Positions 1-64,000 of a stretch of DNA of 64,000 nt are shown here, one piece after another. The notes beneath the pieces are model-generated. The model was not told the origin of the DNA. It saw nothing but the letters and a program-made list of their open reading frames with translations, and did no database searches. The stretch comes from Kordiimonas pumila (GTDB lineage: Bacteria; Pseudomonadota; Alphaproteobacteria; Sphingomonadales; Kordiimonadaceae), in NCBI RefSeq assembly GCF_015240255.1, contig NZ_CP061205.1:372001-436000 (forward strand). The letters run 5' to 3'. Made by a program: the position numbers and the translations under genes. Each line of letters opens with the position of its first letter. The stretch's first letter is position 1.

Positions 1-743
1 ATAAAAATTGTTGAACCCTCTAAGACATCCATCACCAAATTGACATCAAAACGCGGCAATAAACGCACCCGCGTACCCGCCAGTAAGGCTGTATTCAGTG
101 AAATGAAGAGTCCGTGTATATGATATAACGGCAGCGTATGGAGCAAGACGTCATTTTTGGTCAAACCCCACACCTGACCAAGCGTCCGAGCATTGCTTAG
201 CAGATTCGCATTACTCAGCATCGCCCCTTTGGACCGCCCAGTAGTGCCAGACGTGTACACAATGGCCGCCAAATCATCACTATCAACCACAACATCATCA
301 ATAGAGCCGCGTTCTCGGAGTTCATTAGCTCGCTTGAAAAACGAACCTCCTCCCTCAGCGTTCAGCGTCAACAAAGCCACACCATTTTCACTCACTATGG
401 CAGAATATTCAGCCTCGCTCGCCGGATCACAAATAACAAGCGCAGGCAAAGCATCGTTAAGAAAATATGTAAATTCTTTAGCGCGGTACCCAGTATTAAG
501 CGGCACAAAGACGGCGCCTTGTCGTAAAACAGCAAGATAAAGAAACACCAACTGCAACGACTTTTCGGCCTGCACTAAAACACGGTCGCCACGTTTAACA
601 CCTGAAGCGTCAAGAGCCCGTGCCGCCAAATCAATTTCATTGATAATTTCCTGGCCACGGAAAGCGCGCCCATCCCATTCAATTACAGCCGTTTCGCCAG
701 AGCCTAGCAACGCCTCTTGTATGGCCGCATACAACCCGCCCAT
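1..743 (-). CDS. matB: Malonyl-CoA synthetase-like acyl-CoA ligase, 3' part outside window
   Basis: Only the N-terminal 247 codons are present; the gene runs leftward off the window. The frame starts at the ATG at 743, behind a GGGAGA ribosome site. Residues 163-172 form the adenylate-forming P-loop (YTSGTTGRSK). The region around residues 56-90 (VLVQAEKSLQ, then PLNTGY) follows the MatB pattern rather than the long-chain FadD pattern. MatB makes malonyl-CoA or methylmalonyl-CoA from the free acid, ATP and CoA in the cytoplasm; the exact acid here is inferred. It is divergent from the FAH-family gene, so it probably shares that control region. A generic medium-chain acyl-CoA ligase is the main alternative. 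Confidence 0.8.
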   Translation of the reverse strand, partial: MGGLYAAIQEALLGSGETAVIEWDGRAFRGQEIINEIDLAARALDASGVKRGDRVLVQAEKSLQLVFLYLAVLRQGAVFVPLNTGYRAKEFTYFLNDALPALVICDPASEAEYSAIVSENGVALLTLNAEGGGSFFKRANELRERGSIDDVVVDSDDLAAIVYTSGTTGRSKGAMLSNANLLSNARTLGQVWGLTKNDVLLHTLPLYHIHGLFISLNTALLAGTRVRLLPRFDVNLVMDVLEGSTIF

Positions 744-858
744 GAAATATTCTCCCACAATTAATGTACATTTGTATATAAAAGCTTGCATATGTTTATA
801 ATATCGATATTTTATAAAGTCTAATTATTTTATCGTTATTTATAAAAAAGGGAGAGGT
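744..858. promoter_or_regulatory. Divergent control region with near-palindrome
   Basis: This A+T-rich spacer separates two divergent catabolic genes. Positions 795-818 read as a near-perfect palindrome centred on AATATCGATATT (800-811), with outer arms TTTATAA and TTATAAA. Such a site fits a dimeric regulator acting on both genes. No convincing -35/-10 pair could be fixed by eye. The regulator is not identified; the AraC protein at 5210 is the nearest candidate. Confidence 0.4.
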
Positions 859-1740
859 ATGCGGTTCATTTCATATTATGAAGCGGGTGATGCTAGGACA
901 GGTGTGATCAACAATGATGAAGTTGTCGATATGGCCGCACTGAATGTGCCAGGCATAACCCAACTTCAGGACCTGATAGACGCTGGTTCCGATGGGCTGG
1001 CTGCCGTTGCACAAGCACTCCAAGGAGGGGACTACGCACTAAAACCGCTCACTGAACTGAAGTTACTCGCTCCAGTGGCGACTTCAGGGAAAAACATATT
1101 TTGCATAGGGCGCAATTTTTTTGGCCATGTTCAAGAAGGCTATAAAGCGCAAGGGCTGGCACTCGATGTCCCTAAGGTACCCCAAATTTTCACAAAACCT
1201 CGCACATCTTTGGCCGCCTCTGGTGAAGACCTAAGCTTCCGGAAAAAGGTTAGCGACCGTATGGATTATGAAGGTGAACTCGGAATCATAATCGCTAAGG
1301 GGGGCCGTGACATCAAACCGGAAAATGCATTCGATCATATTTTCGGTTATACTGTGATCAACGATATCACTGCCCGGGATTTACAACGCAAACACGATCA
1401 ATGGTTTAAAGGAAAAGGCTTAGATCAATCCTGCCCAATGGGCCCTTGGATCATTACGAAAGATGAAGTGACAGATATTCAAACGGTCGAGATTCTCACC
1501 ACTGTGAACGGAGAAACACGCCAATCTGCCAAAGTTTCACAGATGATCTTTGATATTCCGACAATCTTGGCTGAACTTTCCCGCGGCATGACCCTTGAAG
1601 CAGGTGATATAATCGCCACGGGCACACCGGAAGGTGTCGGTTATGCCATGGCGACACCGCAATATCTCAAGAACGGTGATATTGTAACTGTTGCCATCAG
1701 CGGTGTGGGCGAGCTCACCAATCGGATTACAATAAGTTGA
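859..1740 (+). CDS. Fumarylacetoacetate hydrolase (FAH) family enzyme
   Basis: This 293-residue protein belongs to the FAH fold, which covers 2-keto-4-pentenoate hydratases, acylpyruvate hydrolases and oxaloacetate decarboxylases acting on beta-diketo or enol acids with Mg2+ or Mn2+. The metal-binding acids are visible: E138 and E140 in DYEGELG, and D169 in INDITARD. The C-terminal signature TGTPEGVG lies at 254-261. The start is set by the AAGGGAGAG ribosome site directly upstream. It opens a rightward run of catabolic genes and faces the MatB-like ligase. The family is certain; the substrate is not, and cleavage of a C-C bond in an oxo acid is inferred. Confidence 0.9.
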   Translation: MRFISYYEAGDARTGVINNDEVVDMAALNVPGITQLQDLIDAGSDGLAAVAQALQGGDYALKPLTELKLLAPVATSGKNIFCIGRNFFGHVQEGYKAQGLALDVPKVPQIFTKPRTSLAASGEDLSFRKKVSDRMDYEGELGIIIAKGGRDIKPENAFDHIFGYTVINDITARDLQRKHDQWFKGKGLDQSCPMGPWIITKDEVTDIQTVEILTTVNGETRQSAKVSQMIFDIPTILAELSRGMTLEAGDIIATGTPEGVGYAMATPQYLKNGDIVTVAISGVGELTNRITIS

Positions 1741-1770
1741 TGTCTGCATCACCATATAATTGAGATCACT

Positions 1771-2007
1771 ATGATAACCGAAATACCAAGTGAAAAAACC
1801 ATCTCGTCAAATTCAAGGCAAAAGTGCTCTTGCGGTAACGCCACTACATCGCAAGTGAAGCTAAAAGCGGTACGCTTCCGGTCTGAACAAAGTTTTTTCA
1901 AAGCTGCTTTTCTATTCACGCTTGCCGTTTATGCGCTTGTGAAGAACCAAGCAGAGACGGGGTTAAACACCCGTACTAACAACAAAAAATTATTGGGAAT
2001 GATTTAA
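1771..2007 (+). CDS. Doubtful small ORF, 78 residues
   Basis: This open frame fills the spacer between the FAH gene and the dehydratase gene and stops two bases before the next start. It has a single hydrophobic stretch around residues 42-58 and two Cys residues near residue 20. The upstream GAG is a weak ribosome site. I recognise no family, and the composition is unremarkable. It may be a small membrane-associated protein, or simply leader sequence for the next gene. Codon use does not settle the question. Confidence 0.22.
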   Translation: MITEIPSEKTISSNSRQKCSCGNATTSQVKLKAVRFRSEQSFFKAAFLFTLAVYALVKNQAETGLNTRTNNKKLLGMI

Positions 2008-2009
2008 AT

Positions 2010-3182
2010 ATGCGCATCCTAGACATACGCGAAGCGGCGTTACCAATGCGAAGCGATCTGCGAAACTCAGTATTCTCTTTCTCTGAGATGACAGTTTCGA
2101 TCGTTGCTGTTTTGACTGACAAGACTGTTGAGGGGGTACCGGTTATCGGATATGCTTTCAACTCAATTGGTCGGTATGCATGTGGCGACGCCATGCGTTC
2201 CCGCTTCATACCTAGACTACTACAGGCCGCACCAGAAACATTACTTGATAAAGATAGCTGGCTTGATCCAGCGAAAGCATTAGCATGCATGCTGGTCGGT
2301 GAAAAATGTGGCGGAGATGCGGGCCGGGCAGTTCCTATAGGTACAATAGAAACTGCCCTTTGGGATGCAGTAGCAAAAGCTCGACGCCTTCCATTATCTG
2401 AACTTATCTCTCAGTCTTGGCGGCAACGCCCTATGGAAGCTCGAGTACCATGCTATGTTGGTGGTGGATGGTACCGTCCTGACAGCAAGCCGGGAGACGT
2501 GACCGAAGAGCTTCAACGTCATTTGGATGCAGGCTACACCCATATGAAGATCAAAGTTGGTGGCCTATCGCTTGCTGAGGATATTGGCCGCGTAGAAGAA
2601 GCCTTAAAGCTTTTAGGTAACCCGCAGCGGCTAGCAGTTGATGCCAATGGCCGCTTTTCGACTAGCGAAGCACTGGAGTATGCAGAAGCCCTTGCCCCAT
2701 TCAACCTGCGCTGGTTCGAAGAACCATGCCACCCAAATGATTTCGAGGCATCAGCTGCAATCTCGGCTGCCTATCCAGGCGCACTTGCCACTGGTGAAAA
2801 CCTCTTCAGCACCCAAGACGTACGAAATCAGATACGCTTTGGCCGCTGGCGCAAGGATCGCGACTATTTACAAATGGATCCACCGCAAATCTATGGCGTT
2901 GGTACATATGCAAATCTTGTCACTGAACTTGCCGCGGAAGGATGGGACTACAGCCGACACTTCCCTCATGGTGGCAACCAAATGTCTCTCGCTCTAGTGG
3001 CTGGCCTCGGACTTGGTAGCTGCGAATCTTATCCAGGATTTTTTGGAGCTTTCGGCGGTTACGCCGATGATTGTGACATGTTCGACGGCTGGATGACCAC
3101 TCCGCAGCGCCCCGGCATCGGTTTCGAGGGCCAGAGTAAATTATACACTCTGATGCGTGAAGTGTCAGCAGATTGGAACTGA
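2010..3182 (+). CDS. Enolase-superfamily sugar-acid dehydratase, TarD-like
   Basis: This 390-residue protein has the mandelate racemase/muconate lactonizing layout and resembles D-tartrate dehydratase (TarD) in length and motifs. The KxK motif is K180/K182. The Mg2+ ligands are D211 (VDANGRF), E237 or E238 (WFEEP) and E263 (TGENLF). The general acid/base histidine is H320 in RHFPHGG. Known relatives remove water from hydroxy acids to give 2-oxo acids, and such a product would suit the neighbouring FAH enzyme. D-tartrate itself is not assured, because specificity loops cannot be judged here. GGGAATG upstream of the ATG is the likely ribosome site. Confidence 0.85.
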   Translation: MRILDIREAALPMRSDLRNSVFSFSEMTVSIVAVLTDKTVEGVPVIGYAFNSIGRYACGDAMRSRFIPRLLQAAPETLLDKDSWLDPAKALACMLVGEKCGGDAGRAVPIGTIETALWDAVAKARRLPLSELISQSWRQRPMEARVPCYVGGGWYRPDSKPGDVTEELQRHLDAGYTHMKIKVGGLSLAEDIGRVEEALKLLGNPQRLAVDANGRFSTSEALEYAEALAPFNLRWFEEPCHPNDFEASAAISAAYPGALATGENLFSTQDVRNQIRFGRWRKDRDYLQMDPPQIYGVGTYANLVTELAAEGWDYSRHFPHGGNQMSLALVAGLGLGSCESYPGFFGAFGGYADDCDMFDGWMTTPQRPGIGFEGQSKLYTLMREVSADWN

Positions 3183-3272
3183 TAACCATAATCCAAAAAA
3201 ACTGGGGCATGCTTGCAATAGCGCCGTCTCTAGGGCTTCAGAAAAATAGATATTAATTAAAGGAACTATGGA

Positions 3273-5069
3273 ATGAACCATAAGAATCAAAACCCGACAG
3301 AAACTGACTCTGCCTTATCGGCTGACATGCCAGAACCTGTTTACGCAGATGGCATGCGCATCCTGTGGGATGCGCCGATTCCAATGAGCGATGGTGTTAT
3401 CCTGCGTGCAGATATCTTCCTTCCAGTAAAGGCAGGCCGTTATGCTGCCCTTATTTCCTACGGCGCATACGGGAAGGGTGTACCAATGCAGGTGGGCTAT
3501 AAAAGCCAATATGACCGTATGGTAAAAGCCTACCCTGAGATCGCCGAAGGCTCCACGAACAAATATATGAATTGGGAGGTTGTCGACCCTGAAAAATGGG
3601 TTCCAGATGATTTTATTTGTATCCGTGTTGATAGTCGCGGTGCAGGACGCTCACCAGGCGTTCTTGACCCAACTTCAGAACAGGAAACAAAAGACATATA
3701 CGACTGCATTGAATGGACCGCAACACAACCATGGAGCAATGGTAAGGTTGGGATGAACGGCATTTCTTATTATGCAACCAATCAACTGAAAGTTGCCGCG
3801 CTGCGCCCTCCACACCTTGCGGCGATTTGCGTCTGGGAAGGTTTCGTTGACAGTTACCGGGACGCCGCAAGGCACGGCGGTATCCTATCCCAGTTTGGAG
3901 CCGGATGGTTTGGCCGCCAAGTGCTAAAGATTCAGCACGGATATGGTGAACGTGGAATGCGGAACCCGAATAATGGCGAATTGGTCAGCGGGCCAGAAAC
4001 TCTATCAGACGAGGAACTTGAGAAAAACCGCGCTACACCAATGACTGACGCCGTCCTAAATCATCCACTAGACGACGAATTTTATGCACCGCGTAAGCCA
4101 GACGTCAGCCGCATAGAAGTGCCACTGCTATCAGCGGCCAACTGGGGTGGCATGGGCGTTCACCCTCGGGGAAATTTCGAGGGTTATCTTGATGCTGGCA
4201 CCAACCAGAAGTGGCTTGAAGTACACGGGGATAGTCACTTTAGCCCTTTTTACCGTAATGAAGGCCTTGCCCTTCAGAAGCGCTTCCTTGGCCATTTCTT
4301 ACAAGGTAGAGACACGGGCTGGGACCGCCAGCCACCAGTACAATTGCAGATTCGGCGCCCCGGTGAGCATTTCACGATCCGCGACGAACACGAATGGCCA
4401 CTCGCACGAACCCAGTGGACAAAATACTTTCTAAATTCAGAAACGTGCACTCTGGATACCTCACCAACTACCGGAACAAGCATCACATACAGCACTACCG
4501 ATGACGGCATCACCTTTACGCTACCGCCTACAGATAAAGAAGTAGAAATCACTGGCCCTGTAGCAGCCAGACTGGTTGTATCATCACAAACGACTGATGC
4601 AGATATTTTTCTAGCGCTACGCTTGTTTGCACCTGACGGCAAAGAGGTTTTGTTTATTGGCTCTAACGATCCACGCGTTCCAATTGGCTTGGGCTGGCTA
4701 CGCGCCTCACACCGAAAGTTAGACGAGGATAAATCACTTCCGTATAGGCCATACCACACGCACGATGAACAACAGCCACTCATACCTGGTGAACCTGTCG
4801 TGCTCGACATCGAAATTCTACCAACCTGTATCGTAGTTCCGCCCGGATATACATTGGCTTTGAACATTCGAGGCTGTGACTACGACCACGGTTTAGGAGA
4901 CACTGATTTTAAGGACCAGCCTTATCCAATGACCGGTGTTGGTCCCTTCCGCCATGAGGACCCAAGGGACCGACCTCCAGAAATATTTGGTGGGGAAAAT
5001 ACTCTTCATTTTGATGAGGGTAACGAGCCATTCCTTCTTCTGCCGATTATTCCTTCCTCAGACGCATAA
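3273..5069 (+). CDS. CocE/NonD-type S15 family hydrolase
   Basis: This 598-residue serine hydrolase has an N-terminal alpha/beta hydrolase domain with the nucleophile elbow GMNGISYY (Ser165). The upstream motif VDSRGAGRSPG (about 119-129) is typical of the S15/CocE group. The C-terminal third (about 385-590) matches the jelly-roll non-catalytic domain of X-Pro dipeptidyl peptidases. Relatives cleave esters, amides or acyl groups from varied substrates (cocaine esterase, cephalosporin acylases). No signal peptide is visible, so it should be cytoplasmic. It lies in the run of catabolic genes and may release an acid used by them; that role is inferred. The start follows AAAGGAAC. Confidence 0.88.
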   Translation: MNHKNQNPTETDSALSADMPEPVYADGMRILWDAPIPMSDGVILRADIFLPVKAGRYAALISYGAYGKGVPMQVGYKSQYDRMVKAYPEIAEGSTNKYMNWEVVDPEKWVPDDFICIRVDSRGAGRSPGVLDPTSEQETKDIYDCIEWTATQPWSNGKVGMNGISYYATNQLKVAALRPPHLAAICVWEGFVDSYRDAARHGGILSQFGAGWFGRQVLKIQHGYGERGMRNPNNGELVSGPETLSDEELEKNRATPMTDAVLNHPLDDEFYAPRKPDVSRIEVPLLSAANWGGMGVHPRGNFEGYLDAGTNQKWLEVHGDSHFSPFYRNEGLALQKRFLGHFLQGRDTGWDRQPPVQLQIRRPGEHFTIRDEHEWPLARTQWTKYFLNSETCTLDTSPTTGTSITYSTTDDGITFTLPPTDKEVEITGPVAARLVVSSQTTDADIFLALRLFAPDGKEVLFIGSNDPRVPIGLGWLRASHRKLDEDKSLPYRPYHTHDEQQPLIPGEPVVLDIEILPTCIVVPPGYTLALNIRGCDYDHGLGDTDFKDQPYPMTGVGPFRHEDPRDRPPEIFGGENTLHFDEGNEPFLLLPIIPSSDA

Positions 5070-5168
5070 TCGTAGGCGTCGCAGTCAGAGGCACAAAAGG
5101 GACATTTAACGGAAGAACAACATTGCAACGGCACCTCTGCAAGTGGTTGACGATTTAAGAAAACATCG

Positions 5169-5191
5169 GAGGGCGAAAATCGCCCTCTTTA
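5169..5191 (+). terminator. Hairpin with short T-run after the hydrolase gene
   Basis: A perfect 7-bp stem (GAGGGCG / CGCCCTC) with loop AAAAT is followed by TTT. It lies 100 bases after the hydrolase stop and only 19 bases before the AraC start, so it could end the upstream transcript or act in the AraC leader. The T-run is short. Confidence 0.55.
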
Positions 5192-5209
5192 ATCCGGGGA
5201 GAACATTCA

Positions 5210-6016
5210 ATGACGCAAAACACCAGTCAATTCGTTCCGCAAAGCTTTACAAGCCTCGACAGAATTATGTGGATTACACCAGACCGGCTTTTTTATGCCG
5301 GCTTATTAGGAGCGCCATGTAAACAAGCTCATGGCGCTATCGTTGCTCACGTCGCTATTGATGGTTTACTGCACATAAGATTGGATGGTGGGGAATGGCA
5401 AAAGACCGAAGTTGCAATTATCCAGCCCCAAACCCCCTATGAAATTTCTTGCGAAGGGCGTCATGTGCTTAATGTCCTGATCGAACCTGAAACGGTTGAC
5501 ATGAACAAACTACCTCCCTTTCTCCAAGGCTATGGCGCCATATACGCTCCAGAATTTGCCACTCATGTCCGCAAAGTGCACAGCCAGATTATTGCGAACC
5601 ACGGTACAATTAATCTGCACCCAACCGACTTCGATTTGGCTTTTTTTAGCAAACCGTTGCCCCCACGCGCGCTTGACCAGCGTATTGCAAGTGTACTGGA
5701 AAACATCAGAGATAATCCATCTGATGCAATCGCGGCTACAGAATATGCTTCGCAAGCGAACTTATCATTCTCTCGGTTTTTGCATTTATTCAAAGAACAG
5801 GTTGGCCTGCCCTTTCGCAAGGTCAGAACATGGAAACGCGCGCGCAGCCTACTACATCATGTGCACACTGACATAAACCTCGTATATGTTGCACTAGACA
5901 TTGGTTACCCTGACTCAACGCACTTCAGTCACTCGATACGCCAGGTTTACGGCCTGACACCAAGAGACATCATCGCAGGCTCAAGAAAACTGCGCGTTAT
6001 TGCACACGCACCGTAA
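5210..6016 (+). CDS. AraC-family transcriptional regulator
   Basis: This 268-residue protein has an N-terminal cupin-like sensing half and a C-terminal AraC double helix-turn-helix (about 165-260). The second HTH is recognisable by ALDIGYPDSTHFSHSI, close to the family consensus GFxDxSHFSRxF. GGGGAGA before the ATG is a strong ribosome site. It sits among catabolic genes in the same orientation, which suggests local control of the cluster, possibly through the palindrome at 795-818 or the spacer at 6017-6253. The inducer is unknown. Confidence 0.9.
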   Translation: MTQNTSQFVPQSFTSLDRIMWITPDRLFYAGLLGAPCKQAHGAIVAHVAIDGLLHIRLDGGEWQKTEVAIIQPQTPYEISCEGRHVLNVLIEPETVDMNKLPPFLQGYGAIYAPEFATHVRKVHSQIIANHGTINLHPTDFDLAFFSKPLPPRALDQRIASVLENIRDNPSDAIAATEYASQANLSFSRFLHLFKEQVGLPFRKVRTWKRARSLLHHVHTDINLVYVALDIGYPDSTHFSHSIRQVYGLTPRDIIAGSRKLRVIAHAP

Positions 6017-6253
6017 GGTTGCGTGACGTCTTTATATAAGCCGATCACGCCAGCCAGTTTGCGCAAGACACCCCCGTTCACACCGAGCAAAATGGCTACC
6101 TTGATCAACGTCATATGAAATGAGTTTACAGTGTTCAAAGATTTATTTGTCTCACCGTGCCAACGTATTTCATCGGAATTTTGTATGCCGTTACCGAATG
6201 CCTAAATTATTCAGGGCCTTCATCTAACAGCCTAAAACAAGAGTAACTAATCC

Positions 6254-7423
6254 ATGATTGAGCTTCCCCCCATTCCGCACTATTTCAGCAGCGAACATGA
6301 ACAGTACCGCTCATCTCTTCGCGAATTTGTTAATCGTGAGATCGTTCCGTTCGTTAATGACTGGGACGAAGCCGAGACATTCCCGCGTGACCTCTACCGA
6401 AAATTCGGAGACTTAGGCGCTCTCGGCATCGGATACGAAGAGCATCTTGGGGGTACACCTTCAGATATTTTCTTTCATCTTATTACATCTGAAGAAGTTG
6501 CACGGGCAGGCTGTGGCGGATTATCCGCGTCCCTCCTATCTCACACAATAGGCTTACCGCCAGTTGCAGCTTATGGCAGCGATGCGCTCAAAGAACGAGT
6601 GGTACCGTCTGTATTGTCAGGTGAAAAAATTGCAGCGCTCGCCGTTACAGAACCAGGCGGTGGCTCTGACGTTGCATCCCTGAAATGCACCGCTTTTCGC
6701 GATGGTGAATATTATGTACTTAACGGCGAAAAAACCTTTATCACTTCAGGTATGCGGGCGGATTTCATTACCGTAGCCGCACGCACAAACAAAGGATCAA
6801 AAGGAGCTGGTGGCGTCTCTGCTCTTCTTGTTGAAGCTAATACACCCGGCTTGACCCGTACACCACTGAAAAAAATGGGGTGGTGGTGCTCCGATACTGC
6901 CCACCTGCACTTCGAAAACGTGCGCGTACCGGTTAGCAATCTTCTTGGTGTCGAGCATGAGGGTTTTAAAGTTTTCATGAAGAACTTCAACAGCGAGCGT
7001 TTATCCATGTCTGCTGCCGCATGCGCCTATGCACAGGCGTGTTTTGACGAGGCCTTGGAGTGGGCACAAGAGAGAGTAACTTTCGGAAAATCATTATCCC
7101 AGCACCAGGTCATACGGCATAAACTTGTAGATATGGCATTGCAAGTCAACTCAGCGCGTACCTTCATCTATGAACTTGCATGGCAGCTTGAGCACAAACA
7201 CGGCAATCCAGACCTTCTGGTTGCACGGACCTGCATGGCAAAAATACTCTCGACACGGGCCATGCAATTCTGTGCCGACCAAGCAGTCCAGATCCTTGGG
7301 GGTATGGGTTATATGCGTGGTACTCGTTCCGAGCGTATCTACCGCGAGGCAAAAGTAATGATCATTGGTGGCGGCTCTGAAGAAGTCTTGAAAGACCTCA
7401 CTGCTCGTCAATTAGGCATCTGA
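6254..7423 (+). CDS. Acyl-CoA dehydrogenase
   Basis: This 389-residue FAD enzyme introduces the alpha-beta double bond into an acyl-CoA and passes electrons to ETF. Family signatures are AVTEPGGGSD (about 130-139), GEKTFITSG (158-166) and the C-terminal GGMGYMRG / RIYREAKV block (349-368). At the place where MCAD-type enzymes carry the catalytic Glu, this protein reads IIGGGSEE, so that Glu is absent. As in long-chain and isovaleryl-CoA dehydrogenases, the base is probably in helix G; E266 (CFDEALEW) is the candidate. Its place before a biotin carboxylase and a hydratase suggests an isovaleryl-, citronellyl- or similar branched acyl-CoA. Confidence 0.93.
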   Translation: MIELPPIPHYFSSEHEQYRSSLREFVNREIVPFVNDWDEAETFPRDLYRKFGDLGALGIGYEEHLGGTPSDIFFHLITSEEVARAGCGGLSASLLSHTIGLPPVAAYGSDALKERVVPSVLSGEKIAALAVTEPGGGSDVASLKCTAFRDGEYYVLNGEKTFITSGMRADFITVAARTNKGSKGAGGVSALLVEANTPGLTRTPLKKMGWWCSDTAHLHFENVRVPVSNLLGVEHEGFKVFMKNFNSERLSMSAAACAYAQACFDEALEWAQERVTFGKSLSQHQVIRHKLVDMALQVNSARTFIYELAWQLEHKHGNPDLLVARTCMAKILSTRAMQFCADQAVQILGGMGYMRGTRSERIYREAKVMIIGGGSEEVLKDLTARQLGI

Positions 7424-7433
7424 GGTTATACCT

Positions 7434-8234
7434 ATGAATAAGCTTGCGGCCGACCTGATGGCAGAATACAGCAACTTGGCAAACCTATGTGAAACTTTGT
7501 CTGCTGAGCAGTGGAGTCAACACACGGATTTCTACGGGTGGACACCATGGGACGAAATCGCCCACCTATTGTTCTTTGATGAAGCCGCTTTGTGGGCGAT
7601 AAATGATGTTGCACGCTTCGGAGTAGAAACGGCTGACCTCGGACGTGAGATCGCTGCCGGAGAAGAGATGAGCGGCATCACTCGTCGCCGTTATAACCAT
7701 CTGGCAGGTCCAAAACTTTTAGCACTATGGCGCCAACGGCACGAGAAACTGGTTGCTACCCTTAGGGATCTTGACCCCAAAACTCGCGTGCCATGGTATG
7801 GCCCTTCTATGAGTGCTCGATCTTTTGCAACCGCGCGGCTAATGGAAACATGGGCACATGGGCAGGACATTTGGGATATGCTTGGGCAAGAACGGACGTC
7901 AAATTCTGGTCTAAAACATATCACACATCTAGGCGTGACAACTTATACTTGGACCTTTATCAACCGAAAGCTCGTAGTGCCAGAACCTGTACCTTACGTG
8001 AACTTGCAAGCACCTAACGGAGAACAATGGGCGTGGGGTGAGCCATCGGAACAAAATTATGTGCAAGGTCCGGCCCTTGATTTCGCCCTACTCGTTACAC
8101 AGCGCCGTAATCGTGAAGACACAAAGCTGACATGGGCAGGAGACGCAGCTGACCAATGGACACAGTTTGCTCAATGTTTCGCTGGAGAACCCGCAGACAG
8201 CCCGCCAGCTGGCGTGCGTGTCTCACACACCTAA
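7434..8234 (+). CDS. TIGR03084-type DinB/maleylpyruvate isomerase-like protein
   Basis: This 266-residue protein resembles the TIGR03084 family, a branch of the DinB/mycothiol-dependent maleylpyruvate isomerase fold that binds a metal through helix-bundle histidines. Candidate ligands are the His in WDEIAHLLFFDE (about residue 43) and in METWAHGQDI (about residue 142). It starts 10 bases after the dehydrogenase stop, so the two are surely co-transcribed. Members of this family commonly accompany acyl-CoA dehydrogenase and carboxylase genes, but their reaction is not known to me. A thiol-dependent isomerase role is possible but unproven. Confidence 0.7.
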   Translation: MNKLAADLMAEYSNLANLCETLSAEQWSQHTDFYGWTPWDEIAHLLFFDEAALWAINDVARFGVETADLGREIAAGEEMSGITRRRYNHLAGPKLLALWRQRHEKLVATLRDLDPKTRVPWYGPSMSARSFATARLMETWAHGQDIWDMLGQERTSNSGLKHITHLGVTTYTWTFINRKLVVPEPVPYVNLQAPNGEQWAWGEPSEQNYVQGPALDFALLVTQRRNREDTKLTWAGDAADQWTQFAQCFAGEPADSPPAGVRVSHT

Positions 8235-8236
8235 GT

Positions 8237-9130
8237 ATGGTGGCACGTTTGAACGGCGTCGAGTTAACCTTAGAGCTTGCACCTCACATTGCCCCACTGC
8301 TGGCTCAGCGCACTAAAAACCTGGCAGAATATACACCCGCCGACCTCACTTTTGGTAACCTCTGGCTTTTTCGCCGTGAACACCAATGGCGCTGGCATGA
8401 CGGATCTTGGCCATATATTAGCGGGCTAAGCTACGACAGGCAAAGCATTGCTTTGCCTTTGTTCGACCTGAAACATGCGCCAATAGACATCATTCGTACT
8501 CTTATAGCCAATCATGGCCCCCTCTTTCCTTTATGCCGGCATGAAATAGGTACAGTGGGCAATACAGGATTTGAGCTGACAAATAACCGCGATGACGCAG
8601 ACTACATTTATCAAGCACAAGCTTTCCGCACTTATAAAGGACGCGCACTACGCAAAAAGGCAAACTTAATGGCACAGCTGATTTCAGCCCATACTATTGA
8701 AGTAAAACCCTATGGCACCCACATGCGCCATATCGCTCTCAGCGTACTCAATGACTGGATGCAGGAAAAGGGCAAAGCGCACGGCGATGCTGACGAAGAT
8801 GCCTGTAAAGACGCCCTAAATCTGGCACCTGAACTCAGGCTACAGGGGTTTCTATACCTTGCAGATAAACAACCCGCAGGCTTTTTACTTGCCGAGCCAT
8901 TGCAGGAAGGCGTCTGGGCAATCAGATTTGCAAAGGGTTTGGCGCGCTTTAAGGGTATTTCTCAGTACATGTTCCACCACTTCGCTTGCCAGGATAAGGC
9001 TGAAGACGGCTTTGTCGTGAACTGGCTAAACTTTGAGCAGGATCTTGGGTTAGCTAACTTCCGGCACACGAAAACAAGCTATCGTCCAGCTTTTTTACTT
9101 CCTAAATGGCGCCTTTTTTCATCTACGTAG
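8237..9130 (+). CDS. DUF2156 / GNAT-like LPG-synthase C-terminal family protein
   Basis: The ATG at 8237 is preferred because it lies two bases after the preceding stop; an upstream extension to 8156 would be read inside the previous gene. The resulting 297-residue protein shows the DUF2156 pattern: LTFGNLWLFRR near residue 35, YIYQAQAFRTYKGRALRKKAN in the centre, and WLNFEQDLGLANFR near the C-terminus. This family shares the GNAT-like fold of the phosphatidylglycerol lysyltransferase C-terminal domain and so may transfer an acyl or aminoacyl group. Its role inside an acyl-CoA operon is unknown. No membrane segments are seen. Confidence 0.72.
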   Translation: MVARLNGVELTLELAPHIAPLLAQRTKNLAEYTPADLTFGNLWLFRREHQWRWHDGSWPYISGLSYDRQSIALPLFDLKHAPIDIIRTLIANHGPLFPLCRHEIGTVGNTGFELTNNRDDADYIYQAQAFRTYKGRALRKKANLMAQLISAHTIEVKPYGTHMRHIALSVLNDWMQEKGKAHGDADEDACKDALNLAPELRLQGFLYLADKQPAGFLLAEPLQEGVWAIRFAKGLARFKGISQYMFHHFACQDKAEDGFVVNWLNFEQDLGLANFRHTKTSYRPAFLLPKWRLFSST

Positions 9131-9247
9131 TCATCTGGTTCAACACGGTGCCTTTACATTCTATCAGCCACTTCACACAAGACCCCTAAATCAAGCTGGC
9201 TTAGGCTCAAGCAATATCACAGCAAACGAGATCAGAACCAACTAGTC

Positions 9248-10867
9248 ATGCCTCATATCGAATCTACCATCTCCACGTCTTCCGAGACTTTTAAGACTAA
9301 CCGTGACCATATGCGTGGTCTCATTGAGCAGGTGCGTGTTTACGAAGGCCGCACACAATCAAAGTCTGCCGCCTCACGCGAACGCTTTGAAAAACGCCAG
9401 CAGTTGTTGCCTCGCGAGCGCCTATCACTCTTACTTGACCCTGGTGCACCGTTTGTCGAGCTATCCACTCTCGCAGGTCTAGGGCTTGACACCACTGATC
9501 TCGACAAAAGTGTTCCTGGAGGAGGTGTTATTGCTGGCATTGGCATCGTAAGCGGTACCCGCTGCATGGTCTGCGCTAGCGATTCTGGTATTGACGCGGG
9601 TGCCTTACAACCAATGGGGCTAGAAAAACAGCTTCGGGCACAAGAGATAGCGCTGGAAAACAAGCTGCCCTATATCCAGTTGGTAGAAAGCGCAGGGGCT
9701 AACCTCATGCAGTACCGTGTTGAAGCATTTGTGCACGCCGGTAATGTGTTTCGCAATCTGGCGCGGCTATCGGCAGCCGGATTACCTGTTGTGACCGTGA
9801 CACACGGTTCATCGACCGCAGGCGGTGCTTATCAAACCGGTTTGTCAGATTATATCATTATGGTTCGTGGTCGGTCGCGCGCCTTTCTCGCTGGGCCACC
9901 TCTTCTCAAAGCAGCAACCGGTGAAATAGCAACTGAAGAAGAGCTGGGTGGCGCCGTTATGCATGCCTCTATATCAGGCTTAGGCGATTATCTCGCGGAA
10001 GATGACCGTGACGCTCTGCGCATCACACGAGAAATTGTAGAGCAACTTGATTGGAACCGTAGTATCCCAGAGGAGAAACCACGAACATATAAGCTCCCCC
10101 GTTACGATTCCGAAGAACTAATAGGCCTCATGCCTGCTGATTACAAAAGACCAATAGACATGCGTGAAGTCATTGCTCGCATTGCTGATGATTCTGAATT
10201 TCTTGAATTTGGTGCAGAATATGGTAGCGCCACCATCTGCGGCCACTTCAAGATTGAGGGTTTTTCTGTTGGCGTTATCACCAACAATGGACCAATTGAT
10301 CCGGCGGGCTCATCAAAAGCTGTACATTTCATTCAGGCTTGTTGTCAGTCCCGTACCCCGATCCTGTATTTGAACAATATCACAGGTTTTATGGTCGGCC
10401 GCTCTTATGAAGAAGCAGGTATCATCAAGCATGGATCTAAAATGATCCAAGCGGTAACCAATGCAACGGTGCCACAGATCACAATTTACTGCGGCGCATC
10501 ATATGGAGCCGGAAACTATGCAATGTGTGGCCGTGGCTTCCATCCGCGTTTCTGCTTCAGTTGGCCTAATTCAAAGACAGCCGTGATGGGGGGCGAACAA
10601 GCAGCAAAAACTATGCGCATCGTAAGCGAAGCCAATATGCGCCGTAAAGGACAAGTAGACGAGGCCAAACTTGACGCAATGTCAGCACGCATCGTCGACC
10701 TCTTTGACAGCCAGATGAGTGTTTTCACAACTAGCGCTCACTTATTGGACGACGGTGTGATTCACCCTCGTGATACCCGTGCTGTACTGGCAAATATACT
10801 TGCCGTTTGTCGTGAAGCCGAGATTCGCAAGCCACAAGCTATGCAATTCTCTGTCGCCCGCCCGTAA
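9248..10867 (+). CDS. Acyl-CoA carboxylase, carboxyltransferase (beta) subunit
   Basis: This 539-residue subunit has the methylcrotonyl-/geranyl-CoA carboxylase length and layout. The N-terminal half holds the acyl-CoA oxyanion segment (HGSSTAGGAYQTG, about 179-191). The C-terminal half holds NNITGFMVGR (about 375-384), YGAGNYAMCGR and VMGGEQAA. It moves carboxylate from carboxybiotin of the alpha subunit to the gamma carbon of an enoyl-CoA. The GIIKHGSKM segment resembles geranyl-CoA carboxylase more than MCC from memory, but this is a weak cue. It is followed after 29 bases by its alpha subunit. Confidence 0.92.
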   Translation: MPHIESTISTSSETFKTNRDHMRGLIEQVRVYEGRTQSKSAASRERFEKRQQLLPRERLSLLLDPGAPFVELSTLAGLGLDTTDLDKSVPGGGVIAGIGIVSGTRCMVCASDSGIDAGALQPMGLEKQLRAQEIALENKLPYIQLVESAGANLMQYRVEAFVHAGNVFRNLARLSAAGLPVVTVTHGSSTAGGAYQTGLSDYIIMVRGRSRAFLAGPPLLKAATGEIATEEELGGAVMHASISGLGDYLAEDDRDALRITREIVEQLDWNRSIPEEKPRTYKLPRYDSEELIGLMPADYKRPIDMREVIARIADDSEFLEFGAEYGSATICGHFKIEGFSVGVITNNGPIDPAGSSKAVHFIQACCQSRTPILYLNNITGFMVGRSYEEAGIIKHGSKMIQAVTNATVPQITIYCGASYGAGNYAMCGRGFHPRFCFSWPNSKTAVMGGEQAAKTMRIVSEANMRRKGQVDEAKLDAMSARIVDLFDSQMSVFTTSAHLLDDGVIHPRDTRAVLANILAVCREAEIRKPQAMQFSVARP

Positions 10868-10896
10868 TCGATTCCATAACAAATTTGGCTAATTCT

Positions 10897-12885
10897 ATGA
10901 ATGCTTCAACTCCCTTTACCAAGATTTTGATCGCTAACCGAGGCGAGATTGCGTTACGAATCATCCGCAGCGCACGGGCGCTCGGCTACCGAACGGTCGC
11001 CGTGTATTCCACTGCCGATGCCCAAGCAGCTCATGTTCTTGCCGCAGACCAAGCAGTATGCGTTGGTGAACCACTGCCTGCGCAGTCTTACCTGCGTATT
11101 GAGGCTATCATTGAGGCAGCACAGATCAGCGGCGCTGATGCAGTTCATCCTGGCTACGGCTTTCTAGCAGAGAATGAAGACTTTGCCACCGCTTGCCGTG
11201 CTGCAGGCCTGGTCTTTATCGGCCCCTCACCAGAATCGATTCGTGCAATGGGCGACAAAGCTGGCGGCAAACGTTTAATGATTGATGCCGGAGTTCCTTG
11301 CATACCTGGCTATCAGGGTGATGATCAGAGTGAAGCGCATTTATTCGCAGAAGCCAATCGCATTGGTTATCCTGTGATGATTAAAGCCACGGCAGGGGGC
11401 GGTGGTCGGGGTATGCGATTAGTCACATCAAGTGCTGAATTCGTCGACATGCTTCGAAGTGCTCAATCAGAAGCCAAAAACGCTTTTGGTGATGCCACAG
11501 TTATACTAGAACGGGCAATTCTTGAACCACGCCATATTGAAATCCAAATCTTTGCTGACCGACATGGCAATGCAGTACATTTAGGTGAACGCGACTGTTC
11601 TGTTCAGCGTCGCCACCAAAAAGTGATCGAGGAAGCTCCATCACCAGCAGTCAATGCGGAACTACGTGCGTCCATGGGCGCCACTGCCGTAACTGCCGCC
11701 AAGGCCATATCCTATGAAGGCGCGGGAACACTGGAATTTCTACTAGACAGTGCAGGCAATTACTACTTCATGGAAATGAACACACGGTTACAAGTAGAGC
11801 ACCCTGTAACCGAAGCTATCACAGGCCTGGACTTAGTCGAGTGGCAATTACGCGTAGCCGCTGGTGAGGCTCTTCCCCTCACTCAGGACGATATCTGTTT
11901 CTCAGGCCATGCCATGGAAGTTCGTTTATGTGCTGAAGATGTACGCGCCGGCTTTATGCCTCAGAGCGGCACGATGCGGCGCTGGGACATCCCTCACGAC
12001 CTGCGAGTAGAACATGGTTTAAACTCAGGCACATCAATTCCGCCATTCTACGATTCAATGATTGCCAAGCTGATCACGCACGGTAAAACACGTGACGAAG
12101 CCCGTCGCCGCTTAATACAAGGTGTAGAAGATACAGTAGCACTAGGTGTAAAAACAAACCAAGAGTTCTTAACGCGCTGCCTATCGCACCCGGTCTTTGC
12201 TAAAGACGGGGCCACTACGGCCTTCATCGCACAACATGAAAAAGATCTTGTTCCAGCTGATGAAAAAGCAACCAAACGTGCAGTTATTGTTGGTGCTTGG
12301 TTACTCCACGAAACACATGCACACGTTCGACAAAATGTGAGCGACCGTAGCCTGGCCCACGCGTTACCACTTGGCATGCATTTCGCCCTTGACGATACTC
12401 CGCATGTTGTAAATATTTCCCAGGTTCAACCGCGTCTTTTCAAGGTCTCTCTAGAAGGGGAGGAACATGAAATAACTGCGGTTTCTCTATGCCAAACGGA
12501 GGCTCGTTTTGTTCTCGACGGTGTGATGGAAAGTGTAGCCTATGACCGAGATGGCTCTAGCCTCTGGATACTTCTTGCAGGCCGGCCATATGCGCTGGAA
12601 GATCATACCCGTGCAGTAGCTTCACGCCAAGATAACGGTGATAGTGATGGGCGAGTTAGGGCCTCTATGAATGGCCGGATTGTAGCACTGATGGCGGCCG
12701 TAGGCGACAAGGTACAACTTGGCCAGCCTCTTCTAACACTTGAAGCAATGAAAATGGAACATGTGCATACCGCACCCGTCGAAGGCGTTATCACAGAAAT
12801 AATGGCTAGCGTCGACGATCAAGTCAAAGCTCACAGCGTGGTCATCGAAATCTTACCAGATGAAACAAAAGGAGGCTCAAAGTGA
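10897..12885 (+). CDS. Acyl-CoA carboxylase, biotin carboxylase/carrier (alpha) subunit
   Basis: The start is placed at the ATG at 10897; a TTG in frame at 10885 has no better ribosome site. The product of about 662 residues has the usual MCC/geranyl-CoA carboxylase alpha length. In order it shows the biotin carboxylase N-domain (ILIANRGEIALRIIR), the ATP-grasp glycine loop (KATAGGGGRGMR, about 160-171), MEMNTRLQVEHPVTE near residue 293, a connecting region, and the C-terminal biotinyl domain with EAMKMEH, whose Lys carries biotin. It pairs with the beta subunit just upstream; together they carboxylate an unsaturated acyl-CoA in the cytoplasm. Confidence 0.93.
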   Translation: MNASTPFTKILIANRGEIALRIIRSARALGYRTVAVYSTADAQAAHVLAADQAVCVGEPLPAQSYLRIEAIIEAAQISGADAVHPGYGFLAENEDFATACRAAGLVFIGPSPESIRAMGDKAGGKRLMIDAGVPCIPGYQGDDQSEAHLFAEANRIGYPVMIKATAGGGGRGMRLVTSSAEFVDMLRSAQSEAKNAFGDATVILERAILEPRHIEIQIFADRHGNAVHLGERDCSVQRRHQKVIEEAPSPAVNAELRASMGATAVTAAKAISYEGAGTLEFLLDSAGNYYFMEMNTRLQVEHPVTEAITGLDLVEWQLRVAAGEALPLTQDDICFSGHAMEVRLCAEDVRAGFMPQSGTMRRWDIPHDLRVEHGLNSGTSIPPFYDSMIAKLITHGKTRDEARRRLIQGVEDTVALGVKTNQEFLTRCLSHPVFAKDGATTAFIAQHEKDLVPADEKATKRAVIVGAWLLHETHAHVRQNVSDRSLAHALPLGMHFALDDTPHVVNISQVQPRLFKVSLEGEEHEITAVSLCQTEARFVLDGVMESVAYDRDGSSLWILLAGRPYALEDHTRAVASRQDNGDSDGRVRASMNGRIVALMAAVGDKVQLGQPLLTLEAMKMEHVHTAPVEGVITEIMASVDDQVKAHSVVIEILPDETKGGSK

Positions 12886-13673
12886 GCGATTGGCAAGGGA
12901 CCAAAGCAGAGGTTATTCATGAAAAGCGCGAACGGTCATTTTGGATCATCATAAATCGTCCAGAAAAGCGAAATGCCATTAATGACGGTGTCATCTCCGG
13001 TATTCGCGCAGGTATCCACGCAGCACAAAACGACCCTGAAATCCGGGTTATCGTCATAACAGCAGTTGGTGAAAAGGCTTTTTGCGCCGGCGCTGACCTA
13101 CAACCCGGTAAAGGATTTGTATTCGACTTCTCTCGCCCCAGCAATGACTATGCCGATTTACTACGTGAAACCCAAAATGCAACCTTACCAATCGTAGCTA
13201 GGATCAATGGTACCTGTATGGCCGGGGGCATGGGCCTGTTATGCATGGCGGACTTGGCTGTGTCCGCTGATCATGCACTGTTTGGGTTGCCTGAAGTAAA
13301 AGTAGGCGTGTTCCCAATGCAAGTCCTTAGCCTTCTCAAAGACCAGATTCCTATGCGAATTATGCGTGAATGGGCACTCACAGGTGAGCCCTTCTCTGCC
13401 GAGGATGCACGTCAATTTGGGCTGGTCAATCACGTTGTTCCACAATCAGACCTTGATAGCAAAACAGAATGGCTGATTAATCGACTTGCAGACAAATCAC
13501 CAACAGCAATACGGCGGGGTAAATATGCTATACGTGCTATTTCTGCCATGTCATTTGATCAAGCTATTGCGTACACAGAGAGTCAAATTGCCCTACTACC
13601 CATGACGGAAGATGCTCGCGAAGGAATAGCGGCTTTCCAAGAGAAACGCAGACCAAATTGGACAGGGCGCTAA
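12882..13673 (+). CDS. Enoyl-CoA hydratase/isomerase family protein
   Basis: It starts at a GTG that overlaps the carboxylase stop by four bases (GTGA), with AAAGGAGG six bases ahead, so translation is coupled. The 263-residue crotonase-fold protein shows FCAGADL (about 67-73) and the oxyanion-hole segment GTCMAGGMGL. The Glu of LPEVKVG is kept, while the first crotonase catalytic Glu position reads Gly within AGGMGL, as in several methylglutaconyl- or isohexenylglutaconyl-CoA hydratase-like members. In context it should hydrate the product of the carboxylase. It is the last gene before the island. Confidence 0.9.
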   Translation: MSDWQGTKAEVIHEKRERSFWIIINRPEKRNAINDGVISGIRAGIHAAQNDPEIRVIVITAVGEKAFCAGADLQPGKGFVFDFSRPSNDYADLLRETQNATLPIVARINGTCMAGGMGLLCMADLAVSADHALFGLPEVKVGVFPMQVLSLLKDQIPMRIMREWALTGEPFSAEDARQFGLVNHVVPQSDLDSKTEWLINRLADKSPTAIRRGKYAIRAISAMSFDQAIAYTESQIALLPMTEDAREGIAAFQEKRRPNWTGR

Positions 13674-13794
13674 AACAAACTTCTAATAATCCACCTATGT
13701 ACACCAAGCTTAATTCCATGAGAGTCATGAATGCACTTTGGGTTATTAGAAACAACTTTATATTAGAATTTTAATGAGCTTGGTAAAGTGAACC

Positions 13795-14184
13795 TACTGT
13801 CTTGGTTGAGACCATTCTACAAAATCACCCAAGTACGCTTGGATGGTGGCATTGAACTATGAGGATGACCGGGATACGGTGCGCCTGAATGAAGGCGTAC
13901 TTCACGACACATCCTTTGCGAAGTACGCCGTTGCCTTTTTTAGAAGGTCGCGCTCCTCAGTGACACGCAACAGCTCAGCCTTCAACCGGCAGACCTCCAT
14001 TCTATCAGCAGTCTCCTGCTTGGATTCTTTGGCAGGCTTATGGAATTGACGCTTCCAGTCATCAAGGGACTTCGTGCAAACCCCCGAGACGCTCTGCAAC
14101 CTCTTTAACCTAATAACCTCGGTCAGTGATTTGTGATACAGCATCACGCTTGAATTCTTCTGTATAACGAACACCTATCGGCAC
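13795..14184 (-). pseudogene. Broken IS3-family transposase remnant (orfA plus start of orfB)
   Basis: Read leftward from a GTG at 14184 behind AAGGAG, the frame gives an orfA N-terminus (RYTEEFKRDAVSQITDRGY), then an in-frame TAG. Translation remains orfA-like after it and then needs a one-base shift at a run of five G to continue as GVCTKSLDDWKRQF and on to the typical orfA end EERDLLKKATAYFAK at 13902. A few codons of orfB (KYAFIQAHR) follow before homology is lost near 13795. A nonsense codon, a frameshift and a truncated orfB make it a dead copy. It marks the left side of the island. The remaining sequence around it (13674-13794 and 14185-14310) shows no gene. Confidence 0.8.
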
Positions 14185-14310
14185 AATCTATAAACTCCTT
14201 GCTCCCATTTTATAAAGCGCAAGGTGTCTACAAATCTAGGGGCATCTCATTCTGACATGGTCTGACAGTTACCGACAATCGAGACAATCTAGATGGAACT
14301 TAATGGCCTG

Positions 14311-16096
14311 TTATAAAAGCTTCCTCTTATTTCCAGCCACAAACGCATCCACCTCTTCATTAGTACCATATAGAATGACCGTCATATAGGCTAACCAACC
14401 CAGCATTTTCACACCAAGGAAACGTTTGTCATTCCCTGAGTTTAATGACTCTGTGGAATGAGCAAGGCTGGCACGCAGCACCCCATATCTATATCTAGGT
14501 TTTTTGTTCGTTTCTTTAGCTTTCAACCTTATATTTATAAACTCCTGCTTGCGGCCCGACATCCAATACCTATATGCCTCTTGTTCAAGGCTCTCCGTAG
14601 AGTCTTCTCCCCGTTTTGCCAGCGGTTTTCCTTTCATGCTCCAGAACACAGACGGAATAGCATCCTGATCAAAATTCAATATTGCCGACAGGTCCTCCCG
14701 GGTTGTTATCCGCAGATAATGCTTGCTGGCAGTGAAAGCTTTCAAGACTGCCATAGCCTGCTTAACGATAGCTTTGCGAGGACGCTTCTTCTGGCACTTA
14801 TTGCGTAAGATATTCGAAACTTTAATCGCCAATCTTAAAACGTCTGGGCTGTTATGAAGGTCTGGTATCAAAACTTCCTGAATTGCATTCTGAGGTGTAT
14901 CCTCTGAGCCTGCCTTATCGCCGATAAATTTTGCGCCGCCCTTTTTCGTTTTCACAGCTGCGAGCTTCCTACACCGATACACAATGCCCTCAAGGTCTTC
15001 TTCTACAACTGGGTACTGTAGAGCTATACCCGCTATGCTCTGTCCTGCCTCCAACTTTTGAAGAGCGCCCGCGAGAATAAGATATGTCTCTGGGAGATCA
15101 AAGGTCAGGTTTGGCTGACACTTCCGCCCCGCAGTGCCAAGGATCCGCTTTTCTTCTCGGCCAAAACGAACCCGCTCATGCACTCGCTTCACAAGCGTGG
15201 TCATAGTAGCTTGATAGCCTTCTCGGAGCTTTTTAGCCCGTAAATTACCAAATCGCTTAAGAGATAGTTGTAAACTTTCTTTATCCCATATAGCGCGCCC
15301 TAGCTTCCGATGAACCGTTTCCATAACCAAATGCAGATAGGTTTGTGCTGATGTTGCGGGGCTTGCATGCCCAAGCCCTTTCGTCATCTGCCAGAGGGCA
15401 TCTCTCACTAGGTCATCGCCCATCATCCAATACCTTCTGACGGACGCAAGCTTTTGCGCATCATAACCTGTGAGTTTATGGGCGAGTTCATGCTCTTTCG
15501 ACAATATTGTCCAAGTGTATGTTGCACACGAATGACGTAGTGAATGGAAGACCACCTCTTCATTACCAGTCGATTGTCTCAGGGCACCTCCGAGCTTTTG
15601 ACTGACAACAATTTGGTCCAGGGGGATATTCTCACCGTCAAGCCCAAACAAAAGCGCACCCCGTCCATTATCTAAGCCGAGCTTGTGATAATAGTGCTTC
15701 AACAACTCCAGTTCATCAGCAGTAAAGAGTACCGACAGCTCAAGCCTGCGAAGAGCATTGTCAGATTTGTTGGACCCATGCCTGCTCCCGCGAACATACA
15801 CTGTCCACCCTGACTTGGGGTCTATATCCCGAAACCGAAATTTTAGAATTTCTCCGATCCTAAGGCCACACCGAAAACCAAAAATCAGGATTAGTTTGAG
15901 CTGAGTTTGATAAATCTCAGGCTCTTCCAGCGTCTCGATAGCTTCGAGCACATTATACACATGCCGGTGATCCAAAATAGATGTCCGAACAAAGGTTAAA
16001 GACTTACTCACCTGAAGAAATTTAGTGAGCTTAATATTTATATCCCACCCGTAGTTTTCCACACCAAATTGATGCAGCCAGCGTAATCGAGCAATA
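14311..16096 (-). pseudogene. Large tyrosine recombinase, 5' end cut by IS element
   Basis: About 595 codons remain. Catalytic residues of a tyrosine recombinase lie near the truncated N-terminus: Arg in GFRCGLRIGE, His and Arg in FHSLRHSCATY, His in KGLGHASPAT and the nucleophile Tyr in AQTYLHLV. A C-terminal extension of more than 300 residues follows the Tyr and matches nothing I can name. The core-binding domain is mostly missing because the reading frame now begins inside the inverted repeat of the IS element at 16097. It would cut and join DNA at an attachment site when intact. With the fragments at 17333-20450 it forms a recombinase set, perhaps of the integrase-trio kind. Confidence 0.78.
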
Positions 16097-16156
16097 TGGA
16101 CTTGCTTCGGTTTAGTGGAGAGCATTTGATATGATCCTAGACTTTGGAGTTATTAC

Positions 16157-16441
16157 ATGTCTTCACATCGAGTATTGTTTACAAAAGAATTTAAGGAAGA
16201 AGCAGTTCGTCTTGCGTTAACGAGTGATCGTCAGCGACAGGATATTGCCTCAGATTTGGGCATAGGTAAATCCACTCTTTGCCGCTGGGTTAGCCAGCAT
16301 CGTCATTCAGTCCAGCCGGATGCTGTTTCAGATGACAAGGATAAGGAGCTTGCCCTTCTGCGACGGGAAGTTCAACTTCTGAAGGCAGAACGCGATTTAT
16401 TAAAAAAGGCTACAGCTCTTTTCGCCCGGGAAAGTCGGTGA
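16157..16441 (+). CDS. IS3-family transposase OrfA
   Basis: This 94-residue DNA-binding protein has a helix-turn-helix (about 10-50; FKEEAVRLAL, then DIASDLGIGKSTLCRWV) and a C-terminal leucine-zipper coil (LALLRREVQLLKAERDLLKKA). It binds the element ends and, by frameshift, provides the N-terminus of the OrfAB transposase. It is intact, unlike the other IS3-type copies in the window. Confidence 0.92.
   Translation: MSSHRVLFTKEFKEEAVRLALTSDRQRQDIASDLGIGKSTLCRWVSQHRHSVQPDAVSDDKDKELALLRREVQLLKAERDLLKKATALFARESR
16402..16408 (+). promoter_or_regulatory. A6G slippery site for -1 frameshifting
   Basis: The heptamer A AAA AAG is in the zero-frame register near the orfA end. A -1 shift here leaves the frame open through the orfA stop and straight into orfB, giving a fused OrfAB transposase. 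IS3-family elements are known to use this mechanism. The inverted copy has the same site at 19054-19060. Confidence 0.8.
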
Positions 16442-17295
16442 GGTTTTCCCTTATTGATGCGAAGAGGGCCTGTCTGCCTGTTGAGCGTGCCTGTTTGTTG
16501 CTGAATGTCAGTATGAGTGGTTATTATGCCTGGAAGAAGAGGTCTGTCAGCAAGCGACAGCGCGATGATATGGTGTTGCTTGTCCATATACGCAGCTATT
16601 TTCGCCAGTCAAACGATACGTATGGCAGTCCCCGTATGGCAGCAGAGTTGCAAGCATGTGGGTTTTCTGTTGGCCGTCGGCGTGTTGCCCGTCTGATGAA
16701 AGAGACTGGCCTGCAAGCCAGACAAAAAAGGCGGTTCAAATGCACAACAGATAGCCATCATGATAATCCCGTGTTTCCTAACTTGCTGGAGCAAGATTTT
16801 ACAGCTTCTGCGCCAGACAGGAAATGGGGTGTTGATATCAGTTATATCTGGACAATGGAAGGTTGGCTCTATCTGGCAGTTGTCATTGACCTTTATGCCC
16901 GTCGTGTTGTTGGCTGGGCCACAAGCAACAGGCTAAAAAAGGAGCTGGCCCTTGAAGCTCTGGACAAGGCTTTCATCCTCAGACAACCGCCTCCCGGCCT
17001 GATCCATCACAGCGACAGGGGCAGTCAATATTGCTCATACGAGTATCGCAAGCGTCTGAAAAAATACCGTATGACCGGCTCTATGTCAGCCAAGGGAAAT
17101 TGCTATGATAATGCCGTGGTGGAGACATTCTTTAAAACCATTAAAACTGAACTTGTCTGGCGCACAAGTTTTGCAACACGAAAGGAAGCTACAAATATGA
17201 TTGCACACTATATCGGTGATTTCTATAATCCCAGACGCCGTCATTCGACATTGGGATACTTAAGCCCCATTCAGTTCGAAAAAAGGGCCGCTTAA
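16438..17295 (+). CDS. IS3-family transposase OrfB (DDE integrase)
   Basis: This 285-residue retroviral-integrase-type catalytic protein shows an N-terminal HTH_21-like region (SGYYAWKKR, TYGSPRMAAEL) and the DDE triad: Asp in WGVDISYIW, Asp in HHSDRGSQY and Glu in NAVVETFFKTIK. The GTG start overlaps the orfA stop by four bases. The active product is expected to be OrfAB made by frameshift. All motifs are intact, so the element may still be mobile. Confidence 0.93.
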   Translation: MRFSLIDAKRACLPVERACLLLNVSMSGYYAWKKRSVSKRQRDDMVLLVHIRSYFRQSNDTYGSPRMAAELQACGFSVGRRRVARLMKETGLQARQKRRFKCTTDSHHDNPVFPNLLEQDFTASAPDRKWGVDISYIWTMEGWLYLAVVIDLYARRVVGWATSNRLKKELALEALDKAFILRQPPPGLIHHSDRGSQYCSYEYRKRLKKYRMTGSMSAKGNCYDNAVVETFFKTIKTELVWRTSFATRKEATNMIAHYIGDFYNPRRRHSTLGYLSPIQFEKRAA

Positions 17296-17332
17296 AACTG
17301 AAAATGCTCTCCACTAAACCGAAGCAAGTCCA

Positions 17333-18129
17333 CTTTCCACCTTGCTACTTTTGAGAGAGCAATTTTTAGCGGCATATCACTAAGAGGTGGCTGTTTATCC
17401 AAACAGGGATTAATGGGTTTGATACTAAGTTCCTCCAGCACTTTTTCCATAACCTCTGAAGCTTTTTTCTGCAAAATAGGCGACAGGCAAGAAAATCTAT
17501 CATCTACTTCTTTCTCACCTTCCAGATGACCAGCGAACCCCGGAAACTGGTCGGCAGGAAGCAGACAAGCGAGTTTCGTTAACGTAAAATGGCGTGCCCA
17601 GTTTGCCGGTATGGTCCAAAAACTCGAGGTGAGTTTTTTCAGATTGCGCGTGCTGAGGGGTTCACGTTTACCATCCTTACTAATGAGGAAAAACAGTGGA
17701 GCTGTCCCGACCAAGCTTTCTTTTAACATTGAAGCGAGGCCCGGATAAGGCACCTCTGCAGCAAGCAAAAAGTTTTGCAGATAGTTTAGATAAAACTCAA
17801 GTTGGTCACTCGTCGAAGTCGATAAGACTAGCGGCCGTGAGGTTTTGTCTTCGACAAACAATACCCCTCCCTTCAGATCAAAATGTAACACTGTTTTTAA
17901 AGCGGTTACATTATGGCGGTGTGCAGTTGAGAGCTGTATATAGATCCACACCATATAAGCTATCTCATTATGCACGCTGATATAATTGTCGACTGGCTTT
18001 CCGAGAACACTTTGAAGCGGCTTGACCAGATCAGAATATATCTTAGACAGGGACCTTTCATTCACTGTTAGTGCTGATCCAACTATAACGGATGATGTCG
18101 CAGGTATTTCCTTGGCGTCAAATCCTAAT
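17333..18129 (-). pseudogene. Fragment of large, degenerate tyrosine recombinase between IS copies
   Basis: About 265 codons are open across the whole interval with no start or stop of their own. The pattern is recombinase-like: WIYIQLSTAHRHNVTAL (box I Arg), VEDKTSRPLVL, then ARHFTLTKLACLLP, FAGHLEG and FSCLSP. The second Arg of box II and the final Tyr are not where a working enzyme needs them, so even the intact parent may have been catalytically weak or structural. The codon phase at either end does not match the pieces at 14311 and 19366, so simple removal of the IS copies would not restore one gene. Confidence 0.6.
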
Positions 18130-18166
18130 TGGACTTGCTTCGGTTTAGTGGAGAGCATTTTCAGTT

Positions 18167-19024
18167 TTAAGCGGCCCTTTTTTCGAACTGAATGGGGCTT
18201 AAGTATCCCAATGTCGAATGACGGCGTCTGGGATTATAGAAATCACCGATATAGTGTGCAATCATATTTGTAGCTTCCTTTCGTGTTGCAAAACTTGTGC
18301 GCCAGACAAGTTCAGTTTTAATGGTTTTAAAGAATGTCTCCACCACGGCATTATCATAGCAATTTCCCTTGGCTGACATAGAGCCGGTCATACGGTATTT
18401 TTTCAGACGCTTGCGATACTCGTATGAGCAATATTGACTGCCCCTGTCGCTGTGATGGATCAGGCCGGGAGGCGGTTGTCTGAGGATGAAAGCCTTGTCC
18501 AGAGCTTCAAGGGCCAGCTCCTTTTTTAGCCTGTTGCTTGTGGCCCAGCCAACAACACGACGGGCATAAAGGTCAATGACAACTGCCAGATAGAGCCAAC
18601 CTTCCATTGTCCAGATATAACTGATATCAACACCCCATTTCCTGTCTGGCGCAGAAGCTGTAAAATCTTGCTCCAGCAAGTTAGGAAACACGGGATTATC
18701 ATGATGGCTATCTGTTGTGCATTTGAACCGCCTTTTTTGTCTGGCTTGCAGGCCAGTCTCTTTCATCAGACGGGCAACACGCCGACGGCCAACAGAAAAC
18801 CCACATGCTTGCAACTCTGCTGCCATACGGGGACTGCCATACGTATCGTTTGACTGGCGAAAATAGCTGCGTATATGGACAAGCAACACCATATCATCGC
18901 GCTGTCGCTTGCTGACAGACCTCTTCTTCCAGGCATAATAACCACTCATACTGACATTCAGCAACAAACAGGCACGCTCAACAGGCAGACAGGCCCTCTT
19001 CGCATCAATAAGGGAAAACCTCAC
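18167..19024 (-). CDS. IS3-family transposase OrfB, copy 2
   Basis: The 285-residue product is the same as that of the frame at 16438-17295, including the DDE triad. It is read leftward and overlaps its orfA by four bases. Confidence 0.93.
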   Translation of the reverse strand: MRFSLIDAKRACLPVERACLLLNVSMSGYYAWKKRSVSKRQRDDMVLLVHIRSYFRQSNDTYGSPRMAAELQACGFSVGRRRVARLMKETGLQARQKRRFKCTTDSHHDNPVFPNLLEQDFTASAPDRKWGVDISYIWTMEGWLYLAVVIDLYARRVVGWATSNRLKKELALEALDKAFILRQPPPGLIHHSDRGSQYCSYEYRKRLKKYRMTGSMSAKGNCYDNAVVETFFKTIKTELVWRTSFATRKEATNMIAHYIGDFYNPRRRHSTLGYLSPIQFEKRAA

Positions 19025-19305
19025 CGACTTTCCCGGGCGAAAAGAGCTGTAGCCTTTTTTAATAAATCGCGTTCTGCCTTCAGAAGTTGAACTTCCCGTC
19101 GCAGAAGGGCAAGCTCCTTATCCTTGTCATCTGAAACAGCATCCGGCTGGACTGAATGACGATGCTGGCTAACCCAGCGGCAAAGAGTGGATTTACCTAT
19201 GCCCAAATCTGAGGCAATATCCTGTCGCTGACGATCACTCGTTAACGCAAGACGAACTGCTTCTTCCTTAAATTCTTTTGTAAACAATACTCGATGTGAA
19301 GACAT
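19021..19305 (-). CDS. IS3-family transposase OrfA, copy 2
   Basis: The 94-residue product is the same as that of the frame at 16157-16441, with helix-turn-helix, coiled coil and the A6G slippery site (19054-19060). Confidence 0.92.
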   Translation of the reverse strand: MSSHRVLFTKEFKEEAVRLALTSDRQRQDIASDLGIGKSTLCRWVSQHRHSVQPDAVSDDKDKELALLRREVQLLKAERDLLKKATALFARESR

Positions 19306-19365
19306 GTAATAACTCCAAAGTCTAGGATCATATCAAATGCTCTCCACTAAACCGAAGCAAGTCCA

Positions 19366-19800
19366 CAGGTGTTTTGTGAGGGCTCTGGGAATTGGCTGTG
19401 AAAAATAAGTCGTCTTGATGACATTCACCAAAACACTCAGGGAATTTGCACCGACTGTGTTCTCCATATTATCTCTGATGATATCAGGTCTGTAACATAA
19501 CCACGCTTCATCATCTTGGATCACCCACCACTCATTTGCTTCTGAGTTCTCCTTAAACCCGATCTCAATTAAAGGCTCCAGAGAGCGCCCGGTTAGAAGG
19601 GATATAGTTGCAAGGAAAGCTAAGCACCACTCCTCAGAACCGGCTGGCATATCCTCAAGGGCGCGGAGGCTCTTTTCCAGAAAAGCCTTATTCTCAGGCA
19701 TGCCTTGGGCATTGAAGTTCGCACTTAAAGTGCGTTCTTTCAGAACTACCTTTCGTGCTATTTCAGCATTCGATTGAGTTTTCTTTTTGGTATTAGCCAT
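19366..19800 (-). pseudogene. N-terminal fragment of a large recombinase-like protein
   Basis: This is 145 codons from a proper start. The ATG overlaps the stop of the upstream gene by one base (TGATG), so it was translationally coupled. The fragment holds CLAFLATISLLTGRSLEPL, which looks like a box I Arg segment of the recombinase fold, and it ends where IS copy 2 begins. From the layout of large integrase-like proteins of roughly 1000 residues, it could be the N-terminus of the protein whose C-terminal part is at 17333-18129, with sequence lost between them. That link is inferred. Confidence 0.55.
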
Positions 19801-20450
19801 CAGCTTAATCCGAGTTGAAACTGGTGCTTCTCATCATCCACAGCACCATTCGCCACTTTTTTCCGCCGAACTTTGGAAGCATTAGAGGCCCCTGATGCAT
19901 CAGCCTTCTTACTTGTTAATTTCGTCGCTGGCTTAACAAGCGGATCCCCGAACAAATCTTCTCTGATTGGTTTGCTGTCCACTGCCAATCGCTCAACGTG
20001 GGTCGGAAAACTCTCCACCTTAATTTTGGGTCTGGGGCTTATGATTAGGCCTGCGCCTTGATTTTTGGCGTGCGTCTGCCTGATATTTAACTCTCGACAA
20101 ACCTTCATAAAACTAAACGCCTGGCCGATTTGCATCCAAAACCGCGAGGTGACTTCCTCGTCCGTCAAATCCTGCACAGAAGCTTTTATGTCCAGATTAT
20201 CAAAGAGTGCTTGCCTATAATGTTCAACGAGCACTACTACAAACGGACATACCAAATAATATACATTTTGCGCATCGCCCCGCACCACAGTAATAGAGCT
20301 GGCCGTCAGATAGCTTTGGGCCCGTTCAAGCTTTCCAGCGATGAATTTTGGATAACTGGAGATTGCCAAAAACTGTGCATCAATCTTCTGAAGCAGAACT
20401 GGATGCGTACGCACAGCTATATTTTTTCGCGATAAATTTACAGTTGCCAT
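19800..20450 (-). CDS. Unrecognised 216-residue protein, first gene of the recombinase set
   Basis: It begins at an ATG behind GGAGG and appears intact. The N-terminal 120 residues look folded, with a hydrophobic segment YYLVCPFVVVLVEHY near residue 65 that is more likely a core strand-helix than a membrane span. The C-terminal 60 residues are low-complexity and basic (SKKADASGASNASKVRRKK). I recognise no family. Overlapping coupling to the recombinase-like fragment downstream makes it the small partner of a three-gene mobile set (small protein, large integrase-like protein, tyrosine recombinase). Confidence 0.6.
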   Translation of the reverse strand: MATVNLSRKNIAVRTHPVLLQKIDAQFLAISSYPKFIAGKLERAQSYLTASSITVVRGDAQNVYYLVCPFVVVLVEHYRQALFDNLDIKASVQDLTDEEVTSRFWMQIGQAFSFMKVCRELNIRQTHAKNQGAGLIISPRPKIKVESFPTHVERLAVDSKPIREDLFGDPLVKPATKLTSKKADASGASNASKVRRKKVANGAVDDEKHQFQLGLS

Positions 20451-20818
20451 TTCACGCCTCCATCTTTGTGTACAACATCAGAATGAAGCCCGAAACTGGT
20501 CTCCTCCTATGTCATAGTATTAAATAGAAATCGAAACGTGAACCAACGTATATAAAAATAACTTTCTAAAAATAATAATATTTTCAATTAGATAGGAAGT
20601 ATATTTCTGAAAATTTCAAGCTAACCTAAATGAAAAGCAACTCCAATCACTGGATCCGATGGTTATATACAAAATGTTACCCTCCAAGAATTCAGGGATT
20701 TATAAATCGGTCTTTAAGCGCATTATTTTCATGTGATGCACTCTCAAATGAACACCATCCTGCAGCTTTGTGGCAAAGGTGTCTTAAACTGCCCCAGTAA
20801 AGTGTTTCTGTCATAGAG
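20451..20818. other. Intergenic spacer without recognised gene
   Basis: This 368-base A+T-rich stretch lies between the divergent-looking recombinase set and the 3' end of the helicase gene. It should hold the promoter of the recombinase set near 20460-20560. I see no ORF, tRNA, clear terminator or repeat in it. Confidence 0.5.
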
Positions 20819-23800
20819 TTATGTTTGACCGCTATCATCGCCCCATTGTGGCGGCTGGAGCGAAATCAAGCAGTTAGCAAAGTCTGCAACCTCGTGCTGG
20901 CCATTTTGGCTGAGACTAAACAGAAGGTCTTCCTGTCGCGGTTGGCCAAACACCATTCGATAAAGAGCCAACCCCTGCTTCAGGCGTTTGAGTTTGCCCA
21001 CTTCTTTACTATATGGCAGCAATGGGATTCGGCGTTCAACACGCGCGGAACCTTCTTCAAATACCCAGTAAGGAACCAAATCGGACAAACCACGGGCTTT
21101 CCCCTTGGCGGCCATCTCGAAGAGTGTCTGCCAGGGATCCCCGCCGTCGTGAGTTCCAGAGAGAGCGCTCAGTCCATATCGCTCAGCAACATTCTTTCTG
21201 ACCGCATGTCCCTTATAACGATGTACACGCCCCTCCCGCTGCTCCAGATCAACCGGGTTCGACGGCAGATTCCAATGCACGATCGCATGGCACCAGGTAT
21301 GAAAATCCAGTCCCTCCTGACCTATTGAGGTCGAAGCGAGGACAAAGGGGCGAAACGGAGAATTAAAGGCATCCCTTACAGAGTCGGCACGAACCAAAGC
21401 TTGACTATTGTCGTCGCGAATATCGCCAAAGCGGAGTGCAAATCGACAGCGGGTATTGAAGTCATCCACAACAAACGCTTCTCCGCAGCTTTTTATCTCA
21501 TCAATGCGTAACTGAGCCGTGCGTAGAGACAGCACCGACTGTATGCAGTCAGCAATCGCCGCGACCTGTTCTTGCTCTGAATGCTCCTGCAAGCCCAGGG
21601 ACTCGCGAAGAACATGGACATACTCATCAAGCACAGCCTGAAGGTTACCATCAATGCCGTACTGGAGTGTTAATCGCCAATATGTCTCTTCACCCGCGCC
21701 GCGCAGCATGGCGATAGTTTCCGGCATGTTGAATAACGATCGGAATCCAGCCGCAATTCTGGCCGCGGCTGACAACAGTGCTGGACTATCGATTTCGAGC
21801 CCAACCGCGATACGACGAAGCGCTCGCAAGGAGCAGATGCCAGGCCCCGCCAACGCGAGATCGCAGAGCACATCCGCCAAATCGTCAGGCATGGGGCCGA
21901 GCGTGAGATTACCCTCAGCGACATTAACCAACAGATCAAGGTGATCCCTGAAGCGGGTACCCATTTCGTAGTCTAGCGTTGCAGATCTCCACCCCAACTC
22001 ACTCTTACACCAATCCAGCAAGCCGTTGTGCTCGTCGATAAGGATGGGAGCCGCCCAATACCAGCGTTCGTCGGCCCGCGATCCCTCCTTACCTTCAGGC
22101 AGGGTATTAATCAAATCGCGACACACCGCCTTTACTTCGTTCTTCAATTCCCTAGCACTCAGCAGCCCACGGCGTAGTGCAATCTCCAGAGGATCGATCT
22201 GGGTGGCAAGAGTGGGCGAAGGCAGCAGCCATGCAACCACTGGCATGCCCGTCAATCGACCATCTCTATCGTTGAAATCAAAAGGTCTACCAGCTTTCCA
22301 TCCGTATTGCGATGCAGGCTCATACCCCTCTACCATCCGCCGTTCTGCCTCATAGGAACAGATCGAAGCCACAGCATCGGGAACAACACTCCAAGATGAG
22401 AAGACCAGTGCTTTCGTCAGATTTTCCTTATCCCGATAAGCCCCGCCTGGTTCAATATACGCCATAGACGGTGGCATCCAGAGCAGCTGCCACATGCCCT
22501 TTTCAATAGTGTCCTCAAACAGTAAGCGCATCCTCGGGTTCGCAGGGTCGATTGTCTTGTAGCCTTCGAACTTATCTTTGCTCAACAAGTACCCGTTTGC
22601 TAACTGCAAGGCGCCTCGCAGTGCATCTGAAGGCGTACTCAACTGGGCATCTAGTTTTTGCCTCAGCTCATAGTGTTTTAAAAAATTGATTAGATACGGT
22701 GCCGATTTCCAGTACTCGATGGGCTCTCCGGCTTTGACACATACTGCCACCGCGTCTGCCGTGGCCGCGTGCTGCAGATCCTCTGGCTTAAGAGGTGCCA
22801 CCCGCTCAATCTCTCTCAACATTGAGTTATGATCGCGCGTAGTAGCGATCCGCTCAGTTCGACACATCACATCAAGAAGTGCCTGCTCAAGTTCGGACTT
22901 TTTCTGTGGAAGGTCTTCCACGACGCTGGCACTTGCATAGAGCCTAGTTCGATGTGCTGACAATAGTGCCTTGACCGCCTCTACTTTTGCAGGGTCATTA
23001 AACAGAAAGTTCAGAGTACGAACAAAATCAGGATAGTGGTCGTCCTCTTCCTTCTCCTGATCGAGGGTGAACATTTTATAGGGCGTTGCGGAAAGCAGAA
23101 GGACACGAACTTCCGGATGTTCAAAGAGCGCCGTTGCCAGCATGGAGGCTTCGTCATCACCATCCAACAAGCTCTTAAAACGCTGAAACTCATCTAGGAT
23201 AACCAGGTCTGGCTCAAGAGCAACAAGACACACAGATGCCAGCTTGCTCCTGAGCCGGCCAATCAGATTATAGCGCAACTCAGAATCTTCCCCAGGAATC
23301 TTGCTGTAGTCGCGATATCGAACAAAGCGGTCACAGCCCTCCTTCAGATCAGCATAGAGCTCAGCATCTGCAAGAACCGCACGGCGAAACGCTTTGGAGA
23401 GATCCGAATCCAGTTCTGGTGCAGGGAGGTTTTTGACTTTCACCCGCCAGTTTTTCTTCCCTGCTGTCGCCTGCAATATATTCAGCAGCCCTATTCGCAA
23501 CCGCTTGCGGCGTTCATTCTGCGCCAAAGGCAGGTCGTACAATATCCGATAGAGTATAGCCCTTTCATCGGCGTGGCCTCCCCTGCTCCGGGCATGATCA
23601 AACGCCGTTCCCGGCGTCAAGCTGATGAAATTTACCTTGTTGTTGCGCAGGGACCGTACCTGTTTGGGCAGGTAAGTCAGGCGCGTAGCAATTGTGAAGC
23701 CTTCGGTATCACTCACGTTGAGTCGGTTGACGTTTTGGGTCGCAATCGCAGCATTGGAGCAAATATAAATCACATCTACCCGGTCCACTTTATCCTGCAT

Positions 23801-23989
23801 GTGCTCCAAGGTTTTGGCGATGATGCCTCGAGCAACCAGCGTCTTGCCCAGACCAACCTCATCCGCAACAAGAAAACGCGACGTTGACACTGCCCCGTAG
23901 AGTCGTTGGAAAACATACTCAACAGTTGTTCTCTGAAAGTCCTTTAACCCTGCCAATGCAGGCGCGGCCAGAAATCGATTGCTAGGCAT
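20819..23989 (-). CDS. SNF2-type (SF2) helicase of a defence-like cluster
   Basis: This is a 1056-residue ATPase. The ATG at 23989 is chosen over a GTG three bases upstream; it overlaps the stop of the PLD gene by eight bases and follows GGGGAA. Motifs are Walker A DEVGLGKT (43-50), DEFQ box (266-269), SATPY (300-304) and the C-terminal STSIGQEGLDFHTW / LEQREGRVHRYKGH segment, which has motif V/VI character. Such enzymes translocate on DNA. It is the last gene of a leftward four-gene cluster with a PLD-like protein, a DUF6361 protein and a nuclease-helicase. A role in foreign-DNA recognition or unwinding is inferred from that company. Confidence 0.88.
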   Translation of the reverse strand: MPSNRFLAAPALAGLKDFQRTTVEYVFQRLYGAVSTSRFLVADEVGLGKTLVARGIIAKTLEHMQDKVDRVDVIYICSNAAIATQNVNRLNVSDTEGFTIATRLTYLPKQVRSLRNNKVNFISLTPGTAFDHARSRGGHADERAILYRILYDLPLAQNERRKRLRIGLLNILQATAGKKNWRVKVKNLPAPELDSDLSKAFRRAVLADAELYADLKEGCDRFVRYRDYSKIPGEDSELRYNLIGRLRSKLASVCLVALEPDLVILDEFQRFKSLLDGDDEASMLATALFEHPEVRVLLLSATPYKMFTLDQEKEEDDHYPDFVRTLNFLFNDPAKVEAVKALLSAHRTRLYASASVVEDLPQKKSELEQALLDVMCRTERIATTRDHNSMLREIERVAPLKPEDLQHAATADAVAVCVKAGEPIEYWKSAPYLINFLKHYELRQKLDAQLSTPSDALRGALQLANGYLLSKDKFEGYKTIDPANPRMRLLFEDTIEKGMWQLLWMPPSMAYIEPGGAYRDKENLTKALVFSSWSVVPDAVASICSYEAERRMVEGYEPASQYGWKAGRPFDFNDRDGRLTGMPVVAWLLPSPTLATQIDPLEIALRRGLLSARELKNEVKAVCRDLINTLPEGKEGSRADERWYWAAPILIDEHNGLLDWCKSELGWRSATLDYEMGTRFRDHLDLLVNVAEGNLTLGPMPDDLADVLCDLALAGPGICSLRALRRIAVGLEIDSPALLSAAARIAAGFRSLFNMPETIAMLRGAGEETYWRLTLQYGIDGNLQAVLDEYVHVLRESLGLQEHSEQEQVAAIADCIQSVLSLRTAQLRIDEIKSCGEAFVVDDFNTRCRFALRFGDIRDDNSQALVRADSVRDAFNSPFRPFVLASTSIGQEGLDFHTWCHAIVHWNLPSNPVDLEQREGRVHRYKGHAVRKNVAERYGLSALSGTHDGGDPWQTLFEMAAKGKARGLSDLVPYWVFEEGSARVERRIPLLPYSKEVGKLKRLKQGLALYRMVFGQPRQEDLLFSLSQNGQHEVADFANCLISLQPPQWGDDSGQT

Positions 23990-25799
23990 CACGTTCCCCT
24001 ATCGCCGACTCAAAAACACGCCACATCCCCAGAAATTCATCTGGAACCACCGCGTTCTCGGCGCCATTTGACAGGTCCCGGACCAACCGCGAGACTTCTG
24101 ATAATCGCTCCGGCTGGCGACTGAAGGTACGCGTAAGCTCTTCCAGTAAAGGAATATCCTCGCCGGCTGCCACGCGGACCAGCCATTTGGCCCAGCCTGA
24201 AGCACGCCCTCCATCTAGCCCCTGTGCTGTATCGTCACCCAGTAACAGCAGCAGGTACCGGATAAAACCTTCCTGGTTGTTGATGACCGTTTGCAGAATT
24301 GCGGCACTGCGCTCTCCAGGTATGCCTGTAATAGGAAGGTTTAGCACAAACCGGGCTGACACATCGGGATGGTTGGTCTTCAACTCAAAAGCAATGAGAC
24401 CCGTGATATAGGCTGCATCACACTCCCACACCACGGGCTCACTTGATAAAAGGGAGGTTGAATGGTTGTCAGAATGTAGAGTGATTGGCCAGGCTTTAGC
24501 GCTGACAATTCCTTCCAGGGGAGGAATTTCACCAGCCATGACCAGCGACCACAAGCTCTCCTTTGTTGCAGGGGCGCATTCCAACGAGAGCTTGGTATCA
24601 GGACCTGCGAACCAATTCCGAGCATTCTCAACATCCGCTTCCGCAGCTTGACGCTCCACATCAACAATAGACTCATTGCTGACATCAAAGTCCACCAAAT
24701 ATTCACCCAGACCATCAGCCCCAAGAAGTTCGTCAATACCGCCAACTTTGCTCTTTTTGCCTACTAAACTCACCAGAATTTCTATATTCTTTGCCGCATT
24801 CAGCGCCGCATTGGTAGCATTGGCAGATCCCATAATCAGATGGGTGTAGTCGGAGTAATATCGGGTCTCGAATAGATAAACTTTCGCATGAAGGCCCGTT
24901 GAGAGCGGATGCTCAGCGGTTGTGTTTTCTTCGCCACCTTCGGTTTCCGCCGCATCATCCAGTTGAAGGCGCCGAGTGAAGAGTGACAGAGTTTCTTGCT
25001 TCAATGCGGATAATGATTCTGGTCGTGAAATGAGCGCATCTGCAGCTATAGATTTACGCGCCAAGACTTGCAGTGCATCATCCGAGCAGAATGGCGAAAT
25101 AACAGCCATTCGATTAGCTTTCGGATTCGGAGGCTCCCAATCAAAGCCCTTTACGCCCGGCAGATGAAAAGCCAACTCATCAAAGCCCTCAGGCAGCTCC
25201 CATTCGACGTAATGTAGCGCCTCTGCAAATCGATGTGCTTGAGCCGTTCGCTCCTTGTCTTCTACGCCGGTTGCAAGATCGGGCAGCATGTCAAAGAAGT
25301 GCGCCAATGGCTTATTCAGTTCGGACTTGTGGCCAACCACAGATCCCTCAAGCTGCAGAGACAGATCCCAGGATTGATCGGTAGTCATATTCCGGCTCAG
25401 AACCACCAAGCGATACATGGCACGGCTTTGATCTGGACTAACAAAGCGAATTGCCCAGACCTTGGGATGGAATACACCGCCTCCCGGGGCAGATACCTCA
25501 ATTACTGTGTTCTCCAGAAAGCCAAACAGTGGGTTGGGCTTGGCAATCTTGGGGATATGAATACGTCCACGCTGCACATAGACAGAAATACGCTTCGAGT
25601 ACCGACGGAGGGCTTCAAGTACCGCTAACGGGTCGTGATCTGTCTGACCGTCGGCTGCCATAAGAGCCAAGTAGACAGGCGCCTCAAGCAGTAAGACAGG
25701 GTCCATTGAGAATGTGGTCGCCACAGCCTCATCAAAGATCATTCCTGGGGGTGGGGTCAATGCCGATGTGTAGAGGCTTCTGGAGTTTGGATTTAGCAT
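23982..25799 (-). CDS. Phospholipase D-like nuclease with two HxK motifs
   Basis: The ATG at 25799 is preferred because it lies just after the DUF6361 stop; a frame extending to 25898 would overlap that gene by 94 bases. The 605-residue protein has two PLD half-sites: HPK (H111, K113) with SRN near 135-137, and HAK (H304, K306) with GSANATN at 324-330. Together these can form one PLD active site by a covalent phosphohistidine intermediate. PLD-family proteins next to helicases are usually DNases in restriction-like systems (DISARM DrmC, Dpd). It overlaps the helicase gene by eight bases, so the two are translated together. Confidence 0.85.
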   Translation of the reverse strand: MLNPNSRSLYTSALTPPPGMIFDEAVATTFSMDPVLLLEAPVYLALMAADGQTDHDPLAVLEALRRYSKRISVYVQRGRIHIPKIAKPNPLFGFLENTVIEVSAPGGGVFHPKVWAIRFVSPDQSRAMYRLVVLSRNMTTDQSWDLSLQLEGSVVGHKSELNKPLAHFFDMLPDLATGVEDKERTAQAHRFAEALHYVEWELPEGFDELAFHLPGVKGFDWEPPNPKANRMAVISPFCSDDALQVLARKSIAADALISRPESLSALKQETLSLFTRRLQLDDAAETEGGEENTTAEHPLSTGLHAKVYLFETRYYSDYTHLIMGSANATNAALNAAKNIEILVSLVGKKSKVGGIDELLGADGLGEYLVDFDVSNESIVDVERQAAEADVENARNWFAGPDTKLSLECAPATKESLWSLVMAGEIPPLEGIVSAKAWPITLHSDNHSTSLLSSEPVVWECDAAYITGLIAFELKTNHPDVSARFVLNLPITGIPGERSAAILQTVINNQEGFIRYLLLLLGDDTAQGLDGGRASGWAKWLVRVAAGEDIPLLEELTRTFSRQPERLSEVSRLVRDLSNGAENAVVPDEFLGMWRVFESAIGERDA

Positions 25800-25804
25800 G
25801 ACTA

Positions 25805-27022
25805 CTACTGACTCAGCCCATTGTATAAGTCGTTCAACAGCACCTGCACAGTCGGCCACCGGTAGACCAGTGTTCCGACACCCGAATATCCGCCCCACTG
25901 TTCAAGTGCTTGCTGGTTTCTGAACCGCGAGCGCACACCCTTAAGTTTCATCTCCCTTCTTTTGATCAAATTCAATGCATCAGTATTAGCCAGAAGGTCC
26001 TCAGGGGATTTGCGGGTATGTTTGATCCAGGCCTCAATAAAGAATTTTGTTTCACCGGTTACATTGTGACCGTCATTGCTAGTCAGTTCCCAAAGTCGTT
26101 CAATTGACCACTTACGAAGCTCATCCAAAGAAAAACTTTCAATCCAATTATTGAAGCTAGTCTGATGCTCATCAACAAGTGCCTCATGGTTTTTGAGCTT
26201 GGCGAGCTGAATGTTGTACAAGAGTGAAGCCCCGTGCATCACCTCAGAAAAGAGACGCGCATGGGTCAGGAGCTCTTGGTGTTGAGTGGAAAAACTGGCG
26301 TAGTCAGGGTGCTCCCATGGGGCCAGGGTATCAGCAGGCTTGCAGTGCAACACCAGAAACGAAAGCAGACTGCCAGGGCAAGCGGCCTGAATGCACTCCT
26401 GTATAAACTCTGCTTCTTCCCGGGTTAAATTGAAACCGATCTTAGCAGGAAACTTAACTGGTGGTTTCGGCAGCTGCGGATGCCAATTCTTCGTGATATC
26501 TCGTTGTTCCTGACCGAAATCATCGCCTCTGACTCTGGCGTCCTGTTCCAGTGATTCCAATGTGCCCCAATGACGATAATCTTCATCAATACGCCTGTGA
26601 TACACATCCTGCGAGAATTGCGTCCGCCGTATTTTCCACTTACCGAGGCCTGCCCAATAAACCGAGCTTGGCAACCGTTTGAGGCTTTTTCCTGCCGTTT
26701 TTCCAAATACACCCGCCAGATCATCGGACTCCATCAACGCCTCAACTAGCTCCCTTTCCCGAAAGTCAGCTTGGGCGGCAAAATTCTCTGCAGGTACTCG
26801 TTCATCTTCTAGGGTGCGATAAATCCAGGGTACAAAAAGCATATAACGCAGCCGTGTCTGGATAGTACTGGTACCAGGAAATAGCTGATCGGCGAAGCTA
26901 TCGCGTATAGATCCTAACCCAAGCTCATCCCGACTTTCCTTCTCCTGGAACCGAGAAAGAATGCGAAGGGTGCGTTCTCTCGCTGTTGAATCATGATCTA
27001 TCCATGCAAGTTGAGATGGCAC
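25805..27022 (-). CDS. DUF6361 family protein
   Basis: This 405-residue protein starts at a GTG with GGAG eight bases upstream. Its N-terminal segment (AWIDHDSTARERTLRIL, then GLGSIRDSFADQLFPGTSTIQTRLRYMLFVPWI) is the DUF6361 hallmark, recognised from memory. The domain has no reaction known to me. The rest is mostly helical, with many Trp and charged residues and no membrane span. It sits directly upstream of the PLD gene with five bases between them, and I recall DUF6361 genes beside PLD and helicase genes in other genomes. A sensor or scaffold subunit is a reasonable guess but not shown. Confidence 0.75.
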   Translation of the reverse strand: MPSQLAWIDHDSTARERTLRILSRFQEKESRDELGLGSIRDSFADQLFPGTSTIQTRLRYMLFVPWIYRTLEDERVPAENFAAQADFRERELVEALMESDDLAGVFGKTAGKSLKRLPSSVYWAGLGKWKIRRTQFSQDVYHRRIDEDYRHWGTLESLEQDARVRGDDFGQEQRDITKNWHPQLPKPPVKFPAKIGFNLTREEAEFIQECIQAACPGSLLSFLVLHCKPADTLAPWEHPDYASFSTQHQELLTHARLFSEVMHGASLLYNIQLAKLKNHEALVDEHQTSFNNWIESFSLDELRKWSIERLWELTSNDGHNVTGETKFFIEAWIKHTRKSPEDLLANTDALNLIKRREMKLKGVRSRFRNQQALEQWGGYSGVGTLVYRWPTVQVLLNDLYNGLSQ

Positions 27023-27097
27023 GAGTTATCTCCAAATCAGAAATTTAATTGAAAACAAGTTAATTTACACAAGGTGCCCCACGAATAATCTGTCACG

Positions 27098-30000
27098 TTA
27101 CTCCCCTTCCACAATCGCACAGTAAAAATTAATCAGTTCCATCTGTTCTGGCTTAGACACAGGCGTGTTTGCTAGCGCAGGGCTACCCACGACTATAGCC
27201 AGAGCCTGAGCACGTGACAAAGCCACATTCAGACGGTTTTTATTGAATAAGAAATCCAACCCACGCGGGCTTTCAGTCGCGTCACTTGCACACATACTCA
27301 TGATCACGACGGGAGCCTCCTGCCCCTGAAATTTATCCACGCTACCAATCTTAGCTTCTGGTCCCAGCGCCACACGGAGCTTATTCACCTGAAAATTATA
27401 TGGGGCTACAAACAATATATCATTTAACGCCAAAACCCGTAATTCACCGCCCTCAATTTCCGGCCAATAATGCGTGCCCAAGAGTTCGCTGACAATATCT
27501 TTGATAACAGCAACCTCTTCATCACTACCCTGTGTATTACCCTCATGCATCACCGGCACAAATTGAACTCCGGAGCTTCTTGTTATCAATGGCCCCTTAG
27601 CCTCGATTTTATGCCTGCTGGTACTTTCCGCTGCCCTTAATCGACCTTCGTATACCTGTTCAGAAATGAGCCCTGTCACATCAGGGTGGCAGCGATATGT
27701 AACCGGAAGGAACACCCCAAGGTTATCAGGTATTGTAGCATGATCTTGCAGCAGATAGTCGAGCACTGACAGCCCGCTGTCTCCCGGATGGCTCCCCTGG
27801 ATTGGCTGGCCAAGCTGCATCTGATCCCCCAGCAGTATGATATTGCTGGTTGCCCTGCTCATGCCAATGAGGTTGGCCACAGAGACCTGTCCAGCTTCAT
27901 CAACAAAGAGATAGTCAAAGGCACCTGCTACTTCGTCGTTACAAAACCCCCAAGCGGTAGCACCAGTGCATTGTCCCAGATAATTACCTTTCACGCCTCC
28001 CACATGAGTTACATTCTCTTTAGAGAAAATTGGTTCGGATTTGTCGCCTCCGACCTTGACGAAATCAGCCGCAATGCCTTGATCTAGGCAATATTCTGCA
28101 GCCCCGTGCATCAGATTAAGGATGGCTTTATGAGAGTTGGAGCTTATCCCAATTTTCTTACCCTGCCGTAACAGCTCCCCAATGATGTGTTTAGCCGTAT
28201 AGGTTTTCCCAGCGCCTGGCGGCCCCTGAATTGAAAGGTAACTACGATCCAGATTGACGCTAGCTTCAATTACCTCCGTCAATAAATCACCCTGATACTT
28301 AACAATGGGCCCTTCTATATTACCCTTAATGCGAGGCCGACTACGGGTGAGAAAGTCAACAATAGCGCTAGAAGCAAAGTCGGTATTGAGCAGCCCTTCA
28401 ATAACAGTCTGAATACTCGCAGGAATTGGATCTGGACGCACATATTCATCGGGTACAATATCAATGGAATCAGGTAGGTTTTTTCCAGTTTTGAGAACAA
28501 TCAGACCCTCCTCGGCATCATACATCTTGCACTCAGCCTTCAGATTGTCTTCCCCGAGAATATAATAACTTTTCGCTGTACCCTTGAAGGGCTGATTAGG
28601 ATCAAAGCTATATTCATAGAGACTTGTTGCATTCGACCGATTAGAAACCTTTTCAATTTGAGCAGATGTACGCTGCAACCCAACAAGACAATCCATATCA
28701 TCATAAAGATCAATAAAGCTTTGACCCATTCTGTCAAACAGTCGCCACCATGTCGGCTTGTTTTCTCGTCTATGAAACTCCAGTGACCAGGCTAGCACTT
28801 CCATTAGCTGGGCCCGTCGCTCATCTAAGCTCTGCAATTGCCCAGCCTGTTCTAGTAATCGATTACGGAGTTGTATCACTGCCGTGACCTCCTCCGGCAC
28901 ATCCTTTTCGCCTTCGCCATCAGGAAGAAGATAGGTGATCTCGTACTTTTCTTGCTGCTTGCGCAGCCAAGCCGTCAGTTCCTGCGTGCTATCACAGTCA
29001 TCAATATTATAATTCCGAATATCATTCAGAGTTTTTGATGTTTCCCAGGTCTCTCCGTCAGGATTTTCACGCCAGTTTTCATAGACGATGATACTTTCAC
29101 CACCATTGCCCACCTCAGTATTCCGCTTGCCCCGATAGAGTAGCTCCACTGACTTGATGGAATAATTGGGGGTCCCAATCATCAATCCCCCGGACACCAC
29201 CTTATAGAGATCCACAAACACATTATTGCGCAGAAGGTTATCCACCTGCTCTTCACGGGTACCAAAGCGCCCCATCAGCTTGCGAATAGCTGCAATTTCA
29301 TAATTGGCATAGTGATAAACATGCATACTGGGATCAGCTAACCAGCGTGCATATATCCAGTCGACAAAATCCTCGAATGCCTGCTTTTCCTGATCCCGGT
29401 CATGTGCCCAGAAATCAATAAATGTTCGGCTACCATCTTCGGCATAATATGTATTGCCCCACAAGTATTCTAGCCCACCATCCATATTGGGATAGCCTTC
29501 AATATCGAAGAAAACATCCAGATCACTATGGGCCGGCAACATAGCAAGTCCTTTGACTTCGCCTGCTCCATGAGGAAGGACCTCATAAGCTGGTCGCTCT
29601 TTCCCAAAAGATGCAATTTGCAGCTGAGCTTGATGGATGGCCTTCTGGAATGTGGCATCCCCCATATTAGGAATACGCTCTATATCTGTTTCAGCAAGTA
29701 ACCGCATAGTGACTATGCCCGACTTTTCCAGGTTCTTAATCTGTTGTCGCGACAAGCGGGCCACTTGTGAAAGGTGGTCTTTTTCGATGAGTTCTCGGCT
29801 TGCTAGTTCACTCCACCGACCATAAGCTTTGCTAACAGCAGGGTCCGGGCGCTCCCCATCAAAGTTTTCATGAAATTCCAGAAAATTACGTTTCAGGCTC
29901 TGATAATACGCATAATAGCGAGCAACAGGCAGACGCACCGTTTCACCATTTCCTAGCTTAACAGCCATCTCTTTCGGGCGCACACCCTGGATCTTCTCTA

Positions 30001-30469
30001 ACATGTCTATATAGCAACAAATTTGGACTATGAAGTAAGGCTTCACGGAACTGGCTAGCTTGCTGTCCCACACCTCATAATGATAATTGCCAAAGTTGCT
30101 ATCACCTGACACCTTAACCAGATAATCCGAAAATCCAGCAAAACAACCATCTTTTAAGTACCCTTGCACGATCACTTCCTGACCGTCCTCCATGGCCCTG
30201 ATTGTCTCGGCAGCCATCCATTCATGATTGTTGGAACGCTTCAGCTCTAGGACATCAAGTCCGTCATCTCGCATAGATTGATCAACAGCTTTTTCATGCT
30301 CATCGCCCTTGAGCTGGAGACGTTTGAGCATTTCATCCTCAGCATCCATGAACTTTTTGAGCTCAGGGCTCTCCAGCTTCAGTCGCTCCATTGCACTAGC
30401 ATATGGGCTGTCCATGTATGCTGTTAAATCTGATGGTGAAAACAAAATATTACTATTTTGATACTGCAT
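27098..30469 (-). CDS. TM0106 RecB-like nuclease / RNase H-like / SF1 helicase fusion
   Basis: The ATG at 30469 has TTGGGGGA before it; an ATG at 30487 lacks a ribosome site. The 1123-residue protein joins three parts. Residues 90-160 are a PD-(D/E)xK nuclease (GFSD 112-115, DSK 135-137, QxxxY 149-153) of TM0106 type. Residues 317-500 are a YprB-like RNase H fold exonuclease (D322, E324, later NIDDCDST). Residues 740-1120 are a Dna2/Upf1-like SF1 helicase (QGPPGAGKT 748-756, DEAGQ 857-861, DKFQGQE, NVALSRA). It begins the leftward four-gene cluster and could degrade DNA or DNA-RNA while translocating. Confidence 0.88.
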   Translation of the reverse strand: MQYQNSNILFSPSDLTAYMDSPYASAMERLKLESPELKKFMDAEDEMLKRLQLKGDEHEKAVDQSMRDDGLDVLELKRSNNHEWMAAETIRAMEDGQEVIVQGYLKDGCFAGFSDYLVKVSGDSNFGNYHYEVWDSKLASSVKPYFIVQICCYIDMLEKIQGVRPKEMAVKLGNGETVRLPVARYYAYYQSLKRNFLEFHENFDGERPDPAVSKAYGRWSELASRELIEKDHLSQVARLSRQQIKNLEKSGIVTMRLLAETDIERIPNMGDATFQKAIHQAQLQIASFGKERPAYEVLPHGAGEVKGLAMLPAHSDLDVFFDIEGYPNMDGGLEYLWGNTYYAEDGSRTFIDFWAHDRDQEKQAFEDFVDWIYARWLADPSMHVYHYANYEIAAIRKLMGRFGTREEQVDNLLRNNVFVDLYKVVSGGLMIGTPNYSIKSVELLYRGKRNTEVGNGGESIIVYENWRENPDGETWETSKTLNDIRNYNIDDCDSTQELTAWLRKQQEKYEITYLLPDGEGEKDVPEEVTAVIQLRNRLLEQAGQLQSLDERRAQLMEVLAWSLEFHRRENKPTWWRLFDRMGQSFIDLYDDMDCLVGLQRTSAQIEKVSNRSNATSLYEYSFDPNQPFKGTAKSYYILGEDNLKAECKMYDAEEGLIVLKTGKNLPDSIDIVPDEYVRPDPIPASIQTVIEGLLNTDFASSAIVDFLTRSRPRIKGNIEGPIVKYQGDLLTEVIEASVNLDRSYLSIQGPPGAGKTYTAKHIIGELLRQGKKIGISSNSHKAILNLMHGAAEYCLDQGIAADFVKVGGDKSEPIFSKENVTHVGGVKGNYLGQCTGATAWGFCNDEVAGAFDYLFVDEAGQVSVANLIGMSRATSNIILLGDQMQLGQPIQGSHPGDSGLSVLDYLLQDHATIPDNLGVFLPVTYRCHPDVTGLISEQVYEGRLRAAESTSRHKIEAKGPLITRSSGVQFVPVMHEGNTQGSDEEVAVIKDIVSELLGTHYWPEIEGGELRVLALNDILFVAPYNFQVNKLRVALGPEAKIGSVDKFQGQEAPVVIMSMCASDATESPRGLDFLFNKNRLNVALSRAQALAIVVGSPALANTPVSKPEQMELINFYCAIVEGE

Positions 30470-30658
30470 AAATCCCCCAATCTGCATTGGGAAAACAATA
30501 GCCAGAGAAATATACGAAAGCAGCCATCATTATCCCCCAATAAATAAGTGGCTAAAGTAATTTCAAATAAATACTAATAAATTTTTATGTTGAAGCCTAT
30601 AAAGAAATACGCACTATTTAAAACTGTAAATTTAGCCATTAATTTTTGGGGAAATTAA
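30470..30658. promoter_or_regulatory. Divergent promoter region of the two defence-like operons
   Basis: This 189-base, very A+T-rich spacer lies between the start of the leftward nuclease-helicase cluster and the rightward TerB/BRCT-Hhe set. Both sets must be driven from here, which suggests shared control. No clear palindrome is visible. Confidence 0.5.
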
Positions 30659-31546
30659 ATGGGCCATACTGTAAGTGATAATGCCTTAATAGCTATCCAT
30701 CGTGATCGAAACAGAACAAAAATGTTTCGTAATGCCCTTGGTTTTTTACAAGGCATTGTGGCTGATGATAAAATCAATGCCACAGAGCTCCAAGCATTAC
30801 ACACATATATGCTTGAGTGTGCAGACCATTTTGATCACGGCGATATCGTTGATGTTTTAGACGTCACAGAAGATTTAGTTGCAAAAGCTCACATCGATAA
30901 AGCAAGCCAAGAAGACCTTTTAGGTGTCATCGACTGTATTATTGAATACCAAACCCCTGAAGACGCCCTTCAGCTAGAACGACTAGAGGAATTCTTAGGA
31001 GTTTGCTCTGGCCTGATCGCCGATGACGCTATCAACCAAGCTGAGGCTGAACGCTTTCAACAATGGCTAAATACCAATGAAGATATTGTAAGTGAATGGC
31101 CAGCTTGTGACATTTCACGCCGATTAAACAGTTTTCTGAATGATGGAATACTTGATAAAAGCGAGGCTGCCGAATTACTTACAGCTTTGAAGCATTTAGT
31201 GGGTGGAAGTTTTGCAGAAACAGGTTCAACAACCATCGGTCTCCCCATAGAAGTCACCAAACATCTGGCGCACGACCTTACTTTCGAGGGGAAAACATTC
31301 TGCTTCACTGGAAAATTCTTTTTCGGGAAAAGAGCTGAATGTGAAGCAACAACAAGAGAAATGGGCGGTTTACCGATCAAAGATGTCACCAAGAAGTTGG
31401 ACTATCTAGTCGTTGGCTCAATTGCGAGCCCATTCTGGTTAACATCACATTTTGGAACCAAGATTAAACGCGTGATGTCTATGCGAGAGGATAGTTTCCC
31501 CTATCTTGTCGGCGAAGATGTATGGCGACAGTCAATAAAGCTTTGA
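30659..31546 (+). CDS. TerB-like helical repeat plus BRCT domain protein
   Basis: This 295-residue protein starts behind GGGGAA. The first 180 residues form two or three helical repeats with the pattern GIVADDKINATELQAL / GLIADDAINQAEAERF, similar to TerB/DUF533-type tellurite-resistance folds. The C-terminal 90 residues are a BRCT domain of the DNA ligase A kind (FEGKTFCFTGKFFFGKRAE, MGG, VTKKLDYLVVG). BRCT domains bind phosphopeptides or DNA ends. It precedes a small protein and the giant Hhe-like helicase on the same strand, so it may load or regulate that enzyme. Function is inferred. Confidence 0.75.
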   Translation: MGHTVSDNALIAIHRDRNRTKMFRNALGFLQGIVADDKINATELQALHTYMLECADHFDHGDIVDVLDVTEDLVAKAHIDKASQEDLLGVIDCIIEYQTPEDALQLERLEEFLGVCSGLIADDAINQAEAERFQQWLNTNEDIVSEWPACDISRRLNSFLNDGILDKSEAAELLTALKHLVGGSFAETGSTTIGLPIEVTKHLAHDLTFEGKTFCFTGKFFFGKRAECEATTREMGGLPIKDVTKKLDYLVVGSIASPFWLTSHFGTKIKRVMSMREDSFPYLVGEDVWRQSIKL

Positions 31547-31587
31547 AATAAACGACACCATCAATAGCACAGATAATGGGGGTTATC

Positions 31588-31863
31588 ATGGCAGACGAAG
31601 AAGAAGATAAGGGTTGGCTAAGGCGTCAAACACCAAGGCCATACAAGCCTCAATCATTCTACCCAAGCAATAGACAAGACGTACCAACAAACGCCTTCAA
31701 GTTCGAAACTGTGGAGGCATCCTATGCCGAGGTGCAGCAAAAAATTGACGATTATTATCGCAAGTTTGCCCCAGCAGCCTATGCAACTGAACTAGTTTCA
31801 CAACATGACAATCTGGACGGAACAATCACGCTTAAGTTCAGACGCTACCCAACAGCAGAATAA
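31588..31863 (+). CDS. Small acidic hypothetical protein (91 residues)
   Basis: The ATG at 31588 is chosen because GGGGG lies six bases upstream; that G-run follows the in-frame ATG at 31576. The product begins MADEEEDKGW, is rich in Pro and aromatic residues, and ends in a predicted beta pattern (GTITLKFRRYP). I recognise no family. It sits 18 bases before the Hhe-like gene and is surely co-transcribed, so it may be a small partner subunit. Confidence 0.6.
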   Translation: MADEEEDKGWLRRQTPRPYKPQSFYPSNRQDVPTNAFKFETVEASYAEVQQKIDDYYRKFAPAAYATELVSQHDNLDGTITLKFRRYPTAE

Positions 31864-31881
31864 AGTTATTTGGACGGAAAA

Positions 31882-34800
31882 ATGGAAGAGACAGCAACAA
31901 ACGAGCAATTTCCAGTCACAGTTAAAGCATCCATTCTGGAACAAGTTAATTTTGCCTCACAGCAAAATGACGTGGCCGTCATTAGTGAGTTAGTACTGCA
32001 TAATAATACTGACGAGGTATTGGAAAATCTAACGTTAAAACTCGTTGCTGAACCTGACATAATACAAGAACATAGCTGGACTATAGATCGGCTTCATCCA
32101 CAATCAGAACTACGTATCCATAAGCGATCCGTGCACTTGTCAGCAAGTATGCTCCAAAAACTCACTGAGAGGATGACCGCGAATGTATCTCTCAGGCTTT
32201 TTCAAGGTGACAAAAGGCTTGCCTCCTTTGAGCATAAGTTAACTGTGCTCGCTAGAAATGAGTGGGGAGGAGCGAATTACATGCCAGAATTACTGGCTGC
32301 GTTCATCACCCCTAATGATCCCTCAGTAGATATACTTCTGAAAGAAGCTAGTGAGGTATTACGCCGTGCAGGTGAACATCATGCAATTGAAGGGTATCAA
32401 TCGAAATCTCGCAAACGTGTCTATACTATAGCCTCAGCCATTTGGAGTGCTGTTGCAGCAAAGCGCTTAACATATGCAGAGCCACCAGCGAGTTTCGAAA
32501 GGCTTGGGCAGAAACTTCGGTCACCCAGCCAAATCTGGGAAAGAGGTTTAGCGACTTGCCTGGATACTACTGTATTATTCGCTGCAGCGTTGGAACAAGC
32601 TGGTTTAAACCCTCTGATAGCTTTCACTAATGGCCATGCTTTTTGTGGCCTTTGGCTACAACCTCAAAGCCTACAAGCGCTCACAACAGATGATTGTGTG
32701 GAAATTCGCAAACATATTGCCGCGAAAGAACTCATACTTTTTGAGACCACATTATCAACTCATGAACCTCCTGCAACCTTTAGGCAGGCCGTTAGCCGTG
32801 GACATGACAAACTTGATGAGCAATTTGAAGAAGAATTTGTCTATGCTCTTGACCTCAAACAAGCAAGGCATAGAGGAATTAGTCCACTTCCTATACTAGA
32901 TGGTATAGCGCAAACAATAACCAACACTTCTAACCCGGAACCAATAGCTTTTGGTCTAGATGCTGCACCAGATCTACCTGCTTTTGATTTTGGAATAGAG
33001 ATAGAAAGTGGAGCCGAAGAAACTCCCGAAACAAGGCTAGACCGCTGGAGGCGAAAACTTCTTGATTTAACGAAACGTAATCGACTTTTAAACCTCAAGC
33101 CGACAAAAACTGCAATTAAGCTTATTTGTCCCAGCCCTGCCGTTTTGGAAGATCGCCTAGCAGAAGGTGACAAGATAACTGTAATCCCTCTTGAGAAAAT
33201 CACCGGAGAACAGGGAGAGAGAGATCCCGAACTATTTCGAGAGAGGACTGGAGCAGATTATGAGCAAGAATTCGCTGCACGCGCTATGGAAAGAGGGCAA
33301 ATTGTAGCCGACCTTGACGCAAAAGACCTCGAAAAAGGCATGATAGAGTTATACCGAAAGTCGCGAGCTGATATTCGTGAAGGAGGGGCAAATACGTTAT
33401 TCCTAGCTATCGGGGTTTTGCGTTGGAAGCAATCTGATGATGAGCAAAGAAGTTACCGCGCACCGCTCTTATTGTTGCCAGTAAAGTTAGAGAGAAAAAG
33501 TGCACGGTCTCAGGTAAAAATCGTTTTGCACGATGATGAACCCGTCTTCAACATGACACTCCTAGAAATGCTGAGGCAGGATTTTGAAGTTTCAATCCCA
33601 ATGCTGGAGGGAGACCTACCAACTGACGAATCTGGCATTGATGTCCCTCTAGTTTGGGAGATTGTTCGTCGCGCTGTAAAAGAAATACCTGGATTTGAGG
33701 TCCGTGAAGAAGTTGTATTGAGCACATTCTCTTTTGCAAAATATCTCATGTGGAAAGATTTATCAGATCGGACCGAAACTCTTAAAAAAAGCTCACTAGT
33801 CCGACACCTAATCGATAACCCACGAGATCCTTACGAAAGAGATGCCGACTTTATAGAGCCCAAGGATTTAGATTCTAAAATCGAGCCTAGAGACCTTTAT
33901 ATGCCATTACCTGCGGATAGCTCCCAGATTGTAGCGGTACATGCCTCCGGAAAAAATAACGACTTCATCCTAGAAGGCCCCCCAGGTACAGGTAAATCAC
34001 AGACTATTTCTAATATCATTGCACACAATTTGGCTCTTGGGCGCAAAGTCCTCTTTGTGTCAGAGAAAATGGCTGCTCTTGAAGTAGTCTATAATCGCTT
34101 AAAACTACATGGCTTAGGAGATTTTTGTTTAGAGTTGCACTCAAACAAGACAAATAAAAAAGCTGTAATTGATCACCTTGGTCAGTCTTGGAAATCCCGA
34201 CGCCTGTTAACAACAAACGAATGGGTCTCGGAAACGTCGCGATTAGGGGAATTACGCGATCATTTGAATTCTGTAGTGCAAGAAATTCATCGGCCTACAG
34301 CAAGTGGAATTAGCCCATTTAGCGCAATAGGACGTGTTGTTCGATATAGTGATATTCACAGATTACGGTTAGATTGGGACAATAGTCTCGCCTCCGACCC
34401 AATCAAAACACCAGAGGCGCTACAAGAGCTAGAAGCCATTACAGGTCAGTTGGCGCTTGCTTTTAGCGAAATTACCTCAATAGACGCTGATACTTTTCAC
34501 CTTATCAATAACGATGGTTGGTCACATGCTTGGCAAGGTCAAGTAGTAAGTGCATCACATAAGTTAGGAAACGCTGCATCTAAACTTATAGATGCTACTC
34601 AAAATTTACAAAAAGCATTTGGGTTGCCTGATCGAAGCCCTACCGAAGCTGATTTAAATGGTCTAGTTAAGTTAACAGATTGCTTGAAGGGGGCTGCAAA
34701 GGCTGACTTATCATTAGCTTTTAATGTTAATATAGATGAAGAACTAGAAATTGCAGAGTCAGCATTGGCTCAACTTAATCAATATAGGGAAATCTCCCAA

Positions 34801-37800
34801 AGCCTTACCCATTTAGTTAATGATGATCTAGTGTTGGAAATCCCTGCCAAGGAGCTCTTCTCTCATTGGAGAAAAAGCAATACAGCGTTCTTTGGACTGC
34901 GGCACTGGCAACAATTTTCTATCCGACGTAATTTAAAAAAAGCTGCTGGTACATCAAAATTACACCCCGAACTTGATCTTCCAAAGCTCATTTCAATGCA
35001 GTCTTGCCGCCAAAAGACAGTGGAAATGGGAACAAGAATTTCGGACACTTTACCCTGGAAAGACTTGGCTACCGATACTAATACTCTAACAGATCGAATT
35101 GACTTAATTAAGAAACTAAGAGTTGCAGTTTCGGAAAACATCTTAGACTTAAATAGTGTTTCTCAAGTGAAGCATTCACTAAAAACCTTATTCGTGGACG
35201 GTAGAGAGCTGCTCCAACCAGGATTAATAATTCCCTCCACTTCAGAAGAATTTAATATAGCATTTGCAGATTATGAGAAGAGCCAAACTGAGTTTTCAGC
35301 ACTGACCCAGGCCGACTTTTCAAACGTGTCAGTAGCTGAGACTGTAGACGGTATGTCTAAAATTGACCAATCGCAAACTCAGCTAAATGCATGGTGTCGA
35401 TGGTTAGGAGCAAAACGACAAGCTAACGAAAGCCAACTTGGCTCTTTAGTGGTTGCTCTAGAACAAAAAGTCGTTGACCCCACCAATGTGGTAGAAGCAT
35501 TTAAAACTGCATATGCATACTGGATAGCTCCTAAACTTATTGATGACAGAGAAGCTCTTAGGGCATTTTCTTCTCTTGCTCATGAAGAGAAAATAAAAAC
35601 TTTCAGGGAACTCGATCAAAAAGTTGCTGAACTATCTGTTGACTTTATTCGAGCCCGATTAAGCGGGAACATACATGCCCCTAATGATCCTTCTCGTCCA
35701 CAAGGATATAAAATACTATCCCATGAAATGAATAAGCAACGAGCTCACAAACCTGTAAGACAGCTTATTAGTGAGATGGGGAACGTAATCACTTCTCTCA
35801 CTCCTTGCATGTTAATGAGCCCTTTATCAATTGCACAATTTTTACCAGCGAATGCGGAGCTATTTGACCTTGTTGTCTTCGATGAAGCCTCGCAAATTAC
35901 AGTATGGGACGCTATCGGGGCTATTGCGCGCGGTAAAAATGTCATTGTGGTCGGCGATCCAAAACAAATGCCCCCAACTAGCTTCTTCGACCGCTCAGCC
36001 GGTGACGAAGAGGATGGGGATGAGATGGTACAAGACCTAGAAAGTATACTTGATGAGGCACTTGCATCTGGAGTTAAGGTTCACCGTTTAACTGGACATT
36101 ATCGAAGCCGGCACGAAAGTCTAATAGCCTTCTCGAATCATGCTTACTATGGCGGTGACCTGATAACTTATCCTGCATCTGACACAAGAGAAAGTGCAGT
36201 AACTTTCGTACATGTTGCGGGCCAATATCAAAGAGGAAAACGTACGAATGAAAAAGAAGCGAAAGCAGTTGTTGCCGAGATAGTTAGACGATTGACTGAC
36301 TCTGAGCTGTCCCAACATAGTCTTGGGGTAGTGACTATGAATACCGAACAACAACGACTTGTAGACGACTTGCTCGATCAAGAGCGAAAGAAAAACCCTA
36401 CGCTGGAACCCTTTTTCGATGAAGAAAATCCAAAGCACTTATTTGTCCGCAACTTAGAAACCGTTCAAGGAGACGAACGTGATGTAATCCTCATAAGCAT
36501 AGGCTTTGGGCCGACAATTCCTGAAGCCAAAACAATGTCAATGAACTTTGGTGCTCTAAACCGAAAGGGTGGTGAGCGTAGGCTTAATGTGCTAATTACC
36601 CGTGCTGCTGAAGAAAAAATTATATTCGCTAGCTTTGATCCATCAATGATTGATCTTACAAGAACATCCGCGCAAGCCGTTCATGACTTAAAACACTACC
36701 TTGAGTTTGCCCAAAGAGGTCCTAAGGCGCTAGGCGAAGCCATACATGAAATCGGCGACCTTCATGATTATGATTCTGACTTTGAACGAGCAGTTGCAGA
36801 TGGCTTAAGGCGAGAGGGCTGGACTATTCATACCCAAATAGGCGTTTCCAAATTTCGTATCGATTTGGGCGTAGTACATCCAGACAAACCAGGTGTTTAT
36901 TTAGCGGGGATTGAGTGTGATGGGGCTACCTATCACAGTCTCCCTGCGGCAAGAGACAGGGACCGTGTAAGGCACGTTATCCTTGAAAACTTAGGCTGGA
37001 AACTTCTTAGACTCTGGTCAACGGACTACTTTATTAATCCTCAAGGAAGTATTGAAGCTCTTTCAAAAAAGCTACATGATTTAATCGAAGAAGATGCAAA
37101 ACAGGATCAAGCCTCAGAGGATCAAAAAACCTCTAAAGTAGAGGCTGAGGTTATTGCACTAAAACCTGAGTTAAATGCAATCAGCGAGCAGGAGCAAATT
37201 TATAACGTAGAGAAGTCATCTTCGCTAGAAGCTGATGAAACAAACTCTACTTTACGGCCTATAGGTGAAGCTTTTGAAAAAAAGGTCGCTAGTTTAGATA
37301 TTGTATCAGGCCAAGAAACTTCTCTAAATCCAGATAGATTTTACGCTGACGACTATCGGCCCGTGATACGAAAGTTTGCAGCAAACTTTATTGATGATCA
37401 TGGCCCAATAACTTTTAAATACTTAGCCGATGCTATTGCTCGCGAACATGGCTTCAAAAGAACCGCTAGGAAAATTCGGGAAGTGGTTACTGAATCGATA
37501 AAAGGACTTCGAGCAATGAGCCATGATCCTGATGGTGAAATTATTTTATGGCCTAATGAAGCTGAATTAAAAGAACTCATCCCTTTCCGTGGCCCTGTAG
37601 TTATGGGGATAAATCGGCATTGGATTGACCTACCATATCCTGAAAAATTAGGCTTAGCAGCTCAGATGATTAGGAAGTACGGTGTTACAGAAGCGCCTCG
37701 CAAAATGGGGGAACAGCTAAACCTGAAAAGGCTGGCTTCCTCTACGATGCAAGATTTTGAAGCGGTTGTGAGTGACGTCGTTCAACGAGTGCGTGACGCC

Positions 37801-37821
37801 AACAATAAAAATAGCCTGTGA
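31882..37821 (+). CDS. hhe: Giant DUF4011-helicase-Vsr-DUF3320 protein (Hhe type)
   Basis: This protein has about 1979 residues, from the ATG at 31882 with GGACGG upstream; a TTG at 31870 is the alternative. It carries an N-terminal region with a transglutaminase-like Cys/His segment (ERGLATCLDTTVLFAAAL, GHAFCGLWL), DUF4011 (RRKLLDLTKRNRLLNL), and an SF1 helicase with GPPGTGKS near 700, DEASQ near 1334, GDPKQMPP, VQGDERDVI and NVLITRA. A Vsr/DUF559-like nuclease follows near 1650-1740 (FRIDLG, IECDGATYH, DRDR, GWKLLRLWS), then DUF3320 near 1820-1895. This order matches the single-gene anti-phage protein Hhe described by Gao et al. 2020. Base composition is more A+T-rich than the catabolic flanks. 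Confidence 0.88.
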   Translation: MEETATNEQFPVTVKASILEQVNFASQQNDVAVISELVLHNNTDEVLENLTLKLVAEPDIIQEHSWTIDRLHPQSELRIHKRSVHLSASMLQKLTERMTANVSLRLFQGDKRLASFEHKLTVLARNEWGGANYMPELLAAFITPNDPSVDILLKEASEVLRRAGEHHAIEGYQSKSRKRVYTIASAIWSAVAAKRLTYAEPPASFERLGQKLRSPSQIWERGLATCLDTTVLFAAALEQAGLNPLIAFTNGHAFCGLWLQPQSLQALTTDDCVEIRKHIAAKELILFETTLSTHEPPATFRQAVSRGHDKLDEQFEEEFVYALDLKQARHRGISPLPILDGIAQTITNTSNPEPIAFGLDAAPDLPAFDFGIEIESGAEETPETRLDRWRRKLLDLTKRNRLLNLKPTKTAIKLICPSPAVLEDRLAEGDKITVIPLEKITGEQGERDPELFRERTGADYEQEFAARAMERGQIVADLDAKDLEKGMIELYRKSRADIREGGANTLFLAIGVLRWKQSDDEQRSYRAPLLLLPVKLERKSARSQVKIVLHDDEPVFNMTLLEMLRQDFEVSIPMLEGDLPTDESGIDVPLVWEIVRRAVKEIPGFEVREEVVLSTFSFAKYLMWKDLSDRTETLKKSSLVRHLIDNPRDPYERDADFIEPKDLDSKIEPRDLYMPLPADSSQIVAVHASGKNNDFILEGPPGTGKSQTISNIIAHNLALGRKVLFVSEKMAALEVVYNRLKLHGLGDFCLELHSNKTNKKAVIDHLGQSWKSRRLLTTNEWVSETSRLGELRDHLNSVVQEIHRPTASGISPFSAIGRVVRYSDIHRLRLDWDNSLASDPIKTPEALQELEAITGQLALAFSEITSIDADTFHLINNDGWSHAWQGQVVSASHKLGNAASKLIDATQNLQKAFGLPDRSPTEADLNGLVKLTDCLKGAAKADLSLAFNVNIDEELEIAESALAQLNQYREISQSLTHLVNDDLVLEIPAKELFSHWRKSNTAFFGLRHWQQFSIRRNLKKAAGTSKLHPELDLPKLISMQSCRQKTVEMGTRISDTLPWKDLATDTNTLTDRIDLIKKLRVAVSENILDLNSVSQVKHSLKTLFVDGRELLQPGLIIPSTSEEFNIAFADYEKSQTEFSALTQADFSNVSVAETVDGMSKIDQSQTQLNAWCRWLGAKRQANESQLGSLVVALEQKVVDPTNVVEAFKTAYAYWIAPKLIDDREALRAFSSLAHEEKIKTFRELDQKVAELSVDFIRARLSGNIHAPNDPSRPQGYKILSHEMNKQRAHKPVRQLISEMGNVITSLTPCMLMSPLSIAQFLPANAELFDLVVFDEASQITVWDAIGAIARGKNVIVVGDPKQMPPTSFFDRSAGDEEDGDEMVQDLESILDEALASGVKVHRLTGHYRSRHESLIAFSNHAYYGGDLITYPASDTRESAVTFVHVAGQYQRGKRTNEKEAKAVVAEIVRRLTDSELSQHSLGVVTMNTEQQRLVDDLLDQERKKNPTLEPFFDEENPKHLFVRNLETVQGDERDVILISIGFGPTIPEAKTMSMNFGALNRKGGERRLNVLITRAAEEKIIFASFDPSMIDLTRTSAQAVHDLKHYLEFAQRGPKALGEAIHEIGDLHDYDSDFERAVADGLRREGWTIHTQIGVSKFRIDLGVVHPDKPGVYLAGIECDGATYHSLPAARDRDRVRHVILENLGWKLLRLWSTDYFINPQGSIEALSKKLHDLIEEDAKQDQASEDQKTSKVEAEVIALKPELNAISEQEQIYNVEKSSSLEADETNSTLRPIGEAFEKKVASLDIVSGQETSLNPDRFYADDYRPVIRKFAANFIDDHGPITFKYLADAIAREHGFKRTARKIREVVTESIKGLRAMSHDPDGEIILWPNEAELKELIPFRGPVVMGINRHWIDLPYPEKLGLAAQMIRKYGVTEAPRKMGEQLNLKRLASSTMQDFEAVVSDVVQRVRDANNKNSL

Positions 37822-37880
37822 ACAACAGCCATAAGATAAATTATGTAAATTGGACATGCCAGGCCGTACACGGTAATACC

Positions 37881-38027
37881 CTTGAGCTGGCACTAACGGA
37901 ATCTGGCTGTGATCGCAAAGCTGATATGCCGTGTCTGCTCAGTGACAATGGCTCTTCCTATATGGTTGAGGAGCTTGCAGGCTTTCTAACATCAAAGGGG
38001 ATGAAGCATGTGCGTGGCAGGCCCTAT
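37881..38027 (+). pseudogene. Internal fragment of IS3-family orfB transposase
   Basis: About 49 codons match the DDE region of IS3-type OrfB (MPCLLSDNGSSYMVEELAGFL, then GMKHVRGRPY), including the second Asp of the triad. Both ends are cut off abruptly beside GGTAATACCC-like motifs (37872-37881 and 38028-38039). It is the reverse orientation of the adjoining orfA remnant, so an IS has been broken and partly inverted here. Confidence 0.75.
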
Positions 38028-38059
38028 GGTAATCCCCCCTAAATATGGGGGTATTACCC
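38028..38059. repeat. Inverted repeat at IS rearrangement junction
   Basis: GGTAATCCCCCC and GGGGGTATTACCC face each other across a spacer of 7 bases, with one unpaired T. The same GGTAATACCC sequence occurs at 37872-37881. It joins two IS remnants of opposite orientation and probably reflects the inversion event; a stem-loop terminator is a less likely reading because no T-run follows. Confidence 0.5.
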
Positions 38060-38324
38060 TACAGCTTTCGCTTAATAACATCCTGCAACATTGCTTTGTC
38101 CAAGCTCAGGTCTGCCACAACACGCTTGAGTTGACGGTTCTCTTCCTCCAACTGCTTGAGCCGCTTCATCTCTGAAGGCATAAGACCTGCGTATTTTTTC
38201 CGCCAATTATAATATGTTGCATCTGATATGCCGGCTTTGCGGCACATTTCAGATACTGGCGTGCCATCTTCCGTCTGCTTCAAAATGAACGCGATTTGCG
38301 CCTCGGTAAACTTCGTCTTTTCAT
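38059..38324 (-). pseudogene. IS3-family orfA (IS407-like) with start-proximal frameshift
   Basis: An ATG at 38324 follows a strong GGAGAAGGAG site, but the next codons are one A short: the sequence has AAAA where a run of five is needed to read MKKTKFTEAQIAFILKQ. Beyond the shift the frame is open to a proper orfA end (LDKAMLQDVIKRKL, stop at 38059). The orfB that should follow is missing. The copy is therefore inactive unless slippage in the A-run rescues it. Confidence 0.75.
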
Positions 38325-38507
38325 AGAATTCTCCTTCTCCCAAACAGGGGGCATAATTAGAAAATTCCAGCATTACGTGGTCTAAAGTTCGGGAAGCAGG
38401 TCAAAGCTTTGACCTCATTGCTGGGTATATGATACACGGATGGCAAAGGAGTTTTGTCATGAGCCTAGTCAGAACTCTATTTGAAACTTTTAGTATCCTC
38501 AGAACAG

Positions 38508-40022
38508 TCACTCAACAATACAACTCGCGATGAAGTCTGCAAATGGCACTATGTTTCCCTCGACGCTCGCGGCTTCAAGAGCACTCATATAGTCGCTACG
38601 GCGTTCCACAGGGATAATAGTCCACGGGTACCCGCCTTCAGCCATCATAACATTCATGAGAAAACGGCCAGTGCGACCATTCCCATCAGTATACGGGTGA
38701 ATATAAACAAATATGAAATGGCCGAGGACGATACGAACAGTAGGGTCCTCTTCAGCCTCCAGAAGCTCAAAAAGCGTTTGCATCGCACCGCGAACAGACT
38801 CTGACGAAGGAGGTACATGCATAGACCGGCGAATATAAACAGCTGTACTGCGATAGCCCGCTAAGTCTGAAGGCTTTAAAAGACCTACCGCAACACTTGG
38901 CGCAAACAACTCCCTGTACCAACCACCATGATCCTCATCTGCAACCCGACCCGGGTTTTCACCTTCAAGGCATTTCTTGACACTTTCCCTGACCTTCTGG
39001 AAGGCCTGCCAATAACCTCGGGCTGCCATAGCATCACGTTGCTGCCTATCCACCTCCTCCGCGTCTGGGTTCCAGTCTCCTGACCGAACACGCTCAATGA
39101 GATCATGATTAACTCGGTAACCTTCAATCGATAGCGAGTGGTAAGCATCAGTGGCGTATATATCATCAACATCTGCAAGATACACCTGCACATCCTTTTT
39201 GGGCTTAGCCGCAAGGAACCGCCCAACGATGTCTGCCCGCATTCTTTGCCACATCAATCTAATACGCACCGAAAGTGGATTTTCTTCTCTTAAATTACCC
39301 ACGGAGGGCAACTTCTCTTCAAAGGGGTCATGCTCCCGCACGTCAAAATCTGCAGCACGCATTATGGATAGTATCTCATCAGCAAGACGGTCACGTCCGA
39401 TATTACGAAAGGCACCTGCTAGCCTTCCAGCGATCGTGCTATGCCCCCCATCGAGTAACGCTCTCAGCAAAGCCGATGCATCTTTTACCACCACAAGAGC
39501 TGTACGCAACTCAGTGGGACATTGCCTGTAGTAGGAAGGAGAACAAGACATCAGCGCCACCGGCAATGAAAACAACCGCAATCCATTTCTGACATCAATG
39601 TCTTGCTCACTTGGCAGACTAGCCTTCACATCAAATAAGGATGTTCCATGCGGGAGGTTTGTTACTTTATTACGGGCCTTAGACGAACGCACCAACAGTT
39701 GTACTGGCACCTGCATATTACCGGCATGAAGCTGGAGGGATTGCTCTGGTGACAAACACCAGTCACTTCCAAATCTGGATGTTAGATACGTAGCACAAAA
39801 CTCCCAGTACGACGCATACCACGCTGTACTTTCCCCAACTGCATCATCTAACCGCGCCGGAATGTACCAACCCTTCATGACCTCCTGAAGAAAACCATGC
39901 TTCAAGAGACGCTCCCGGTGTGTGCGTGTCAGGTCGGCAGAACGAATTGCTCCCAGGCCCTGATCCTGCAGTTTCTTCAAAGCCTCCAACGAACTAACAA
40001 GTTTCTCAGAAGGGCTTGCCAT
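38508..40022 (-). CDS. Fic family protein with AbiEi-like N-terminal domain
   Basis: This 504-residue protein carries the Fic motif HPYTDGNGRTGRF near the C-terminus (about 441-453), whose His attacks and whose second half binds the nucleotide phosphates; most such enzymes AMPylate target proteins. An inhibitory motif SLSIEG, matching [ST]xxxE[GN], lies in the middle (about residue 297), so it is a self-inhibited class II Fic. The first 200 residues resemble the winged-helix AbiEi antitoxin fold (LTRTHRERLLKHGFL, MKGWYIP), which binds DNA upstream of its own gene. A toxin or stress-response role is likely. The phased repeats at 40036-40131 are probably its operator. Confidence 0.85.
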   Translation of the reverse strand: MASPSEKLVSSLEALKKLQDQGLGAIRSADLTRTHRERLLKHGFLQEVMKGWYIPARLDDAVGESTAWYASYWEFCATYLTSRFGSDWCLSPEQSLQLHAGNMQVPVQLLVRSSKARNKVTNLPHGTSLFDVKASLPSEQDIDVRNGLRLFSLPVALMSCSPSYYRQCPTELRTALVVVKDASALLRALLDGGHSTIAGRLAGAFRNIGRDRLADEILSIMRAADFDVREHDPFEEKLPSVGNLREENPLSVRIRLMWQRMRADIVGRFLAAKPKKDVQVYLADVDDIYATDAYHSLSIEGYRVNHDLIERVRSGDWNPDAEEVDRQQRDAMAARGYWQAFQKVRESVKKCLEGENPGRVADEDHGGWYRELFAPSVAVGLLKPSDLAGYRSTAVYIRRSMHVPPSSESVRGAMQTLFELLEAEEDPTVRIVLGHFIFVYIHPYTDGNGRTGRFLMNVMMAEGGYPWTIIPVERRSDYMSALEAASVEGNIVPFADFIASCIVE

Positions 40023-40035
40023 TATGTATCCAATT

Positions 40036-40131
40036 ATAGCTTATTGAGATGATTATATTTTAGCTTTTCATGCTGTATTATAATTAGCTTATTGCGTCAA
40101 TTTTTATTTAGCTTATTCTGCTTTTCCAGAA
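40036..40131. promoter_or_regulatory. Four phased TTAGCTTATT repeats upstream of the Fic gene
   Basis: A 10-base core, TTAGCTTATT, starts at 40036, 40060, 40084 and 40108, exactly 24 bases apart. The first copy begins ATAGC and the second reads TTAGCTTTTC. The 14 bases between cores differ, so this is a phased binding array rather than a simple tandem repeat. It begins 14 bases upstream of the Fic start codon and fits autoregulation by the N-terminal winged helix. The rest of 40132-40368 is A+T-rich with no gene. Confidence 0.65.
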
Positions 40132-40368
40132 CGATGATTGCGCTATATGACATCTGAATTAAGATAAATGGTGGCATCATACGTTAACAATAAATCAGAA
40201 ATTTAAAAATTTATCCCGCCATTTTGCAAAAAATATTCATCCCCTTTAAAATTACTTTAATTCATCTTATGACATATTAAATACAAATCGCCATAATACC
40301 TTGATATTATTGGATAATATTAATCTATATAAATTAACGTAAAATAATAGACGTGCTTAGGTTCTATA

Positions 40369-40424
40369 TTCAGGTGCTAGTTCTCTTTACGGGAGTGGAA
40401 GTTCGAGTCTTCTTCAGGGCACCA
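40369..40424 (+). repeat. tRNA-Leu(CAG) 3' fragment, probable attachment site
   Basis: Starting at the anticodon loop TTCAGGT (40369-40375) the sequence gives the 3' anticodon stem GCTAG, a long variable arm (TTCTC / GGGAG), a T-arm GGAAG-TTCGAGT-CTTCT, the 3' acceptor strand TCAGGGC, discriminator A and CCA. The 5' half of the tRNA is not there: the bases before the loop do not pair as an anticodon stem, although TAGACGTGC at 40348-40356 echoes a D-arm. Identity starting at the anticodon loop is typical of attachment cores used by tyrosine integrases. It is not a working tRNA. Confidence 0.8.
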
Positions 40425-40579
40425 ATTCAAAATTTCCAAAACATATTCATTTATATCAAACCCTTTCAAACCAAGGGTTAGCGCTAATTTTTGCTTGTGC
40501 GCTATTTCCATATGTTGCCACATTGTTCCAAATAATTTGAATGTGCGTGCACCAAATATGCACCAGAGTGAGATATTGA

Positions 40580-40797
40580 ATGGCATCCTTCACCAAACGC
40601 GGCACCAAAGGGCGCGCAGTCGTCAGCTATAGGGGCAAGCGCTACTCAGCCACCCTTGCCACTAAAACCGAAGCTAAAGAACGGGCCAGCCGCAAAGAGC
40701 AGGCTTTAAAGTCGTATGCCTCTGGCGATATGGGGCGCTTTAAATCTGTGGGAGATGCTTTCATGCGCTACGCCCGTGAAGTATCCCTCGCCAAACA
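40580..40797 (+). pseudogene. Truncated tyrosine integrase (N-terminal arm-binding part)
   Basis: Seventy-three codons remain of a phage-type integrase N-terminus: MASFTKRGTKGRAVVSYRG and FATK-like LATKTEAKERA followed by the start of a SAM-like core-binding domain (SVGDAFMRYAREVS). The frame then runs into an IS remnant and stops. It sits 156 bases after the tRNA-Leu fragment, the usual spacing between an attachment site and its integrase gene. The catalytic domain is gone, so the island cannot excise with this enzyme. Confidence 0.78.
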
Positions 40798-41011
40798 CTT
40801 CTTGCCTGCCTCCATAAAGTCCTTCGAGCATTTGTAATAGACGCCCTGAGCAATGCCTTCCCTGCGGCAAAGCTCTGCAATGCTGTCTTCACCGCGCAAG
40901 CAGTATAATGCGGATCTTCTCTTCCGCATTATACTGCTTGCGAGTGGCTCTATGAATGTCTTTAACCACTTTGCTTGCCGAAACTTTAGGGGCTTTCTGT
41001 TTTGCTTTCAT
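40798..41011 (-). pseudogene. IS3-family orfA remnant with frameshift
   Basis: Read leftward from an ATG at 41011 behind GGAACGGAA, the frame gives MKAKQKAPKVSASK and RKQYNAEEKIRIILLAR, then needs a shift to continue as EDSIAELCRREGIAQG and YYKCSKDFMEAGKK. It is cut where it meets the integrase fragment. The segment contains a perfect 20-bp inverted repeat with an 8-base loop (40894-40941). The following 41012-41265 shows no gene. Confidence 0.75.
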
Positions 41012-41265
41012 TTCCGTTCCTTACGTCACTACTATGAAACCAAAACACTCACTTAGTTACAATATCAATTCTGAAACATAGGCTCTGACGGGGAACAACC
41101 ATGACTATGCCTTTCGAGGAAAGTCGCCATATGAACGAATAACCCAAAATAGCATAACTGATCTCTATAACGTGCGTACCTATATTGATGCTTTTGGAAA
41201 AATAGAGCCATAGCTCAGGTGGAAGATCACCACACTAAAAGTATAGAAGTTTCTAAAATACCCAC

Positions 41266-42900
41266 TTATTTAAGCCTCAGGAAATCAGCCTGAAACATAG
41301 GCCCCCCCCTTTCACGCGGGAACCCAAGCCTGTGTATAGCAACCACATCAATATCAACGGGCCTGCAAGCAATACCCTCTTCAATCATTCTGATGCCCTC
41401 TTCAATCATGGCTGTCAGGCACATTTGAATAATCTCTGCATCCTCTATCTGCTGACCCTTGGTCGGCGTATTCGGCCTATCTATACCTATACCCCGAACA
41501 GGCCCGGCCGCCATCCCCCAGTCTTCTAGGGCAGCATCAATCTGACGTGGCAGCGCACCAACCTGAAGTAACGAAAGAACCGTACGTCTGTAAGCTGCAA
41601 AAATCCGGTCACCGATGAACGCACCGTACGCGCCTGTAACAACCGCTATTTTTCGTATTTTCTTACTCAGCGCCATTATAGTTGCCAGCACACCAGATGC
41701 TGTTGCGCGGCAAGGAGCGACCTCAATCAAATGCGCTGCTTGGTCATCAGGTGCCTTAAAACCAATCAAACGTGTGGCTTCATGTGCCCCTGTAGAAAGC
41801 ACATCTAAATCGTGCCCTGAGACATTAAGCGCAAGCATAGCATCCCTTGAAACAACAGCCTCGAGACGGTTTAAAAGCTGTTTTTTATCTTTCAAACTCC
41901 CCGGCACCAAATCTATTACCAGGTCAACCTGGGCAAAGGCCGCGAGATCACCATTACAGCTCTCAACCACAGTAACATCCAGACTAGCTTTCTGTAACGC
42001 TGCCATGAAGTGCTCATGTAAAGCGATAGACCCAACAACTCCCACTGAAGTAGCGGATCTTGGTTTAACCTCACACGGCAAGGCCGACACCCGGACAACA
42101 GTGCGTTCCCCAAAAAAGGCATAGCGCAGACCCTTTGAAACTTCAGAGTCTGCAAGCTTTTCAAAAAACTCCGCCTCTCGCTTTAAACCTGAAGCAAAAT
42201 CGGCTGACATCCCTTCTACGCAGTCTAGAATATGTTGCGGTGCCTTATTCAATACTGGTTTCATTATTGAGCGCCGGGTTTTGACTGCCATTATCTTATC
42301 CGGCGGAACGGGCAAATCACTTGTTCTGCGCACAGCCAGTTCATCGGCATCAATCAATTCAAGGGCAGCTTCTACAGCACAGCCATCCACAACAATATCA
42401 ATAAGAGCGCAAGAAAGAGCCTCTTTAGCAACAATGGTCTTACCTAACAGCATCATATCAAGGGCTCGCTCTGCCCCAACCAACCGCGGCAAACGCTGCG
42501 TCCCGCCCACGCCTGGTAGTAGCCCCATAGTTACTTCAGGCAGAGCAAAACGCGCACCAGCATTAGCTATACGGTAATGACCTGCCATTATCAGCTCAAC
42601 ACCGCCCCCAAGGGCCATGCCGTTGACGGCCATAACAACAGGCTTTTTTGACATTTCAACACTATTCAGAAAATCTCGCATAGCACCAACAAGGTGTAGT
42701 TCCTTGAGGTCTGCACCGCCGCAGAATACCCCATCTGAGCCTGTTAGAATAACAGCCTTGCAAGAAGGATCTGCCATAGCCTGCTTCAAGCCCTGCCTTA
42801 AAGCAGCGACCATGCCGTTCTCTATGCCCAGCACGTTTGCTGAACCATTAGATAATTGCAAAACAATAGCTTGCCCTTTACGGGACGCGTTCACTAACAC
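41266..42900 (-). CDS. Enoyl-CoA hydratase / degenerate 3-hydroxyacyl-CoA dehydrogenase fusion
   Basis: The GTG at 42900 follows AGAGG. The 544-residue protein is shorter than FadB/FadJ (about 700). The crotonase half is complete, with FCGGADL (59-65) and both catalytic Glu (E102 in GGGVELIMAG, E122 in LPEVTMG). The dehydrogenase half has lost its key features: the NAD loop reads VGVVGSIALHE (286-296) without GxGxxG, and the catalytic His site reads IGFKAPDD (379-386) in place of HFFSP. The dimerisation region (GAYGAFIGDRIFAAY) persists. It should hydrate enoyl-CoA only. An 18-bp tandem duplication encodes MIEEGIRMIEEGI near 499-511. Confidence 0.85.
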   Translation of the reverse strand: MLVNASRKGQAIVLQLSNGSANVLGIENGMVAALRQGLKQAMADPSCKAVILTGSDGVFCGGADLKELHLVGAMRDFLNSVEMSKKPVVMAVNGMALGGGVELIMAGHYRIANAGARFALPEVTMGLLPGVGGTQRLPRLVGAERALDMMLLGKTIVAKEALSCALIDIVVDGCAVEAALELIDADELAVRRTSDLPVPPDKIMAVKTRRSIMKPVLNKAPQHILDCVEGMSADFASGLKREAEFFEKLADSEVSKGLRYAFFGERTVVRVSALPCEVKPRSATSVGVVGSIALHEHFMAALQKASLDVTVVESCNGDLAAFAQVDLVIDLVPGSLKDKKQLLNRLEAVVSRDAMLALNVSGHDLDVLSTGAHEATRLIGFKAPDDQAAHLIEVAPCRATASGVLATIMALSKKIRKIAVVTGAYGAFIGDRIFAAYRRTVLSLLQVGALPRQIDAALEDWGMAAGPVRGIGIDRPNTPTKGQQIEDAEIIQMCLTAMIEEGIRMIEEGIACRPVDIDVVAIHRLGFPRERGGPMFQADFLRLK

Positions 42901-43014
42901 CCTTGGTAATCCTCTATTGTTTGCCTCCGGCTCAATGCGAGCCGAAGCACGAACATTTATATTGTTGAGATTATTTGTACTGAACAGATGCCAGCACCCT
43001 AAGCAAACAGCGAA

Positions 43015-44385
43015 TTACTTATATTTTGGCTTTGAAAGTGTTCGAACCAACTTGGCTTTTCCTGTTGCACCGTAATCAAGCGTAAAGTCAGATGAGGCAA
43101 CCAAATGAACGCGTGCGCGGAACCTCAATTTGCTCTGTATAGCGTCTTCAAGTCGCGCCTTTAGTCTATCAAGCGGTTCTGTACCCACGTTTGGTTTCAG
43201 GCATACTTCAACATCCACCGGGGCTTCTACCACCGCTGAAGACGAATAACGCAAAATTTGAATATCGCCGCTCACCAATTCAGAACTCCGCGCCACTGTA
43301 TCACGCACGGCAGTAGGGAATACATTCACCCCCTTAACGAGCAACATGTCATCAATACGGCCTCTGAATTCAATACGCGGGCCCGGACGCCCACAAGGGC
43401 ACGGATCTGTGTAAACACGGATCAGGTCTTTGTCACGCCACCGGATAAGGGGCTGACACTCTTTCACTAAGCCCGTGAAAACAATTTCGCCCTCTATCCC
43501 GTTTTCAAGCGGTAATGGGTTTAAGTCTTTGTCCAAAATTTCCATAAGGGCATTATCATTAGCAAAGGTATGGATACCACTATGTGCTTCACATGAAACG
43601 CCCAAAGGGTTCGTGCACCCCGTACCACCAGACATATCGTAAATCTCAGCGCCACCAAAACCTACTGACAGCTTTTCACGGATTTCAGGAATGCTGCCGC
43701 CCGGTTCCCCAAACACTAGGATTTTCTTTATACCAAAATCTTCTGTCCGCCACCGAGTTTTCTCCGCAACTGATTTGATCAGATGCAATCCATAAGAAGG
43801 AGTACACATAAAAAAGTCGGGACGTGTATCAATCACTGTCTGTGCAAGCCGCTCAGTTTTTGCGAGCCCACCAATCGGGATAACGCCGTACCCAAGGTTC
43901 AGCATGGCATCAACAGACGGGATCCCCACAACCCACATGCTCATGACACCGGCAAACATCGCCCTGTCACCACGCACTAGGCCCATCCTTGCTGCCATTC
44001 TAGCAAAATGATCTTCTGAAACGGCACGGTCCCTTGCCGTGTATCCAATATAAGTAGGCGCTCCAGTTGTACCCGATGAAGCACTCACTCGGTTAATATC
44101 ACGAACATCGCATGTTACATGCATACCAAACGGATGCCCTAGTTCTTCGCGTGAGCGCTCTTGACTGATGCGCTCTTCTTCTTTGTCAAAGAATGGATAT
44201 GCCGCATAATCTTCCCATGAGCGAAAGCGGTGCGGATCAACGCCCGCAGTTTTAAATTTTTCCCGATAATAAGGGGAGGTTTCATAAACACGAACGAGTT
44301 GTTTGCGCAGCTTTGAGAACTGAAGGTCTTTTAAGGCCTCACCTGTCAAACACTCTACATCAGGACGGTGTAAAATTTTATTCAT
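43015..44385 (-). CDS. PaaK-type phenylacetate-CoA ligase family protein
   Basis: This 456-residue adenylate-forming ligase has the PaaK layout: SASSGTTGAPTYIGYT (P-loop, about 100-115), YDMSGGTG (about 240-247), RWRDKDLIRVY near 310 and the C-terminal lid RIDDMLLVKGVNVFPT (about 340). PaaK enzymes activate aryl or small organic acids with CoA and ATP. Its neighbours are two crotonase-type proteins on the same strand, so the acid formed is probably processed by hydration. No benzenoid ring-opening genes are nearby, so phenylacetate itself is not implied. Confidence 0.9.
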   Translation of the reverse strand: MNKILHRPDVECLTGEALKDLQFSKLRKQLVRVYETSPYYREKFKTAGVDPHRFRSWEDYAAYPFFDKEEERISQERSREELGHPFGMHVTCDVRDINRVSASSGTTGAPTYIGYTARDRAVSEDHFARMAARMGLVRGDRAMFAGVMSMWVVGIPSVDAMLNLGYGVIPIGGLAKTERLAQTVIDTRPDFFMCTPSYGLHLIKSVAEKTRWRTEDFGIKKILVFGEPGGSIPEIREKLSVGFGGAEIYDMSGGTGCTNPLGVSCEAHSGIHTFANDNALMEILDKDLNPLPLENGIEGEIVFTGLVKECQPLIRWRDKDLIRVYTDPCPCGRPGPRIEFRGRIDDMLLVKGVNVFPTAVRDTVARSSELVSGDIQILRYSSSAVVEAPVDVEVCLKPNVGTEPLDRLKARLEDAIQSKLRFRARVHLVASSDFTLDYGATGKAKLVRTLSKPKYK

Positions 44386-44425
44386 TAGATCACTACCATG
44401 ATTTTATTACCTTGAGCCAGATAGC

Positions 44426-45181
44426 TTAATTTCTGGCACTTTCACGAATCTGCGTCCGGATTTCAGCACCGTGTTTTCTAAGGGCCGAAGCGCCGCCTGG
44501 CACCCTTGCTTCATAAACAAGTGATTTCACCAAAGCCACACTGGAAACCGGCGCTGATGCAATTTTAGATGCCAGAATAAAAGCAGTGTCCCGAACCATC
44601 TCATCCGACACAACTTCATTCACCAGACCAACCTTATCTGCCCACTGTGCATCTTTCCAGTTACCTGTCAGTAGTGCCTCAAGTATATAGTTTGCACCAA
44701 GGCGGCGCGCTGCAAGCAGGGGTATATCAACGGGCGGAATACCTAGCGCTACTTCCGGCAACGCAAACCGTGCTGATGTGCCACAAACCACTAAATCACT
44801 GGCAAGAACCATCGCAAAACCTTCACCAACACAAGGACCAGTAACACCGCACACAATCGGCTTTGTAATGACACCCGGCTGCAAAAAATCAAGATCAAGC
44901 TTATTAGCATCAATAACACCGCTCTTTGCTTTACTGATCATATCAAGATCACCACCCGCACAAAAAGCCGGTCCGTTCGCCGCAATCAAAATGGCATTAA
45001 CATCTGTATTTTCCTGATGAGACCTCATCGCCTCATTAAACAGGTCATACATCTCAGCTGACATTGCATTACGCTTTTCTGGACGGTTAAGAATAAGAAA
45101 ACCGACGTTGTCGCGAACACCAGATTGCATCAAGGCTTTTTCATTAGCGACTATATCATGATTTGAGTTAAATGCGGTCAT
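44426..45181 (-). CDS. Enoyl-CoA hydratase/isomerase family protein
   Basis: This 251-residue crotonase-fold protein heads the leftward operon that continues with the CoA ligase and the hydratase/dehydrogenase fusion. Motifs are FCAGGDLDM (about 74-82), GVTGPCVGEGFAMVLASDL and LPEVALGIPP. The first catalytic Glu is retained in VGEGFA, shifted relative to true hydratases, so isomerase or hydrolase activity is possible. The likely promoter is the element at 45371-45408. Confidence 0.87.
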   Translation of the reverse strand: MTAFNSNHDIVANEKALMQSGVRDNVGFLILNRPEKRNAMSAEMYDLFNEAMRSHQENTDVNAILIAANGPAFCAGGDLDMISKAKSGVIDANKLDLDFLQPGVITKPIVCGVTGPCVGEGFAMVLASDLVVCGTSARFALPEVALGIPPVDIPLLAARRLGANYILEALLTGNWKDAQWADKVGLVNEVVSDEMVRDTAFILASKIASAPVSSVALVKSLVYEARVPGGASALRKHGAEIRTQIRESARN

Positions 45182-45370
45182 AATGCAAACACTTTACTCT
45201 GATCAGCATTTTCCATTTCTTGCTGACAAAAGAAGCCAAAGCTAGGGACCATAATATCTGCCCTCAGATTTAATAAGTTTTTGTGCATTGTATTCAGCGA
45301 TCTCTTATTCCCAGATACTACAACCATGTCATTTCATTGCGGCCGCAGGCTTTGGAGCATTACTCTCTAC

Positions 45371-45408
45371 TATTGACATTTTATTTATTGATTTATGGAA
45401 TGTCAATA
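45371..45408 (-). promoter_or_regulatory. Promoter with 10-bp inverted repeat for the leftward operon
   Basis: TATTGACATT and AATGTCAATA are perfect inverted arms separated by 18 bases. Read leftward, TTGACA (45406-45401) and TAAAAT (45383-45378) with 17 bases between them make a good sigma70-type promoter for the crotonase/ligase operon. The same half-site layout, TTRACATT-N18-AATGTCAA, recurs at 52931-52964 before the TonB receptor. A shared regulator or simply a shared promoter type can explain this. The rest of 45182-45646 is A+T-rich without a gene. Confidence 0.6.
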
Positions 45409-45646
45409 AAGCAATTTAAAATTTCAAAAATATAGCTGCGTTATATTTAGCTATTTTTTTTCATATATACCTGTATTTACTATATAAACAGCCGAGCCAC
45501 ACAAGCACTTTTTATTGTATCTTCTAGATTAATTCTCTTTGTTATACATCCCTGCCATAACCATTTCATGAAAATTTCATTGATTTGTGTTTTTCAGAAT
45601 GTTTATACTGACATTTCATAAAACATTCGATTATGAAGAGGCGGCA

Positions 45647-46696
45647 ATGCAAGAACAACCCGAGATAGCTTACACGGTGATTGATCGTATTATCGAAGAA
45701 GGCAAACCCGGCAGCATTAATCGGGGTAGAATTACACTGGGTACACGCGCTACTGGTGCTAACATCGCAATCAGTTATATCGTTGTGATCGGCAGCGAAG
45801 CCGGCCCGACCCTGTGGATTAACGGACAGGTGCACGGCACAGAGGTCTGCGCCATTGTTGCTGGCATAGAATTTTGCAATAGCCTTGACCCTACGTCACT
45901 TAAGGGCTCTGTTGTGTTCACGGCAAGCGGTAATCCCCTTGCCCTTGAAAGCCGAACATGGGCAACACAGCAGGATTTTGGTCAAAACCTTGACACCAGT
46001 TTTCCGGGTCGCCCAAACGGATTTATAACCGAGCGCATGGCTCATCGTTTATTCTGTGAGATTTTGGCGGTGAAGCCTGACCTTCTCTTAAGCATGCATG
46101 CACAAGGCACTGATTTTGCCAGCAAAATATACGGCGTTTATAAGTTACCTCCCAATTGCCCTATTGAGCCTGCTTACCTTTACCGGTTTCTAAAACATTT
46201 TGACCCCTTCGTCGTTTGCCATCAAAGCGTTCTGCCTGGGGCTGGGGAACATCCCGGCAACCATGCTGGTGCGCTCGATTATATGGCGATGGTCAACGGG
46301 ATACCCGCCTTTATGGTTGAGTTCGGTGTCGCTCAGCGTGCTACCCCCGAAGAAGTGCAACTAGGGATACAGTGCTACCGCAGTGTGTGTGCAGAGCTTG
46401 GCATGCTGACCATGCAGGCAGTGCCTGCGGAGGCAAAAAAATCATATCTGGTCAGCGCCCGCGGTCACTTGAACATTGATACTGGTGGCATTTGGCAATC
46501 TCCCCTTAAACCCGGTGTTCTTGTAAAAGCGGGCGAACCCCTTGGTACTATTACTGACTTTACCGGCATCCTGCTGGAAACGGTTACACTACCAACCGAT
46601 GTCCTTCTAATCGCCGTTCGGCTGGACCCAATCATTCACACAGGCGACAGTATCGCCTATATTGCCCGTGACTGGGTTGAAGCAGAGCTCGTTTAA
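45647..46696 (+). CDS. M14-type deacylase (succinylglutamate desuccinylase/aspartoacylase family)
   Basis: The ATG at 45647 has GAAGAGGCGG ahead; the frame is open 20 codons further up without a ribosome site. The 349-residue zinc hydrolase shows the ligand motif VHGTEV (H63, E66), a further His in SMHAQGTDF and the catalytic Glu in FMVEFGV. A C-terminal beta domain (RGHLNIDTGGIW, KPGVLVKAGEPLG) resembles the family barrel-like domain. It removes an acyl group from an N-acyl amino acid or similar amide in the cytoplasm. It is divergent from the crotonase/ligase operon, so it probably joins the same pathway. Confidence 0.85.
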   Translation: MQEQPEIAYTVIDRIIEEGKPGSINRGRITLGTRATGANIAISYIVVIGSEAGPTLWINGQVHGTEVCAIVAGIEFCNSLDPTSLKGSVVFTASGNPLALESRTWATQQDFGQNLDTSFPGRPNGFITERMAHRLFCEILAVKPDLLLSMHAQGTDFASKIYGVYKLPPNCPIEPAYLYRFLKHFDPFVVCHQSVLPGAGEHPGNHAGALDYMAMVNGIPAFMVEFGVAQRATPEEVQLGIQCYRSVCAELGMLTMQAVPAEAKKSYLVSARGHLNIDTGGIWQSPLKPGVLVKAGEPLGTITDFTGILLETVTLPTDVLLIAVRLDPIIHTGDSIAYIARDWVEAELV

Positions 46697-46704
46697 CTGG
46701 GATC

Positions 46705-46952
46705 CTATTTCTGCCAGCCGGGGCCCTGTGCATCAATTATCTGGCTGGCCCGAACACCTGAAAGATCACCCACATATGCAATTCTGTCACCCTTGATTGC
46801 AACATCCACCGCCCGGCCCTGTGCACCCGATCCATCATAAACGGTGCCGCCGCAATGTCATAGATAGGTTCACCAGCACGGCTTGCTGTCGTTAATGCAA
46901 GGCATAGTAATAAACTGGGCAATAACCTTGATAGTCGGTTTATTCCTCGCAA
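46705..46952 (-). pseudogene. N-terminal remnant of secreted N-acyl-D-amino-acid deacylase/amidohydrolase
   Basis: It starts with a clear signal peptide (RLLPSLLLCLALTTASRAGEPIYDI). After a deletion of several bases the reading continues in another frame as GGTVYDGSGAQGRAVDVAIKGDRIAYVGDLSG, the standard metal-amidohydrolase opening of D-aminoacylase-type enzymes, and ends at a stop at 46705. The catalytic barrel is missing. Its start lies inside the end of the quinone oxidoreductase gene, so it was once the last gene of that operon. Confidence 0.75.
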
Positions 46953-47947
46953 GGGCGCACAACTACCTTCCCAATCACAGACCTGCTGGCAAGGCGGGCA
47001 ATCGCCGCACCGCCATCTGCAAGGGAGTAGACTTTATCAATGCGAGGGCGGATCTGCCCACCAGCCCACCATTTGAACAATTGTTCCACATGCTGGCGGT
47101 TGCGTTCAGGGTTCCGCTGCAGGAAACCGCCCCAAAACACACCACGTATGTCGCAAGATTTCAAAAGCGGTAAATTAAGCGGCATTTTCGGAATGCCTGC
47201 AGGAAAGCCCACCACCAGATAGCGCCCTTCCCATACAATACTACGGAGGGCAGCTTCGGCATAATCACCGCCCACAGGGTCATAAATAACATCAGCACCG
47301 TTCGGGCCAACAGCTTCCTTAAACACCTTAGCCAGCTCTTTGGAGGCCTCCTTATCAAACGGTCCCCTGCCATAAATGAGGGTACGGTCTGCGCCCGCCG
47401 CCCGGGCGGCAGCCGCTTTTTCTTCACTGGAAACAGCCGCCACAACAGTTGCGCCTAGTGCTTTGCCTATTTCAATAGCCGCAATGCCAACACCGCCCGC
47501 AGCACCCATAATAAGCAGGGTTTCCCCTGCTTTCAGCGCCCCTCGGTCCACCAGCCCGTGGATGGTTGTTGCGTAGGTAAAAATAAGGGCCGCGCCTTCA
47601 ACCGGATCAAATTTTGGCCCTAGTTTTATCGCCTGACCCGCCGTTACAAGTGCTTGTTCCGCCAACCCGCCGTCGCTTCCCAGCATAGCAATCAGCCTGT
47701 CACCAACCGCCCAGCCGGTCACGCCTTCGCCAACCTCTTCCACCACACCAGTAATTTCACTGCCTGGCGCAAACGGGCGCGGCGGTTTAAACTGGTATTT
47801 ATCTTCTATCACCAGCACATCAGGATAGTTGATACCACAGGCGAGTACACGAACACGCAGTTGCCCTGCACTTGGCGTTGGTGATGGAATATCCCTCAAT
47901 TCAAGTGTTTCAGGGCCGCCTGGCGCGGTGGATAGCAGAGCCTTCAT
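46940..47947 (-). CDS. Zinc-free quinone oxidoreductase (MDR superfamily)
   Basis: This 335-residue protein belongs to the QOR branch of medium-chain dehydrogenases. NADPH binds at the Rossmann motif GAAGGVGIAAIEIG (about 148-161). The N-terminal catalytic half (ACGINYPDVLVIEDKYQFKP) lacks zinc ligands. Family members reduce quinones or enoyl compounds, including enoyl-CoA. GGAG lies 8 bases before the ATG. It follows the MFS gene on the same strand in the TonB receptor operon. Confidence 0.9.
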   Translation of the reverse strand: MKALLSTAPGGPETLELRDIPSPTPSAGQLRVRVLACGINYPDVLVIEDKYQFKPPRPFAPGSEITGVVEEVGEGVTGWAVGDRLIAMLGSDGGLAEQALVTAGQAIKLGPKFDPVEGAALIFTYATTIHGLVDRGALKAGETLLIMGAAGGVGIAAIEIGKALGATVVAAVSSEEKAAAARAAGADRTLIYGRGPFDKEASKELAKVFKEAVGPNGADVIYDPVGGDYAEAALRSIVWEGRYLVVGFPAGIPKMPLNLPLLKSCDIRGVFWGGFLQRNPERNRQHVEQLFKWWAGGQIRPRIDKVYSLADGGAAIARLASRSVIGKVVVRPCEE

Positions 47948-47992
47948 CAGAGCATCTCCAGATAATGAGTTAAATATACAGCGCAGACATAT

Positions 47993-49258
47993 CTATCCAG
48001 CCTGCGTCACTGCACCCGCCGCTTTCGTGTTCACAGAAAGATAGGACCCAACCGCCACGAAGCATCCCCCAACGAAAAGGGCAGGCGCCGCCAGATAAAG
48101 AAGCGCCTGTTGCAGAGCTTCTTGCTGGCCCACAATCGGCGTTAGAAAATCACTAAAAGCCCCCACGATTAAAGGCCCCGCACCGAAACCGACAATATTC
48201 AGCATCAAGAATATCAGGGCTGTAATCATGGCATGCACATTCGACGGCATGATTTGCTGGGAGTAGCTAATGATGGGCGCACTGCACGCTGGCACAAGCG
48301 ACGCAGATATAGCAAAATAAATAAGAATGCTTGTCGGTGTATCGCTTAAGAATGTCAGAGCAGCAAACGGCGCACTTAAGGCAAACAGGCTTGCAGGGAT
48401 CCAAAGATTCCAGCGGTTATCGCGGCGGGCTAACCGGTCCGCCATTACGCCCACCAAAATGGTTACAACAAGACCGCCTACACCGTTAATAGCACCGATA
48501 AGCCCCCCCGCTTCTGTTCGTGTCATGTCATAAGACCGGATCATCAATGTCGGTAGCCACGTCATCATGGCCGCAAGTGCAAAAACAGCAAGTGAACTGC
48601 CAACCACATACCAGCGAACAGCAGGCACACCAATGATGGTGCCTAGTGATTCCTTAAAACCTAGCTTAATTTCCTTTTGTGACTTGGTTGTCCGCACCGG
48701 ATCGCGCATGAACGTGAAAACAACAAAACTCAGTAAAATAGGCAAAATTCCAACCGCTATAAAAGCCGCACGCCAGCCGTAATCTGTCGCGATCCACCCA
48801 CAAACCCAAAGGCCAATGAAAGACCCAACAAAAAAACCACACTCTGTAATGGAGAGAGCTGTTGTACGCTGAGAAGGCGGATAGATATCCGCAATAATTG
48901 AATGGGCTGCTGGCACACACGGCGAAGCACTAATGCCAAGACCACACCGCGCAAACGCAAGCTGAACAAAATTTTGCGCCATCCCACACAGCATTGTCAT
49001 ACCGCCAATTACCATAAGGGCGCTGCCTATAAGCTTACTGCGGTTTGACCGATCTGAAAGGTACGCCATTGGAATACCCGCAAGCACATAGAGGGCAACA
49101 AAAGCAAAGCCTGACAAAAACCCTAACTGTGCATCACTGAGGTCAAGATCATGTTTAATATCCTCAAGCAAGATCACAATCGCGAGCCGGTCAATCGCAT
49201 GGATGATGATCATGAGAGTGATGATCAAAAGAATAGCGTGTCGGCGAATATGCCTCAT
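47993..49258 (-). CDS. MFS transporter, spinster-like
   Basis: This 421-residue integral membrane protein has about 12 hydrophobic segments. The first loop motif AYLSDRSNRSKLI (after the second segment) and the R-R-rich motif in the middle loop (FTFMRDPVRTTK) are MFS signatures. It most resembles the spinster-type carriers that accompany TonB receptors in alphaproteobacteria. Substrate is unknown. The gene lies between the triple-Rid gene and the quinone oxidoreductase and likely brings the operon substrate across the inner membrane. Confidence 0.9.
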   Translation of the reverse strand: MRHIRRHAILLIITLMIIIHAIDRLAIVILLEDIKHDLDLSDAQLGFLSGFAFVALYVLAGIPMAYLSDRSNRSKLIGSALMVIGGMTMLCGMAQNFVQLAFARCGLGISASPCVPAAHSIIADIYPPSQRTTALSITECGFFVGSFIGLWVCGWIATDYGWRAAFIAVGILPILLSFVVFTFMRDPVRTTKSQKEIKLGFKESLGTIIGVPAVRWYVVGSSLAVFALAAMMTWLPTLMIRSYDMTRTEAGGLIGAINGVGGLVVTILVGVMADRLARRDNRWNLWIPASLFALSAPFAALTFLSDTPTSILIYFAISASLVPACSAPIISYSQQIMPSNVHAMITALIFLMLNIVGFGAGPLIVGAFSDFLTPIVGQQEALQQALLYLAAPALFVGGCFVAVGSYLSVNTKAAGAVTQAG

Positions 49259-49313
49259 ACTTTGCCCAATCTATAATTGTTCAAGTTCATGATGCCCCTA
49301 TCAATCGTGGCTT

Positions 49314-50489
49314 TTAGTCATTGTCCGCAGAGTCTAAAATAACAATCCCATCAACAGACAAAAGCGTGCCTTCTATTACTGGCGGCAAGCCTTCTATCCC
49401 CGTAGATGCAGGCCCCGGATCGCTTAGGCTTTCCATGCGTGCATTTAAGTTATCCAACCAATTATCGAGATCCGCCTCACCTTCAAAATATGTTTTTATC
49501 TTCGCAAGGTCGCTAAAATCCGCGCCGGCCTTGTTCAATGCCTTGCCTAAGCGGCGCATTACCTCGCGGGATTGGGCCACAATATTTTCTGCATGCAGAA
49601 CCGCCCCCGTTTCATCCACTGAAAATTGGCCACTCGTAAAAATAACATCGCCGCAGCGCAGTGTCTCAGCAAAAGGCCAGTCAATATCAGCAGAAGGGGC
49701 TGTAGCACGGCCAAGGCGTATTTTTTTAAACCCAAAGCCTGAATTCGCAATCACTTCCAACTCAACTGCAAAATCGGATTTACTGGTCTTCGGCAATAGC
49801 GCCGCATGATATGCTGGCGGCATATCTGCAAAGGCCGCCGCCAATGCGCGTTCAATATCACTGTGTTCCGCTGCCGTTAGGTCAGCTGGATAATAAACAT
49901 ACAGGCGGCACACATCATTCAGACCAGCCCCCAATTCACCAAGTATCGTACGAAGGCCCGCGCATATATCTTTACTGTCACCGTTTACCCGGCTACTTGC
50001 CAGCACCCAATCACCACGCCGAACACCCGTGACAACACCCTTTTCATTTGCTACACATGTCTGTGGTCCCTTGATAGCCATCGCATCAATTTCCACAACA
50101 TGGCCTACAGTCGCAAAACTGGGCACCCGCGTTATCATCATGAGAGCTTCCCCACACTCAGGAAACTCTTCAAGGATCATGCCCCGGAAAGCTGCTTCAT
50201 CCTCTATAAAATCTGCATGGTAAAATACCTGCAACTGAGCCAGCTCAGACAGGCAGAAACCTGTTCTGGCCATTAATTCATAAATACTGCGCATACATGA
50301 AACGGTCTGCGATATAATATCATCTGTATTTAGAACTCTCGCATTTTCGCCTATGTCCATTTGCCCGTTCGTGATGCACCAATCACCGACACGCACGGCA
50401 CGGCTAATCTTAAAACCCGGCGCTGCCTTTTTAACGAGCGGGGAGGCCCCAATATACAGCCGTTCAGTTACCATTTCATGTTTACTCAT
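49314..50489 (-). CDS. Triple Rid-domain (RutC/YjgF-like) protein
   Basis: The ATG at 50489 behind ACAGG is used; upstream codons to 50591 lack a ribosome site. The 391-residue protein is made of three consecutive Rid-like units: about 8-135 (CITNGQMDIGE, ELAQLQVFYHAD), 138-250 (WVLASSRVNG, DVCRLYVYYPAD) and 255-385 (VIFTSGQFSVDE, DLAKIKTYFEG). Usual Rid proteins are about 130 residues and form trimers that hydrolyse enamine/imine intermediates. A single chain with three units could mimic the trimer. The Arg of the active site is not evident in every unit. It sits in the TonB receptor operon. Confidence 0.85.
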   Translation of the reverse strand: MSKHEMVTERLYIGASPLVKKAAPGFKISRAVRVGDWCITNGQMDIGENARVLNTDDIISQTVSCMRSIYELMARTGFCLSELAQLQVFYHADFIEDEAAFRGMILEEFPECGEALMMITRVPSFATVGHVVEIDAMAIKGPQTCVANEKGVVTGVRRGDWVLASSRVNGDSKDICAGLRTILGELGAGLNDVCRLYVYYPADLTAAEHSDIERALAAAFADMPPAYHAALLPKTSKSDFAVELEVIANSGFGFKKIRLGRATAPSADIDWPFAETLRCGDVIFTSGQFSVDETGAVLHAENIVAQSREVMRRLGKALNKAGADFSDLAKIKTYFEGEADLDNWLDNLNARMESLSDPGPASTGIEGLPPVIEGTLLSVDGIVILDSADND

Positions 50490-50572
50490 TTTAACCTGTC
50501 CACGTAGATCCCACTTAACTTTCCTAACAACATGGAAGAAAGGGCTTAGAAAAACTGTCTTCAAAGACACTG

Positions 50573-50606
50573 CTATCCGGCCAAATATCAACCGGATAGC
50601 TTTTTG
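50573..50606 (+). terminator. Strong hairpin between TonB receptor and Rid genes
   Basis: A perfect 9-bp stem (GCTATCCGG / CCGGATAGC) with an 11-base loop is followed on the plus strand by TTTTTG. For the leftward transcript the T-run is on the wrong side, so it would act as a stabilising or partial terminator structure after the receptor gene and could lower expression of the downstream genes. Confidence 0.6.
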
Positions 50607-50634
50607 TTTTCATATGATGTCAGTATGGGGCGGC

Positions 50635-52836
50635 TTAAAAGTTAACGCCAGCCCTAACACCCCATGTACGCGGCGTGCCCCACCATGTGTAACGTGTATC
50701 AAAGCCGTTCGGCGTGACCACATAAGAGGCGTACTGAGTGTTGGTGACATTCTCAACAAACACCTGTACATTGAACTTATCATCATTATCATGCCAGAAG
50801 GCACGAAGGTTACCAATGCCATAGCCTTTTTGGAAATCCCGGTCGTTATTATCCACCTGGAAGAACTGCTTGGCTGTGTAGTTAAAGTCTGCTTGCACAG
50901 CAAACTGACCTACTGACGTTGGATCAAAATCATACCGAATTAAACCATTAGCGGTGAAATGCGGTGTCGCTGGCAGTTCATTGCCGTCGATCGGCGTAGC
51001 AACACTAGCAGGCCCCGTGCTGTATGTTGTTGTTGGATCAGCTTTAATCTCTGTATTAAGCACTGCTGCCCCAAGCATAACACTCAGTTGATCAGTAACG
51101 CGGCCAGAAAGCTCCAGTTCAGCACCATAAATTTCCACATCACCAAAGTTGAAAAGACGGGCAACTGGTAGCGCGTTTACAATCTGCGTAACGGTCGCCT
51201 GCTTGTCTTTCACAAGGTTCCTGAACACCGCTGTTGAAAGATTAACTCTAGGGCCAAGCTTCAGTTTGGCGCCCGCTTCAAGCGAGAAGCTTTTTTCTGG
51301 CTGCGTTGGTATCGCAGCTGTTGCATCACCAAACAGAAGGGTTGTGTTAAAGTCAGGTGATTTATAACCGGTTGATGCATTCGCATAGAGGAAAACATCA
51401 TCGGTCATCTGCCAGTTAGTGCCCACCCGCCACGTAAATTCATCAACTTTTACACCGTCATTTGCATCAGGGGCAAAAGCAAAAACAAGATCAAGGTCTT
51501 TCTTTTCGCTCGTGTACCGGCCACCGAATTCCACACCAATCGTGTCAGTAACAGGCACGTTAACACTTGCGAAAACCGCCCCGGATTCTGTTTTAATCCG
51601 GCCTATTGTGTCTATCGCATCACCAAGGAATTCCGGAACAGTGCTGGTCGCTGTTCTGTCATCATTATAGTAAAAGCCACCAACAACCCAATTGATTTCA
51701 TCATCGCCGCCACCGCGCAGTTGCAATTCCTGTGAGAACTGCTGAGCATCAAGCGTGTAGGGCACTTCAGCATTCCCAAGGAAACCACCTTGGGCACTGC
51801 CGTCACCGTCTTCCGCAAAAATACGGTCATAATCAAGGTAACCGGTGATGGAAACCAGCTGAAGGTAAGGCGTGATATTCCAATCAAGGCGCGCGCTGAA
51901 TTCTGCAAAATCCAGATGATTAGGAAGGCCGTCTTGATCACTGTAGATAACCTTTGGGTCAGGCTCACCAAAACTGAAACCCGTACCGTTCACGCATTCA
52001 TTTGCCAAAATCTGTGCTGTAGCACACGGCGCAAACGTGCCCGGCTCAAGCGTTCCTTGCCCACCGGTAGAATGTGCAACACTGCGATCTTCCGTATAAG
52101 CCGCCTTCAAAAGCAAGGTCGCATTTTCACCAAGATCAACACCAAGCTGTGCACGACCAGACATCACATCGCGGGAAGCCCAGTTAACGCCGCCCGGAAT
52201 ACCAAGGTTTTTCTGCCAGCCATCGTTTTTATCATAATAGAAAGAGACACGGCCACGGACACCATCAGCCAGCGGTCCACTTACAGCGCCTTCAAGCCTT
52301 TTGTCATCAAATGAACCATAGCCCGCCTGTACGTAACCCTCAAATGTGTCTGTTGGCTTTTTAGTAACAACCTGCACCAAACCCGCCGTTGTGTTACGGC
52401 CAAAAAGCGTGCCTTGTGGACCGCGCAGTACTTCCACACGGTTTATATCATATAAAGGCGCGCGCTGAAGGGCACCTGCACCGTAAAAAATATCATCAAC
52501 AGCAAAACCAACGGGCGATTCAGAGGTGTCATTAAACACTTGAAGGCCGTCGCCCCGAATGCGGTAACGCGGCTGCAGGCCTGTATCAACATAGTTGAAG
52601 TTTGGTGTTTGAATTGCCACAGCATCAAGCGTACCAATACCCGCGTTTTGGAGCTGCCTACCACTAAAAGCTGTTACGGAGACTGGCGTTTTGCCAAGCA
52701 ATGTTTCTCGGCGTTGGGCCGTGATAACAATCTCTTCACCAATATCGAATGAAGGCTCCGCTGCTTGAGCACTTAAACCTGCGCCAGAAAGCAAAGCCGA
52801 ACATGCGCCCGCTAATAATAAACTTTTCTTAGTCAT
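50635..52836 (-). CDS. TonB-dependent outer-membrane receptor
   Basis: This 733-residue receptor starts at the ATG at 52836 behind AAAGGGGTGG. It has a signal peptide (KKSLLLAGACSALLSGAGLSAQA), a TonB box-like EEIVITAQRRE near residue 37, a plug domain (ITVEVLRGPQGTLFGRNTTAGLVQV region about 125-150) and a C-terminal 22-strand barrel ending in RAGVNF with terminal Phe. It takes up a large or scarce ligand in an energy-dependent way. The gene leads the operon with triple Rid, MFS, quinone oxidoreductase and the amidohydrolase remnant. Confidence 0.93.
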   Translation of the reverse strand: MTKKSLLLAGACSALLSGAGLSAQAAEPSFDIGEEIVITAQRRETLLGKTPVSVTAFSGRQLQNAGIGTLDAVAIQTPNFNYVDTGLQPRYRIRGDGLQVFNDTSESPVGFAVDDIFYGAGALQRAPLYDINRVEVLRGPQGTLFGRNTTAGLVQVVTKKPTDTFEGYVQAGYGSFDDKRLEGAVSGPLADGVRGRVSFYYDKNDGWQKNLGIPGGVNWASRDVMSGRAQLGVDLGENATLLLKAAYTEDRSVAHSTGGQGTLEPGTFAPCATAQILANECVNGTGFSFGEPDPKVIYSDQDGLPNHLDFAEFSARLDWNITPYLQLVSITGYLDYDRIFAEDGDGSAQGGFLGNAEVPYTLDAQQFSQELQLRGGGDDEINWVVGGFYYNDDRTATSTVPEFLGDAIDTIGRIKTESGAVFASVNVPVTDTIGVEFGGRYTSEKKDLDLVFAFAPDANDGVKVDEFTWRVGTNWQMTDDVFLYANASTGYKSPDFNTTLLFGDATAAIPTQPEKSFSLEAGAKLKLGPRVNLSTAVFRNLVKDKQATVTQIVNALPVARLFNFGDVEIYGAELELSGRVTDQLSVMLGAAVLNTEIKADPTTTYSTGPASVATPIDGNELPATPHFTANGLIRYDFDPTSVGQFAVQADFNYTAKQFFQVDNNDRDFQKGYGIGNLRAFWHDNDDKFNVQVFVENVTNTQYASYVVTPNGFDTRYTWWGTPRTWGVRAGVNF

Positions 52837-53261
52837 AGTAACCACCCCTTTCTTATGCGTCTATGCGCGACATTTCCTCTATACATTATTTCTATATATG
52901 ATCACATTTCTTTATATGATCAAAATCTATTTAACATTTTTATATAAGCTTATTGGAATGTCAATAACTAATTATGAAATTTCATTAAGCTAATTTTGTA
53001 ATACAAAGCTCGCTATTAATAACTTTTATCTTATTGGAAAAGCCAAACAGGCGGCTCCTATTAGCCTGCACAAGCTCAGCGCCAAAGCACAGTTACCGGG
53101 GAATAAAAAAGAAAAAGCAGGATGGTGCATCAACGTAGGCCAAGCCTACATACGCAGCGGAATATCAGATGATTTGAAAAAATTAAAGCAGCAAAGACTG
53201 CTTATTGAGCACACCAGAGTCAATAATTACATTATAATTTCAAAATTTCAGTATTGAAATT
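52837..53261. promoter_or_regulatory. Control region upstream of the TonB receptor
   Basis: No gene is seen in these 425 bases. Near the receptor are two direct copies of TATATGATCA (about 52895 and 52912). At 52931-52964 lies TTAACATT-N18-AATGTCAA, matching the layout at 45373-45406, and read leftward it gives a TTGACA -35 box. TTATATAAGCTTAT (52940-52953) shares 13 of 14 bases with the inverted repeat upstream of the GntR gene (54014-54027). Control of the receptor by that GntR protein is therefore likely. Confidence 0.55.
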
Positions 53262-53975
53262 TCAGTATTCGCTATTATTAATTCTGATAGGCAAATCACT
53301 AAAATATCGAGATTTCAATAAAGCATCAATGACAAGTCGTTCGCTTTCCCTCACATGTGATTGAAATCTTAGAGCTGCTTCTTCTGCATCACTCTTTTCC
53401 AGAACTGTAAAAAGCGCTTCATGTTCATCAATATTTACATCACTACTGGCGTGGCCTTGCCCACCAACCTTCACAACAAAGTATGCAATACGATTTGACT
53501 GATCGAGCAACTGCTTTAACACTTTTTCCAAGATCGGGTTATTCGTTGCTGCGTATACTTCTCTGTGAATTTCATTGTGCACATCAAGCATGCCATGTTC
53601 ACCAGCATGTGCCCCTTCAACATATCTCGTGTTTAAATCACGCAGCTTATCAATATCAACGCGCCCCACGCAGGCACGCGCAGCAAGCCCCTCAAGCGAA
53701 GCCCGCATCTCAAAGGTTTGCCGAATGCTCACCAAACTGATATCAGACACATGAAACCCAAGACGGGGAACTGGCGTGATCAAACCATCGTGCGCCAAAA
53801 GCGCAAGAGCCCTACGAACAGGACTGCGGCTTAGTTCATACTTCTCGCACATTTGAGCTTCGGTAATATCCTGTCCCGGCAGGATTTTGCAACGAATGAT
53901 CTCTCTGTATAGGAGCCGGTACGCTTTTTCACCCAGATCGGCTTTATCCGAACCTTCATCAGGTTTATTGAGCAT
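53262..53975 (-). CDS. GntR-family (FCD/FadR subgroup) regulator
   Basis: This 237-residue protein has an N-terminal winged helix (about 18-85; ITEAQMCEKYELSRSPVRRALALLAHDGLI) and an FCD ligand domain whose metal-binding residues are visible in LDVHNEIHREVY, NIDEHEAL and FQSHVRESERL. FCD regulators usually bind organic acids and repress catabolic genes. AAGGAG precedes the ATG. It is encoded next to the TonB receptor operon on the same strand, with a likely operator both in front of itself and at the receptor promoter. Confidence 0.9.
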   Translation of the reverse strand: MLNKPDEGSDKADLGEKAYRLLYREIIRCKILPGQDITEAQMCEKYELSRSPVRRALALLAHDGLITPVPRLGFHVSDISLVSIRQTFEMRASLEGLAARACVGRVDIDKLRDLNTRYVEGAHAGEHGMLDVHNEIHREVYAATNNPILEKVLKQLLDQSNRIAYFVVKVGGQGHASSDVNIDEHEALFTVLEKSDAEEAALRFQSHVRESERLVIDALLKSRYFSDLPIRINNSEY

Positions 53976-54011
53976 TCATCACTCCTTGATTAATCACTAT
54001 TTTCCTTACTA

Positions 54012-54031
54012 CCTTATATAAACTTATAAGG
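54012..54031. promoter_or_regulatory. Inverted repeat upstream of the GntR gene
   Basis: CCTTATA and TATAAGG form perfect arms with a 6-base spacer, 37 bases before the GntR start. An autoregulatory operator is likely, and the central TTATATAAACTTAT is nearly repeated at 52940-52953. Confidence 0.55.
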
Positions 54032-54223
54032 AAACCAGCACCGCTTCTCACACTTGGCATAAATATATAATCAAAATCTTATAGATGAACGTCAATCCTT
54101 CGGTCAAACACAGAATGACCTGCAATACTAATCCTATGGTTCATAGCCAACCCGAAAGGTAAGATAACAACAAGGAAGCAGTGACATTTCAGGAAAAGTT
54201 ACGCTTTATGAATAATAAAGACT

Positions 54224-55249
54224 TCATATTAAAACCGCTAGTACGAACACAGCGAGCAGGCATGTTTGCAAGGCCAGCGCAAGAACAGGGGCATATCCAA
54301 TGGTGAACAGTTTCTTTAGTGACGTCTTCATGCCCAGCGCCGCAACAGCTGCAATTAAAAACCAGCGCGACACATCCGAGAGGAAGATCGCCATACTCTC
54401 TGGCAGCACCTCTATGCTAGCAAGCCCTACAAACGCGAGAAAACCAAATAAAAAGAACGGGATAACGGGCGGCCGCTTACTGCCCCTTCTTGCGTCTAGT
54501 TCTGACCTAAAGATAAGCCCTATGATCATAACCACAGGCACCAAACATGCGACCCTCAATAGCTTCACAACAGCTGCCACCTGCCCTGTTTCGTCGGAAA
54601 TCATATACCCAGCGCCAATAACCTGCGCTACGTCGTGAATGGTTGCCCCAAGGAAAACCCCTGCTGTTTTATCGTCCAACCCAATAGCATTAATAAGAAC
54701 AGGATATAAAACCATTGCAATGGTACTAAGCGCCGTTACGCCGACAACTACGAGAAGGGTTTGGCTCTCTAGTTTTTCACTGTCTTCTTTGTCAACTGGC
54801 AGAACCGAGGATATAGCCAAGGCCGCAGAGGCACCGCAAATGGCAACAGCGCCCGCCGATAAAACACTGTAACTTTTGTCAAGCTTAAGAAGCCTGCCTA
54901 AAAACACCCCGCCAATGATAGTGAGTGTAACCGCTGCAATAACCAGCTCTATTGTGGACAGGCCAAGCGCAGCAACATCTAGCCATGTTATCTGTAGCCC
55001 AAGTAAAGCAACACCAAGCCTTAATATAGTTTTGCTGGAAAGCCTGATGCCGGGCTGGCACCTATCTGAATCTGATAGAAAGTTAAGAGCCATGCCAAAC
55101 AGAAGGGCATAGAGCATAACCGGGCCACCTAGCCTGCTGGAAATATAGTAGGCAGACGCCGCAATCATAAAGGAAACCATAACCCCCGGGGCATATAGGT
55201 TCCAGCGATGAGTGAGCGGCAAAAACTGAGCGGTTAACTGCGCTGACAC
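54224..55249 (-). CDS. YeiH/PSE family putative exporter (UPF0324)
   Basis: This 341-residue membrane protein has about 10-11 hydrophobic segments and the family signatures LRLGVALLGLQIT (about 71-83), AICGASAALAISSV (about 136-149) and FLGATIHDVAQVIGAG (about 198-213). Members are called putative sulfate exporters; they often accompany breakdown of sulfonates or sulfur amino acids. The start is a GTG with a poor ribosome site, so the N-terminus is uncertain. It is divergent from the Lrp regulator. Confidence 0.88.
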   Translation of the reverse strand: MSAQLTAQFLPLTHRWNLYAPGVMVSFMIAASAYYISSRLGGPVMLYALLFGMALNFLSDSDRCQPGIRLSSKTILRLGVALLGLQITWLDVAALGLSTIELVIAAVTLTIIGGVFLGRLLKLDKSYSVLSAGAVAICGASAALAISSVLPVDKEDSEKLESQTLLVVVGVTALSTIAMVLYPVLINAIGLDDKTAGVFLGATIHDVAQVIGAGYMISDETGQVAAVVKLLRVACLVPVVMIIGLIFRSELDARRGSKRPPVIPFFLFGFLAFVGLASIEVLPESMAIFLSDVSRWFLIAAVAALGMKTSLKKLFTIGYAPVLALALQTCLLAVFVLAVLI

Positions 55250-55632
55250 CTTTAGGCTGCCCGTTCATGTGAAGTATTATCACCCTTACGGTGAGAGGTT
55301 TGCTTATGACGGTTCATCACCATTTTATCATGCAAATTTACAATGGCCTTACTACCCGTACTTACACACAAACACGGAATGAAGGCATGGACAAGGCAGG
55401 CCAAACCGCCTGTAAACATTTTAAAACTAAATGTACATGCTTGAATAAAATGCTGAAAATAGCTTTCATCAACGGACTGAGGATGATTTAGGAAAATCTT
55501 TTTAAACATAAAACTGGCCTGCGCTTATTGTTACAATAAGACAAATTATAGTTGCTATCGCCCACATAAAATCCCATATTATCCCTTAATAATATTAAAT
55601 ATTGGGATAATTTTTTATACAATGGCTTTATC
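55250..55632. promoter_or_regulatory. Divergent spacer with Lrp-type inverted repeats
   Basis: The 383 bases hold no gene I trust. A perfect inverted repeat CTTATTG-TTA-CAATAAG is at 55524-55540, and CCCATATT is mirrored by AATATTGGG around 55571-55613. Lrp/AsnC regulators bind such A+T-rich dyads, so these sites may serve the neighbouring Lrp gene and the exporter. Confidence 0.5.
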
Positions 55633-56100
55633 ATGAGAAAAGTTGATAGCTATGACGTTCGCTTGTTGAAACTACTGCAACAAGACACAACCCTATCCAT
55701 TGCTGATATGGCAGAAGAAGTGGGGCTGTCACAAAATGCCTGCTGGCGGCGATTAAAAACACTGGAAGAAGAAGGCTATATTTTAAAAAAGGTTGCCCTC
55801 TTGAATTACAAAAAACTTGGTTGCGGTGTTACTGTTTATGTCACTGTACGTACCAATCAGCATACCGAGGACTGGCTAGAAAAATTTGCCAAAGGGATCC
55901 ATCTCATCCCAGAAGTTGTGGAATTTCACAGAATGAGCGGTGATGTGGATTATTTCCTAAAAATCCGGGTCCGCGACATTGATGACTATGACCGCATTTA
56001 TAAAAAAATCATCAAATGCGCACCCCTTGTTGACGTGTCATCGTTCTTCGCTATGGAACGCATTAAGGAAACAACGGAAATCCCTCTCTCATTGCCCTGA
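55633..56100 (+). CDS. Lrp/AsnC-family regulator
   Basis: This 155-residue protein has an N-terminal helix-turn-helix (LSIADMAEEVGLSQNACWRRL, about 21-41) and a C-terminal RAM effector domain (VEFHRMSGDVDYFLKIRVRD). Lrp-type proteins respond to amino acids or related small molecules. It precedes two Rid genes on the same strand and is divergent from a YeiH-type exporter, a common arrangement for amino-acid or imine-related catabolism. Confidence 0.92.
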   Translation: MRKVDSYDVRLLKLLQQDTTLSIADMAEEVGLSQNACWRRLKTLEEEGYILKKVALLNYKKLGCGVTVYVTVRTNQHTEDWLEKFAKGIHLIPEVVEFHRMSGDVDYFLKIRVRDIDDYDRIYKKIIKCAPLVDVSSFFAMERIKETTEIPLSLP

Positions 56101-56273
56101 GGTAGCCCGATTCCTTAACTACCACACTAGTATTTTACTATTTTTACCCCTGAACCGCACTGGGCATTCGATCAAGTGCGCACACATCTATGCACAGATA
56201 AAAACACAAGTCATTATTCTATAATAGCTTTTCTCCCCAACGTCCGAAAGCCGATAGGCTTCCCTTCTATTAC

Positions 56274-56302
56274 TTGACATATAACCTCTACATATGTAGT
56301 AA
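56274..56302 (+). promoter_or_regulatory. Promoter with CTACATATGTAG palindrome before the Rid genes
   Basis: TTGACA at 56274-56279 is a good -35 box. A perfect 12-base palindrome, CTACATATGTAG (56288-56299), occupies the space up to the expected -10, so a bound regulator would block polymerase. The rest of 56101-56342 holds no gene. Confidence 0.5.
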
Positions 56303-56342
56303 TTTTCTATACTATTAATTAAATCATTACAAAGAGAAAATA

Positions 56343-56753
56343 ATGGCACAACCTATCACCTACTTGAATCCGACAACACTGCCTGATGCCAGTGCTATGG
56401 GCCACTCGCAAATCACCATCGCAGAAGCTGGGCGTACCGCATACATTTCAGGACAAGTTGCCTGGCAAGCAAACGGCAAACCTGTGCCCGCAACACTAGC
56501 CGGCCAAACAGAAGTTGTGGTTGCCAATTCCAGAGCAGCTCTGGAAGCAATTGGCGCTACAGGGAAAGACATCGTTATGGCACGGCTTTTTATTACAGGC
56601 GGGATATTACCTAATACCGCAGGAATAGTAATGCCTCAGATTATTGAGCTTTTTGATGGCGGAAAGCCAAGCATAACTGCAATCGGTGTTCTCAACCTTG
56701 CCGGGCCTGATCTGCTGCTAGAACTGGAAATGACGGTTCGGTTACCTGCCTAA
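56343..56753 (+). CDS. RidA-family protein, cytoplasmic
   Basis: This 136-residue Rid/YjgF-type protein begins MAQPITYLNP behind AAGAGAAAA. The family core is recognisable (TAYISGQVAWQANGK, then NSRAALEAIGATGKDIVMARLFIT and LLLELEMTVRL). Rid proteins deaminate reactive enamine/imine species formed by PLP enzymes or amino-acid oxidation. The next gene encodes a close paralogue with a signal peptide, indicating a duplication. It lacks one itself, so it acts in the cytoplasm. Confidence 0.9.
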   Translation: MAQPITYLNPTTLPDASAMGHSQITIAEAGRTAYISGQVAWQANGKPVPATLAGQTEVVVANSRAALEAIGATGKDIVMARLFITGGILPNTAGIVMPQIIELFDGGKPSITAIGVLNLAGPDLLLELEMTVRLPA

Positions 56754-56848
56754 TGCCTAACCACCTTACCCAAAGAATTGAGAAAACAGATACGGAAGAG
56801 CCAATTGCAGCTGACACATAACTGACCATCATATTAAAGGAAGAAATC

Positions 56849-57334
56849 ATGTTGAAGTCCAAATATTTACGCACAGTGATGGTAGGCGGTGCCGCCATTA
56901 TCACAGCACTAACCGCCACAATACCTAGCTTTGCACAACCAATAACACATTTAAATCCGTCCACACTGCCAGACGCAGCCGCGGCAGGCTATTCACAGAT
57001 TACAGTCATGGAAGCTGGCAAACTTGCTTTCATCTCTGGTCAGGTTGCTTGGCGCGCAAACGGCGAACCTGTTCCTGATACTCTATCAGGGCAGACAGAA
57101 GTGGTTGTGGCCAATGCTCAGGCCGCTCTTAAGGCTATCGGGGCATCAGCAAAAAACATCGTGATGGTACGCGCCTACATGACAGACTTAAGGCCCGAAA
57201 CCATTGCAGAAGTTATGCCCCACTTAAACATTCTGTTCGATGGTCACCTACCAAGCCTGACAGGCGTAGGCGTTACTGCACTGGCGGCACCAGATCTGAT
57301 GATCGAACTCGAGATGACAGTGCGCCTTGACTAA
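56849..57334 (+). CDS. RidA-family protein with signal peptide
   Basis: This 161-residue paralogue of the preceding Rid protein has a 30-residue signal peptide (VGGAAIITALTATIPSFAQ) and then the same domain, including HLNPSTLPDAAAAGYSQIT and FISGQVAWRANG. It is expected in the periplasm, an unusual place for Rid. AAGGAAG precedes the ATG. The TonB receptor gene follows, so the two may work on a substrate as it enters the cell. Confidence 0.9.
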   Translation: MLKSKYLRTVMVGGAAIITALTATIPSFAQPITHLNPSTLPDAAAAGYSQITVMEAGKLAFISGQVAWRANGEPVPDTLSGQTEVVVANAQAALKAIGASAKNIVMVRAYMTDLRPETIAEVMPHLNILFDGHLPSLTGVGVTALAAPDLMIELEMTVRLD

Positions 57335-57346
57335 CTAGAGCATAGA

Positions 57347-57363
57347 CCCCGCGCCAAGCGGGG
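57347..57363 (+). terminator. GC-rich hairpin after the exported Rid gene
   Basis: CCCCGC-GCCAA-GCGGGG is a perfect 6-bp stem 13 bases after the stop. It lacks a T-run, so it may be a partial terminator or a stabiliser between the Rid genes and the receptor gene. Confidence 0.35.
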
Positions 57364-57452
57364 CAATTCCAACAAACCTCAAACGAGTGGCGTGCAGCAA
57401 TAACATGCGGCGCGGCAAACGCCCGCTGCTATCCTCAGGAAAGGGAAATTTG

Positions 57453-59768
57453 ATGAAAAACAGTTATCCTCGTGCGTTATTCATAGCTGGAATTATGGCG
57501 GGCACGACGCTATCCACAACAACTCTCGCTCAAGACAATACAGGCTTTCAACTTGAAGAAATTATCGTTACGGCACAAAAACGTGGCCAAGACATTCAAA
57601 ACGTACCAATTGCGGTTTCTGCTCTAAGTGGTGCCAAAATTGAACAAAGCGGCGTGCGTAATGCAACAGACCTAACGAAACTTGTACCAGGCCTGCAAAT
57701 CAATCAATTATTTCAGGCCTCGAATCCCACCATCTTCTTGCGCGGCGTCGGTGTGAATGATTTTAATGCTGCCTCTTCTGGTGCGGTCGGTGTTACCATT
57801 GATGACGTATTCCTAAACTCAAGCGTTGGTGCACTCTTCCAAATTTATGATATTGACCGCATTGAGGTTCTAAAAGGTCCGCAAGGCACTCTTTACGGCC
57901 GCAACACAACTGGCGGTGTTATAAATTTCTATACAAAACAGCCAACCTTTGAACCTGATTTGTCAGCATCCGTGACGTATGGTCGTTTTAACCAGCTATT
58001 CCTTGAGGCAGCAGGCGGCGGTGCTGTCATAGATGATACGCTTGCTGTGCGCGTCTCAGCATCTGTTAAACAGCGAGATGGCTGGGCAATTAACACCATC
58101 GACGGCCGTGACCTGAATGACATCGACAATTATGCAACTCGGTTACAGCTTCTTTTTAAACCGACTGATAACATTACAATTTCAAACAAGATTGAAGGCG
58201 GCCGCAGCGAAACCTCTGACATTGCTCACAAAGCACTTGGTACATTCAATGTTGTAGAAGGACGTGACTGTACTGGTGATGAAATCCTGGCAATCAATAT
58301 CTGCGCAAACCCGCTAACAGGCTTCATACCCTCAGCCGACTTAAGCGATATGCCAACTGATATCTTAGATAACTATGAACGGCTAGATAACCTCAGTGAC
58401 CGCCTATCTATTGTCTATGACGGCGAAAGCATAAGCGTTACATCAATAACAGGTTATGTAAGAAACCACCGCCGCCTAAGTACAGATGAAGACTGGTCAC
58501 CTTATGCCATTGCAAGTGGCACGCTGTGGGATGAAACATCAGAACAAATCAGTGAAGAACTGCGTATTGCATCAAATGCAGGAGGCCGTCTGAACTGGGT
58601 TGTTGGTGCCTACTTCCTACACGAAAAGCTCGATAGCCTTGTTGACTTCACCTTCCTGCGTGAATTTAACCCTAACCCACTTGAGCCATATTTTGATCCT
58701 GCAAATTTTATTATGTACGTAGAGCGCACTTTTGAACAAACCACTGACAGCTTCGCAGGGTTCGCCCAAGCTGATTATGATGTAACAGACAAACTAACAC
58801 TAACTGCCGGCATTCGCTATACAAACGACAAAAAAGACCTGACATTCCGCAGCGTCGCTTTTCCTGTAAATGCTGATGCTGACAGATCGCTTCGCCCGAC
58901 AGAAGAGCCGGTTATCGGACTTGTGGACAGTAACCCACATGACCCTGCAATCGACGGCTTTGTTAACACAACAGACAAGCTGAAAAAGCCAACGTGGCGG
59001 TTTGCTGCAAACTATTCTTTTAATGATGATATCAGTGCTTACGCAAGCTACACACGCGGTGTGCGCTCTGGCGGTCACAACACCGGCGCCGTCTTTGAAA
59101 TAGAAGAGCTTTCAGGAGTAGCCCCAGAACAGCTGGACTCGTTTGAGATAGGTATGAAGTCTGATCTGTTTGACCGTCATGTACGCCTGAACCTTGCAGC
59201 TTTCTATTATGATTATAAAGACATGCAAGTATTCAGCCTCGAATCGAACCCGGATGGGGCTATCCTGCAGCGCTTGCAGAATGCCTCAGCTGAAATTTAC
59301 GGCGCTGAAATTGAGCTACAAGCAAGGCCACTACAGGGACTAGACATCAACTTTGGTCTATCCGCACTCCATGCCCAGTATACAAAGTTTGATGACCCAA
59401 TTCGCGGTGATTTTGCCGGGCAGCGCCTAGACAAGACGCCAAAACTTCAAATGGCACTTGGTGCGCGCTATACGTTTAATGTTACTGATGATGCAGAAGC
59501 CTTTTTAGGTGGTAATTTTTCTTATCAATCAAAGGTTTACTTCAGCCCAGTGAACGAATCGCCAATGCAAAGCTCAGGTCACGGTGAGCTGGACCTAGAT
59601 GCAGGTATATCCCTTCTGAATACAGGCGTCGAGCTGCACGCCTTCGTCAAAAACGTCACAGACAAACGCTATATTGCAGATATGAATGACCTGGCAAGCT
59701 TAGGTTTCTATTACACAATTTATAATGAGCCTAGAACGTACGGTTTAACACTCCGCTACAAAATGTAG
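57453..59768 (+). CDS. TonB-dependent outer-membrane receptor
   Basis: The ATG at 57453 follows AGGAAAGGG; the frame is open 22 codons further up without support. The 771-residue protein has a signal peptide (ALFIAGIMAGTTLSTTTLAQ), a TonB box-like LEEIIVTAQKRGQ, a plug (VPIAVSALSGAKIEQSG, IEVLKGPQGTLYGRNTTGG) and a barrel ending TYGLTLRYKM. It imports an unknown ligand. It follows the exported Rid protein and precedes a TetR gene of the opposite strand. Confidence 0.93.
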   Translation: MKNSYPRALFIAGIMAGTTLSTTTLAQDNTGFQLEEIIVTAQKRGQDIQNVPIAVSALSGAKIEQSGVRNATDLTKLVPGLQINQLFQASNPTIFLRGVGVNDFNAASSGAVGVTIDDVFLNSSVGALFQIYDIDRIEVLKGPQGTLYGRNTTGGVINFYTKQPTFEPDLSASVTYGRFNQLFLEAAGGGAVIDDTLAVRVSASVKQRDGWAINTIDGRDLNDIDNYATRLQLLFKPTDNITISNKIEGGRSETSDIAHKALGTFNVVEGRDCTGDEILAINICANPLTGFIPSADLSDMPTDILDNYERLDNLSDRLSIVYDGESISVTSITGYVRNHRRLSTDEDWSPYAIASGTLWDETSEQISEELRIASNAGGRLNWVVGAYFLHEKLDSLVDFTFLREFNPNPLEPYFDPANFIMYVERTFEQTTDSFAGFAQADYDVTDKLTLTAGIRYTNDKKDLTFRSVAFPVNADADRSLRPTEEPVIGLVDSNPHDPAIDGFVNTTDKLKKPTWRFAANYSFNDDISAYASYTRGVRSGGHNTGAVFEIEELSGVAPEQLDSFEIGMKSDLFDRHVRLNLAAFYYDYKDMQVFSLESNPDGAILQRLQNASAEIYGAEIELQARPLQGLDINFGLSALHAQYTKFDDPIRGDFAGQRLDKTPKLQMALGARYTFNVTDDAEAFLGGNFSYQSKVYFSPVNESPMQSSGHGELDLDAGISLLNTGVELHAFVKNVTDKRYIADMNDLASLGFYYTIYNEPRTYGLTLRYKM

Positions 59769-59777
59769 CTTACCTAT

Positions 59778-59814
59778 AAGCGCCCTTGGCACCTTCCCGG
59801 CTAGGGGCGCTTCT
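59778..59814 (+). terminator. Terminator after the second TonB receptor
   Basis: AAGCGCCC at 59778-59785 pairs with GGGCGCTT at 59805-59812 to form an 8-bp stem with a 19-base loop, ten bases after the receptor stop. It lies between convergent genes and can serve both. Confidence 0.6.
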
Positions 59815-59842
59815 TACCTGTTATTCGTTTGAAACAGAGCAC

Positions 59843-60424
59843 TCAGACCCCTGCAATAAGGGATCTGATAACAACAGCCACTTGATCTTTGGCAGGCTGT
59901 GAATTCTGACCATTTGCATACATAAGTGTAATACCATCAATCATACCAACATAGGTATCTATTGGAACATCATTTTTACCGCCAGAAATAAGGCTTATGA
60001 AAAATTCAATTGGTCGCTTGCCTGCAACCAAAAGCCTTTCACCAATATCTGATAATTCCTCATCACGGGCTGCAGCAAGTGTCAGTTCAATACGCGCCAA
60101 CATCAAATGTTTGGCTTCATCAATTGTATCAATTAATTCCCCTGCCACATAATTAATCGCCTTATCGAGGCCGTCCTTGGCAACAACACCGGCAAAACCA
60201 ACCTGAAGGCGGTCACAGTCTTTTTCCAGTTCAAGCGCCAAATGAAGCGCCGCTGCACGCAGCAAATCAGATTTCTTGGGAAAATAATAGCTGGTTGATC
60301 CCTGCGGTAAGCCCGCAGCAGCATCTGTTGCCCTGTGCGTGATGCCCGCCAAGCCCTTTTCTGCAAGAAGCAGAATGACGGTATCCAAAATGACAGAACG
60401 ACGATCTTGTTTTGGGCTCTTCAT
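59843..60424 (-). CDS. TetR-family regulator
   Basis: This 193-residue regulator has an N-terminal helix-turn-helix (AGITHRATDAAAGLPQGSTSYYFPKKSDLL, about 25-54) and an all-helical ligand domain. The C-terminal half resembles the TetR_C group found with hydrolase or oxidoreductase genes. Its target is probably the divergent or adjacent hydrolase operon at 60631-62918 or the receptor. The ligand is unknown. Confidence 0.9.
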   Translation of the reverse strand: MKSPKQDRRSVILDTVILLLAEKGLAGITHRATDAAAGLPQGSTSYYFPKKSDLLRAAALHLALELEKDCDRLQVGFAGVVAKDGLDKAINYVAGELIDTIDEAKHLMLARIELTLAAARDEELSDIGERLLVAGKRPIEFFISLISGGKNDVPIDTYVGMIDGITLMYANGQNSQPAKDQVAVVIRSLIAGV

Positions 60425-60630
60425 AAAACTCTACACTTGTCATTATATCCACAACACAAAACTTATTGTGCTCAACAAAATAGAATTATGACACAACACT
60501 GAGCATAATTAAACCGCCTTATTAATATAAGGCGCGCAGCAGGGCTTAGACACCAAGGCCCCATGGTGATGAAAGACGATTCCAGAAATGTAGCCGCCTT
60601 CATTTATGACATGAACAAACGGCTATATTT

Positions 60631-61842
60631 TCAACTAATTCCTACCTCGTTTAAAAATTGACGTACAGCATCATTAAACTCAACCGGATTCTCGATCATC
60701 GGATAATGACCTGTACCCTCAAGGACAGTAACCTTGCTACAGGGAATTCTGGATGCTGTCTCGTCAACCTGCTGCTGTGACACAAGCCAATCAGCGTCAC
60801 CCCTAATTAACAATAAAGGTGCCGTAATTTTTCCCACCTCACTGCGCATATCAAAACCGGCATAACCTGCTAAATCCCCCTTCATCACTTCAGGCACAGC
60901 ACGTATTAATTGCCAAACCACTTCACGCGCCCGATCAGGCGGTGTGCGATTGCCGGTGATAGACTGAGAATACCCTTCCAGAATTTGCTGTCCGTTCACG
61001 AGCAGCATATCAAGCATGAATTTAGATATCGTCGGTGTATAATCGGCCCCCTCAGCAGAAATAATAGCCGCATACTTGTCTGGCCGCCTGCTCCCTAGCT
61101 CAAGCACCTGATTACCAGACATGGAACACCCAAGAATAACAGGGCGCACCAAACCAAGCTTATCCATCAGCTTCTCATTAAATTCACAGTGCTGTGTAAG
61201 GCTGGTAAACGGACCTGCTTCTGGCATTAAGCTTTTAGAGTGCCCTGGGGCATCGACAGTAATAACTCGAAATTTATCAGAAAGATTATCCAGAACATGC
61301 CGGTACATTAATGTATCCTGACAAGCGGCATGAAAGCAGATAAGGGGATACCCTTCACCAGCCTCTTCATAGTAAGTACGGATATCATCAACCTCGATAT
61401 AACGCCCCGTCACTGCCCTGCCAGAGGGTTCAGGGTCTGGCGAATAGGATACTGCATCACAGCAACTTGTGCCGCCAACTCGTGACATTATCTCAAGCGC
61501 AAGCCACATGGTTTTGGCACTACGCATGGCTGCAGCGGCATCCCCCTCGATTGTGAGGTCGCCGTGGTCTTCAGAAAGGCCTCTGAAAAAGTCTGTCTCG
61601 CCAGAGAGAACGCGCTGCCATTCTGCCTCTGGGCCAACCAGCATAAAATCTGCTGGCAAAGCCTCTTCTGAGGAAAATACACCCTGGACTTTACCTGCCT
61701 GAATTTCAACAACACCGCTCAAAGTGCCACAGCGAAAACCAATGCGGCCAGAAAAATATGCTGTTGCTGCCGCCCACGCCTGATCGGCTATCAAGTGTTT
61801 TGTGTAGTCTTTCAGCCATTCTTTACCAAGAAAATTACTCAT
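60631..61842 (-). CDS. SCP2-like domain fused to alpha/beta hydrolase
   Basis: This 403-residue protein follows a very strong GGGAGGGGAG site. Residues 1-125 look like an SCP2/sterol-carrier fold (GVVEIQAGKVQGVF, DLTIEGDAAAAMRSAKTMW). Residues 150-400 are an alpha/beta hydrolase with nucleophile in LGCSMSGNQ (about 243-251), an Asp in RGDADWLV and His in EGTGHYPMIE. The hydrolase part resembles meta-cleavage-product and ester hydrolases. The lipid-binding domain may present a hydrophobic substrate. It is cytoplasmic, with no signal peptide. Confidence 0.82.
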   Translation of the reverse strand: MSNFLGKEWLKDYTKHLIADQAWAAATAYFSGRIGFRCGTLSGVVEIQAGKVQGVFSSEEALPADFMLVGPEAEWQRVLSGETDFFRGLSEDHGDLTIEGDAAAAMRSAKTMWLALEIMSRVGGTSCCDAVSYSPDPEPSGRAVTGRYIEVDDIRTYYEEAGEGYPLICFHAACQDTLMYRHVLDNLSDKFRVITVDAPGHSKSLMPEAGPFTSLTQHCEFNEKLMDKLGLVRPVILGCSMSGNQVLELGSRRPDKYAAIISAEGADYTPTISKFMLDMLLVNGQQILEGYSQSITGNRTPPDRAREVVWQLIRAVPEVMKGDLAGYAGFDMRSEVGKITAPLLLIRGDADWLVSQQQVDETASRIPCSKVTVLEGTGHYPMIENPVEFNDAVRQFLNEVGIS

Positions 61843-61976
61843 CTACTCTCCCCTCCCTGCGCTCAGCACCACCAGATCAAATAGAAAAAAGAGACACCCC
61901 CGGTTGGGAATTTACCAAAGGTGCCCAAATGCTACTTACGTAGCGGAGTTCAGACCGTTGGGCCTATCAAACCCTA

Positions 61977-62918
61977 TTATTTGATAGCAATTGGATTAAT
62001 CATCGCCTGAACAGTGCCCGCATAACGCGGTTGCCCAAGGACAAACATAAACTCATACACGCCGTCTGCAGCCAGTTCCCGCGTGTCAATGGCTTCCAAA
62101 AGGTACGTACCGTTTTCATAGAGCAAGGTGACATGAACATCAAAAACAGTATCATCAGCGAATGGAACAGCATCAATGCCCCACGTATCCGCACCAACAG
62201 CAATAACATTTTTACTGGCAAGATACTCAGCCCCCGCCCTATTCAGGCCCGGTTCGCCCGCACCAAAACGATCAGGGTCTTCATCCAGCAATGAGAGCCA
62301 GCCAGTGTGCAAGATAACAACATCGCCTTGGCGAATTTCAACACCCTGCTGTTCAGCCACCGCTTTCAGTTCATCTACAGTAACAACTTCACCTTCCTTA
62401 AGCCGCTCAACCCCACGGTATTTAGCAATATCTAACAAAATACCCCGCGTAACAATTGGGGGAATGTCAGCGGCACTTAGTTTTTTAACACCGGAAGGTG
62501 TGACAAAATCGATTGCCTTATTTCCATTATAGAAAGTGCCGTTCTGGCCGGCATGGGCAAGGCCATCAATCTGAGTTCCAATGCCCATCCAGCCCGTAAT
62601 CATGTCATCGAGGTAACTTGCTTTATTGGATCCAAGTGTCGCGCCACCGTATTGGCCCGGCATAAACACATTAACGGCTATCGTGCGCGGGGCAACTGCT
62701 GGCGTTGAACTACTCACGGGAAGACCAAGGCCGTACACCTTACCATTTGTCACCAACCCTGCCGCTTTCAAAGCCAGCTCTGGTGTAAGATAGTTAGCTG
62801 ATCCTATGGTATCATCCTTACCCCATTTTGAAGGGGCCTGATCCTCTGCACCTACAGGGCACAGAATGGCACCGCCAAGTACACATGTTAACAAAGCCTG
62901 TTTTATTGATTTCATCAT
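61977..62918 (-). CDS. Exported cyclase-family (PF04199) amidohydrolase
   Basis: The ATG at 62918 has AGGAG at a usual distance; ATGs at 62924 and 62915 are alternatives. A signal peptide (KQALLTCVLGGAILCPVGA) precedes a kynurenine-formamidase-like domain. The metal site reads GTQIDGLAHAG (about 115), with Gln in place of the first His of HxGTHxDxxxH, as in many COG1878 members. Downstream residues GDVVILHTGW and VGADTWGIDAV fit the family. It probably hydrolyses an amide or lactone in the periplasm. Confidence 0.85.
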   Translation of the reverse strand: MMKSIKQALLTCVLGGAILCPVGAEDQAPSKWGKDDTIGSANYLTPELALKAAGLVTNGKVYGLGLPVSSSTPAVAPRTIAVNVFMPGQYGGATLGSNKASYLDDMITGWMGIGTQIDGLAHAGQNGTFYNGNKAIDFVTPSGVKKLSAADIPPIVTRGILLDIAKYRGVERLKEGEVVTVDELKAVAEQQGVEIRQGDVVILHTGWLSLLDEDPDRFGAGEPGLNRAGAEYLASKNVIAVGADTWGIDAVPFADDTVFDVHVTLLYENGTYLLEAIDTRELAADGVYEFMFVLGQPRYAGTVQAMINPIAIK

Positions 62919-62976
62919 AGTCATGCTCCTTTAAGCTATAGTGGCAAAGTTTCTGCTTCCACAAGGACCGGCAGAA

Positions 62977-64000
62977 CTAACCCTTATTTTGGTTCAGCAT
63001 TTTCCGAAGGGGCTTCAGGGCAAGGTAGCACAAAACACATCCACCAATGCCTGCTATCGCCCCAACAACACCAATCGACTGCCCAACAGCATTGTCATTT
63101 TTAAAAACATAATCTGTAAACATCGCCACCGCTGTTGGCCCCACAGCAAGCCCAATAATGCTAGTGACAAACAGATAAACAGCAGAAACCTGAGCCCGGT
63201 AATGGGGCGGCGTTGCCATTTGAAGGGCTGCCACACCTGAGCCAAACGGGAAAGCAACCAGAAAGAAAACAACACCCACAAAGAAAAACGAAACAGCGAC
63301 AGAACCAGTCATTGTCGCACCCATCACAGCAGGCGCCAGCAAAATCGAACCCAGCCAAACACTACGCATCGCCCCGTCACTATAAGACCGGCTGTTTTGC
63401 AAGTAATCCGCTAAGCGCCCACCGGCAAATATGCCTAATGTACCAAATACCAATATAAGCACGCCTATATTGCGCGCCACTTCCCCAATTTGCATATCGT
63501 AAACGCGAACAAAATATGTCGGCAGCCAAGAAAATGTGCTGTAAGCAACTAGGGAAATCAGGCCCATTCCCAAAGCATGGCACAAATAAAACCGGGTGTG
63601 CCCGGCCATATAAGGCAGAACACCCCGCAAGAAAGAGGTCTCATGCTCTTCCAGCACCCCGCTTGATTTTCTCTCTGGCTCACGCACCCACTTTAAAATC
63701 ACAAGTGCCACCAGCACGCCAGGAAGGCCAACCACCAAAAAAGCAGCCTGCCAGCTAGAAATATCCCCTAAAACTGGTACGGATAATTGCCCAAGGCTAT
63801 CGATATAAGAAACCGTTGCACCGCCCAATATATAAGCAAGTCCAGAACCAATATACGGCCCAGCGCCGTAAACAGATAAAGCCGTGCTCAGGCGTTTTGC
63901 AGAAAAATAGTCGGTAATCATCGAATATGATGCAGGCGACAAAGCCGCTTCACCAACCCCAACACCCAAGCGCCCCAGAAACAGTGTCCAGTAGTTCTTA
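62977..64000 (-). CDS. MFS transporter, spinster-like, 5' end outside window
   Basis: More than 340 codons are present, running leftward from beyond the right edge. The retained part begins in the first cytoplasmic half (FLGRLGVGVGEAALSPASYSMITDYF), holds about ten membrane segments and the middle-loop REPERKSSG, and ends NQNKG. It resembles the carrier at 47993-49258. It is followed closely by the exported cyclase and the SCP2-hydrolase on the same strand, so the three probably form one operon for uptake and hydrolysis. Confidence 0.88.
   Translation of the reverse strand, partial: KNYWTLFLGRLGVGVGEAALSPASYSMITDYFSAKRLSTALSVYGAGPYIGSGLAYILGGATVSYIDSLGQLSVPVLGDISSWQAAFLVVGLPGVLVALVILKWVREPERKSSGVLEEHETSFLRGVLPYMAGHTRFYLCHALGMGLISLVAYSTFSWLPTYFVRVYDMQIGEVARNIGVLILVFGTLGIFAGGRLADYLQNSRSYSDGAMRSVWLGSILLAPAVMGATMTGSVAVSFFFVGVVFFLVAFPFGSGVAALQMATPPHYRAQVSAVYLFVTSIIGLAVGPTAVAMFTDYVFKNDNAVGQSIGVVGAIAGIGGCVLCYLALKPLRKMLNQNKG

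What the first reader, a model, noticed from the sequence alone, without database searches (positions are those of the whole stretch)
20819..30469. Four-gene helicase / PLD / DUF6361 / nuclease-helicase cluster, candidate defence system
Four leftward genes are packed with overlaps or short gaps: RecB/TM0106-RNase H-SF1 helicase fusion, DUF6361, double-HxK PLD protein, SNF2 helicase. All nuclease and ATPase motifs are intact although the mobile genes around them have decayed, which suggests selection. The set lacks the DUF1998 protein and methylase of DISARM and the modification genes of Dpd, and the PLD is separate from a COG1112 helicase unlike Mokosh. I cannot place it in a named system; the 'RL' entry from Gao et al. 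2020 should be compared because I do not recall its exact composition. No methyltransferase is present, so self/non-self discrimination would have to be based on structure, replication state or another mark.
Basis: partly seen in the sequence, partly recalled or inferred. Interest (0 to 1): 0.82.

Follow-up and report, generated by a model that had tools for sequence, protein, structure and literature searches.

The report
Azaca anti-phage system plus nuclease-helicase gene
Three of the four genes are a known bacterial anti-phage system called Azaca; the fourth is a DNA-degrading helicase gene whose relatives sit beside several other defence systems.

Summary
The gene structure is confirmed; 'cannot be placed in a named system' is not. 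Genes 20819-23992, 23982-25898 and 25805-27022 match ZacC, ZacB and ZacA along nearly their whole length, in order: a complete Azaca system (Millman et al. 2022, recalled). The fourth, most upstream gene (27098-30487) is a TM0106-type RecB nuclease / RNase H / UPF1-DNA2-like SF1 helicase that no PADLOC model covers whole. The four genes are not a conserved unit: of 33 Azaca loci examined only the window has this gene beside zacABC, and its closest relative (65%, same host family) heads a DrmD/McrBC run instead. More interesting: Azaca repeatedly carries an unrelated AddAB-like pair, directly upstream of zacA in 8 of 33 loci and nearby in 4 more, and that pair moves independently of Azaca (AddA 90-92% identical where ZacC is 28-29%). 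Both modules also sit beside McrBC, one or the other beside Gabija, Zorya or Shango. I propose a portable RecBCD-like end-processing module; for TM0106 with Azaca this rests on one locus, and same-strand adjacency is not above background (17 of 24 against 92 of 123).

The parts
20819..23992 (-). zacC, SF2 helicase of Azaca, 1057 aa
   Evidence: PADLOC ZacC PDLC03830, 1207.5 bits, residues 9-1047 on profile 6-1016/1019; Pfam DEAD and Helicase_C; K50, D267, E268 in 27 of 27
23982..25799 (-). zacB, PLD-like protein with two HxK motifs (longest ORF starts at 25898; likely start ATG 25799)
   Evidence: PADLOC ZacB PDLC03829, 590.9 bits, residues 34-636 on profile 1-584/586; HxK motifs in 27-28 of 28; start codons. 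Pfam gave no match
25805..27022 (-). zacA, DUF6361, 405 aa
   Evidence: PADLOC ZacA PDLC03828, 474.7 bits, residues 1-403 on profile 1-394/396; Pfam DUF6361 PF19888
27098..30487 (-). TM0106-type RecB-like nuclease + RNase_H_2 + UPF1/DNA2-like SF1 helicase, first gene of the run (likely start ATG 30469), optional partner
   Evidence: NCBIfam TIGR03491 228.5 bits, cutoff 97.45; Pfam RNase_H_2, AAA_11, AAA_12; PDB matches SMUBP-2, UPF1, DNA2 for the helicase part
27023..27097 (-). 75-nt TM0106-zacA spacer; the consensus scan shows no terminator-like site on the - strand here

Best explanation
The locus is a complete Azaca anti-phage system (ZacA-ZacB-ZacC; my confidence in this part alone 0.95), with an optional, separately acquired nuclease-helicase gene as the first gene of the run that acts as its partner (this part about 0.4). 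Proposed mechanism: ZacC translocates on DNA and recognises or remodels invading or replicating phage DNA, ZacA couples or regulates it, and ZacB, a two-HxK PLD-type phosphodiesterase, cuts. TM0106, which joins a RecB/Cas4-type nuclease, an RNase H-fold domain and a DNA2/UPF1-like motor in one chain, then resects the nicks, ends or flaps, doing the work of RecBCD/AddAB with an enzyme that phage RecBCD inhibitors may not block. Shown: gene identities, order, intact motifs, different nearest relatives of the two parts. Inferred: every biochemical step, co-transcription of TM0106 with zacABC, and self/non-self discrimination by DNA structure or end state.
For: Near-full-length matches to all three Zac models. 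Contiguous zacABC also on plasmids of Cronobacter, Bradyrhizobium, an archaeon and a Bacteroidota. Catalytic residues conserved. TM0106 has the same 5' position and orientation as the AddB-AddA pair that precedes zacA in 8 of 33 loci (gaps 4-116 nt). Different nearest relatives: ZacC Cronobacter 64%, TM0106 a same-family genome 65% that has no ZacA; a mild compositional step, GC3 0.46 for TM0106 against 0.50-0.55 for zacABC. The host also has a chromosomal AddA-like gene at 848627-851260 (27%), so TM0106 is an extra. RecBCD as a hub used by defence systems and attacked by phages: PMC13192584 and PMC12407980 (passages).
Against: Only one locus links TM0106 with Azaca. The sister Azaca of Cronobacter has an integrase there instead, so Azaca persists without TM0106. 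Same-strand adjacency of TM0106 genes (17 of 24) is no higher than for other large ORFs in the same loci (92 of 123). Directly upstream AddBA needs only 2 changes on the ZacC tree. No activity was measured; the ZacA model was useless (mean pLDDT 44.7). The primary Azaca paper was not held.
Confidence: 0.5

Rival explanations
1. Two independent defence units lie side by side: Azaca, and a stand-alone TM0106 nuclease-helicase that defends (or repairs) by itself.
For: TM0106 occurs with no evident defence partner next to it in Legionella adelaidensis and in L059, L125 and L130 (most of those neighbours were not profile-tested); adjacency not above background; partner labels change 16 times on a 24-row tree.
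Against: It often sits next to a defence system (McrBC 5 of 24, Gabija 2, Zorya 1), and AddBA takes the same position upstream of zacA in other Azaca loci.
Confidence: 0.4
2. A new, co-evolved four-gene defence system in which all four proteins are obligatory.
For: Same strand, short gaps, intact motifs.
Against: None of 32 other Azaca loci examined carries TM0106 adjacent; 0 of 28 other same-family genomes have ZacA; the nearest TM0106 heads a DrmD/McrBC run.
Confidence: 0.03
3. A DNA-repair or plasmid-maintenance cluster (Dna2-like resection plus helicase) rather than anti-phage immunity.
For: The TM0106 helicase part resembles DNA2/UPF1; one Azaca locus lies beside Ku and a DNA ligase gene.
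Against: Patchy presence: ZacA in 1 of 29 genomes of the family and 8 of 385 of the class, one of these weak; the known anti-phage gene ProA is the neighbour.
Confidence: 0.07

Closest known systems
Azaca (ZacA, ZacB, ZacC; Millman et al. 2022, recalled; PADLOC PDLC03828-03830)
   Same: Three adjacent genes in the same order, near-full-length matches, PLD-like ZacB and helicase ZacC
   Different: Preceded by a TM0106-type nuclease-helicase gene seen in none of the 32 other Azaca loci examined
TM0106 family RecB-like nuclease (TIGR03491) fused to RNase_H_2 and an IGHMBP2/DNA2-like SF1 helicase
   Same: The fourth gene has this architecture; 23 intact relatives at roughly 31-65% identity were compared
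   Different: Here beside Azaca; elsewhere beside McrBC, Gabija, Zorya, SbcCD-like or sacsin-like genes, others, or none evident
AddAB / RecBCD (and eukaryotic DNA2)
   Same: RecB-family nuclease joined to an SF1 helicase; AddAB-like pairs occupy the same place upstream of zacA in other loci
   Different: TM0106 is a single chain with an added RNase H-type domain and a UPF1/DNA2-like rather than UvrD-like motor
CoCoNuT types II and III (McrBC-related, with UPF1-like SF1 helicase CnuH; PMC11090510, passages)
   Same: A published, nearly complete association of an McrB-type GTPase with a UPF1-like SF1 helicase, a precedent for the McrBC-TM0106 neighbours seen here
   Different: Passages describe OB-fold and coiled-coil regions in CnuH; 'RecB' and 'RNase H' do not occur in the text, and Azaca is not involved in the passages seen
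Mokosh
   Same: SF1 helicase and PLD-like nuclease in one system
   Different: TM0106 matches MkoA/MkoC mainly over about residues 840-1113, and ZacB matches no Mokosh model

Membership tests
Azaca | ZacA homologue | tested here: met
   474.7 bits, profile 1-394/396
Azaca | ZacB homologue | tested here: met
   590.9 bits, profile 1-584/586
Azaca | ZacC homologue | tested here: met
   1207.5 bits, profile 6-1016/1019
Azaca | Three genes contiguous, order A-B-C, same strand | tested here: met
   same order in Cronobacter, Halomarina, Haliscomenobacter. That this is the defining set is recalled
Azaca | Protection against phage | not testable with these tools
   needs an infection assay
TM0106 family (TIGR03491) | Score above curated cutoff | tested here: met
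   228.5 bits, cutoff 97.45
Mokosh | Full-length MkoA/MkoC helicase and a Mokosh PLD partner | tested here: not met
   TM0106 matches MkoA best over residues 840-1108 and MkoC over 924-1113; ZacB has no Mokosh hit
DISARM | DrmA/DrmB/DrmC plus methylase | tested here: not met
   ZacC hits DrmD/DrmA models best over about residues 850-930 (PADLOC at most 49.6 bits; NCBIfam DrmD 55.8 against a cutoff of 610); no DrmB or DrmC hit
Dpd | Dpd modification genes | tested here: not met
   Only DpdE/DpdJ helicase-region hits far below cutoff (DpdE 57.1 against 500)
Gao 2020 RL | Match to RL components | tested here: inconclusive
   No RL-labelled model among the hits, but I could not confirm which PADLOC models stand for RL

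The most novel reading that the evidence does not exclude
Several unrelated anti-phage systems (Azaca, McrBC, Gabija, Zorya, Shango) recruit a portable, interchangeable RecBCD-like helicase-nuclease module, either the single-chain TM0106 protein or an AddB-AddA pair, as a shared end-processing or degradation partner that escapes phage RecBCD inhibitors. The window is the TM0106 form on Azaca.
Probability: 0.3. Interest if true: 0.6.

Novelty: new member of a known kind. Interest (0 to 1): 0.4.

Why it matters
A 2026 review table lists Azaca among systems of unknown function (PMC12926258, passage). That Azaca repeatedly acquires AddAB-like or TM0106-like machines gives a direct test: does Azaca make DNA ends that these enzymes finish, and do such modules replace RecBCD/AddAB when a phage disables it? 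If so, one plug-in explains recurring neighbours of several unrelated systems.

Tried and rejected
Rejected: Mokosh, DISARM and Dpd membership; a conserved four-gene system (and the 33-locus tally); a special operon bond of TM0106 (17 of 24 against 92 of 123 background ORFs).

Led nowhere: scans of viral contigs with TM0106 and with the ZacA alignment found no relative. The genome-contig scan with ZacA gave only 2 loci. Megablast of the run against E. coli genomes: no match. ZacA profile against the PDB: PorL/GldL at E 0.0013 over part of the protein, and one chance-level hit, not trusted. AlphaFold of ZacA with two rows: mean pLDDT 44.7, no fold search made.

Literature: DUF6361 in 0 papers, ZacABC in 0, TM0106 in 2 corrosion papers, Azaca with UvrD in 1 paper, whose Azaca passage is a table row giving a PLD-like domain. 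Of the 12 papers listed with Azaca and 'defense systems' I read passages of 6; the other 6 were seen only in the listing. That I found no report of an Azaca link to AddAB or TM0106 rests in this open-licence library only. Passages of PMC12839542 describe auxiliary or backup nucleases near BREX-related systems, and PMC11090510 a conserved McrB/UPF1-like helicase link; both are precedents for parts of the partner idea.

Dropped rows: L077 (TM0106 split by an IS), L132 (split) and L101 (contig fragment) were left out of the 24 TM0106 rows. Of the 33 Azaca loci, six are not in the 27-row ZacC tree: L006 (zacA cut after 77 aa), L028 (contig end), L071 (decayed zacA), L023 and L024 (contig ends), L093 (zacC in two frames). 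The weak ZacA hits L019, L083 and L084 were not counted as loci.

Full report
What is there. Four leftward ORFs lie at 20819-30487. PADLOC profiles identify the last three as ZacC, ZacB and ZacA over nearly their whole length (1207.5, 590.9 and 474.7 bits). That is the Azaca system. The name and the three-gene definition from Millman et al. 2022 are recalled; the paper was not held. Passages that I saw confirm only that ZacC is Azaca's SF1/SF2 helicase (PMC12278908) and that Azaca has a PLD-like domain (PMC10952713).

The fourth gene. 27098-30487 encodes a TM0106-family RecB-like nuclease (TIGR03491, 228.5 bits over a cutoff of 97.45), an RNase_H_2 domain and an SF1 helicase, closest in the PDB to SMUBP-2, UPF1 and DNA2 over the helicase part. 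No PADLOC model covers the whole protein. The RecB-type, RNase H-type and helicase motif residues are kept in 23-24 of 24 relatives, so all three activities are probably real. The motif assignments are mine.

Joined separately. ZacC is nearest, among the 27 compared, to a Cronobacter plasmid (64%; sister pair, SH-aLRT 98); a cut-off ZacA in a gammaproteobacterial MAG is nearer still over 77 residues (74%). TM0106 is nearest to a gene in another genome of the host's own family (G1181, 65%). There it heads a run with a DrmD-like SNF2 helicase, McrB and McrC, and that genome has no ZacA. ZacA is in 1 of 29 genomes of the host family, the window's own. GC3 is 0.50-0.55 for zacABC and 0.46 for TM0106, the latter inside the 0.42-0.49 of six other window genes.

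Conservation test. Some flanks are short because contigs end. TM0106 adjoins Azaca in 1 of 33, the window. An AddB-AddA-like pair lies directly 5' of zacA on the same strand in 8 of 33 (L008, L065-L068, L026, L027, and L023 whose contig ends inside AddA), with gaps of 4-116 nt. In 4 more an AddAB-like pair is close but arranged otherwise: L062 (a helicase gene between), L072 (downstream), L022/L097 (convergent) and L005 (convergent, AddA only 24% identical). The other 20 show neither in the flanks held. Two of these 20 come from genomes that do carry a full-length TM0106 gene, but on another contig (G351 and G355).

The AddBA pair moves on its own. AddA of L026 is 90% and 92% identical to AddA of L062 and L097 although their ZacC are 29% and 28% identical; L026 and L008 have ZacC 84% but AddA 69% identical. 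In plasmids, 30 of the 59 records with an AddA match are at 50% identity or more, and at least 10 of those 30 have zacA next to it by coordinates (one search listed 30 of its 45 records). I opened 4 of the other 20: Shango SngA-B-C (L133), a BREX neighbourhood (L134), McrBC (L135), and a Shango-like set by annotation only (L136). On the ZacC tree, presence of any such module changes 7 times, but directly upstream AddBA alone changes only 2 times (quick tree with long branches).

TM0106 elsewhere. Full-length or nearly full-length matches were in 7 of 289 genomes of the class (18 with any match), 6 of 274 of another class (30 with any) and 5 of 79 relatives (7 with any), the window's own counted. 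Of the 24 intact TM0106 loci that I compared, 5 are with McrBC (L056, L085, L089, L131, and L124 with a DrmD-like gene between), 2 with Gabija (L060, L126), 1 with Zorya (L058; ZorA and ZorC tested), 1 with an SbcCD-like pair (L090; the second gene by annotation), 3 with sacsin-like proteins (L086, L087, L128; the first two below Pfam's cutoff), 1 between a SMEK set behind BREX and TrlF (L009, annotation), and 1 with Azaca (the window). The remaining 10 have other, untested or no evident partners. On the TM0106 tree McrBC association changes 4 times and partner labels 16 times (quick tree). Against a special bond: TM0106 has a same-strand neighbour within 150 nt in 17 of 24 loci, other ORFs of 300 aa or more in the same loci in 92 of 123.

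Interpretation. The locus is Azaca, a known system, with an added nuclease-helicase. Because AddBA and TM0106 are different proteins with similar functional parts, occur in the same place upstream of zacA, and both occur with McrBC, the functional idea that I favour is a portable RecBCD-like module that processes or degrades DNA exposed by the defence system. [quoted passage not shown] Parts of the idea have precedents: McrB-type GTPases with UPF1-like helicases in CoCoNuTs (PMC11090510, passages) and auxiliary nucleases near BREX-related systems (PMC12839542, passages). For TM0106 with Azaca the evidence is one locus, so stand-alone neighbours remain a serious rival.

Verdict. Observation confirmed; 'unnamed four-gene system' not borne out; a new Azaca member, with a moderately interesting exchangeable-partner hypothesis.

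Noticed in passing
31870-37821 (+), with 30659-31546 (+): ProA single-protein anti-phage gene (NCBIfam NF058533, 2067 bits, cutoff 1500; PADLOC PDC-S37) divergent from the Azaca run, preceded by a gene with a BRCT/LigA-like end.
   Followed up: partly
16097-17335 and 18127-19365: Two identical 1239-nt inverted IS3-family copies with 31-nt terminal repeats, 791 nt apart; the left one cuts a tyrosine-recombinase ORF (14311-16125).
   Followed up: partly
38508-40022 (-): Fic/DOC protein to the right of ProA.
   Followed up: no
L066, L093, L071, L006: Broken Azaca copies: zacB in two ORFs on a Ti plasmid (L066), zacC in two frames (L093), decayed zacA (L071), zacA cut after 77 residues (L006).
   Followed up: no
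L086:12740-16966, L087:11829-16046, L128:49-2841: Large proteins with sacsin/HSP90-like ATPase matches (two of three below Pfam's cutoff) downstream of TM0106 genes in three loci, in L086 with a small gene between; a possible undescribed pair.
   Followed up: partly
L133, L134, L062, L097: AddB-AddA followed by a helicase of about 1113 aa, beside Shango, BREX or Azaca: a recurrent three-gene unit. L134 and L062 give a weak, helicase-region PbeA match; L133 and L097 rest on annotation or length.
   Followed up: partly
L070: Azaca lies between the S and R genes of a type I restriction system in Haliscomenobacter (annotation).
   Followed up: no
phage collection record MT835621.1: The only ZacA-like match in 50,697 phage records (27% identity, 98% of the query), in an unannotated 24-kb contig from human faeces.
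   Followed up: no
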